Both the position numbers and the translations under genes were made by a program. A stretch of 35,349 nucleotides of DNA from Deltaproteobacteria bacterium (GTDB lineage: Bacteria; Desulfobacterota; Binatia; HRBIN30; JACQVA1): positions 139,180 to 174,528 of the forward strand of contig JACQVA010000158.1 in assembly GCA_016210005.1 (NCBI GenBank), read 5' to 3'. The notes under the pieces were generated by a model, which worked only from the letters and a program-made list of their open reading frames with translations, ran no database searches and had not been told where the DNA came from. Shown in pieces: positions 1 to 35,349 of this stretch (position 1 is its first letter; each line of letters starts with the position of its first letter).

Positions 1-677
1 CCCCAGCCAGCCCGCTTGAGATGCGCCTGGTGGTACTCCCGATCGGTGTACTGGGCGTCGTGGATCAGTACGTCAGCCCCACGAGCAAAGGCGACCACAT
101 CGCCGTATCCGCCTTTGGGCGCCTCGACGTCGGTGGCGTACACCAACGAGCGCCCGCCGCATTCGATGCGATAGAGTATCACTCCAACCTTGGGATGAGC
201 CCCACTGGCACGTGCCCACACAGCCACGGGCGCAGCCCCTGGGAGACGCAGGCGCTGGCGCGCTCGCAGCGCACGCACGGACACGCGCGCCGGAAATTCC
301 GAGAACGACACCGGAAAGAAGTGCCGCGACATCGTGCGCGCCAGCAGCCGCCTGAGCGCAGCGCCGGTACGGCCCGGGCCGTAAACGTGACACCTCCAGC
401 CGGAATCATGGGCCGGGGGGAAGAACCGTAGCCCCTCGATGTGATCGAGATGGAGATGGCTCAAAAAGATTCGGACAACCCGGTTACCGCGACGGTGCAG
501 CAACTCGCGCCCGAGGCCGATGATACCGGTGCCGGCGTCGAGAACGATAGTGTGGCCGGCCGCCGTGACTTCGACACACGAGGAGTTTCCGCCAGTGGCG
601 GCCGTCGCCGGCCCGGGGGCGGGATAGCTGCCGCGAACGCCCCAGAACCTGACGCGCAGCGCGGGCGCGCCCCTCAC
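1..677 (-). CDS. MBL-fold metallo-hydrolase (RNase Z/PhnP-like), 3' end outside window
   Basis: Read on the minus strand from a GTG at 677, this frame stays open to the window edge (225 codons seen). The N-terminus has the family signature RFWGVRGSYPAPGP followed by GGNSSCVEV, then LDAGTGI and the metal motif SHLHLDHIEGL (HxHxDH), and later YATDVE and a conserved-looking LIHDAQYT. This is the Lactamase_B_2 type of metallo-beta-lactamase fold, expected to bind two metals and hydrolyse a phosphodiester or similar bond in the cytoplasm; no signal peptide is seen. The GTG overlaps the upstream cyclase stop as GTGA, and GGAGGT lies just before it, which decides the start and implies translational coupling. 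The coupling to a nucleotide cyclase suggests, but does not prove, a cyclic-nucleotide-related role. The C-terminus, with the last metal ligand, lies beyond the window. Confidence 0.85.
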   Translation of the reverse strand, partial: MRGAPALRVRFWGVRGSYPAPGPATAATGGNSSCVEVTAAGHTIVLDAGTGIIGLGRELLHRRGNRVVRIFLSHLHLDHIEGLRFFPPAHDSGWRCHVYGPGRTGAALRRLLARTMSRHFFPVSFSEFPARVSVRALRARQRLRLPGAAPVAVWARASGAHPKVGVILYRIECGGRSLVYATDVEAPKGGYGDVVAFARGADVLIHDAQYTDREYHQAHLKRAGW

Positions 678-2875
678 TTGACCTCCATCACAGTAACTCC
701 GTCCCAATCCGGCGGCGGTGGTGACTCCACCATGGCGCGCGCACGGCCGAGATACAAGCGGGCGGGGCCATCGCCGGGGCGCTCTTCCAACACGGCGGAG
801 AACGCGGCGGCAGCCTCCTGCCAGCGCTGCTCGCGGTAAGCGCGCAGCCCAGACTCGAAGCGTGTAATCAGCGGCTGCCAACGCACGCGCTCGGCGGCCG
901 CACCCAGCACCTCGTAAATGCGCACCCCCTGGAGCTTGCCCTTCACCCGCACGAGATCGAGTTCCCGTACGACCAGCCCACCGCTCGCAGCAATAGTGCT
1001 CTCGCTGGCAACGATGTGACTGCCGTAGAGCTTGTTGAGCCCCTCCAAGCGCGCGCCTAGGTTCACGTTGTCTCCGATCACCGTATAACTAAGACGCCGC
1101 CGCGATCCCATGTTCCCGACCACCATCGGCCCGCTGTTGATCCCCACGCCGATGTCGAGCGCCGGCCAGCCACGCTGGGTCCACTGTTGGTTAAGTACGG
1201 CCAGGCGGGCGATCATATCGAGGGCGGCCTGACAGGCGCGAGCAGCGTGATCAGGCTGCGGCACCGGGGCACCCCACAAGGCCATGATTTCGTCGCCAAC
1301 GTACTTATCCAAGGTCCCTCCGTGCGCGAAGATCACGTCCGTCATCGCACCAAGGAACTCGTTCAACAGCGCCGTCAGCGCTTGCGGCTGGTCTTGCAGT
1401 TGCTCGGATATCGTCGTGAAACCGCGGACGTCTGAGAACAGCACCGTCAGCTCCCGCGTCTCGCCACCGAGTGACAACATCTCCGGCTTCTGGCTCACCA
1501 AGCGCGCCACCGCCGGGGTCAGGTACATCTCGAACGCATTACGAATCTGGCGCCGGCCCCGTTCCGCCACTGCATAGTGCTGCACCACGATCGCCGTATA
1601 CGTCAGCCCGATCGCCAGCAGCGGATAGAGCAAGCTCAGCGGCAACCCGTGCGCCTCGAACAACCACTGGCTCGACACCAGGTATGCCGCGGCCAAGCCC
1701 ACAGCCACCAACGACCCGATCACGCCTCGGGCATGCTGCAGCACGGCTCCGAGCATCGCCGTGACGAGAAGGATGGCTGCGATCTCCACCAGCACGATCC
1801 ATTTCGGCTGCTGAACGAAGTCTTGCCGCAACACATTGTCCAAGACGTTAGCATGAATCTCGACCCCCGGAAGCACACCGTCGAACGGGGTTGCGCGCAC
1901 ATCGGCAACGGCGGTGGCAGTGACGCCGACCAGCACCAGCTTGCCTTGCAGCGCCGCTGGGTCGAAGCGTCCCGCCAGCACATCAGCCGCTGCGATGTAC
2001 TTGAACGCCTTGCCCGGCCCGCGGAAATTGATCAGCATCTGCCCATCTTCAGCCACCGGGATCGACACGGATCCTAGGCGCACCGACTCGACGCCGAATT
2101 CAGCGAACTTGATCGCCAGCGGCTGTTCCGGCCGATAGGTCCGCAACATGGCCAGCGACAACGGCACAGCGATCTCGTCGCCGAAGCGCACCGCCAACGG
2201 CACCCGGCGATACAGGCCATCGAGGTCATCGGGCAAGAAATTGAAATACCCCACATCGCGCGCCGCCGCGCGAAGCTCGGGCAGATTCACGGTCGCAGAC
2301 TCAGCCTTGGGCAGCCGCCTCTCCCCTCCCCGGCCGTTGCCGCCGCGCTGCACCAGATTGAAGGTTGAGACCTCGAGCACGGGCCCAGGCTGCGCTTGTC
2401 GAGCAAAATCGAAGAAGTATCCCAGTACTACCCGACCCGACTGCCTCACCGCCGCGGCCAGTACCTGGTCATCGTCGGGGCGACGCATGAGCTCCCGGCG
2501 CACGATTGACCACGTGGCCTCGTCGACACCGTCGATACGCTCGGGCAGCCCTTCGCTACCGCCCGCAGTGGTGCGCTCAGACTGCACCATATCGAATCCG
2601 ACCACGGCTGCACCCGCGGCCGTAATGGCATCCAGCAGGCGCGCCACCACCGACCGCCGCCACGGCCAGCGCCCGTATGTTTCCAAGCTCGCGTCATCGA
2701 CCGCGACGATCACGACATCGCTGCTCCCAGCGCGGGCCCCACGTTGCAACAGCCGATAGTCAACTGACCGCGCATCGGCCAGCTCCAAGTAGCTGCAGCC
2801 GCCGAAGCGGGCCGCCGCCAGCGCCACAGCTACGACCAACGCGATCCGCATTCCAGTGACCCGCGTCCACGCCAT
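674..2875 (-). CDS. CHASE2 domain adenylate cyclase (class III)
   Basis: Makes a cyclic nucleotide, probably cAMP, in response to an extracytoplasmic signal. Order of parts: an N-terminal membrane segment (residues ~10-25), a periplasmic CHASE2 sensor (~30-350, with DDASLETYGRWPW and VGVTAT), three membrane helices (~358-435), then a class III cyclase domain starting ELTVLFSDVRGFTTISEQL. The metal-binding Asp residues sit in FSDVRGF and DKYVGDEIM. Lys in DKYVGD and Thr in YTVIGD are the adenine-type specificity pair, and GDNVNLGARLE holds the transition-state Asn and Arg, so all key residues are present. The C-terminal ~50 residues (FESGLRAYREQRW...) look like one TPR. ATG at 2875 is preferred over GTG at 2878 because AGGGG lies 8 nt before it. 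Ends in a GTGA overlap with the MBL hydrolase. Confidence 0.92.
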   Translation of the reverse strand: MAWTRVTGMRIALVVAVALAAARFGGCSYLELADARSVDYRLLQRGARAGSSDVVIVAVDDASLETYGRWPWRRSVVARLLDAITAAGAAVVGFDMVQSERTTAGGSEGLPERIDGVDEATWSIVRRELMRRPDDDQVLAAAVRQSGRVVLGYFFDFARQAQPGPVLEVSTFNLVQRGGNGRGGERRLPKAESATVNLPELRAAARDVGYFNFLPDDLDGLYRRVPLAVRFGDEIAVPLSLAMLRTYRPEQPLAIKFAEFGVESVRLGSVSIPVAEDGQMLINFRGPGKAFKYIAAADVLAGRFDPAALQGKLVLVGVTATAVADVRATPFDGVLPGVEIHANVLDNVLRQDFVQQPKWIVLVEIAAILLVTAMLGAVLQHARGVIGSLVAVGLAAAYLVSSQWLFEAHGLPLSLLYPLLAIGLTYTAIVVQHYAVAERGRRQIRNAFEMYLTPAVARLVSQKPEMLSLGGETRELTVLFSDVRGFTTISEQLQDQPQALTALLNEFLGAMTDVIFAHGGTLDKYVGDEIMALWGAPVPQPDHAARACQAALDMIARLAVLNQQWTQRGWPALDIGVGINSGPMVVGNMGSRRRLSYTVIGDNVNLGARLEGLNKLYGSHIVASESTIAASGGLVVRELDLVRVKGKLQGVRIYEVLGAAAERVRWQPLITRFESGLRAYREQRWQEAAAAFSAVLEERPGDGPARLYLGRARAMVESPPPPDWDGVTVMEVK

Positions 2876-2921
2876 CACGTCATCCCCTGCGGCATCACAG
2901 CGTATGAGTCAACCGCCGCAC

Positions 2922-2957
2922 AAAAAAAAGAAGCCGGGCGATTTCTCGCCCGGCTTC
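2922..2957 (-). terminator. Rho-independent terminator after the secreted paralogue
   Basis: On the minus strand a perfect 12-bp stem (GAAGCCGGGCGA at 2930-2941 pairing with TCGCCCGGCTTC at 2946-2957, 4-nt loop) is followed at once by eight T (the A run at 2922-2929 on plus). It starts 29 nt after the stop codon of the gene at 2986-4278. It separates the paralogue pair from the downstream cyclase/hydrolase pair. Confidence 0.9.
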
Positions 2958-2985
2958 CATTCACCGGTCTATCTTTGTCGCTAGC

Positions 2986-4278
2986 TTACGGATTGTCCGG
3001 CTCGATCGGCGCCAGCACCATGACGTCGTTACGCGAGCGCGTGCCGCTGAAATGCACGTTGACTGCCGCCGAGCGCACCCCGTTGTGGGTCTCTTCGGCT
3101 AATGCCAGCAACCCGTCACCGCGGTTCGGGTTGTTGCCGTCAACCGCCCGGATACGAGTCTGGCCGGTCAATGTCCCCTGCACCGCTACGTTGAAGATCG
3201 AGCGAGCATCGTCAGCGGGACCCGGGGCGGAGGCGATGTCCGACAACCCGATGGTATCGAAGCAGCGCACCGAGCGGCTGGTCGAGAAACGCTGCTCGAA
3301 TTCGTTGTAGATCAACATCTGCGCCACCGTGGAGACGTAGCCGCCGCTCTGGGTGTAAAAATCCTCAGAACACGGCACCATCGTCAGCGTTGTCCTGATC
3401 GGGGCCGCTGTCACCGGATCCGCTGCGTCGTCGAAGAAGTGGTCGAGGATCAGAATGCTCGGGCAACCGGCGTATTCAGCACCAGCTGCCGGATCGCTAC
3501 CGAGGACCAAGATGTCATCGCCATTGTTGACGTCCTGCCATGACTGGATGCCAATCGCGTTATAGGCCCGCGCATCCAGTCCACCACCACCACCAACCTC
3601 GATGATGGTGGCTTCGCCCTTCAGATCGCCACCGTAGTTATTGTCCGGATCAGTGCCCTGCGTCGGCTCCTCGCTTGTCGGATCGAGGACCGGCCCGACG
3701 TTAACCTGGATACACTTCAGCTCACCGATAAACGGGTCTTCGGGGGCCGGCGGAATTCGCCCGGCGTTGGTCGCCGGTTGGCCCCGCAACTCATCCGGCA
3801 GAGACGGATCGTTATCGACCGGCCCGACCTTGAGCAGCCCATCAAGCGGCAGCTTGGGGAGGCCGGTGCTCAGCAGCCACCAAATCGGCTGCCGCGCCGT
3901 CAGCCGGAAGGAGAAGTCGCGCTCCATCCAACCGGGCACACACTTACCACCGGTCACGCCGCCACCGTTGCAGTCGTCGTCCGACGTACACACCAACGGC
4001 GCCGTAAAGCCAGCACCGTCGGTCGCGCCGGCATTGGCGCAGTGGGAGTTGGCATTAACCAAGAAGCAGCGTGCCGCAATCTGGTGCGGCGAGGTATTGC
4101 TAACCTGGATAGCGGTATCGATACCAGCCCCGGCATTCGCCACCAGTTTTGGGAACACCACGATCGCCGCGGCCTTGTCAGAACCGATTTCCGCCGCGGA
4201 CGCCGTCCCAACCAGCAGCACCCCTCCGAGGATCGCAGCCACCCCCGCGAGAAAAGGATTCCGCTTCACCATACGCAT
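2986..4278 (-). CDS. Secreted protein of unknown function, paralogue A
   Basis: 430 residues starting MRMVKRNPFLAG. The ATG at 4278 is chosen because AGGAGAAGGGC precedes it and the same arrangement precedes the neighbouring paralogue; more upstream starts would only translate this leader. A signal peptide with cleavage at ASA/AE is clear, so the protein is exported. I do not recognise a named family. It is homologous along its length to the gene at 4347-5483: shared blocks include VVFPKL, GIDTAIQVSNT, ARCFLV, LTARQP, FIGELKC, YNAIGI, TLTMVPCS and YNEFEQRFS. Conserved Cys residues suggest disulfides. Copy A has an extra Cys-rich insert (CTSDDDCNGGGVTGGKC) like those in secreted deltaproteobacterial proteins, and an acidic Gly-rich loop. 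No transmembrane anchor or lipobox. It is followed by a strong terminator. Confidence 0.75.
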   Translation of the reverse strand: MRMVKRNPFLAGVAAILGGVLLVGTASAAEIGSDKAAAIVVFPKLVANAGAGIDTAIQVSNTSPHQIAARCFLVNANSHCANAGATDGAGFTAPLVCTSDDDCNGGGVTGGKCVPGWMERDFSFRLTARQPIWWLLSTGLPKLPLDGLLKVGPVDNDPSLPDELRGQPATNAGRIPPAPEDPFIGELKCIQVNVGPVLDPTSEEPTQGTDPDNNYGGDLKGEATIIEVGGGGGLDARAYNAIGIQSWQDVNNGDDILVLGSDPAAGAEYAGCPSILILDHFFDDAADPVTAAPIRTTLTMVPCSEDFYTQSGGYVSTVAQMLIYNEFEQRFSTSRSVRCFDTIGLSDIASAPGPADDARSIFNVAVQGTLTGQTRIRAVDGNNPNRGDGLLALAEETHNGVRSAAVNVHFSGTRSRNDVMVLAPIEPDNP

Positions 4279-4346
4279 TGCCCTTCTCCTTTCAGCCGTC
4301 AGGGAGAACCCAGCCATTGCCTTTTCTCCGCTCCGCAACGTCAAAC

Positions 4347-5483
4347 CTAGAACAGGTCCGGCAGGACCATGTGATCCCAGGCACCGCCGTCCGTGTCGGT
4401 AATACGATCGCCTTCGGTGTGAATGTTGAGTGCCGCCCGCGCCGAGTTGCCACCATCCACCCATGTGACCTCAGCAACTCCCACCACCGCACCGTTGAAG
4501 GTACCGTCGGTCGGATCGGCCGGGGTGATGCGCGTGTGCGCCACATCGGTGCCCAGTGTGGCCGCCGAGAATACGGAGTTGGCCGGGTTGTTCGGGCTAT
4601 CGATGTCCGTCAGCACGATATTCTTCCAGCAGTTCACCGTAATACTCGCCGAGAACTTCTCCTCGTACTCGTTGTACACGGCGAATTGAACCGTGACCCG
4701 GCCGCCCTGCTGAGTTTCGAAGTTGGCCGAGCATGGAACCAGCGTCAGTTCCGTGGTCACCCCGAGGGCGGTACCCGCCACCGTTATTGCGCCACCGTCA
4801 CCGAAGTGATTCAGGAGCAACGCAGCCGGGCAAGCGTTGTATTCGCCGGGGTTGCTGCCGTCCCTCTTGCGGTTGAGCAGAAGGTCGTTACCACTAGCAC
4901 CGACAAGCGCCGAACCGATGATTCCGATAGCGTTGTACTTGCTGACGTCGCCGTCGGCACCTTTGAGGATGGCCTCGCCCTTGAGGCTGTTACCGCCCAC
5001 CGGGGCGCCGTCGATCATGACTTCGACACAGCGCAACTCGCCGACGAAACCACCGGGCACTGGCGGAATGGCACCCGGATCAATACCGGCACCGTCGGCC
5101 CCGGGGATGTAAGTATCCGTCGGATCCATCGGCCGGCCCGTGGTCACGCGCCAATGGGTCGGCTGCTGCTTCGTCAGCCAGATCGTGAAGTCAGTTTCGT
5201 TCCAGATCGGCAGGCAGCCCGTCAGGGGGTTTTCGATGCCGCCGCACCACTCTGGCAAGCGCGCATCGACGTAGAAGCAGCGAGCGTGCACCATGTTGTT
5301 GGTGGTGTTCGAGATTTGAATGACCGTATCGATGCCGCCGGTCGTGATCACCTTGGGAAAGACCAAGATGGACGCCGGCTTTTCCGTCACGACGTCAGCG
5401 CGAGCGCTCGTCGCGATCACTCCCAGCGCCACCACGAATCCGCAGAGGCCCGAGAGAAACGCATTCCACTTCACCATTCGCAT
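4347..5483 (-). CDS. Secreted protein of unknown function, paralogue B
   Basis: 378 residues starting MRMVKWNAFLSG, with a signal peptide ending around ARA/DV. The start at 5483 is decided by AGGAGGAGGGC immediately upstream. The mature part begins KPASILVFPKVI and continues GIDTVIQISNTTNN, ARCFYV, LTKQQPTHW, FVGELRC, SLKGEAI, YNAIGI, LTLVPCS and YNEYEEKFSAS, all with counterparts in the 2986-4278 protein in the same order. It is therefore the product of an old tandem duplication; identity looks well under half by eye. A 68-nt gap separates it from the downstream copy, with no terminator visible, so the two are probably one transcript from the promoter at 5581-5610. Function unknown; the shared domain looks like a secreted beta-rich module. 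Confidence 0.75.
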   Translation of the reverse strand: MRMVKWNAFLSGLCGFVVALGVIATSARADVVTEKPASILVFPKVITTGGIDTVIQISNTTNNMVHARCFYVDARLPEWCGGIENPLTGCLPIWNETDFTIWLTKQQPTHWRVTTGRPMDPTDTYIPGADGAGIDPGAIPPVPGGFVGELRCVEVMIDGAPVGGNSLKGEAILKGADGDVSKYNAIGIIGSALVGASGNDLLLNRKRDGSNPGEYNACPAALLLNHFGDGGAITVAGTALGVTTELTLVPCSANFETQQGGRVTVQFAVYNEYEEKFSASITVNCWKNIVLTDIDSPNNPANSVFSAATLGTDVAHTRITPADPTDGTFNGAVVGVAEVTWVDGGNSARAALNIHTEGDRITDTDGGAWDHMVLPDLF

Positions 5484-5580
5484 TGCCCTCCTCCTTTCCA
5501 GTCGACCGAGACTCATCCCACACTCCTCGCGCTCAAGCACCTCCGGCGCGCTCTCCAAGAGCCCGGCGAAAGCGGAGCGT

Positions 5581-5610
5581 TACATACTCAAAAACCCAAC
5601 ACATTGTCAA
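5581..5610 (-). promoter_or_regulatory. Sigma70-type promoter for the secreted paralogue pair
   Basis: On the minus strand a perfect TTGACA (5610-5605) is separated by 18 nt from TATGTA (5586-5581), with an AT-rich spacer in an otherwise GC-rich region. It lies about 98 nt before the ATG at 5483 and after the stop of the sugar kinase. The -35 box is a full consensus match; the -10 box is only a partial one. Confidence 0.6.
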
Positions 5611-5684
5611 GGTATATCTCACCGCAACGGCACTTTAATTCGTCGTTTCCGTGCCGCCCGGCAGGTCCAGCCACGCCAACCGCC

Positions 5685-6776
5685 TCATTTTCTACCCCCC
5701 GTCTGGGGGCCATCCGTAAACCGCACAAACCGCCAAAGGCTTCCTCCCCGACCGCTCGCATCGAAGAACGGGTCGTTATAAACCACTTTTGCCCCCTGGT
5801 CGTCAAACGCAAAAGACATTTCTCTTGCCCCGGCGCTCAACAGGGCCTTCCGGACCGCAGCTTGGCACTGGCCGGGGCAGTCGAGCAAGAGGAAGCCCCC
5901 ACCGCCGGCGCCGGTGATTTTTCCACCCACGGCCCCGGCCGCGCGGGCCAAGCCGTACAGCTCATCGATCCGCGCCGAGCTGATCCGGGGGGACCAACGC
6001 TTCTTGAGTTCCCATTGCTCATCCAGCAGGCGCCCGCAACGATCGAGGCGGCCATGGGTGAGGTTGTCGCAGAATTCCTCGGCGAGTTGGCGCAAGGCAT
6101 CCGGCGTCTCCAGCGTGCCGTTGCCTGGACCGCGCATGGCTTGGTCCATCGCGCGCAGAATTCCCTCCGAGTTGCGCGCGCTGCCGGTGAAGAACAAGAG
6201 TAGGCGGGCCTCGAATTCCCGCAGGATTTCACTCGCCAGCGGCAGCCGATCAACGCGCACATCCGCGCGGGTGAAACGAAACCGGTTGAGGCCACCGAAT
6301 GCCGCCGCGTACTCGTCCTGTTTGCCCGCCGGCTTGCCGAGTACGACCCCGGCGATGTGAAAGGCGCGCTCCGCCAGCTCGTGGCGACTCAAGGGTACGC
6401 CGAGGTAGGTGCTCAGCGCCTTGATCACGTTGACACACACCGAGGCCGAGGATCCCAGCCCCGTGCCCGGCGGGACTTCCGAAGCCAGGAACAGGTTCAA
6501 CCCGCGCGGCGGGCGGAATTCCCGCAGCACCGCCAGCGGTATATCCAGCTCGCCGCGCCCGGCGGGCATTTCCTCCAGGCGCGCCACGTTGGTCATGGTC
6601 TGGAGGTCGGCCGAAATGACTTGAACGTTGTCGTCATCGCGCTCGGTCACGATGGTGTAGAAGTACTTGTTGATGGTGGTGCTTACCACCAGGCCGTCGC
6701 GCTGCGAGTAGTAGGCCGGCAGATCAGTGCCACCGCCGGCGAAGCTGACCCGTACCGGGGTGCGCACAATCAACAC
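5685..6776 (-). CDS. hddA: GHMP sugar kinase, D-glycero-D-manno-heptose 7-phosphate kinase-like
   Basis: 363 residues from a GTG at 6776. The start RTPVRVSFAGGGTDLPAYYS is the hallmark of HddA-type GHMP kinases, which phosphorylate sedoheptulose-derived heptose 7-phosphate at C1 for GDP-heptose synthesis; related enzymes act on fucose. The ATP-binding GHMP motif PPGTGLGSSAS is at residues ~102-112, and the C-terminal motif GGKITGAGGGGFLL is intact. The GTG overlaps the stop of the upstream phosphoglycosyl transferase by 7 nt; the next codon, TTG, could also serve. It is the last gene of the polysaccharide operon. The usual partners (GmhA, GmhB, a nucleotidyltransferase) are not in the window, so the exact sugar is unproven. 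The symbol is given by family resemblance. Confidence 0.82.
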   Translation of the reverse strand: MLIVRTPVRVSFAGGGTDLPAYYSQRDGLVVSTTINKYFYTIVTERDDDNVQVISADLQTMTNVARLEEMPAGRGELDIPLAVLREFRPPRGLNLFLASEVPPGTGLGSSASVCVNVIKALSTYLGVPLSRHELAERAFHIAGVVLGKPAGKQDEYAAAFGGLNRFRFTRADVRVDRLPLASEILREFEARLLLFFTGSARNSEGILRAMDQAMRGPGNGTLETPDALRQLAEEFCDNLTHGRLDRCGRLLDEQWELKKRWSPRISSARIDELYGLARAAGAVGGKITGAGGGGFLLLDCPGQCQAAVRKALLSAGAREMSFAFDDQGAKVVYNDPFFDASGRGGSLWRFVRFTDGPQTGGRK

Positions 6777-8170
6777 GGCTCGCACCTCGTAACCTTGGCA
6801 GCAGTGACGGGGGCCGATGGCGCCGGCCGCCCCGAGCCGCCGCGCCGCTGCAGTAGTGTCCACAGCGTTTGCAGCAAGATCTTCAAATCGACGAGCAGTG
6901 ACTGGCGCTCGATATACTGCAGGTCGAAGTGGGTCTTCTCGTCCGTCGAGTCGAAACCGCGCAAGCCATTGACTTGCGCCAAGCCGGTTATCCCCGGCCG
7001 TACCAGCAGCCGGCGCCGGTGCCAGGCGCTGTAGCGCTCGGCGCGCTCGGGCGGTTCCGGGCGTGGGCCGACCAAACTCATCTCACCGCGCAGTACGTTG
7101 ATCAGCTGCGGCAACTCGCTCAGGCTGTAACGCGCCAGCCAAGCATCGGCGTCGGCTGCCACGGCGAAGCGCAGCAGCGTGAACGGGTGGCCCATGCGCC
7201 CGACGCGCCGGTGTCGTTCGATCGCCGGCCGGCCGCTGCGCCGGCGTAAGCTGGCGGCCACTGCCACGAACAGCGGGCTAGCCAGCAGCAACACCAGCGT
7301 GGTCAATCCGACGTCGAGCAACCGCTTCGCCACCCGCTCCCAGCCATGCAGCGAGGCGCGGCGAAACGCCAGCAGCGGAATCCCTTCGATGCCATCGAGC
7401 TGCATGCTGCTGGAGTAAAGCTCGTACAAGTCGGGCACCAGCCGAACTTCGACCCCGGCGGTCTGACAACCGGTGATGAACTCGCGCAACTCCTCGTTCT
7501 GGCCGACGGGCACGGTCAGCACCACGTCACGCACCTGCTCGCGCCGCAGCACGGCAAGGGCATCGCGCAGCCCCAAGCGATCGGCCTCACCGGCGCGCCC
7601 GCTCTCCGCGCTTTCTTGGCGCAGCGCACCGATCAAACGATAGCCCAACTCCGGATGCAGGCCCACGGTCTTGATCACACTGGCCGCGGCTTCGTTGTCG
7701 CCGACCACCACCAGGTTACGCACCCCGATCCCGCGCCGGTAGGCCCACATCAGGCTCTGCTTCATTGCCAAGCGCACCAGCACGACCGCGCCAACATTGG
7801 TAACCCAGAGGTAGGACAACAGCAGCCGCGAGTAGAAGAACCATTTCAGCAGGTATGACAGCGCCAAGAAGAACACCATGCCGAGGCTGACCGCGGCCAG
7901 ACCGGTGAACAGCAAGTCGCTAATGCGCCACCCGCGCCGTAACTCGTACAAGCCGAAGTAAGCAAAGATCGCCACCCAGGTGCCGCTCACCAGCAGTACC
8001 GCCTGCCCGTACGCCAACACCCCCGGCCCGGCGCCGATCTCGCCGATGCCGGGAGCGTGATAGCGCAGCCAGTAGGCGGTGGCGAAGCAGGCGAAGATCC
8101 CGAGCACGTCGCCAGCCGCCAGGGCCGCAACAAATGCCGCCTGGCGCCACTCCCGCGTGCGCCCGTTCAT
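6770..8170 (-). CDS. Polyprenyl-phosphate phosphoglycosyl transferase, active site altered
   Basis: 466 residues with the WbaP/WcaJ layout. Four to five N-terminal membrane helices (residues ~10-150) are followed by a nucleotide-binding-like region (RNLVVVGDNEAAASVIKTV) and a C-terminal bacterial sugar transferase domain (KRLLDVGLTTLVLLLASPL ... SLVGPRPE ... RPGITGLAQVNGL). Such enzymes transfer a sugar phosphate from a nucleotide sugar to undecaprenyl phosphate. Two things are wrong here. The catalytic Asp-Glu pair, normally SLDELPQ, reads SLSELPQ (Ser351-Glu352; codons at 7115-7120). The stretch from the basic loop to this motif, which normally holds the KFRSM motif, is only ~20 residues against ~50 in the second transferase of this operon. 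The frame is open and the start overlaps the upstream stop as ATGA, so it is presumably expressed. Confidence 0.85.
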   Translation of the reverse strand: MNGRTREWRQAAFVAALAAGDVLGIFACFATAYWLRYHAPGIGEIGAGPGVLAYGQAVLLVSGTWVAIFAYFGLYELRRGWRISDLLFTGLAAVSLGMVFFLALSYLLKWFFYSRLLLSYLWVTNVGAVVLVRLAMKQSLMWAYRRGIGVRNLVVVGDNEAAASVIKTVGLHPELGYRLIGALRQESAESGRAGEADRLGLRDALAVLRREQVRDVVLTVPVGQNEELREFITGCQTAGVEVRLVPDLYELYSSSMQLDGIEGIPLLAFRRASLHGWERVAKRLLDVGLTTLVLLLASPLFVAVAASLRRRSGRPAIERHRRVGRMGHPFTLLRFAVAADADAWLARYSLSELPQLINVLRGEMSLVGPRPEPPERAERYSAWHRRRLLVRPGITGLAQVNGLRGFDSTDEKTHFDLQYIERQSLLVDLKILLQTLWTLLQRRGGSGRPAPSAPVTAAKVTRCEPC

Positions 8171-9279
8171 GGCGTCACCCGGCGTACGACCCCGTGTGCA
8201 CGCATCTGCCGGTCGGCCTCGGCGAAGTAGGCGCCGACATCGCCCTGCTGGCGCACCCAGCCCAGGTAGTCGTGCAGGATATCGGCCAGATCGCGCCGCG
8301 GGCGCCAGCCCAACGCCTGCAACCGGGTGGTGTCGGAGACACTGTGCCGGTTGTCGCCCAGCCGATAGTCGCCAGGAATGACCGGCTCGAGCTTCGCCCC
8401 CATCGCCTCGATGAGCACACGAGCGTACTCCCGCACCGTGACCGCGCAGCCGCCACCGACGTTGAAAGCTCGGTGGTCGGCGCGTGGATCATTGAGCACC
8501 TGCCAGTTGGCCTCGACCACGTCGGCGATGTGGACGTAGTCGCGCCGTTGCCAGCCGTCTTCATACAGCACCGGCGGCTGGCCGTTGAGTACTCTCAGGC
8601 AGAAGATGCGGCAGATGCCGGAATAGCTATTGAACAGCGACTGCCGCGGCCCCTGCGTGATCGAGTAACGCAAGGCCACGGTAGGGATACCGTATAGCCG
8701 CCCCAGCCGCAGCGCCGTCAGCTCCGCGGCCAGTTTCGAGATCGCGTAGGCGTTGACCGGGTGATGGTCGCGCTCATCGAGCAGTAGCGCCTCGGCCACT
8801 GCGCCGCAGTGCGGGCACACCACCTCCCACTGCCCTGCCGCCAGGCGAGCGGGGTCGCGACTCTCGGGCTGGAAGTCGCCGTGGGCGGCACAGCGGTAAC
8901 GCCCTTCACCGTACACCGCCTGTGACGACGCGACGATGACTTTGCGCACCAGCCAGCCCTCTTCGACGATGATTTCGAGCAGCAGCGCCGTGCTCGCCGC
9001 GTTGGTGGTCAGGAAGGTGCTGAAGTCCGGCATGTAGTCCTGATAGGCAGCCTGGTGGAAGATCAGCTCGACGCCGCGCAGCGCGCGCCGCAGCGTCTCC
9101 TTGTCGCGCACATCACCGGCGATGAACTCGGCCGCCGCGGGGATGTAAGCCGGCTTACCGTGGGGGTGCACGCGCAGTTGCAGATTGTCGAGAATGCGCA
9201 CCGCCAAGCCCTCGGCGAGCAGCCGATCCGCGATGTGGGAGCCGATGAAACCCGCCCCGCCGGTGATCAAGGCACGCAT
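8167..9279 (-). CDS. NAD-dependent sugar epimerase with zinc-ribbon insert
   Basis: 370 residues starting MRALITGGAGFIGSH, an extended SDR fold: the NAD motif is G7xxG10xxG13 and the catalytic pair is Y178xxxK182 (AYAISK). Between the active-site Ser loop (SSQAVYGEG) and the Tyr motif there is an extra ~40-residue segment with C130, H133 and C155-P-H-C158, which looks like a small zinc-binding ribbon. An insert of this kind occurs, from memory, in proteins annotated as dTDP-L-rhamnose 4-epimerase, so a 4-epimerase of a deoxy or amino sugar is the best guess; substrate unknown. ATG at 9279 is one base after the stop of the upstream oxidoreductase; the stop overlaps the next gene as ATGA. Cytoplasmic, within the polysaccharide operon. 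Confidence 0.85.
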   Translation of the reverse strand: MRALITGGAGFIGSHIADRLLAEGLAVRILDNLQLRVHPHGKPAYIPAAAEFIAGDVRDKETLRRALRGVELIFHQAAYQDYMPDFSTFLTTNAASTALLLEIIVEEGWLVRKVIVASSQAVYGEGRYRCAAHGDFQPESRDPARLAAGQWEVVCPHCGAVAEALLLDERDHHPVNAYAISKLAAELTALRLGRLYGIPTVALRYSITQGPRQSLFNSYSGICRIFCLRVLNGQPPVLYEDGWQRRDYVHIADVVEANWQVLNDPRADHRAFNVGGGCAVTVREYARVLIEAMGAKLEPVIPGDYRLGDNRHSVSDTTRLQALGWRPRRDLADILHDYLGWVRQQGDVGAYFAEADRQMRAHGVVRRVTP

Positions 9280-9280
9280 C

Positions 9281-10300
9281 TCACACACTCGCCAGCGGCA
9301 CCGCCACCGAACCGCGCGCCAGCGACAGCTCGGCGGCCGCCAGCACCCGCACGACCCGCAAGCCACTGGCCCCGTCGGCGCGCGGTGGCGTGCCGGTGCG
9401 CAGGGCGCGAACAAACTCCTCGCACTCCAAACGCAGCGGCTCGTCCGCCGCCAACACCGGCACTGTCACCTTCGCCGGCCGGTAGAACAGCGCCCGGGTG
9501 TCGTCATCGCCAGCCCCGACACGGCTATCGAAGCCTTGATCGAAGACGCGCACCTTCTCGGGTGCCAAGTCATCGTACAAGATTGATCCTTGCGTCCCCA
9601 TCACCCACAGACGCCGCGTCTTGTGCGGCGATAGCCAGCTAACGTGAATCTGCCCCCTGCACCCCCCTGCAAACGCGAGATGAACAAAGGCGGCATCGAG
9701 CAGATCGCCACGCGTGCAGCGGCTGCCAAATGCGGTGACCGTCTCCGGTTCGGCGCCGGCCAGGAGCAACTGAATCGAAACATCGTGCGGCGCCAAATCC
9801 CACAACACGTTGACCTCGGAGGCCGGCGGCCCGGGATTTATGCGCGCACCATCCAGGTACGCCAGCTCACCGATCGCCCCTTGGGCGATGGCCGTGCGCA
9901 GCGCGCTGATCGCCGGGTGATACTCGAACAGGTGGCCAACGCCGAGCAACAAGCCGCGGCGCTCAGCCTGCTCGACCAGATCGAGCGCCTGCGCGGGCTG
10001 CGCTGCCAGCGGTTTTTCCACCAACACATGCTTGCCGGCCGCCAGCGCGGCCAGTGCCAGCTGGTGGTGGGTCGACACCGGCGTCACCACGCAGACAGCG
10101 TCGATCTCGGGATCGCGCAAGATCGCCTCGTGATCATCCGACAGCACCACCTCGGGGAAGCGTTCGGCCACGAACCTCAATCGCCCCGGGCGCCGATCGG
10201 CGGCACGTTTTACGCGGCAGCCCGGTACCGCCGCGAAGCTGCGCAACACGTTGGGGCCCCAGTAGCCGCAGCCGATGACGCCCACGACCACTTCTTGCAT
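9281..10300 (-). CDS. Gfo/Idh/MocA oxidoreductase, WlbA-like UDP-sugar 3-dehydrogenase
   Basis: 339 residues starting MQEVVVGVIGCGYWGPN, with the Rossmann NAD motif G10xG12xxG15 and the family motif VEKPLA (E95-K96-P97). WDLAPHD (D168, H172) supplies the usual catalytic His. With the aminotransferase (11232-12398) and the acetyltransferase (12476-13054) it makes a WlbA-WlbC-WlbB set. In that pathway UDP-N-acetylglucosaminuronic acid is oxidised at C3, aminated and N-acetylated. The start ATG shares its A with the stop of the upstream sugar transferase (TGATG). The UDP-GlcNAc 6-dehydrogenase and the 2-epimerase of the pathway are not in this window. Substrate assignment is by context and family likeness. 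Confidence 0.85.
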   Translation of the reverse strand: MQEVVVGVIGCGYWGPNVLRSFAAVPGCRVKRAADRRPGRLRFVAERFPEVVLSDDHEAILRDPEIDAVCVVTPVSTHHQLALAALAAGKHVLVEKPLAAQPAQALDLVEQAERRGLLLGVGHLFEYHPAISALRTAIAQGAIGELAYLDGARINPGPPASEVNVLWDLAPHDVSIQLLLAGAEPETVTAFGSRCTRGDLLDAAFVHLAFAGGCRGQIHVSWLSPHKTRRLWVMGTQGSILYDDLAPEKVRVFDQGFDSRVGAGDDDTRALFYRPAKVTVPVLAADEPLRLECEEFVRALRTGTPPRADGASGLRVVRVLAAAELSLARGSVAVPLASV

Positions 10301-11244
10301 CACGCCGCTCCCCGCCCGCCGATCACAACCAGCAGCGTCTCCCATAGCACGCGCAGGTCCGTTCGCCAGGTTCGCCCCAAGGCGTAACAGATGTCCATGA
10401 ACGCCATCTCGTCGGCGTGCACTTTGCCGCGGCCGCGAACTTGCCACAGGCCGGTGAGCCCAGGCCGCACCATGAAGCGGGCACGCTGCCAGGGTTTGAG
10501 CAGCTCGTACTCATACAGAAGGCACGGGCGTGGCCCGAACAGTGTCATATCCCCCTTCAGCACCGAACATAGTTGCGGTAGTTCATCCAGGCTGTGGCGG
10601 CGCAGCACCTCGCCGATCGGCGTAATGCGCGCGGCCTCGACGATCTTCGTCGGGGCCGCCCCCCCGGCGACGAATTCCGCAAAACGCTCTTGACGCCGCG
10701 CCTCATCCCGCCCGCCAATCCGCATAGTGCGGAACTTGTACCACGTGAACGGCCGGCCGTCTTGTCCCACCACCTCGGCGCGGTGAAACACGCCGCCGGG
10801 CGAGGACCGCCGCACCAGCACCGCAATGATCAGCAACAAGGGGAGCAGTACTACCAGCACCGTACCGGCCACGGCGATATCAACCACGCGCCGCCACCTC
10901 CGCAACGGGCGGGCGGCTGCCAGCACCACCCCCGGACGGTCGCCGGTCGGCTCCTCGGGCAACAAGCCTTGCAGCTCGGCCAGCTCGGCCCTCTCGAGCC
11001 ATACCGCCACACCGGCGGCCGTGTAATGCAAAGCCAGTGTGGCCAGCATCTCGCGGCTCAGGCCGCTCTTTGCAATGAGCACCTTCTCGACGTTCGGCGG
11101 CACCGGCGCCGCGAGCGCGGCTAACGGTGTCAACTCGGCGCGCACCTCGATTCCCGCGGCGCGCGCAGTGCCGGCCAACGCCGCCGCTGCCGCGCCCTCC
11201 CCCACCACCGCAACCGACGCCACCGGCTGGTTCAATCGCTGCAC
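10300..11244 (-). CDS. Polyprenyl-phosphate phosphoglycosyl transferase (bacterial sugar transferase)
   Basis: About 314 residues. The N-terminal ~120 residues form a soluble alpha/beta-looking region without the membrane bundle of WbaP. A single hydrophobic helix follows (VVDIAVAGTVLVVLLPLLLI), then a complete catalytic core: YKFRTM, the dyad motif SLDELPQL, MTLFGPRP and RPGLTGLWQVRG. It should load the first sugar phosphate onto undecaprenyl phosphate at the inner membrane. Because the other transferase of this operon (6770-8170) lacks the Asp, this is the likelier active initiator. No ATG is available: GTG at 11244 is chosen, but TTG at 11235, which overlaps the upstream stop as TTGA, is equally possible. 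Confidence 0.88.
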   Translation of the reverse strand: MQRLNQPVASVAVVGEGAAAAALAGTARAAGIEVRAELTPLAALAAPVPPNVEKVLIAKSGLSREMLATLALHYTAAGVAVWLERAELAELQGLLPEEPTGDRPGVVLAAARPLRRWRRVVDIAVAGTVLVVLLPLLLIIAVLVRRSSPGGVFHRAEVVGQDGRPFTWYKFRTMRIGGRDEARRQERFAEFVAGGAAPTKIVEAARITPIGEVLRRHSLDELPQLCSVLKGDMTLFGPRPCLLYEYELLKPWQRARFMVRPGLTGLWQVRGRGKVHADEMAFMDICYALGRTWRTDLRVLWETLLVVIGGRGAA

Positions 11245-12398
11245 ACCTGCCGCACCACCGCGACCACCGCATCGTGCTGGGCCTCGCTCATATGCGCCCA
11301 TAGCGGCAGCGACACCACCTCACGAGCGCAGCGCTCGGCCACCGGAAAACTGCCTTCGAGCTGTTCGAGGTAGGCAAAGGCTGGCTGCCGGTGCACCGGC
11401 ACCGGGTAATGCACACCGGTGACGATGCCGCGCGCACCCAGGGCCGAGCGAAACAGGTCACGCTCCGGCACGCGGACGCAGTACTGGTGATAGACCGACT
11501 CGCTGCCCCCAGTTTCGCGCGGCAAGCGCACGGGCAAGTCCGCCAGCCGTTCGTTATAGCGGTGCGCCCAGCGGCGCCGGGCGGCATTCCAATCATCGAG
11601 GCGGCGCAACTTGATGCGCAGCACCGCCGCCTGCAACGCATCGAGTCGGGAGTTGCCGCCGTCCGGCAGCACGTGCACGTATTTCTCCGCCTGCCCGTGA
11701 TCAGCCAGCAGGCGGATCTGCTCGGCCAACGCGGCGTCGTTAGTGGTCACCACTCCGGCATCGCCCATGGCACCGAGATTCTTGGCCGGGAACAAGCTGA
11801 ACCCGGCCACATCGCCGACGCTCCCCGCCCGCCGCGGCATCCCCGCCACCACGGTGTTGGCTCCGACCGCTTGTGCCGCGTCTTCGATCAGGCGCAGGCC
11901 GTGCGCCCCGGCGATGCGCGTAAGTGCCGCCAGATTGGCCGGCAAGCCATACAAGTGCACGGGGATGATCGCCTTCAGTACCGCGCCGCTGTGTTTGAGC
12001 ACCCGCCGGCTGTTGCGCGCCACGGTCTGCTCGTGCAGGAAGCGCTCGACCGCCACCAGGTCGATGTTGAAGTCCTCGTCACTGATGTCGACAAAGACCG
12101 GTTGCGCCCCGACCTGAACGATGGCTTCGACGGTGGCGACGAAGGTGAACGGTACCGTGAGCACGGCGTCGCCGCGGCCGATGCCCAAGGCTTGCAACGC
12201 CAATCGCAGCGCATCGGTGCCGTTGCCGACGCCGATGGCGAAGCGCGCGCCGCAGTACTGCGCGAACTCGGCCTCAAAGCCGCTCACCTCCTCGCCGCCG
12301 ATGAAGCGCGAGGTGCGCAACACTCGTGCGATCGCCGCATCAATCTCGCCCTGCAACTCTTCGTACTGAGCGTACAAATCCGTGATCGGAACGTGCAT
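11232..12398 (-). CDS. DegT/DnrJ/EryC1-type PLP sugar aminotransferase (WlbC/WbpE-like)
   Basis: 388 residues starting MHVPITDLYAQYEEL. The fold and motifs are those of the sugar aminotransferases: VGNGTDAL (phosphate binding), VPFTFVATVEAI, LIEDAAQAVGA (Asp to the pyridine nitrogen) and FSLFPAKNLGAMGDAG with the PLP lysine at K206. The C-terminal VSLPLWAHMSE is also typical. It probably puts an amino group on the 3-keto sugar made by the dehydrogenase at 9281-10300, using glutamate as donor. ATG at 12398 is preferred to TTG two codons earlier; no strong ribosome site is seen before either. There is a 77-nt gap to the acetyltransferase upstream, the widest gap inside this operon. Confidence 0.9.
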   Translation of the reverse strand: MHVPITDLYAQYEELQGEIDAAIARVLRTSRFIGGEEVSGFEAEFAQYCGARFAIGVGNGTDALRLALQALGIGRGDAVLTVPFTFVATVEAIVQVGAQPVFVDISDEDFNIDLVAVERFLHEQTVARNSRRVLKHSGAVLKAIIPVHLYGLPANLAALTRIAGAHGLRLIEDAAQAVGANTVVAGMPRRAGSVGDVAGFSLFPAKNLGAMGDAGVVTTNDAALAEQIRLLADHGQAEKYVHVLPDGGNSRLDALQAAVLRIKLRRLDDWNAARRRWAHRYNERLADLPVRLPRETGGSESVYHQYCVRVPERDLFRSALGARGIVTGVHYPVPVHRQPAFAYLEQLEGSFPVAERCAREVVSLPLWAHMSEAQHDAVVAVVRQVCSD

Positions 12399-12475
12399 GC
12401 TCAAGCTGTCACAAGTTCAGCGACAAAAGTCAAAAACCTCGATCCGAACAACCTGTTAGGCATCTCACCCCGCAC

Positions 12476-13054
12476 TTACACCGCCGGCTCGACTTTACCC
12501 CGGACACGCCGGAAGCGCCGGCCACAAGCGCAGGCGGCGCGGCCGGCAGTAAAGCGCAGCGTCTGTCCGCAGCCACAGACCGCGCCCCGGACGCGCGCCG
12601 GGTTACCCAGCACCAGCGCAAACGCCGGCACCGACTTGGTCACCACCGCCCCGGCTCCGATCATGGCATAGCGGCCGATCTCGATACGGCTCAGCAGCGT
12701 GGCATTAGCGCCGATGCTGGCGCCCTCGCGCACCACCGTGGCAGCGGGCTGCTCGTGATACACCCGGCTGCGCGGCCGCGGATCATTGGTGAAAGCGACG
12801 TTGGGCCCGATGAAGACGCCCGCCTCGATGGTCACGCCGGCCCACAGCGACACGCCGTTCTTCACCACCACGCCGTCGCCGATGCTGGCGCCGGCTTCGA
12901 CGAAGCACTGCTCGCCGATATTGCAGTCGGCGCCGACCCGCGCCCCCGCTTGCACGTGGGAAAAACCCCAGATGCGGGTACGCGGCCCGATGTCGCGCGT
13001 TTCCACCAGCGCTTGCGGGTGCACGTACGGCGCCTGGCCGCGGCCCGCACTCAC
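12476..13054 (-). CDS. Left-handed beta-helix N-acetyltransferase (WlbB/WbpD-like)
   Basis: 192 residues from a GTG at 13054. Hexapeptide repeats run through most of the protein (IGPRTRIWGFSHVQAGARVG, VVVKNGVSLWAGVTIEAGVF, IGRYAMIGAGAVVTKSVP). FIGPNVAFTNDPRPRS is a WlbB/WbpD signature. The tail carries CGCG and CACG, a likely zinc ribbon, as in many WlbB relatives. The expected reaction is acetyl-CoA-dependent acetylation of the 3-amino group of the uronic-acid sugar nucleotide. The chosen GTG overlaps the deacetylase stop as GTGA. An ATG at 13111 has a good ribosome site (AGGGAGAATC) but would overlap the upstream gene by 61 nt and add an Arg-rich tail absent from the family, so it is less likely. 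Confidence 0.88.
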   Translation of the reverse strand: MSAGRGQAPYVHPQALVETRDIGPRTRIWGFSHVQAGARVGADCNIGEQCFVEAGASIGDGVVVKNGVSLWAGVTIEAGVFIGPNVAFTNDPRPRSRVYHEQPAATVVREGASIGANATLLSRIEIGRYAMIGAGAVVTKSVPAFALVLGNPARVRGAVCGCGQTLRFTAGRAACACGRRFRRVRGKVEPAV

Positions 13055-14349
13055 CAACACAGCTCGCCGGCGACGCGCCGCAGTACGTCGGGTCGCAGTT
13101 CCTTCGCCCATGATTCTCCCTGACCGTCAGCCGTTATCGTCCCATCGGCGCGCCAGGTCGCCGCGTTGCGCACCCGCCACCATTGCGCCACCTCGCGCGG
13201 CAACGCCCGCCAGCAGTCGGCGCGTTTGGCTACCCATTGCAGCACGCGGGCATAGGCGTCAAGGCGCGCGTGCCGGTCGAGATAATCAGGATGCGTCAGC
13301 ATCAAGGCCATGCCGCGGTAGCGTTCGATAACCGCCAGCTTCGCCAGCCACACCTGCTCCGCCTCGAGTCGGAGTTTCTCGAAGAGGGTGAAATCCTGCG
13401 GCAAGGTGTAAGGTAACTCGACCAGACGTCCGAGCCAAAACGGAAACCAACTGCACGTACCGCCCGGCTGCGGCTCGAACGGGTCGGTATCGAAATAGGA
13501 AGCATCGTAGTCGACGTTGATTTCCGCCAGCCAGTCTGAGCGCCGGAGTGTTGCCGGGCTGCGAAACCCTGCGGCGCCAATCCGCCGCACGTAGTCGTTG
13601 ATGCGCGGCAGCCGCCGCTCGAAGACTCGGCGCGAGGCCAACAGCCGCCCGTCGTGCCGCAAGCCGTGGATGCTGACCTCGAAACCGTCCTCGGCGAGAC
13701 GCCCGAGATAGTCCCAATCCACCCGGTAGAGTTCCGGCACAATGAACCATGCCGAGCGAAAGCCCAGATCGCGTTCGAGCCGCGCTAACGGCTCAATCCG
13801 GGCAAAGCCCTCCGCGCTGTCGACATCGTGGGTCAGCACGAACGCGAAGCGGCGATTGCCGGGCCAAAAGGCCACGTAGGGCCACTCGTCCATCTCGCGC
13901 AACATCGTCGCCAGAACCAGCTGGTGAAAGCGGATCAGGCTCAGTTCCAGCGGCCAGCGAGGAAAGCGCGTCACGTCAGAGCGCCGCGCCTGCCCGCGCT
14001 GCAAGGCCCGGCGCAGCGCCAGCGGAATGAACGGGCGCAAGCGGTAGTAGGCGGCACGCCCGCGCGGCGGCGCCGCGGCGTAGCGCTCGCAGAGGTAGTT
14101 GTCGAACACCTCGTCGGGGTCGAACGGCAGGCGTCCGTCGGCTGGAGCCCCGCCGTCCCAGCCCTGAGCACAGGCGCCAAACAAGAAGGCATCGGAGCAG
14201 AAGCGATGCAACGCTGCGGGCGCGGGCGGCGCGCCGGCCGCAACACCGGCCTCTAAGCCCGGACTTCCGCGCAGCTTCCAGAAACCCGCCACCGTGTTTG
14301 CCCGCGGGGCACCGCCGGCCGCGAGGCCATCTGTCCGGCTGCTACTCAC
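13051..14349 (-). CDS. Polysaccharide deacetylase family protein (NodB-like)
   Basis: 432 residues from a GTG at 14349, chosen because AAGGA lies about 8 nt upstream. The catalytic part begins near residue 170 with FVLTHDVDSAEG (metal and catalytic Asp at D175, D177) and continues with the metal pair HGLRH (H228, H232) and GFRSPATL. Later come a WFPFW segment and LTHPDYLD, with the distal His. This is the NodB fold in a PuuE/polysaccharide-deacetylase-like form, with a long N-terminal region of its own. It would remove acetyl groups from an amino sugar in a glycan or precursor. No signal peptide is seen, so it may act in the cytoplasm. It is the first gene of the polysaccharide operon. Confidence 0.82.
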   Translation of the reverse strand: MSSSRTDGLAAGGAPRANTVAGFWKLRGSPGLEAGVAAGAPPAPAALHRFCSDAFLFGACAQGWDGGAPADGRLPFDPDEVFDNYLCERYAAAPPRGRAAYYRLRPFIPLALRRALQRGQARRSDVTRFPRWPLELSLIRFHQLVLATMLREMDEWPYVAFWPGNRRFAFVLTHDVDSAEGFARIEPLARLERDLGFRSAWFIVPELYRVDWDYLGRLAEDGFEVSIHGLRHDGRLLASRRVFERRLPRINDYVRRIGAAGFRSPATLRRSDWLAEINVDYDASYFDTDPFEPQPGGTCSWFPFWLGRLVELPYTLPQDFTLFEKLRLEAEQVWLAKLAVIERYRGMALMLTHPDYLDRHARLDAYARVLQWVAKRADCWRALPREVAQWWRVRNAATWRADGTITADGQGESWAKELRPDVLRRVAGELCW

Positions 14350-14456
14350 GGCGCGATCCTTAGCCGAGAACTGGCCGGGCCGCGAGCGACGCGATAGCGG
14401 GCCTGCGGCACGGGTGTGCGACAAATCTGTGGGTAACGTGCAGCCGCCTCACCAGT

Positions 14457-14479
14457 CTGACAGTACTGTGTACTGTCAG
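14457..14479. repeat. Inner hairpin 1 of the element
   Basis: Perfect 10-bp stem CTGACAGTAC / GTACTGTCAG with a TGT loop (14467-14469), extendable by a wobble pair and a G-C pair. It contains no gene and sits inside the inverted-repeat element. Confidence 0.75.
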
Positions 14480-14511
14480 GCCGAGGCCCATGGCCGAAAG
14501 GGACGCGATTT

Positions 14512-14537
14512 GTCATTCCCGCGAAAGCGGGAATGAC
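14512..14537. repeat. Inner hairpin 2: GTCATTCCCGC palindrome with GAAA loop
   Basis: Perfect 11-bp stem GTCATTCCCGC / GCGGGAATGAC closed by GAAA (14523-14526), a GNRA-type loop. The core ATTCCCGCGAAAGCGGGAAT is a well-known dispersed palindrome in many proteobacterial genomes (for example the dRS3-like repeats of Neisseria). Only one copy is seen in this window. Confidence 0.8.
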
Positions 14538-14763
14538 GGCCATAACACCGAACCACGTTACCCACAAATTTGTCGCGCACCCCCAGCGGCACGGGATTGA
14601 GGCGGGTTACCAATTGGTCGGAGCCCCAAGTCCCCGCTGGGTCTTGGTCGCGGAAGCCGAACATGAAGCGGGCGGTAGAGACCTAGGCGATTTCTGACTC
14701 AGCCGGCGCGCGCACCAGCTCGCGGGCTTGTATCGCGGCAGGCGCTGACCTAGATGCACGCGG

Positions 14764-15333
14764 GTGGAGCAGTTGCGCATCTCTTGTCGGACCGCGCCCA
14801 CTGCGGCTGCCGTGCTGCTGCTGGCGCTCACGGCTTGCGCTCACCGGCCGGCGGCGCTGCCAGCGCCGGTCCCAGCTCTGCCGGCCGCAGCCGGCCTGCG
14901 CGTTATACTCACATGGAGTGATGCCGTGGACCTCGACCTCTACCTCACCGGCCCGTCGTGGGAAACCGTGTACTTCGCCAACAACCCCAGCCGTAGCGGC
15001 GGCAAGCTCGAGCGCGACGTGCGTTGTGCCGACCGGCGCGCCGCCGCCGCGGCTGAACCGGCGCTGGAGTGGGCCACCTTCGCCGACCCCGCGCCTGGCC
15101 GCTACCGCGTCGGCGTTGATTACCTCGAAGGCTGCGAAGGCGGCGCGCAGCCAGTCGGCTTCCGCGTCGTGATTGAGTACGGCGGCGCCCGTCACGAACA
15201 TACAGGCGTGGTGCAGCTCCGCCAATTCCTGCCGGTCGTTAGTGAATTCGAGCTGCGCCGCGCGGCGCCCACAGGCCCGCTCACTTTGGTGATGCCGCCG
15301 CCCGCGACGCCACTGCCGGAGAATAAGCCATGA
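14764..15333 (+). CDS. Lipoprotein with DUF2135/YfaP-like domain
   Basis: 189 residues from a GTG. The N-terminus is a lipoprotein signal (AAAVLLLALTAC, lipidated Cys25). The body reads LRVILTWSDAVDLDLYLTGP, YFANNPSRSGGKLERDV and APGRYRVGVDYLEGC. This matches the pattern of DUF2135 modules (L-W-x(3)-D-V-D-L-x-x-x-P, a D-V strand, then G-x-Y-x-V), a beta-sandwich found in YfaP and other envelope proteins. The function is unknown; it is presumably membrane-anchored in the periplasm. The stop overlaps the start of the next gene as ATGA, so the two are translated together and may work together. Confidence 0.75.
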   Translation: MEQLRISCRTAPTAAAVLLLALTACAHRPAALPAPVPALPAAAGLRVILTWSDAVDLDLYLTGPSWETVYFANNPSRSGGKLERDVRCADRRAAAAAEPALEWATFADPAPGRYRVGVDYLEGCEGGAQPVGFRVVIEYGGARHEHTGVVQLRQFLPVVSEFELRRAAPTGPLTLVMPPPATPLPENKP

Positions 15334-17120
15334 AGCGTATCGCGTACCTGACGGCGGTGGCGTACGGCCTGCTTTTCCCACTGCGCCTGCTTGGCCTCGA
15401 CACCGGAGTCTTGGCGGGCAGCGTCAGCGACAGCGGTGGTGCCCCGGTCGAGGGCGCCATGGTGACCGCCACCGACCGCAGCCAGCAGCGTGGAACCACG
15501 GTCTACGCCGACGCCGGCGGCAGCTTCCGCCTGCCGGCACTGGCAGTCGGGGCCTACGATGTGCGCGTGCGCCGCATCGGCTATCGCGACCTCCAGCAGC
15601 ACTACCAGCTCGGCGATGGCGCGCAGCGCTTGGAGCTAGTCGTCACTCCGGAAAGCGATCCCCACGAGCTAGCCTGGCAGCTGCCGTCGAGTCGTTGGCT
15701 GCCGTTGCTACTGGCGCGTTTGTCGAGCGAGGAGAAGCGCGAGGAGTTCGTCCGCCAATGCACCTTTTGCCACCAACAAGGCAACTGGGCGACGCGTGTA
15801 CCGCGCAGCGCCGAGGACTGGGATAAGATCTTCAAACTCATGGCCCGCATGGGCGGGATCATTTCCGCCGAGCTGCGGGCCGAGTTGCCGCCGGCGTTCA
15901 ACGCCGCGTACGACGACGAATCGTATCTGCCGGCGCTGACTCAGCCGCAGTTCGTTGCGCCCGCGCCGCCGCGCGGCGACGCCGCCCGTGGCGTGATCAC
16001 GGAATGGGACATCGGCCATCCGGCGTCGATGCAGCACGACCTCGCCGTTCATCCCGACGGGGCGATCTACTCCGTCGACACTAACCAGGACCAGCTCTAC
16101 CGTCTCGACCCCCGAACCAACGAGCGCAAGGCTTACGCCATTCCGCGGGGCGACTCGCCGCTCGGCGGCATATTCAACACCACTGGCACCCTGCTCGCGC
16201 CCAACAGCAACGCTCACGTGGCACCGCATAGCTTGCAGGTGGCCCCCGACGGCTCGATCTGGGTCACGCTCTGTCTCGGCAACAAGATCGGCCGCTTCGA
16301 TCCCAAGACCGAGCAGTGGCAAATCATCGAGCAACAGGACGGGCTCTATCCGCACACCTTGCGTTTCGATCGCAGCGGGCGGGTTTGGTACACGCTCGCG
16401 GTCAGCAATCACGTCGGCATGATCGACCCCAAGACCGGCACCCGCCGCACCATCCGGCTGCCCGCCCGCACTTGGGGACAGGCACTCGTGCTGCGCCTCA
16501 CGCCGCTGTTTCTGCGGGCGGCACGCTACCTGCCGATGGGAGACGCCTCGTCGGCCGGCGAAGGCATCAACCTGCCGGTGCCCTATGGCATCGACATCGC
16601 TCCCGACGGCGGGGTGTGGTTCAGCCAACTTAACGAGCGCCGCATCGGCCGCATTGATCCGGATACCGGCTCGATCAAGCTGATCGACACGCCGTTTCCA
16701 GGCCCGCGCCGCCTGCGCTTCGACTCGAAAGGCAACCTCTGGATTCCCGCCTTCAGCGCCGGACTGCTGGCGCGCTACGCCCTGAGCACCGGGGAGTTCA
16801 AGACCTGGCGGCTACCGATCGAGGGAGTCGAAACCCCTTACGCCCTCAACGTCGACCGCCGCACCGACAACGTGTGGATCTGCGGCACTAGCTCCGACTC
16901 GTTGATCCGCTTCGATCCGCTCAGCGAGCAGTTTACCGTGTACCCACTACCGACCCGGGTGACCTACACGCGCGAGATCGACTTCGACGACGCCGGCGGA
17001 GTGTGGACCTCGAACTCGAACTTCCCGACCTGGCAGATCGAGGGACCGGGGCCGAAGATCATTCGCCTGCAGCCAGAGGCCGACACGACAAGCAACCAGA
17101 TTGAGGCGCAAGTGCGCTGA
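15330..17120 (+). CDS. CnaB-like / haem-binding / Vgb-type beta-propeller fusion protein
   Basis: 596 residues with three parts. A signal peptide is followed by a carboxypeptidase-regulatory-like beta sandwich (residues ~25-105; AGSVSDSGGAPVEGAMV, then RRIGYRD). Next is a helical segment with one c-type haem motif, CTFCH at 144-148, followed by WDKIFKLMARMGG. A large beta-propeller (~210-590) then has repeated blades such as VAPDGSIWVTLCLGNKIGRF, IAPDGGVWFSQLNERRIGRI and FDPLSEQFTVYPLP, as in streptogramin (virginiamycin B) lyases. The lyase activity itself is not implied; many such propellers are periplasmic binding or redox proteins. GGAG lies before the ATG. It is coupled to the lipoprotein upstream by an ATGA overlap. 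A periplasmic one-haem protein is the likely product. Confidence 0.82.
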   Translation: MKRIAYLTAVAYGLLFPLRLLGLDTGVLAGSVSDSGGAPVEGAMVTATDRSQQRGTTVYADAGGSFRLPALAVGAYDVRVRRIGYRDLQQHYQLGDGAQRLELVVTPESDPHELAWQLPSSRWLPLLLARLSSEEKREEFVRQCTFCHQQGNWATRVPRSAEDWDKIFKLMARMGGIISAELRAELPPAFNAAYDDESYLPALTQPQFVAPAPPRGDAARGVITEWDIGHPASMQHDLAVHPDGAIYSVDTNQDQLYRLDPRTNERKAYAIPRGDSPLGGIFNTTGTLLAPNSNAHVAPHSLQVAPDGSIWVTLCLGNKIGRFDPKTEQWQIIEQQDGLYPHTLRFDRSGRVWYTLAVSNHVGMIDPKTGTRRTIRLPARTWGQALVLRLTPLFLRAARYLPMGDASSAGEGINLPVPYGIDIAPDGGVWFSQLNERRIGRIDPDTGSIKLIDTPFPGPRRLRFDSKGNLWIPAFSAGLLARYALSTGEFKTWRLPIEGVETPYALNVDRRTDNVWICGTSSDSLIRFDPLSEQFTVYPLPTRVTYTREIDFDDAGGVWTSNSNFPTWQIEGPGPKIIRLQPEADTTSNQIEAQVR

Positions 17121-17189
17121 GCGGTTCGCCAGCATCCGTCCAGTCAACTTCGTGGCCGTCCTCTTGCTAGAGTCGAGGACGAAGGGGGG

Positions 17190-17543
17190 ATGATGGCGCG
17201 TATTCTGGTTGCGGATTGTAGCGACCCCGAGTTCAGCACGGCGCTGGCGCGGGTGCTGGCACTCAAGGGGTTTGGCACGGTGGGAACCGAGTGTAACGGC
17301 ACGGAGGAACTGTGGCTTAGAGTTCTGGCTGAACGGCCCGACCTATTGCTAGTTGATCGGAAAAACGGCGCGGAAATCATTGAAAGACTGCGCGCGACGC
17401 CGCGGCGCCAGCAAGTGCGGGTACTGGTCGTCGACAGCGACCGCAACATCGACCGGGAGGTGCCGGGGGCCGACGGCTATATCCAGTGCCCGGCGCCCCC
17501 GAACATCTACGTACAGGCTGTCCGCGACGCTTTGTCGGCCTGA
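17190..17543 (+). CDS. Degenerate response-regulator receiver domain, stand-alone
   Basis: 117 residues, one receiver-like alpha/beta domain: RILVADCSD at the N-terminus, the phosphoacceptor-like Asp56 in LLLVDRKNG, VRVLVVDSD, then GYIQCPAPPNIY. The Asp is kept, but the conserved Thr/Ser after beta-4 is Asp and the conserved Lys before Pro is Cys. The switch residues are therefore lost and it is probably a pseudo-receiver. No output domain is attached. A G-run (GGGGGG) serves as ribosome site directly before ATG-ATG; either Met could start. No histidine kinase is nearby. It precedes an MBL hydrolase on the same strand by about 150 nt. Confidence 0.75.
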   Translation: MMARILVADCSDPEFSTALARVLALKGFGTVGTECNGTEELWLRVLAERPDLLLVDRKNGAEIIERLRATPRRQQVRVLVVDSDRNIDREVPGADGYIQCPAPPNIYVQAVRDALSA

Positions 17544-17689
17544 CAAGTGCGTTGTTGCGTGCGTCATTGCGACGCTCCGGCGACACTGCCGTGACGCTGC
17601 TAGGGGAGCGTCTGGCCAATGCTTTGATCCCGACAATCGTCAGTTCCGGCCGCTTGAGGCGCTGGGCGAATCCAGCTACTGAGCAGTCC

Positions 17690-18595
17690 ATGGCCCAAGC
17701 GGCGGCGCCCACTCGGGTGGTGCAGGATTCGATGATCGGCCTGCAAATGGCCGACATTGCCGCGTGGAGCCCGCGCGTGACAGTGGTGCTGGGGCAGAAC
17801 CCGAGCATCTTTGCCGGGCCGGGAACCAACACCTATCTGATCGGTACCGGCCGGCGGCCGCTGTTGCTCGATACCGGCCAAGGCGTGCCGGCGTACTTGC
17901 CGCTGTTAGAAAAGGCTTTGAACAGCCAGAGCGCGCGAGCGTTGCAAGGGATTGTGCTCACCCATGGTCACATCGACCACATCGGCGGCGTGACCCAGGT
18001 TCAGCAGCGCTTTGGCCCGGTGGCGGTATCGAAGATGCTTCTGCCCGAGCGTGATCCCGCCCAGGCGCTAACCGCCATCGGCGAAGGCGCGACCATCACC
18101 ACAGAGGGCGCGACCCTGAGCGCGCTCTGGACGCCGGGTCACGCGCGTGACCACCTCTGCTTCTACCTCGAAGAGGAGAAGGCATTGTTCACCGGCGACG
18201 TCGTGCTGGGTGCGGGCACCACCGTGATCGGCGATGACGGAGACCTCGGCGACTACCTCGACTCCTTGCGCCGCTTGCTCACACTTGAATTGGCCGTGAT
18301 CTACCCCGCCCACGGACCGGCGATCCATAACCCGCGCGAGAAGATCGAACAGTACATCGCGCACCGCCTGCTGCGCGACCAGCAGATTCTCGCCGGGCTG
18401 CGCGCCGGGGTCCACGAAGTCCCGGCGCTGGTCAAACGTATGTATACCGACGTCCCCGAATACTTACACGCTGCCGCAGCGATGTCGGTTATGGCCCACC
18501 TGCGCAAGCTGGAGAAAGAAGGACGCGTGCGGCACGAGCACCAAGCCTGGCACCTAAGCGGCGCGGACGCCGTCAAGCCGAACACCCAGCAATGA
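17690..18595 (+). CDS. MBL-fold hydrolase, LACTB2/glyoxalase II-like
   Basis: 301 residues from ATG 17690. The motifs WSPRVTVVLGQNPSIFAGPGTNTYLIG, LLLDTGQG, the metal motif THGHIDHIGG, LWTPGHARDHLCFYL, LFTGDVVLG and VIYPAHGP are all of the LACTB2 group, including the winged-helix-like C-terminus (VKRMYTDVPEYLHAAAAMSVMAHLRKLEKEGRV). Family members are soluble zinc enzymes; the vertebrate LACTB2 is an endoribonuclease and bacterial ones act on thioesters or remain unassigned. Start choice is uncertain: Met codons 39 and 54 nt further on (17729 and 17744) are possible. Upstream-extended frames into 17486 lack family likeness. The stop overlaps the next gene as ATGA. Confidence 0.88.
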   Translation: MAQAAAPTRVVQDSMIGLQMADIAAWSPRVTVVLGQNPSIFAGPGTNTYLIGTGRRPLLLDTGQGVPAYLPLLEKALNSQSARALQGIVLTHGHIDHIGGVTQVQQRFGPVAVSKMLLPERDPAQALTAIGEGATITTEGATLSALWTPGHARDHLCFYLEEEKALFTGDVVLGAGTTVIGDDGDLGDYLDSLRRLLTLELAVIYPAHGPAIHNPREKIEQYIAHRLLRDQQILAGLRAGVHEVPALVKRMYTDVPEYLHAAAAMSVMAHLRKLEKEGRVRHEHQAWHLSGADAVKPNTQQ

Positions 18596-20493
18596 AGCGC
18601 ATCCAACTGCAAGACCTGCAAGACACGTGCTCGGTCTTGCGCTACCTGCTGGCACCTTTCGGCTGCCCGCTCGCGCTGCTGCTCATCGCCATCCTACTGG
18701 CCTCACCCGCGTGGGCGAGTCAAGTGAGCGTGCCCGTGCGACTCGATCTGGCCTTTGTCCGTCAGGCGCTGGTGCAGCAGATTTATACCGAGCCCGGTGA
18801 AAAGGCGGCGATCTTCGATGACGGGGTGGGTTGCGGCTGGCTCGATCTCTACGAGCCGAAGGTCGATGTCGCGGAGGCGAGCTTACACATCACCAGCCGC
18901 GGCGATGCCCGTCTTGGCACCAAGATCGGCAGCCAGTGTTTGGTGGCGCTGGAGTGGAAGGGGTTTGTCGAGGTGTTCGAGGAACCACAACTCGACGGGG
19001 CCACGAGAGTCCTGAAGTTCAAGATCATCGATTCGAACATTTATGACGAAGAGCACAAGAAGCGGTTCACCACCGGCAAGCTATGGGACTTGGTGAAGAC
19101 CTCGGTGCATCCGCGGTTTGAGAACATGCGCCTCGACTTGAACCAGCCGTTCAACGAACTGCGGGCGTGGTTGCCCCTGGTTCTGCCGGGCAGCGCCGAG
19201 CGTATCGAGCGCATGGTGAATTCCTTGAGTGTTCGTGATCCGCGCGTGGTCGAAGGCGGCCTCGCGGTCACGCTCGCCTTCGAGGCCGAGCCGCGTCCGG
19301 CAGCGGCCGCTGCCACCCCCGAGCCCACGCTATCGCCGGCCGAAGTGGGCGCTTGGCAAGCCAAGTGGCAGCAGTGGGACGCCTTCGTTACTTTCATGGT
19401 GAAACACTTTGCGCGCGACAACAGCGGCGAGCTGGGGCACGCCTTATTCGAGCTCTTACTCGACGCGCGCCACGAGCTGCTCGAGGCGCTGGCGCCGCCG
19501 TATTCCGGCGCCCCTGATCCCGTGCCGGGCTTCTTCCTGCGCACCTGGGAACGTCTGGCCCCGGTCCTGCGCCAAGCCGCCGCCGGCCTGCCGGCCGAGA
19601 CCGCGTTGCAGTACACCAGCTTCATCACGGCTGGTGATGCGCTGGCGGCATTGCACGAGCTTGGTCCTGACCTCGGCGTGGAGTTGTCGGCCGACGGCTT
19701 GCGCCGGCTTGCCCGCATGATCGCACCGGCAGCGAGCGCGGATCCGGTGGCGTACAGCATCGAGATCGATCCGGAGTTGCGCACGCTGCTCGGCTTCGGC
19801 GCGCCCTTGCCGCCGCCCGAGATTGCTACCGATGTGGAGATCGATCTCAGCGCGCTCGCTCCCCTGCTGCGCTGGTTTGTTGCCCCCGCCGGGGCCGCGA
19901 TTGCGCCCGACACGATCGCCAAGCTCAACCGCTGGGCACCGACGCGCGACGACGTTGCCAGCTATCTGCCGCTGGTGCGCGATCTGCTGGTGCACGCCGG
20001 CAACGAGACCCTGGCCGCCAACGAACTCGGCGTACAGTTCCAGCCGCTCTATCGTCACTTAGTCTTCGCCGCCGCCTGGCAAGAGAGCTGCTGGCGCCAG
20101 TTCGTTCGCCAAGGCGGCAAGCTCACGCCGATCAAGTCAGCCGTCGGCTCGGTCGGCATGATGCAGGTGAATCAGAACGTCTGGCGCGGGGTCTATGACC
20201 TGAAGGGCCTGCTCGGCGACATCGCCTACAACGGCCGCGCCGGCAGCGAGATTCTGCTCCACTATCTGCGCGATTATGCGATCGCGAAGGGCGAGCAGAA
20301 TCAGCCCGGCGGAAGCGACAACCTGGCGCGGGCCACTTACGCGATCTACAACGGCGGCCCCGGCCATCGCACCCGTTATCGCGCGAACAAGCCCAAGCCG
20401 GCGCTCAAGAAGATCGACGATCTCTTCTGGGCCAAGTATGCCGCCGTGCGTGACGGCCGCGAGCTGGAGGTGGCGCGCTGCTATGGCGAGTAG
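18592..20493 (+). CDS. SLT-type lytic transglycosylase with a large N-terminal region
   Basis: 633 residues. A hydrophobic signal (LLAPFGCPLALLLIAILLASPAWAS) directs it to the envelope. The C-terminal ~150 residues are a goose-lysozyme-like SLT domain: catalytic Glu498 in AAWQESCWRQF, then SAVGSVGMMQVNQNVWRGVYD and ATYAIYNGGPG. It should cleave peptidoglycan between MurNAc and GlcNAc with formation of an anhydro ring. The first ~470 residues are unlike usual lytic transglycosylases: a beta-rich part (VPVRLDLAFVRQAL, LGTKIGSQC) followed by a helical part rich in Leu and Ala. It could be an adaptor or regulatory region. It starts in an ATGA overlap with the MBL hydrolase. Confidence 0.85.
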   Translation: MKRIQLQDLQDTCSVLRYLLAPFGCPLALLLIAILLASPAWASQVSVPVRLDLAFVRQALVQQIYTEPGEKAAIFDDGVGCGWLDLYEPKVDVAEASLHITSRGDARLGTKIGSQCLVALEWKGFVEVFEEPQLDGATRVLKFKIIDSNIYDEEHKKRFTTGKLWDLVKTSVHPRFENMRLDLNQPFNELRAWLPLVLPGSAERIERMVNSLSVRDPRVVEGGLAVTLAFEAEPRPAAAAATPEPTLSPAEVGAWQAKWQQWDAFVTFMVKHFARDNSGELGHALFELLLDARHELLEALAPPYSGAPDPVPGFFLRTWERLAPVLRQAAAGLPAETALQYTSFITAGDALAALHELGPDLGVELSADGLRRLARMIAPAASADPVAYSIEIDPELRTLLGFGAPLPPPEIATDVEIDLSALAPLLRWFVAPAGAAIAPDTIAKLNRWAPTRDDVASYLPLVRDLLVHAGNETLAANELGVQFQPLYRHLVFAAAWQESCWRQFVRQGGKLTPIKSAVGSVGMMQVNQNVWRGVYDLKGLLGDIAYNGRAGSEILLHYLRDYAIAKGEQNQPGGSDNLARATYAIYNGGPGHRTRYRANKPKPALKKIDDLFWAKYAAVRDGRELEVARCYGE

Positions 20494-20583
20494 TCCGGGC
20501 TGGCGTCGGTCAGCGGCGCCGGTGACAAATGCCAGCACCGCACCCCTGGCTATCGTGCGCCGATTCACGCTAGAGAAGCCGCC

Positions 20584-21582
20584 ATGGATCGTGATCGCCT
20601 GCAAGCATATCTGACCGCCCGACTGCCGAATGCCACCGACATCGCCGTCCATCGCCTCGCGCGCACCGGCGGCGGGGCCTCGCGCGAGACTTGGCTGGTG
20701 GACGCGGAATGGACCGAAAACGGCGCCCGCGCGTTGCGGCCGCTGATCATTCGGCGCGACCCGACCGCCAGCGTGCTCGAAACCGATCGCCGCACCGAGT
20801 ACCGCGTGCTGATCGCGGCCCGTGAAATGGGCGTGCCGGTCCCGCGCATCTACTGGTTGGAGGAAGAGTCGCGCTGGCTCGATCGGCCGTTCATGCTGAT
20901 GGAGCGCATCCCCGGCGTCGCACCGCCGGTGATCTTTCCGATCACGGAGAGCGACGAGACGCGGCGCACCATTGCCCAGGAGTTCGCTACCTATCTCGCC
21001 CGCATTCATCACGCCGATTGGCGCAAGCTCGAGCTCGAGTTCCTCGGGGTGCCGAGCTCGGGCGCAGCCGCCGCCCTGGCACAGGCCGACTGGTGGGAGC
21101 GCGAGTATCAGCGCAGCAAGCTCGAAGAGCGCCCGGTGCTGGCGGCGGCGTTGCATTGGCTGGCCACCCATCCGCCGCGCCAGTCGGAGATCGTGCTCGT
21201 CCATGCCGACTATCGTGCCGGCAACTTCCTCTACGACCAAGGCCACATCACGGCGATCCTCGACTGGGAGTTGGCGCACCTGGGTGATCCGATGGAGGAC
21301 CTGGCCTGGGCCGTGCTCAACTTCTGGAGCAGCGCCAACGTCTGTCAGGGCTTGCTGCCGCGTGACGAGATGATCGCCGCCTACGAACATGCCGGCGGCA
21401 TGCCGGTGAACGCGGAGCGGCTGTTCTACTACGAGGTGCTCGGCGCGGTGAAGATGGCGGTGATCTCGCTCACCGGCGTGAAGTCGTTCTGCGAGGGCCG
21501 CAACTGCGAAACCGTCTTGGCCTTGGTCGGTTTGATGGTACCGCGCTTGGAGGCTGACCTGATCGAGAAGCTACGAATCTGA
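20584..21582 (+). CDS. APH-type phosphotransferase family protein (ACAD10-like kinase domain)
   Basis: 332 residues, no signal peptide. Kinase-like motifs are in order: a Gly-rich loop RTGGGASRETWLV, a Lys-equivalent IIRRDPT, the hinge FMLMERIPG, the catalytic loop VLVHADYRAGNFLYD (Asp and Asn) and the metal motif ILDWELAHLGDPMEDLAW. This matches the ACAD10/ACAD11-associated aminoglycoside phosphotransferase-like kinases of bacteria, thought to phosphorylate hydroxyacyl-CoA or other small molecules in catabolism; an antibiotic-resistance role is unlikely. It is followed 39 nt later by a small protein gene that probably forms a pair with it. The ribosome site is weak. Confidence 0.87.
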   Translation: MDRDRLQAYLTARLPNATDIAVHRLARTGGGASRETWLVDAEWTENGARALRPLIIRRDPTASVLETDRRTEYRVLIAAREMGVPVPRIYWLEEESRWLDRPFMLMERIPGVAPPVIFPITESDETRRTIAQEFATYLARIHHADWRKLELEFLGVPSSGAAAALAQADWWEREYQRSKLEERPVLAAALHWLATHPPRQSEIVLVHADYRAGNFLYDQGHITAILDWELAHLGDPMEDLAWAVLNFWSSANVCQGLLPRDEMIAAYEHAGGMPVNAERLFYYEVLGAVKMAVISLTGVKSFCEGRNCETVLALVGLMVPRLEADLIEKLRI

Positions 21583-21621
21583 GCCCCGCCACACCCACGC
21601 TGGCGCACCGAAGGAGAACCC

Positions 21622-22086
21622 ATGCAACCAGACGCGACCGCTGTCCTTAACGGCGTGAAACAGATCATCTTCAATATCCTGCTGCCCGAGCTGCAAACCG
21701 AACAGGCGCGGCAGCAGGCGATGTACACCGGCCTGCTCCTGGATCACGTAATCGCCCGCTGGGAGATCGAGGGCGGGCTGCTGCTGGAGGAACGCGCTGA
21801 GTTGCGCGCGTTGTTGACCCAAGCGCTCGCGGTGCTCGGTGATGGCGGCGAGCTGGGGCCACGTGTGCGCGCAGCTCTAGAGGGAGCCGCGGGCAGCGGC
21901 GCTAGCCCGCGGGCCATGGATACCGCGAACGAGCGCATGCGCACACTGGTGCCGGCGCTGGCGCGGGCACTGCCGCAGGACGGCGGCGAGCGCATTCTCG
22001 AGCTCGACGCTGCCATGCGCGCTTACATCCGCAACCAACACCGCCGCGACCAGCAGATCGTGCAGGTCGGCGGCCTGGCGTGGTGA
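21622..22086 (+). CDS. Small helical protein of unknown function next to APH-type kinase
   Basis: 154 residues, entirely predicted helical by eye (LNGVKQIIFNILLPELQTEQARQQA, LLLDHVIARWEIEGGLLLEERAEL). No signal peptide and no Cys. AAGGAG lies properly before the ATG. Small helical proteins of this look (DUF6285-like, from memory) commonly follow ACAD10-type kinases, and the 39-nt spacing here supports an operon; the family name is tentative. A possible partner or regulator of the kinase. A GC-rich hairpin follows at 22089-22111. Confidence 0.6.
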   Translation: MQPDATAVLNGVKQIIFNILLPELQTEQARQQAMYTGLLLDHVIARWEIEGGLLLEERAELRALLTQALAVLGDGGELGPRVRAALEGAAGSGASPRAMDTANERMRTLVPALARALPQDGGERILELDAAMRAYIRNQHRRDQQIVQVGGLAW

Positions 22087-22485
22087 GACCCGGTCTTACG
22101 CAAGAGCCGGGGGATGCCCAACACTGGCGGGCCCCCAGACACGGAAGGTTGAGCCGCGGCCGACCTCGCTGTCAACGGCGAGCAGTCATCCGGACTTGCG
22201 TCAGCCAGGACGACCCGCAAGCCCGGGGCGAGTTCACGCGCCGCTTGCGCGGTCCGCTTCTCAGCTCGTGCGGCGGCCGCAGCCCCGGCACGGGATTGTT
22301 GCCCATCTTGCGGCTCCCGCTTGGGATCCGCCAATCTCTTCCCCTTGGGCGGCGAAATTTGTGCCGGACAGCGTCAAGCGAGAAATGGGGCCCGGGCCGC
22401 AGGCTCCGGGCTGCAAGCGTTTTCGTTTTACCCCCACCGGCTATTGCTGGTAGATTCCCCGACCAGCGGCTGGTACGGAGAGGCT
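22087..22485. other. Intergenic region, 399 nt, with hairpin and promoter candidate
   Basis: Starts with a hairpin at 22089-22111 (CCCGGTCTT / AAGAGCCGGG, one bulged G, 4-nt loop) right after the stop codon. It has no T run, so its terminator role is doubtful. Open frames on both strands here lack convincing composition or homology. A second GC hairpin (GCCCGG / CCGGGC) lies near 22391-22412. The end carries a promoter candidate for the Cys-rich gene. Confidence 0.4.
22427..22456 (+). promoter_or_regulatory. Candidate promoter of the Cys-rich protein gene
   Basis: TTTACC (22427-22432), 18-nt spacer, TAGATT (22451-22456); four of six matches in each box to the sigma70 consensus. A start of transcription near 22463 would leave a leader of about 23 nt carrying the GGAG ribosome site of the gene at 22486. 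Confidence 0.35.
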
Positions 22486-22830
22486 ATGAAGCGCGTGACG
22501 TTATCTCTGATCATGTTGGCGGCGGTCGCCACCACTACCTGGGCAGCGACGAATCAATGCATGAATAAGTGCCGGCAGGATCTCTCCACTTGTCAGCGCA
22601 AGGCTCAGGCGCAGCGGCGCGATTGCCTGCAGCCTTGCCGCAGTCAGCGCGACAAGCTGAGCGAATGCCCACCAAACGCTACCACGGAGAACTGCCCGGG
22701 ATTGCGCCAGGCCCGAGACTGTGGCGAGGCCTGTGCCAAGAAGCACCAGGTTGATTCGCGTGCTTGCCTGACCGCCGCGCGCGCCTGCCGCTCGGCGTGT
22801 GGCGCGGCCGCCACCGGAGCGGGTACGTAA
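22486..22830 (+). CDS. Small secreted Cys-rich protein
   Basis: 114 residues starting MKRVTLSLIMLAAVATTTWAAT, a clear signal peptide; GGAGAGGCT precedes the ATG. The ~90-residue mature part has 12 Cys, many in CX3C pairs (CMNKC, CLQPC, CGEAC, CRSAC) separated by charged helix-like stretches. That pattern suggests a disulfide-locked helical hairpin. No CXXCH motif, so it is not a cytochrome. I do not recognise the family. Roles in metal binding or as a structural envelope protein are possible but unsupported. It has its own promoter candidate and is followed by the serine hydrolase after 15 nt, so the two may share a transcript. Confidence 0.7.
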   Translation: MKRVTLSLIMLAAVATTTWAATNQCMNKCRQDLSTCQRKAQAQRRDCLQPCRSQRDKLSECPPNATTENCPGLRQARDCGEACAKKHQVDSRACLTAARACRSACGAAATGAGT

Positions 22831-22845
22831 CCGCTCTGTACCTTC

Positions 22846-24000
22846 GTGGCCGACGTCCCCGAGATCCATGGCTGGTGTGATGCGCGCTTTGCCGGCGTGC
22901 GCGCCGCAATGGCCGAGAATTTCCGCCAACACGGCGAGCTCGGGTCCGCGCTCGCAATCACGCTCGAAGGCCGACCGGTCCTCGATCTCTGGGCCGGCTG
23001 GGCCGACCGCACCCGCACGCGAGCGTGGCAGCGGGAAACGCTGGTGGACGTCTTCTCCGCGGGCAAGGCGATAGCGGCACTCGCTCTACTCATCCTGGTT
23101 GATCGCGGGCAGGTCGCCCTGGAAGCTCCAGTGGTGCGCTACTGGCCCGAGTTCGCAGCTCACGACAAGGGCGCCGTCACGGTGCGTATGGTGCTCTGCC
23201 ATCGGGCCGGACTGCCAGCGATCCGGCGCCCACTACCGAGCCTGGCCATGTACGACTGGCAGCTCATGACCGGAGCTCTGGCCGAGGAGAAACCGTGGTG
23301 GGAGCCGGGCTGCGAGCTCGGCTATCACGTCAACACCTTTGGGTTCTTGGTCGGCGAAATCGTGCGGCGGGTGAGTGGGCAGAGCATCGGCGGCTTCCTT
23401 CAGCGTCAGGTCGCCGGCCCGCTGGCGGCGGATTTTCACTTCGGCATCGGGCCCGAGCACGACGAGCGCATCGCCGATTATCTCTTCGCCGATAAGCCGC
23501 CGCAAATCGTGGCCGACGATGATGATGACGAGCGGCGCTTCATGTTGGGCTGCGTGTACATGAACCCGGCCGGGCTATCGGGCCCCGGCACTGTCAACAC
23601 GAGAGCTTGGCGGGCAGCCGAGATGCCCTCGACCAACGGCCACGCCAACGCGCGTGCCTTGGCGCGGATCTACAGTGCTCTGGCCTGCGGCGGAGCCGTC
23701 GACGGCATCCGGCTCGTGCACAGCTCGACAATCGATCAGGCCATCGCCGAGGCTGCCGCGGGAACCGATTTCGTGCTACGGCGCCCATCGCGTTTCGGAC
23801 TGGGCTTTCAGCTCACGCAACCGGCGCGGCCGCTGGGTCCCAACCCCCGCAGCTTCGGCCACTTCGGTGCCGGCGGCGCGCTCGGATTCGCCGACCCGGA
23901 TGCGCAGTTGGCGTTCGCTTACACCATGAATCAGGCGGGGCCGCGCTTTCAAGATCCGCGCACGCGGGCACTGATCGCCGCCGTCTACGCCGCACTGTGA
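22846..24000 (+). CDS. Serine hydrolase, class C beta-lactamase/EstB-like
   Basis: 384 residues from a GTG. The class C beta-lactamase fold motifs are all present: S71-A-G-K74 (nucleophile and base), Y160 in GYHVNTFG, and the late HFGAGG (HxG replacing KTG). The HxG form and the YHVNTFG sequence are those of EstB-type esterases rather than true beta-lactamases, so ester or lactone hydrolysis is the likely reaction. No signal peptide, hence probably cytoplasmic. It ends 36 nt before a convergent lipoprotein gene. Confidence 0.87.
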   Translation: MADVPEIHGWCDARFAGVRAAMAENFRQHGELGSALAITLEGRPVLDLWAGWADRTRTRAWQRETLVDVFSAGKAIAALALLILVDRGQVALEAPVVRYWPEFAAHDKGAVTVRMVLCHRAGLPAIRRPLPSLAMYDWQLMTGALAEEKPWWEPGCELGYHVNTFGFLVGEIVRRVSGQSIGGFLQRQVAGPLAADFHFGIGPEHDERIADYLFADKPPQIVADDDDDERRFMLGCVYMNPAGLSGPGTVNTRAWRAAEMPSTNGHANARALARIYSALACGGAVDGIRLVHSSTIDQAIAEAAAGTDFVLRRPSRFGLGFQLTQPARPLGPNPRSFGHFGAGGALGFADPDAQLAFAYTMNQAGPRFQDPRTRALIAAVYAAL

Positions 24001-24036
24001 GAGCGCCTCGCCCATTCGTTGCTGGCGCAGGTATCG

Positions 24037-24600
24037 TCAGAAGTCGCCGAAGTCGGGTGGCTGATCCTCTTGATACATGACCATCACCATCCGTTTGCCC
24101 GGATTCTTCGGGTCCTCGGTTACGGTCAGGTTGAGGATCGTGTTGCCGCGGCGGAAGCCCAAGAACGATTGCTCCTTGCCTTGGTAGTTCTGCTCTAGCG
24201 TCCAGCCCTTCTCGCGCAGGTCCTGCTCGTAGAAGTCGTACACCTGGCTCTTCTCCTGTTCGGTGCGGACCAGCACGGCACGGGCGTCGGCGGGCAGCCG
24301 CTGAACGCCGGTGATTTCAGCGTCCTTCATCAGGGTAACGTCGGCGGGGAAATCGGAGGGCAGCGTGCCTTCCGGTTCGGCGCCGGGGCCGGGCGTAATC
24401 TCGGACGTCGGGGCCGGTGGCAGCGTTGGCGCTACCAGCACAGTCGGGGCGATTACGGTGCGCCGCCCCGCAACATGGAAGCCGGCCGGCCGTTGCGTGG
24501 GGCTGCCGGCGACCTGTTCGACCTGCTGGCGGCAGGTGCATGAGCTGATGAGGCTGCCGGCGAACAGCAGTGGTAGCCAGCGGTAGTACTTGTAGCGCAT
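24037..24600 (-). CDS. Small lipoprotein of unknown function
   Basis: 187 residues. MRYKYYRWLPLLFAGSLISSC is a lipoprotein signal with the lipidated Cys at 21. A Pro/Ala/Thr-rich linker (~40-80) leads to a compact C-terminal domain (SDFPADVTLMKDAEITGV, VYDFYEQDLREKGWTLEQN, FLGFRRGNTILNLTVTED). The domain looks like a small alpha/beta module of the kind that follows P-rich linkers in periplasmic lipoproteins. A good ribosome site (AGGAGGAG) precedes the ATG. It is transcribed away from the zinc-ribbon gene. Function unknown. Confidence 0.75.
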   Translation of the reverse strand: MRYKYYRWLPLLFAGSLISSCTCRQQVEQVAGSPTQRPAGFHVAGRRTVIAPTVLVAPTLPPAPTSEITPGPGAEPEGTLPSDFPADVTLMKDAEITGVQRLPADARAVLVRTEQEKSQVYDFYEQDLREKGWTLEQNYQGKEQSFLGFRRGNTILNLTVTEDPKNPGKRMVMVMYQEDQPPDFGDF

Positions 24601-24941
24601 CCCTTCACTCTCCTCCTCGGCGCCGCATTGGCCGCCGATTATTCACGAAAACAACCGCCAAGAGAAGGCGGCCACGCGGCTTGCGCGCGGCCGCTTGCAC
24701 GGCGTTCACCGCACACCTGCCAGCGCGGCGGGCTGGTTGGCACGTTGGGGGATTGCTGCTAGGGTCCACTCGCGATGATCTCCCGCGTTTTTCCGGCCCG
24801 AAGTCAGCCGTATGCGCTTGGGACGCCTGCCTCCCGGACACTATTCAAGCGGCGGCACAGATACCGGCGCGATTCAGCTCGCTTGGCGCAGCGCCGCAGC
24901 GATCAACACCGGGCCGGCAGCCGGTCTTATTCGAGGGCTTG
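24601..24941. other. Divergent intergenic region, 341 nt
   Basis: Lies between the minus-strand lipoprotein and the plus-strand zinc-ribbon/TPR gene. The plus-strand frame is open upstream of ATG 24942, but that part is low-complexity in composition, without homology features, and lies before a ribosome site (GAGGG). One promoter candidate for the plus gene is listed separately. No clear promoter for the minus gene and no RNA gene was seen. Confidence 0.45.
24737..24765 (+). promoter_or_regulatory. Candidate promoter for the zinc-ribbon/TPR gene
   Basis: TTGGCA (24737-24742), 17-nt spacer, TAGGGT (24760-24765). The -35 box matches five of six consensus positions; the -10 box is weak. The leader would be about 170 nt, which is long. 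Confidence 0.3.
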
Positions 24942-26090
24942 ATGGCCGAGGCCAAGTTCTGTAGCCACTGCGGTACCAAGCTGCTAACCACCGCGCGCTT
25001 CTGCATCGAGTGTGGCACGGCGTTAGCCGGCGGCCAGGGAGCCGGCCCAGCGCGCTTGGCACTCGGGCGCTACGCCCCGATCTTGGTTGTCGCCGTGGTA
25101 GTGCTGATCAGCAGCGCGGCGATCACGATCGGCTGGCTCAACCCCAAGACCCCGCCGTCGGTGCCCTCACGCAAGGGCGGCGCGCCCGCGGCCCCGGCAC
25201 CGGTTGGCCAGTTGCCCGAGGGGCATCCCCCGATCGCGCTGCCGGACGACGTCAAGAAGACCATCGCCGAAATGGCCAAGGCCGCCGAAGCCCAGCCGGA
25301 CAACGTCCAGCTCTGGCAGCAGCTCGCCGAGGTGCAGTACCGCGCCGGACAGGTTGATCCGGCGTACTTGGAAGCCTCGCAGCGCTCGTATCAGCAGGTG
25401 CTGGAGCGCGACCCCAACCACACCGACGCCTTGCGCAATTCGGGCAACGTTGCTTTCGACCGCGATCAGCCGCAGCAGGCGATTGATTTCTACACGCGCT
25501 ACTTGGCGTTGAAGCCCGACGATCTCAACGTGCTGACCGATCGCGCCACCATGCAGCTGGCCGCGGGCGAGACCGAAGCGGCGATCGCCGAGTATCAGAA
25601 GATCCTGGCCGGGAGCCCGTCTTTCTTTCAGGCCCAATTCAACCTGGGCCTAGCTTTTCAAAAAACCGGCAAGGTCACCGAAGCCGTGGCGGCGCTGCAG
25701 CAGGCGCGCCAGTTGGCGGCCGACGAGCGCACCCGCAAGCAGGTCGATCAGGTGCTCGCGCGTGTTGCCGGCAGCGCGGCGGCGCCCGCCGCCGGCAGCG
25801 TTGGTGCGCCAGCGGGCAGCTTGCGCACCGAGCTCGAGCACTTCTTCCGCAGCCATCAGATCCTCGCCGCCAAACTCGACCGGCTCGAATGGACCAGCGA
25901 CACCGAGCTGCGCGTGTTGGTGCACGACTTCCCGCTGGCGGCGATGCCCGAGGATGTGCGCACGCGCTTTGCCGACCGTATCCGCAGTCAACTCCAAGAA
26001 CAGAAGACCGCCCGGGGGCTCACTGCCAGCGTTACAGTACAACTGGTTGACAGCACCTCGGGTGAGCTGCTCGATACCATTCGCGAGTAG
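24942..26090 (+). CDS. Zinc-ribbon, single-pass membrane protein with TPR repeats
   Basis: 382 residues. It opens with a double zinc ribbon (C7-S-H-C10, C21-I-E-C24), then one membrane helix (~45-66, ILVVAVVVLISSAAITIGWL) and a Pro-rich linker. TPR-like repeats at ~100-260 follow (QVLERDPNHTDALRNSGNVAF, YLALKPDDLNVLTDRATMQL, ILAGSPSFFQAQFNLGLAFQ). The C-terminal ~90-residue alpha/beta domain (LDRLEWTSDTELRVLVHDFP, VRTRFADRIRSQLQ) is unrecognised. The topology puts the ribbon in the cytoplasm and the TPRs in the periplasm. TPRs suggest a scaffold for protein assembly; partners unknown. ATG 24942 is chosen as the first Met directly before the ribbon. Confidence 0.8.
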   Translation: MAEAKFCSHCGTKLLTTARFCIECGTALAGGQGAGPARLALGRYAPILVVAVVVLISSAAITIGWLNPKTPPSVPSRKGGAPAAPAPVGQLPEGHPPIALPDDVKKTIAEMAKAAEAQPDNVQLWQQLAEVQYRAGQVDPAYLEASQRSYQQVLERDPNHTDALRNSGNVAFDRDQPQQAIDFYTRYLALKPDDLNVLTDRATMQLAAGETEAAIAEYQKILAGSPSFFQAQFNLGLAFQKTGKVTEAVAALQQARQLAADERTRKQVDQVLARVAGSAAAPAAGSVGAPAGSLRTELEHFFRSHQILAAKLDRLEWTSDTELRVLVHDFPLAAMPEDVRTRFADRIRSQLQEQKTARGLTASVTVQLVDSTSGELLDTIRE

Positions 26091-26155
26091 TGCCGGCCCG
26101 ACCAATTCCAGCGCGCACCGCCAAGGGCCAGAGGGTGAGCCCTCCCGCCGCCGCC

Positions 26156-26761
26156 ATGAGCCGGAGATTCTTTGCCCGTGACGCGCTGACGCTGGCGCAG
26201 GCGCTCTTGGGAGCCGTGCTGGTGCACGAAGCTCCCGACGGCACCGCCGCCGGCCGCATCGTCGAAGCCGAGGCCTACCGCGGCCCCGAGGACCGCGCGG
26301 CCCATTCCTACGGCGGCCGGCGCACGCCGCGCAACGAGGTCATGTACGGCCCCGCCGGCCACGCCTACGTCTACTTCATCTACGGGATGCACTACTGCTT
26401 CAACGTCGTGGCGGCCGGCCGCGATCAGCCCGAGGCGGTGTTGATCCGGGCTCTGGAGCCGCTCGCCGGAGTTGAGCTGATGCGCGCGCGCCGTGGGGTG
26501 AACGAGGCGATGCCGCCCGCTGCCCTCGCCCGCGGTCCTGCTAACCTTTGTCGGGCGCTGGGTATTGATCGGCGGCTGAATGGCGCCAACCTGCTCAGCG
26601 GGCCGCTGCGAATCGAGCGCGGGGCCGCGCTCGCCACCGAGCGGATCGTGGCAGCCACCCGCGTCGGCGTCGCTTACGCGGGCGAGCACGCCTTACGATT
26701 GTGGCGATTCTACGACCGCACTAGCGCCGCGGTTTCGGCTCGAGCTCGCCCACCGCGCTAG
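26156..26761 (+). CDS. DNA-3-methyladenine glycosylase (AAG/MPG family)
   Basis: 201 residues. The core IVEAEAYRGPEDRAAHSYGG, RRTPRNEVMYGPAGHAYVY and FIYGMHYCFNVV matches the human AAG-type fold, with the catalytic Glu in EAEAYRGPED. ARGPANLCRALGI is the DNA-binding/active-site block. It removes alkylated purines such as 3-methyladenine in base excision repair. ATG 26156 (MSRRFFARDALTLAQALLG) is the family-like start; a GTG 21 nt upstream is an alternative. It ends 18 nt from the stop of the convergent cytochrome gene. Confidence 0.93.
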   Translation: MSRRFFARDALTLAQALLGAVLVHEAPDGTAAGRIVEAEAYRGPEDRAAHSYGGRRTPRNEVMYGPAGHAYVYFIYGMHYCFNVVAAGRDQPEAVLIRALEPLAGVELMRARRGVNEAMPPAALARGPANLCRALGIDRRLNGANLLSGPLRIERGAALATERIVAATRVGVAYAGEHALRLWRFYDRTSAAVSARARPPR

Positions 26762-26779
26762 GCCAGCCCGCGTCTTGCT

Positions 26780-28099
26780 TCAGTCGCGCTTGCTGGCGGG
26801 CTTGGCTACGTCGGGCTTCTTGCCGGGAGTCTGGCGGTCATAATACAAGGTCTTGTGACATCCCGGTGAGCAGCCGCCGCCGGTCTCGGTCTTGACGAAG
26901 CGCAACGGCAGATTCCATTTTCCGAACGGCACGCTCTCTGCGATCAGCTTGGGTTGGGAGCTGCCGTGCATGTCGTGACAGAGCCGGCAGCTGCGCCCCT
27001 TCTGTTTGTTGTTCACGTGCAGGTAGTGGAGGTTCTTGTCCCCGTCCCTGAAGTTGGTGGCGAACGAGGTGTCCGGATACTGTAGCAGGTCGCGTTTGTG
27101 GCAACTGAAACAGAGCGCAAATTCGGTTTCGGTGTAGGGCACGTAGGGATCGGTCGGGAAGGCCTTGGCCAGCAGCTTCGCGTTCTGGCTGCCGTGTGGA
27201 TCATGGCAGCGCGTACACTTGCCGTCGTTGTTGGGGCCATGGAGCACGGTCATGTTCTTGGTGATGACGGTGCTGTGACAGCTCAAGCAGGTCTCCTTGA
27301 GCGGATTGAGCAAGAGCTTCTCGTGGTCGCCGGCATGGGGCGAATGGCAGGCCGCGCAGCCCTGCTCGCCCTTGACGGCGGCATGAACCACCGGCGCCTG
27401 CGTGATCTTCTCCCCGATCTCGCCGTGGCAGAGGAAGCACAGCTGCGCTCCTGCTTCCGCCAGCATCTTCGGGTGGGCGGCACCGTGCGGGTTGTGGCAC
27501 GAAGTGCAGCCGCCCTGGAGCGCGGGATGCAGGTTCTTCTTCTTCACCATTTCCGGCACGTCGAGATGGCAGCCGGCACACAGCTCCTCGCCTTGCTTCA
27601 GCAGCAGGGTCTTGGCGTCGGACTCGTGCGCGGCGTGGCAGGCGGTGCAGGCGCCGGCGGAGACCGGGCCATGGACAACCTTGAAGTCGACGTGGTCGGC
27701 GTGACAGATCGCACACAGATCCTTCAGCGGCTGGGTCAGCAGCTTGGGTTCGTCGGCCGCGTGGGGGTTGTGGCAGGTGCTGCACATCCCTTCCTTGGCG
27801 GGCGGATGCACCTCCGCCTTGCTGCCGAATTTCTCGTGGCAGGTGTAACACAGCTCGGGCTGCTCCTGCGTCAGCTTGAAGGTGTTCTGGCCCTTCTTGG
27901 GATGCGGCGTCGCTATCGACTCGTGACAGCCCTCGCAATTCTCCGCGATCGGGTGGACATTCTGACCCTTCAGCAGGGCCGCGTGGCACTTGCCGGAGAC
28001 GCAACCCTCCTCGGCAGCGGCAGCCACGCCCGGCAGCCAGAACCGGCACAGCAGGAGCGAAGCCAGCAGCAGGCCTGTACCAACATCCCTGTGATTCAT
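26780..28099 (-). CDS. Multihaem c-type cytochrome, 13 CXXCH plus 2 expanded motifs
   Basis: 439 residues with a signal peptide (LLLASLLLCRFWLPGVAAAAEEG, cleavage AAA/EE). Thirteen CXXCH motifs lie at fairly even spacing, most with the doubled-CXXCH form CxxCHxPH or CxxCHxxH. There is also a CX4CH (CVSGKCH) at the very N-terminus and a CX3CH (CSPGCH) at the end, so up to 15 haems. This is the doubled-CXXCH/cytochrome c3-like group, built as a wire of stacked haems. Located in the periplasm or, if secreted further, on the surface. ATG 28099 is preferred to the Met seven codons upstream because AGGAAAGGG precedes it. It is the last gene of the cytochrome-barrel operon. Confidence 0.93.
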   Translation of the reverse strand: MNHRDVGTGLLLASLLLCRFWLPGVAAAAEEGCVSGKCHAALLKGQNVHPIAENCEGCHESIATPHPKKGQNTFKLTQEQPELCYTCHEKFGSKAEVHPPAKEGMCSTCHNPHAADEPKLLTQPLKDLCAICHADHVDFKVVHGPVSAGACTACHAAHESDAKTLLLKQGEELCAGCHLDVPEMVKKKNLHPALQGGCTSCHNPHGAAHPKMLAEAGAQLCFLCHGEIGEKITQAPVVHAAVKGEQGCAACHSPHAGDHEKLLLNPLKETCLSCHSTVITKNMTVLHGPNNDGKCTRCHDPHGSQNAKLLAKAFPTDPYVPYTETEFALCFSCHKRDLLQYPDTSFATNFRDGDKNLHYLHVNNKQKGRSCRLCHDMHGSSQPKLIAESVPFGKWNLPLRFVKTETGGGCSPGCHKTLYYDRQTPGKKPDVAKPASKRD

Positions 28100-28133
28100 G
28101 CGCCGATCCCTTTCCTGCATGTGCCCGAGCCCA

Positions 28134-30008
28134 TCACGGATAGGAAGTGCCGTCGTGAACTACACCGTGACACACGAGCGTACAACTTCCTGAGAAGACC
28201 CCGCCAACCGCCGGCGGGCAACCGGAGTCGATCGTGGCGGTATCGCCGTCGCAGAACAGCGGGTACAAACCCGCCTTGGGCAAGACGATCCTGGTATCGA
28301 AGTTGATGAGATGCGTGTGCGACCCCGTCTGCCGCGCGCCGAACTCGTTGACTCCGTGCGCGTCGTGACAGGCCGAGCAGGGCGCGCCGGCTGCCAGATG
28401 TCCGCTGTGGCCGCCCCCGGAAGCCGTCGTCCGCATCGTCTTCTTACGGAAACTTACGTCGTTCATAATGCTCGATCGGTTATGGCAACGGTAACAGAGG
28501 GCATAGTTATCGTAGCTCTCCGGAGTGTAGTCTGCGGTCTCGTAACGTTCCTTCAAGATCGGCGCAAACGCCGAGCCGTGGGGCCCGCTGGCACCGCCCT
28601 CGTCGTCGGCGTGGCAGGTGGTGCAATAGATCATCGCCGACGGACTCATGCTGGGTTCGAGCGGCGAGGGAATGCTGGGAATGTTCAGGTTCCTGCCCAT
28701 GCTGACAACCGGGTGGTACGAGGGGTTGGCGGCATCGAAGGCCCGCCGGGTATTGGTGACGGCGAGCACGCGGGGAACGTAGTTGAGGTCCGGGGTGTTG
28801 TCACCATGGCACTTGAAGCAAACCTCGTATTCATAGGTCACTGAACGGATCTCCATGCCGTTGCGATCGACGCCGCTGACCGCTCGCAGCAGGCCCGAAG
28901 CATACGGGGCCTGGGCCTTGCCCCGAGCGGTGAAATGCGGGTTGTGGCAATCGGCGCAAGCAATGCTGCGCACACCTGAGCGTGCCGCCCCGCCGGGCAG
29001 CTGGAGGGCCAGCGCGAAGGCACCGAGGGGCTCGTGGTGGGCGGAGGGCTTGCGTGTTTGGCGGGCAATATCGACCATCCCGGCAGCCGCGCGCCCCGGG
29101 GCGCCGACAGCTGCACGCGCGGTGGTCGCGTGCGGCTCACCTGGTGCTGAGCTGTGGCAACCGGCGCTGGTGCAAGAAAACGGATCCGGCGGCGCGGCGG
29201 TGAAATTCAGCAACTGCTCCGCGGTCGGGGCGAAATGGGGTGTATGGCAGGCCTCGCAGCCCCACTCGTTCAGCTGCGTGTAGGTGGGCCAGGTCTTCGG
29301 CGGCCGCGGCAGAATCCCGACCACCGAAGCGGTCGAGGTCGCGTGTGCCGAGCTGCTCCATCCCGTCAGCTGATGGCAACTGGTGCATAGCGCTGAGTAG
29401 CGGTTGTCCTTCAACAGGAACTTCTCGTAGCGGTCACTGTGCGGGTCGTGACAAGTGGTGCAATGCACCTCGTCGGCGCCGCCGTACACCAGCTCGGGCG
29501 GCGGCGAGAGCGCCAGCTCGGGATTGGGCAGGGCATTGTGGTAAGCGAAGGACACCGGGTGGTGGCCGGATAAGTCCAAACCGAAACTCGAGTGACTGCC
29601 GAGCGCGGCGCTGGCCATGCCGATGCCGCCGACCGGGTTAACCACCGCGCCCAGCGCGATCGTGCCGTCATGACAGCTCAGACAGAGCTTGCTGGCACCC
29701 GAAGGTTGCGGCAGCGGGCCGGCGCGCAAGGTCGGGCTCGCATAGACGGTGTAGACCTGCGGCTCGAGCTCCTTGTTCCACAGCGGCGACAGCGGGGTGG
29801 CGTTGTGCGGGGTGTGACAAAAGATGCAGATGCGGGTTTCCGTCAGCGCCTGCACCGGCCCGGGGCCCGACACCGACAGATTGTGCGGGGTGCGGGCCAT
29901 GTCGGACGGGCTCTGCGCCTCGACACCACGACCCAGGCCGATCGCGAGCAGACAAAGAACCTGGACAGTCAGCGTGAGGCAACCGGCGATCAGACGAAGT
30001 CGCGTCAT
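28134..30008 (-). CDS. Multihaem c-type cytochrome, 10 CXXCH plus 2 expanded motifs
   Basis: 624 residues; signal peptide MTRLRLIAGCLTLTVQVLC continuing to VEA/QSP. Ten CXXCH motifs (CIFCH, CLSCH, CTTCH, CTSCH, CEACH, CADCH, CFKCH, CTTCH, CYRCH, CSACH), a CX4CH (CTSAGCH) and a CX3CH (CTLVCH) near the C-terminus give up to 12 haems. The N-terminal CIFCHTPHNA block with LCLSCHDGTIALGAV is typical of doubled-CXXCH cytochromes of the surface electron-transfer type. Longer, haem-free stretches between motifs (for example ~290-360) suggest extra beta-rich domains. The gene is 34 nt upstream of the next cytochrome. ATG 30008 is preferred over the GTG four codons earlier. Confidence 0.93.
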   Translation of the reverse strand: MTRLRLIAGCLTLTVQVLCLLAIGLGRGVEAQSPSDMARTPHNLSVSGPGPVQALTETRICIFCHTPHNATPLSPLWNKELEPQVYTVYASPTLRAGPLPQPSGASKLCLSCHDGTIALGAVVNPVGGIGMASAALGSHSSFGLDLSGHHPVSFAYHNALPNPELALSPPPELVYGGADEVHCTTCHDPHSDRYEKFLLKDNRYSALCTSCHQLTGWSSSAHATSTASVVGILPRPPKTWPTYTQLNEWGCEACHTPHFAPTAEQLLNFTAAPPDPFSCTSAGCHSSAPGEPHATTARAAVGAPGRAAAGMVDIARQTRKPSAHHEPLGAFALALQLPGGAARSGVRSIACADCHNPHFTARGKAQAPYASGLLRAVSGVDRNGMEIRSVTYEYEVCFKCHGDNTPDLNYVPRVLAVTNTRRAFDAANPSYHPVVSMGRNLNIPSIPSPLEPSMSPSAMIYCTTCHADDEGGASGPHGSAFAPILKERYETADYTPESYDNYALCYRCHNRSSIMNDVSFRKKTMRTTASGGGHSGHLAAGAPCSACHDAHGVNEFGARQTGSHTHLINFDTRIVLPKAGLYPLFCDGDTATIDSGCPPAVGGVFSGSCTLVCHGVVHDGTSYP

Positions 30009-30044
30009 ATTAACACCCACAGGACACTAGCCCCGAACCGGCTC

Positions 30045-31121
30045 CTAGTCGGCCGCCGCGCCGGCGTACCGTTCGGTGATGCGAAACACCTGGATGCGCC
30101 GGTTGTAGGCGTCGCACACATAAAGTTCGTTATCGTCACTTATGAACGCGCCCGCCGGCAGCCAGAACTCCCCGAAGTCGGTACCGCGCCGGCCCAGGGT
30201 CAGCAGGAAATCGCCGCGGCGGTTGAAGAGCTGGACGTGGTCGAAGAGGCCGTCGACGACGTAAATGATGCCGTCACGGTCCACCGCCACCCCCTTGGGT
30301 ATGGCCAAATCACCGGAGCCGTCACCGTGATGGCCGAAGGAGCCCAGCGCCTTACCATCTTCGTCGAAGACCGCGATCCTGAAATTGAGCGAATCGGTCA
30401 CGAAGAGATCACCGGAGGCGGCCCGAAAGATGTGCGTGGGAAAATTAAAGCGGCCTTCGCTCGCACCGCGCCCGCCGAACGAGAAGGCCAGCTCGCCGTT
30501 CTTCCTGAAGGCATGAATCCTGTTCGCCAGCGTATCGACGACGTAGAGCAGCTTCTTGCCGGGGCTGTAAGCTATGCCGGTCGGCCGCTGCAACGGCTGG
30601 GTGCCGGCCGCCCTCACGGCAAACAGCAGCGTCCCGTCGGCGTCGAACACCAATACCTTTCCGGCCGAATCGCACAAGTAGAGGCGCAACTCCTCGTCGA
30701 AGATCAGACCGACCGGTGAACTGATGGCTTCAGTTTCCGAGCCCGCCAGCTGTAGGTAGCGCTGAGTAGCGGGCAAGTAGAGGTGCACTCGCCGCCGTCC
30801 CATATCGGCGACCGCCAGGCGGCCGTCGTGGCCGGCGGCGACAGCCACCGGCAGAACGAAGGCATTGCGGTCCGCGGCTTCGCTGCCGAAAACGATGGCG
30901 CGCAGGAGCGTGCCGGAGTCCGTCTGGCGGGTCAGGCCGGTCAGCGAGCGGACGTAAGTCAGCTTGGCCCGGTTCGGCTGGTACGGCCACTGCAAAGCGA
31001 TCTCGGGTTGGGCCGCCTGCAGGTTCCATTTCGCGGCACAGCCTAGCGCCAAGAAGGCGAGCCCACCGACCAGGCTCGTGCATCGCCAGCAAGCACCCGC
31101 GCGATCGTTAGACCTCAGCAT
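30045..31121 (-). CDS. NHL-repeat beta-propeller lipoprotein
   Basis: 358 residues. Signal with a lipobox-like end LAFLALGC (Cys28). The rest is a six-blade NHL-type propeller with repeats such as VAADMGRRRVHLYLPATQRY-like blades, GIAYSPGKKLLYVVDTLANRIHAF, ASGDLFVTDSLNFRIAVFDEDG, GVAVDRDGIIYVVDGLFDHVQLF and AFISDDNELYVCDAYNRRIQVF. NHL propellers bind proteins or ligands and carry no haem. Its place between the barrel and the two large cytochromes suggests an outer-membrane-anchored accessory of the complex. A second, divergent NHL lipoprotein lies at 33933-35099. Gaps to both neighbours are about 40 nt. Confidence 0.87.
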   Translation of the reverse strand: MLRSNDRAGACWRCTSLVGGLAFLALGCAAKWNLQAAQPEIALQWPYQPNRAKLTYVRSLTGLTRQTDSGTLLRAIVFGSEAADRNAFVLPVAVAAGHDGRLAVADMGRRRVHLYLPATQRYLQLAGSETEAISSPVGLIFDEELRLYLCDSAGKVLVFDADGTLLFAVRAAGTQPLQRPTGIAYSPGKKLLYVVDTLANRIHAFRKNGELAFSFGGRGASEGRFNFPTHIFRAASGDLFVTDSLNFRIAVFDEDGKALGSFGHHGDGSGDLAIPKGVAVDRDGIIYVVDGLFDHVQLFNRRGDFLLTLGRRGTDFGEFWLPAGAFISDDNELYVCDAYNRRIQVFRITERYAGAAAD

Positions 31122-31163
31122 AACGCCACCTTGCCTTACTGCCTTACTTGGCCCGCGCCGCTT

Positions 31164-33218
31164 TCAGAAGATCCGCCGCCGCAGGCTGACGTAGAAGCGT
31201 TCATGGTCTCTCCGGCTGGCAACCGTGCCCGTTCCAGCGGTATCGGACTCGTAGGCGCTGGCACCGACGTTGATGTCGAGCTTGCCGATCTTCCAGATCC
31301 AGGCGGCAGTGAGGGCATAGGCATTAGCGTCAATCAACCCTTGCAGGCGCGAGTACGAACCCCCCACCGACACGAACATGCTGCGCGCGAACAGCTGCTT
31401 CTGAATGTTGCCGGCGGCGGAAGCGGTCTCCTCGCTGAAGCCGCCGCTGTAGTACTGGGAACGTCCGCGCGGATAGTAGCGGTTCAAGTAGGCCACCGTC
31501 GCGTACACGCTGGTCGTCGGGTTGAGCGCGTAAGCGTACTGGACATCCGCTCTCCAGGCGCGATAAGCGCTCACCTCCCATTCCAGACTCTGGTACTCTC
31601 CCCGCACCCGCAGCGGCCCGCGCTGAAAGATGATGCCGGTGGTGTAGGTGGTGGCATCGACCGGAGTCCCCGCGAACGACCCTGACAACAGTTCCGACCT
31701 GACGGCTACGAAGCTGAAATACGGCGTCAGCAAGGCGTCGAAGAGCTCTGCACTGGTGGTGGAACCGAAGGTCTCGGAGCGGAGTCCGAAATCCCCGGCG
31801 ATGAGCGAATAGGAAACGAAGAAATCGTAGGTTCCGGGTACGGTGAACTGCGGCGGAAGCGTGAGCATGCGAATCTCGAACGTATTCAGCACCGGTGTCA
31901 CAGAATAGTGAACATTCTCTACCAAGCGAATAGTCTCGAACGGCGCCAAGGGAGACTTGAGGAGAACAACGATGGTCTCCGGCGCGACGTTCTGCTGCCG
32001 CAGGCTGAAAGCGCCCGGCACGGCCACCGCCAGAAACGGCTCGTTGACGACGTCGGCCTGGCCGAGATTGTCGGTTTCGCCCCGCGTCAGGCTGATTCCG
32101 GCCAAGAGCCGGCCACGCGGGATCGACTTGACGTAGTTGAAAGCGAGCGAGTGCGAGAGAGCCGTGGTCTCACCGCCGGAAGAGGTGCGCGCATCGCGGA
32201 GCAGCGTGTAGGTGCTGTCCAAACTCTGATAGAGGCGATGGCTGACGTCGAGCTGGATATCTCTGGCGATGTCGGAGAGGGTGCGGTCTGGCGCCGGCGC
32301 GAAGCCGGGGATGGTGGTCTCGTGGTCCTGATAGCGATAGGAAGCGTCGGTCCGGAAGTTCCACGGCAGCTCGGCGGTCAACAGCTCGTACCAGGCGAAT
32401 TGATCATTCTCGAACCGTTGCGCCGCCCGGCTCTCATGCTCGAAGGCGCCTTTGGTCAGGTTCGAGGTCAATCGGACGCGCTGAAGGTTAACGAAATTGC
32501 CCAGCAGGAATTCCGTCGAACTGCCTTCGAGCCCTTGGGAGTCGCTGAACCAGGACGGGTTGAAGGCGCCGTTGAACGACAGCTCCTTCCCGCTGACGAA
32601 GCGTTTGAAGTACTCGGCGTTGAGACCGACGCGCGTTACATCCGAGGAGGCCACGGCCGACTCGATCGAATCGGCGACGTAGCTGGCATTGAGGAAGTAC
32701 GGTTTCTGGCGATAGCGCAGTAACGCCCCGCGGCTGGTTTCGACGCTGCTGTGCTGGGTGGCCGCTTGCTCCTTGAACAGCGGCTCGTAGCGGCGGCCGA
32801 ACAACTCCAGATTGTACGAATGCTCGGGCAGCACCAACAGTTTGGCATCGTACTCCAGACCTAGCCCCTGTCGCCAGCCAACGTTGTCGCTCTGCGAGGA
32901 GCGGTACTCCTCTTGCCGGCCGGTGCCGCCGAGTGACAACTGATATTGGATGAACCGGGGATGATACGAGTAGCCGATTGAGTACAGGGTCAGTCGCTCG
33001 CGGACGAAGGTATCGGTCCAGTGCGCAGGCCGCGCGCCGCTGCGGATGTTATCGCGCTCGAACGAGCCCAAGACATCGAAGAAGCCGCCGTTTTCGAGCG
33101 GCCGCGGCACGAAATCGATCCACTCGGCAAGGGCCGATGCCACGGTCAGGGGCAGAGCCAAGCATAGCATGAGCAGAACTCTAACAGCCGGTCGCGGCCA
33201 TGGCAGGCGGCGATCCAT
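31164..33218 (-). CDS. Outer-membrane beta-barrel protein of a porin-cytochrome cluster
   Basis: 684 residues with a signal peptide (VLLMLCLALPLTVASALA/EW). The mature chain is a succession of amphipathic beta strands with aromatic girdles (RLTLYSIGYSYHPRFIQYQL, SLGGTGRQEEYRS, YFLNASYVADS, SFNGAFNPSWFS, AVAYLNRYYP-like blocks). It ends FYVSLRRRIF, a C-terminal Phe as needed for BAM recognition. No haem motif and no TonB plug is seen. Of size and context like the porin-like sheaths (MtrB/OmbB type) that hold a cytochrome across the outer membrane; sequence homology to these cannot be judged by eye. A periplasmic or extracellular Ig-like insert may lie near ~430-510. ATG 33218 directly precedes the signal. 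Confidence 0.82.
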   Translation of the reverse strand: MDRRLPWPRPAVRVLLMLCLALPLTVASALAEWIDFVPRPLENGGFFDVLGSFERDNIRSGARPAHWTDTFVRERLTLYSIGYSYHPRFIQYQLSLGGTGRQEEYRSSQSDNVGWRQGLGLEYDAKLLVLPEHSYNLELFGRRYEPLFKEQAATQHSSVETSRGALLRYRQKPYFLNASYVADSIESAVASSDVTRVGLNAEYFKRFVSGKELSFNGAFNPSWFSDSQGLEGSSTEFLLGNFVNLQRVRLTSNLTKGAFEHESRAAQRFENDQFAWYELLTAELPWNFRTDASYRYQDHETTIPGFAPAPDRTLSDIARDIQLDVSHRLYQSLDSTYTLLRDARTSSGGETTALSHSLAFNYVKSIPRGRLLAGISLTRGETDNLGQADVVNEPFLAVAVPGAFSLRQQNVAPETIVVLLKSPLAPFETIRLVENVHYSVTPVLNTFEIRMLTLPPQFTVPGTYDFFVSYSLIAGDFGLRSETFGSTTSAELFDALLTPYFSFVAVRSELLSGSFAGTPVDATTYTTGIIFQRGPLRVRGEYQSLEWEVSAYRAWRADVQYAYALNPTTSVYATVAYLNRYYPRGRSQYYSGGFSEETASAAGNIQKQLFARSMFVSVGGSYSRLQGLIDANAYALTAAWIWKIGKLDINVGASAYESDTAGTGTVASRRDHERFYVSLRRRIF

Positions 33219-33364
33219 CGCCAGCCATCCGCACAACCCAGCGGCAGCGATCGCAGCATAGGTACGCGATTGAGGTCGGCGCCTGTCGCGCGCGGCTGCT
33301 GGCGATTTTCGCTTCGACCCCCATCTGTCCAACGGGCCTCCACAACGCCGACGGTATCCCACCC

Positions 33365-33901
33365 TCATCTCAGCAGGTGCTTCTTGTCAGCCATGTGAGC
33401 ATCGTGACAGGTGGTGCACTGTTCGGCGATGCCCTCGTGGGCGCTCATCGGCGTCAGGCTCTGGCGCTCGTGGCAGTGAAAACAGAAACTGTCGGATTCC
33501 GACACCAGCAGGTAGCGGTACTGGGAGCTGTGGGGATCATGACACACCCTACAGCCACCCGACGCCAGCGGCCCGTGGATGTAGGGCTTGTCCAGCCTAA
33601 GCTCATGGCAGCGGAAACACAGTTGCTCCCCCGGCGCCACGAGTGCATTGGTGGCTCCCGGTTCGTGACAAGCGTGGCAGAGTTTGGCTGCGAACGGGCC
33701 ATGCTCTCGATATCCGACCTGCCGCGGTTTCACCGTCTCGTCCACCATCTTCGCCGCAGGCTCGGGTATCGCACCCGTCGCTGCTGGGGGCGGCACCCCG
33801 TCGAAGAAGAAAGAGAGGACCTGGTAGCGGGAGGCCGCGTTGCAGCCCATCGACAACACGGCCGCAAGCGAGACGCTGGCCGCCACCGTCCATACTTTCA
33901 T
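33365..33901 (-). CDS. Pentahaem c-type cytochrome, probable lipoprotein
   Basis: 178 residues, starting MKVWTVAASVSLAAVLSMGC; the Cys at 20 follows an imperfect lipobox. After a linker containing LSFFFDGVPPP come five CXXCH motifs (CHACH, CFRCH, CRVCH, CFHCH, CTTCH), several followed by a His 2-3 residues later (CHDPH, CHDAH). The small size and lipid anchor suit a cytochrome held at the outer membrane next to the barrel encoded just downstream (146-nt gap). ATG 33901 is chosen since it starts the signal; a Met 56 codons earlier would run into the upstream gene. Confidence 0.9.
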   Translation of the reverse strand: MKVWTVAASVSLAAVLSMGCNAASRYQVLSFFFDGVPPPAATGAIPEPAAKMVDETVKPRQVGYREHGPFAAKLCHACHEPGATNALVAPGEQLCFRCHELRLDKPYIHGPLASGGCRVCHDPHSSQYRYLLVSESDSFCFHCHERQSLTPMSAHEGIAEQCTTCHDAHMADKKHLLR

Positions 33902-33932
33902 CGAAATCCGGAAAGCGATTGCGCGCCGCGAT

Positions 33933-35099
33933 TCACTGTGGTTGAGCTTTCTCCCCCTCTTGCGGTTGCACCTTCTCCAGCTCCTGCCTTCGCCGCTCTG
34001 CGATCTGCTCCAAGAGTTCGGCTTCGGTGGGGTATGGCTTGCCCTTTTCTCGTCCGTACGCCAGCACATTCACCCGGCGCTCGCCGAATTGGCTGGTCAC
34101 CAAGACCAGGTATTCCATCTCGAAACCGGGCTGGGCGTATTGCTGGAAGTACTGCAGGTTGTCGTAATCGATCGTCACCTTAGCTGGCAACAGCAGGTCA
34201 CCGGGCTTATCGCCGCCTTCGCCGAAGAACATCAGCAACCTGCCCTCGGGGTTGAAGATCTGGACGTTGTTGAAGGAAGCATCGACAGCGTAGAGATGGC
34301 CCTCACGATCGACGGCGATTCCCTTGGGCCGGGCGAAGTGCCCGAGGTTGTCCCCGGCCTTGCCGATGGTCGTCTTGAAATGACCGTCGCGATCGAACTT
34401 AACCACCTGGAACCTGCCGACATCGGTGACGTAGAGGTAGCCGTCGCGGTCAAAAGCCAGATTGGTCGGGCGGTCGAGCCGCTCGACGGGATCGCCCTTG
34501 TCGCCAATGGTCTTGACCATTGCGCCGCTTTGCTGGTCGAAGACCTTCACCAGCCCGTTGGCGACATCGGCAACGTACAGCCGATCTTCAAACGGCACCG
34601 CGTCCACCGGGCGCCAGGCTCCGGGCATGCCGTAGGCCCTGAGGTACTCGTCGTTGGAATCGAACGCGACAATCTGGCCGCGGGCGGGATCGGCCACGTA
34701 CTTGGTGCCGTCCTGCGCGACGCTGATGTTGACCGGTTGGCTGAGCTTACCCGGGCCGACGGCACCTTTGAGCGGCTCGAAGGTCTTGCGCTTCAGATCG
34801 AACACCGCAACCGAGGCGTTGGTGTCGCAGACGTAGATCTTGCCGTCGTGGACCGCCACGCCGTAAGGCTTATCCACCTTCACGTCTTGTTGCTCCCCGA
34901 CCACGAAGCGGTTGAAGGCCGACTGCTCGTCGATATCCTTCAGGCCGCTGAAGGAGGTCAGGTACTGAAGCCGCGGCGGCGCCGGCGGTGGCGGAAAGAA
35001 CACCGGTTGCTGCGTTTGTCGTACGGGTGTCGCGCAGGCTGCCACGAGGCAGGCCAGCGCCACCCCTACGATGCCCACACGCCGGTCGTCTTTAGCCAT
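33933..35099 (-). CDS. NHL-repeat beta-propeller lipoprotein, second copy
   Basis: 388 residues; lipobox LVAAC (Cys22), then a Pro-rich linker (FFPPPPAPP). Six NHL-type blades follow: GVAVHDGKIYVCDTNASVAVF, NISVAQDGTKYVADPARGQIVAF, AVPFEDRLYVADVANGLVKVF, NLAFDRDGYLYVTDVGRFQVVKF and GIAVDREGHLYAVDASFNNVQIF. It is paralogous to the NHL lipoprotein at 30045-31121 (shared layout, diverged sequence) but has an extra C-terminal ~80 residues with a charged tail (EQIAERRRQELEKVQPQ) that may form a coiled coil. AAGGCGAAA precedes the ATG. No haem. It sits between two cytochrome genes. Confidence 0.87.
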   Translation of the reverse strand: MAKDDRRVGIVGVALACLVAACATPVRQTQQPVFFPPPPAPPRLQYLTSFSGLKDIDEQSAFNRFVVGEQQDVKVDKPYGVAVHDGKIYVCDTNASVAVFDLKRKTFEPLKGAVGPGKLSQPVNISVAQDGTKYVADPARGQIVAFDSNDEYLRAYGMPGAWRPVDAVPFEDRLYVADVANGLVKVFDQQSGAMVKTIGDKGDPVERLDRPTNLAFDRDGYLYVTDVGRFQVVKFDRDGHFKTTIGKAGDNLGHFARPKGIAVDREGHLYAVDASFNNVQIFNPEGRLLMFFGEGGDKPGDLLLPAKVTIDYDNLQYFQQYAQPGFEMEYLVLVTSQFGERRVNVLAYGREKGKPYPTEAELLEQIAERRRQELEKVQPQEGEKAQPQ

Positions 35100-35217
35100 T
35101 TTCGCCTTCCGCTAGCCCGCAGCCGCAATCCGAAGTGCAATGCGCTCCGGCCACGCGGGAAAATTCCTAGCATCTTGGCGCTTACAGGAGAAGTCAGGCG
35201 GAGGGGATGGGGGGGAA

Positions 35218-35251
35218 GGCGCGAGGGGAACGGGCGCATTCCCCTCGCGCC
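35218..35251 (-). terminator. Long GC hairpin after the truncated cytochrome gene
   Basis: Perfect 13-bp stem GGCGCGAGGGGAA / TTCCCCTCGCGCC with an 8-nt loop (35231-35238), 21 nt after the stop at 35273. On the minus strand the flank is TTCCCCCCC, not a T run, so it may be a weak terminator, an attenuator or an mRNA-stabilising stem within the operon. Confidence 0.45.
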
Positions 35252-35272
35252 GAAGCCGGGCAACGGTTGGCG

Positions 35273-35349
35273 TTACGGTGCGGTGTAGGTGCCCTTGTCG
35301 TGGCAGGTCAGGCAGAGCTGGCTGGCAGTATCGCTACGCCACAGCAGGG
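35273..35349 (-). CDS. c-type cytochrome, C-terminal fragment (5' end outside window)
   Basis: Open from the window edge to TAA at 35275-35273 on the minus strand: 24 codons ending SQLCLTCHDKGTYTAP. One CXXCH motif is seen; CLTCHDKGTYTA is typical of doubled-CXXCH cytochromes like the one at 28134-30008 (CLSCHDGTIALGA). It extends the cytochrome/NHL/barrel cluster upstream beyond the window. The number of haems cannot be seen. Confidence 0.75.
   Translation of the reverse strand, partial: LLWRSDTASQLCLTCHDKGTYTAP

Follow-up and report, generated by a model that had tools for sequence, protein, structure and literature searches.

By descent, the gene at 6770-8170 of the window, as we call the whole 35,349-nucleotide stretch of DNA analyzed here, is that of a large monotopic phosphoglycosyl transferase (Lg-monoPGT), and it is full-length. 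To judge from its sequence, the product (hereafter pseudo-Lg-monoPGT) is a pseudoenzyme kept by selection in two genomes, since conserved catalytic residues have been lost yet the gene has been retained under selection. The features discussed below are collected in Table 1.

Architecture of the gene and its product

The 466-aa ORF is open and uninterrupted and, as the sequence-only reading had held, tightly coupled to its neighbors: the epimerase gene upstream overlaps it by 4 bases (ATGA), and its stop overlaps by 7 bases the sugar kinase gene downstream, whose GTG start at 6776 was placed by comparison with genome G001. Both overlaps have the same lengths in G001, which also shares the eight-gene order of the window operon (checked against locus L035 alone); homology of the operon-head gene to G001 begins near 14301. 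Pseudo-Lg-monoPGT has the family order of N-terminal membrane bundle, DUF, and PGT domain (the bundle by model, at low confidence), with matches to CoA_binding_3 (PF13727; residues 72-246, E 1.2e-14) and PF02397 (residues 282-440, E 4.5e-43). Its TIGR03025 score of 316.6 bits passes the cut-off of 295.55, and the protein would therefore be annotated as an active transferase, which shows how misleading such names can be.

AlphaFold modeling, done on single chains only, predicts that the PGT fold is retained with the loop excised. Ten-residue pLDDT means run from 73 to 97 over residues 281-440, and comparison with PglC (8e37) gives Z 22.1 and an rmsd of 2.1 Å over 167 residues. Confidence is low outside the PGT domain (mean 69.4, pTM 0.51), including parts of the DUF, and the arrangement of the bundle (modeled helices 2-38, 49-80, 85-109, and 115-145, at low pLDDT) and the DUF is therefore assumed from the family.

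Table 1. Positions in the window of pseudo-Lg-monoPGT, its parts, its lesion, and neighboring genes
Feature	Position	Strand	Basis
pseudo-Lg-monoPGT gene, 466 aa	6770..8170	(-)	ORF; PF02397 + CoA_binding_3; TIGR03025 over cut-off
N-terminal membrane helix bundle, residues 1-145	7736..8170	(-)	AF2 helices, low pLDDT; dN/dS 0.118
DUF / CoA_binding_3 Rossmann-like domain, residues 146-272	7355..7735	(-)	PF13727; AF2 and PDB matches; dN/dS 0.201
Degenerate PGT domain, residues 278-445	6836..7339	(-)	PF02397; predicted fold intact (AF2, PglC 8e37 match)
C-terminal part of dead PGT domain, residues 347-445	6836..7132	(-)	most constrained part; dN/dS 0.071
Scar, residues 336-345; KFRTM end and mobile loop (PglC 61-81) excised	7136..7165	(-)	spacing; same in G001 orthologue
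Arg334 replacing conserved Lys of KFR[ST]M (PglC Lys59)	7169..7171	(-)	K in 110/112 rows
Ala346 replacing Arg equivalent to PglC Arg88 (Und-P binding)	7133..7135	(-)	R in 110/112 rows
Ser351 replacing Asp of Asp-Glu dyad	7118..7120	(-)	D in 110/112 rows; PglC alignment
GHMP sugar kinase (HddA-like)	5685..6776	(-)	PF00288/PF08544; NF049969 below cut-off; synteny
NAD-dependent epimerase/dehydratase	8167..9279	(-)	PF01370; synteny
Gfo/Idh/MocA oxidoreductase, UDP-GlcNAc 3-dehydrogenase-like	9281..10300	(-)	PF01408; NF040723 below cut-off; synteny
PGT2, short PGT, proposed catalytic partner	10300..11244	(-)	KFRTM + SLDELPQ; model
DegT/DnrJ/EryC1 aminotransferase	11232..12404	(-)	PF01041; synteny
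Hexapeptide acyltransferase, NeuD/PglB-like	12476..13111	(-)	PF00132; TIGR03570 below cut-off; synteny
Operon-head gene, weak polysaccharide-deacetylase-like match	13051..14424	(-)	PF01522 E 0.041, below cut-off; synteny

The catalytic lesion

In PglC, roles are described for the catalytic dyad D93E94 and for K59, R88, and R111 (PMC12802240), K59 and R88 serving to orient the substrate; its residues 61-81 form a mobile loop and Arg88 binds Und-P (PMC10519829), and roles in PGT have been described for Met63, Arg79, and the loop (PMC12550135). In the alignment, Ser351 stands at the dyad-Asp position of PglC and WbaP with Glu352 retained in register, in agreement with the sequence-only reading, which took Ser351 to replace the nucleophile. 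That reading also had about 30 residues carrying KFRSM missing. The segment is indeed gone, but the span from F335 up to S351 is 16 residues vs 36 in 61 of the 110 intact rows (range 27-61), a net loss at the scar of 20 residues against the commonest homologues; a loss of about 30 holds only against members with 46-49 residues in this span. The lesion is also larger than the reading had it, extending to Ala346 and Arg334. Ala346 lies five positions before the dyad, where counting puts Arg88 of PglC and where WbaP has Arg (the Lys59 and Arg88 equivalents were located by motif and counting, in PglC numbering). The Arg of GPRP, number 111 or 112 in PglC, is conserved in both pseudo-PGT copies.

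Pseudo-Lg-monoPGT has thus, on the alignment, lost the dyad Asp, the conserved Lys, the Arg that binds Und-P, and the mobile loop, which in the family shuts over the UDP-sugar; by analogy with the family mechanism a covalent phospho-sugar intermediate should be unable to form on it. A shifted but complete Asp-Glu dyad was sought in the sequence and none was found. D340 or D342 in the scar might have been a migrated Asp, but the G001 orthologue has no acidic residues there; D410-E411 is found some 60 residues further on, immediately ahead of the conserved Asp416, and is out of register with the dyad.

The rarity of the lesion emerges from a survey of loci chosen for similarity to pseudo-Lg-monoPGT or PGT2, all from the same phylum, which grew from 72 rows by 51 further loci to a final 112 distinct rows after duplicates with an identical segment were merged and a spurious alternate frame (L115_+1) was removed. 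Under a loose motif test, K, [FL][RKC][ST]M, R, and D are all kept in 110/112 aligned rows and E in 112/112; the only exceptions are the gene under study and its G001 orthologue, both of which lose all four elements. The DX12P motif of the re-entrant helix (Asp in 109/112 rows, Pro in 107/112) is present in pseudo-Lg-monoPGT as D286 and P299, and its Pro is Ser in the G001 orthologue.

Conservation and distribution

The sequence-only reading had left a choice between pseudoenzyme and decay, and a search for relatives with the same Ser and deletion turned up one, the G001 orthologue. It is 78-79% identical, comes from another genus in the same family as the window genome, and has both the scar and the three substitutions (Ser, Ala, and Arg) in common with it, at a divergence between the two copies of about one synonymous change per site. 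Whole-gene dN/dS is 0.160 (bootstrap 0.117-0.214). Within the PGT domain (130/168 identical), residues 347-445 are the most conserved, with 87/99 identical and a dN/dS of 0.071 (0.023-0.176), and the re-entrant-helix part, residues 278-335, is looser at 0.286 (0.108-0.600); for comparison, PGT2 has 0.063 and a further pair of PGTs from the same two genomes has 0.100. In a neutral simulation of the PGT domain, 0/1000 runs were stop-free in both lineages, and the top identity was 0.28. The choice accordingly falls on the pseudoenzyme, and decay is rejected because the lesion is common to two genera and dN/dS is low.

Among 98 genomes searched, G001 alone holds a clear orthologue. Profile searches of 15 genomes of the order and 395 of the phylum, with the lesion judged in the best 12 and best 30 loci, respectively, found no third one; beyond the two orthologues, the best match among those listed has E 1e-65. 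Two scans of genome_contigs and a pattern scan of viral_contigs found no relative; a dyad segment was readable in 17/22 viral_contigs loci and was Asp-Glu in 17/17. Plasmid matches comprised 613 records, every one below 60% identity, and the open-access literature searched contained no pseudo-PGT among the matches listed. A tree built from 66 full-length homologues joins the two pseudo-PGTs with full support and places them on a long branch of 1.58 changes per column; we name no intact sister because support for their deeper position is weak and long branches come together there. When the N-terminal, re-entrant, and C-terminal parts were compared separately, the G001 orthologue was the best match for all three. 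The next-best matches vary by part (L007; L062 and L051; L030 and L001) and score closely, so the comparison neither demonstrates a chimeric origin nor rules one out.

A proposed partnership with PGT2

The sequence-only reading correctly placed an intact transferase in the same operon: PGT2 retains KFRTM, Arg, Asp, and Glu. Its model has a Rossmann-like N-domain and no membrane bundle, and its clear orthologue among the 98 genomes is likewise confined to G001 (61%, E 3e-116; next best E 1e-39). The N-domain is nearly unconstrained between the genera (dN/dS 0.61, 46/112 identical).

We tentatively posit, at slightly less than even confidence, that pseudo-Lg-monoPGT is a maintained pseudoenzyme that pairs with PGT2. 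It would be a membrane-resident partner in the initiating PGT step, itself non-catalytic; through its bundle and DUF it would associate with PGT2, which is active but bundle-less, and anchor or activate it. The DUF may sense a uridine nucleotide (UMP), as the WbaP DUF appears to, and residues 347-445 of the dead PGT domain, so strongly conserved, could serve as a docking surface or as a product- or polyprenol-binding surface. A tight DUF-DUF contact is disfavored because the PGT2 N-domain, the part expected to face the DUF, is so little constrained. PGT2 may also need no partner, given that small monoPGTs are described as working as bundle-less monomers (PMC10942596, PMC12802240), and the partner could instead be L001 or L002, two further intact PGTs in the window genome. 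Co-occurrence of the pair in 2/2 genomes could reflect plain operon inheritance, as only two genomes carry pseudo-Lg-monoPGT. A stricter version is rather doubtful: a two-subunit initiating PGT, in which the dead large PGT gives the bundle, a nucleotide-sensing DUF, and the dead PGT domain, and PGT2 gives the active site. We know of no earlier case in which the entry step to bacterial surface glycans is heteromeric and regulated by a pseudoenzyme.

Alternative explanations

The dead site and the constraint would equally fit a maintained pseudoenzyme whose partner is not PGT2, and we regard this as a serious possibility that still falls well short of even. Such a protein could be (i) a stand-alone membrane sensor of UMP or UDP-sugars, (ii) a regulator of another PGT, or (iii) a membrane scaffold for the sugar-nucleotide enzymes that the operon encodes. 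Constraint on the bundle (dN/dS 0.118) and DUF (0.201), the apparent binding of uridine nucleotides by the WbaP DUF (PMC10942596), the overlap of the gene with both neighbors, and the near relaxation of the PGT2 N-domain are all consistent with it; however, a protein that was purely a DUF sensor or a membrane anchor would have no need for the dead-PGT C-terminal part, where constraint is strongest. That constraint, which is about that of active PGTs, together with conservation of Ser351, Glu352, and the GPRP Arg in both copies, would also suit an active enzyme with altered chemistry, using Ser351 as nucleophile or catalyzing another reaction at the retained Glu/Arg site. We consider this improbable: the Asp was lost together with the Lys, the Und-P Arg, and the loop, and the orthologue also lacks the helix-breaking Pro, whose P24A substitution is reported to inactivate PglC (PMC6133551).

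Loss of several catalytic elements, the looser re-entrant-helix part, and the missing Pro of the orthologue are what a gene decaying after PGT2 made it redundant might look like, but both genera have an open frame, dN/dS is as low as 0.16 for the whole gene and 0.07 for the C-terminal part, and the neutral simulation yielded no stop-free pair, making decay very improbable. The window comes from a draft genome of 268 contigs, where a sequencing, assembly, or annotation artefact might arise; chance or assembly error is nonetheless rejected because an independent genome of another genus, so far diverged at synonymous sites, has the same lesion, and we give an artefact practically no weight.

Relation to known systems and significance

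Like the large monotopic PGTs (S. enterica WbaP, 8t53; WcaJ; M. xanthus EpsZ; TIGR03025), pseudo-Lg-monoPGT has a DUF and a PGT domain after N-terminal helices, the conserved Glu, GPRP, PG[IM]TG..Q, and D..Y, and a predicted PGT fold; unlike them, it lacks the dyad Asp and the Arg88 equivalent, has Arg in place of Lys, and has its mobile loop excised. The fold is shared with the small monotopic PglC (8e37, 8g1n), which is catalytic, has loop and dyad, and lacks bundle and DUF. Partnership has precedents of several kinds. WbaP is reported to dimerise mainly via its DUF (PMC10942596), and EpsZ to be stimulated by EpsW, through dimer formation according to modeling (PMC12802240); here, too, we propose a non-catalytic protein stimulating PGT, but EpsW is described there as a response regulator and not a PGT paralogue. 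EcpK of M. xanthus, a pseudokinase proposed to act as a scaffold in making exopolysaccharide (PMC12004946), is likewise a pseudoenzyme that has been conserved within a pathway for bacterial polysaccharide; by that account, it is kinase-like, acts on a co-polymerase rather than an initiating transferase, and has an experimental interaction. A further parallel, a dead paralogue beside an active one with heteromeric activation (proposed in our case), comes from trypanosomatid deoxyhypusine synthase, reported to gain 3000-fold activity with its dead paralogue (PMC3663545), and the AdoMetDC prozyme (PMC5201418); these are unrelated eukaryotic enzymes whose activation was measured.

Initiating PGTs commit a limited Und-P pool to a glycan, and their post-translational control is described as incompletely understood (PMC12802240). 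A natural, chemistry-free large PGT under selection would allow what the bundle, DUF, and PGT surface contribute to structure and regulation to be told apart from catalysis, and pseudo-Lg-monoPGT may serve as a ready test of heteromer function in large PGTs.

A shared lesion in the catalytic core

The pseudo-PGT, a large monotopic phosphoglycosyl transferase (PGT) homologue with a membrane bundle, a DUF and a PGT domain, has Pfam matches to CoA_binding_3 (residues 72-246) and PF02397 (residues 282-440) and exceeds the TIGR03025 cut-off, so an annotation pipeline would name it an active polyprenyl glycosylphosphotransferase. When the protein is aligned by phmmer with the reference active enzymes PglC and WbaP, Ser351-Glu352 falls in register with their catalytic Asp-Glu, confirming the replacement of the dyad Asp proposed in the sequence-only reading. 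A first alignment took 72 rows from the pseudo-PGT's own genome, from a set of 98 relatives that includes this genome, and from the order and phylum. Rows were then added from 51 further loci, 40 of them fetched stretches and 11 from the search with PGT2, with some duplication of earlier loci; once identical segments were merged and one spurious frame removed, 112 distinct rows were left. The dyad Glu and the GPRP Arg are present in all 112 and the re-entrant-helix Pro in 107; the Lys equivalent to PglC Lys59, the [FL][RKC][ST]M motif, the Arg equivalent to PglC Arg88 (placed by counting) and the dyad Asp are each kept in 110. The same two rows lack all four: the pseudo-PGT and the orthologous L006 of G001, which is a genome from another genus of the same family and the one source of a relative with this lesion among the 112 rows. 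L006 has in addition lost the helix-breaking Pro, which is replaced by Ser.

From F335 to the dyad both proteins have 16 residues, against 27-61 in the other 110 rows, where 36 is commonest (61/110), a net loss of 20; the deletion claimed earlier is thus real, but its proposed size of about 30 residues fits only longer-looped members. A catalytic Asp that had migrated into the scar (residues 336-345, where the end of KFRTM and the mobile loop are excised) is unsupported, both scar Asp residues being absent from L006. Elsewhere, a PGT fragment on a viral contig (L103) keeps Asp-Glu, lacks the mobile loop and ends shortly past GDMTFVG; either the loop was lost a second time, independently, or the fragment is a truncated relic.

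In PglC, Asp93-Glu94 is described as the dyad, with Lys59, Arg88 and Arg111 orienting the substrate (PMC12802240); Arg88 binds Und-P, and closure of the mobile loop (residues 61-81) accompanies an occupied site (PMC10519829); within the loop, Met63 and Arg79 are the predicted uracil-holding residues (PMC12550135), and a P24A variant is inactive (PMC6133551). With Lys59 and Met63 placed here by numbering as the Lys and Met of KFR[ST]M, the lesion leaves the pseudo-PGT without the dyad Asp, the Und-P contact and the nucleotide-binding loop.

Features in the window and at two other loci
Feature	Coordinates	Strand	Remarks
Pseudo-PGT ORF	window 8170..6770	-	466 codons, open
PGT2, short PGT of the same operon	window 10300-11244	-	KFRTM, Arg, Asp and Glu retained
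ORF adjoining the operon	window 4347-5558		no Pfam match at E 1; 91-residue stretch, 65% identical, at the same place in G001, up to the contig end
CHASE2 + adenylate/guanylate cyclase protein	window 674-2878		past the operon's downstream end
Three genes with doubled CXXCH (multihaem cytochrome) motifs	window 26780-35099		among NHL-repeat proteins
Further operon-strand genes upstream, G001 operon stretch	L035:8851-15704		DUF354, beta-helix, FemAB/GNAT, asparagine synthase; none seen upstream of the operon in the window
ORF with PGT fragment	L103:1680-2294		204 aa; viral_contigs IMGVR_UViG_3300021404_000012

Constraint and predicted fold

The frame is intact and tightly coupled to its neighbours, as had been proposed: it overlaps the upstream epimerase by 4 bases (ATGA) and the downstream kinase by 7, lengths that are equal in G001, where the eight genes stand in identical order. 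Between the two genomes the pseudo-PGT has a dN/dS of 0.160 (bootstrap 0.117-0.214; NG86 distances are rough at such divergence, and one genome pair is one comparison), with 0.118 in the bundle, 0.201 in the DUF and 0.286 in the re-entrant helix and strand. The dead PGT domain's C-terminal portion, at 0.071 (bootstrap 0.023-0.176), is more constrained than this re-entrant part and, set against the C-parts of PGT2 (0.063) and another PGT pair (0.100) from the same genomes, about as constrained as live PGTs. In neutral simulations of the PGT domain (n=1000, one change per site), 0/1000 stayed stop-free in both lineages, and the top identity was 0.28 versus 130/168 observed.

The fold is predicted to be intact. 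In an AF2 model built with a 20-row alignment, ten-residue pLDDT means are 73-97 across residues 281-440, and the strand before the scar (329-335) is linked by a short coil to a helix (343-347) that lies immediately ahead of the dyad position; the PGT part superposes on PglC 8e37 with Z 22.1 and rmsd 2.1 A over 167 residues. The whole model matches WbaP 8t53 with Z 23.5, at an rmsd of 13.9 A over 321 residues, so that the arrangement of the domains does not fit. Confidence is low for the bundle and for parts of the DUF (overall 69.4, pTM 0.51).

A proposed live partner and a possible role

PGT2 is the intact transferase it had been taken for; PQ after its dyad is PE in G001, and both copies have Ser where Asn is usual. 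Its model comprises a Rossmann-like N-domain and a PGT domain, without a membrane bundle. Among the matches listed from 98 genomes, the only clear orthologue is in G001 (61%, E 3e-116), the next best match has E 1e-39, and most span the PGT domain alone; a few cover most of PGT2 at 35-37% within longer frames (for example query 17-313 in G033 and 10-313 in L001, a further intact PGT of its own genome), so that PGT2 may derive from a large PGT through loss of the bundle.

The pseudo-PGT shows multi-element loss, shared descent and strong constraint. We infer that it has no transferase activity and, with less weight, that it would assist or regulate PGT2 or a different PGT as a partner. That one operon in both genomes holds a bundle-less live PGT and a bundled dead one suggests a possible heteromer of the two; against this, small PGTs act alone, and the PGT2 N-domain is under almost no constraint between the genera (46/112 identical, dN/dS 0.61), its C-part being tightly kept. 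WbaP is reported to dimerise mainly via its DUF, which appears to bind uridine nucleotides (PMC10942596), and EpsW to stimulate EpsZ, by modelling via dimer formation (PMC12802240); in other systems, activating or scaffolding roles are known or proposed for dead paralogues and pseudokinases (PMC3663545, PMC12004946). Among the papers listed from an open-access library, we found no pseudoenzyme of the PGT family; the single paper with both “phosphoglycosyltransferase” and “pseudoenzyme” uses the latter, in the matching passages, for an RNase homologue. The pseudo-PGT is a new form within a known family, so far represented in two genomes of one bacterial family.
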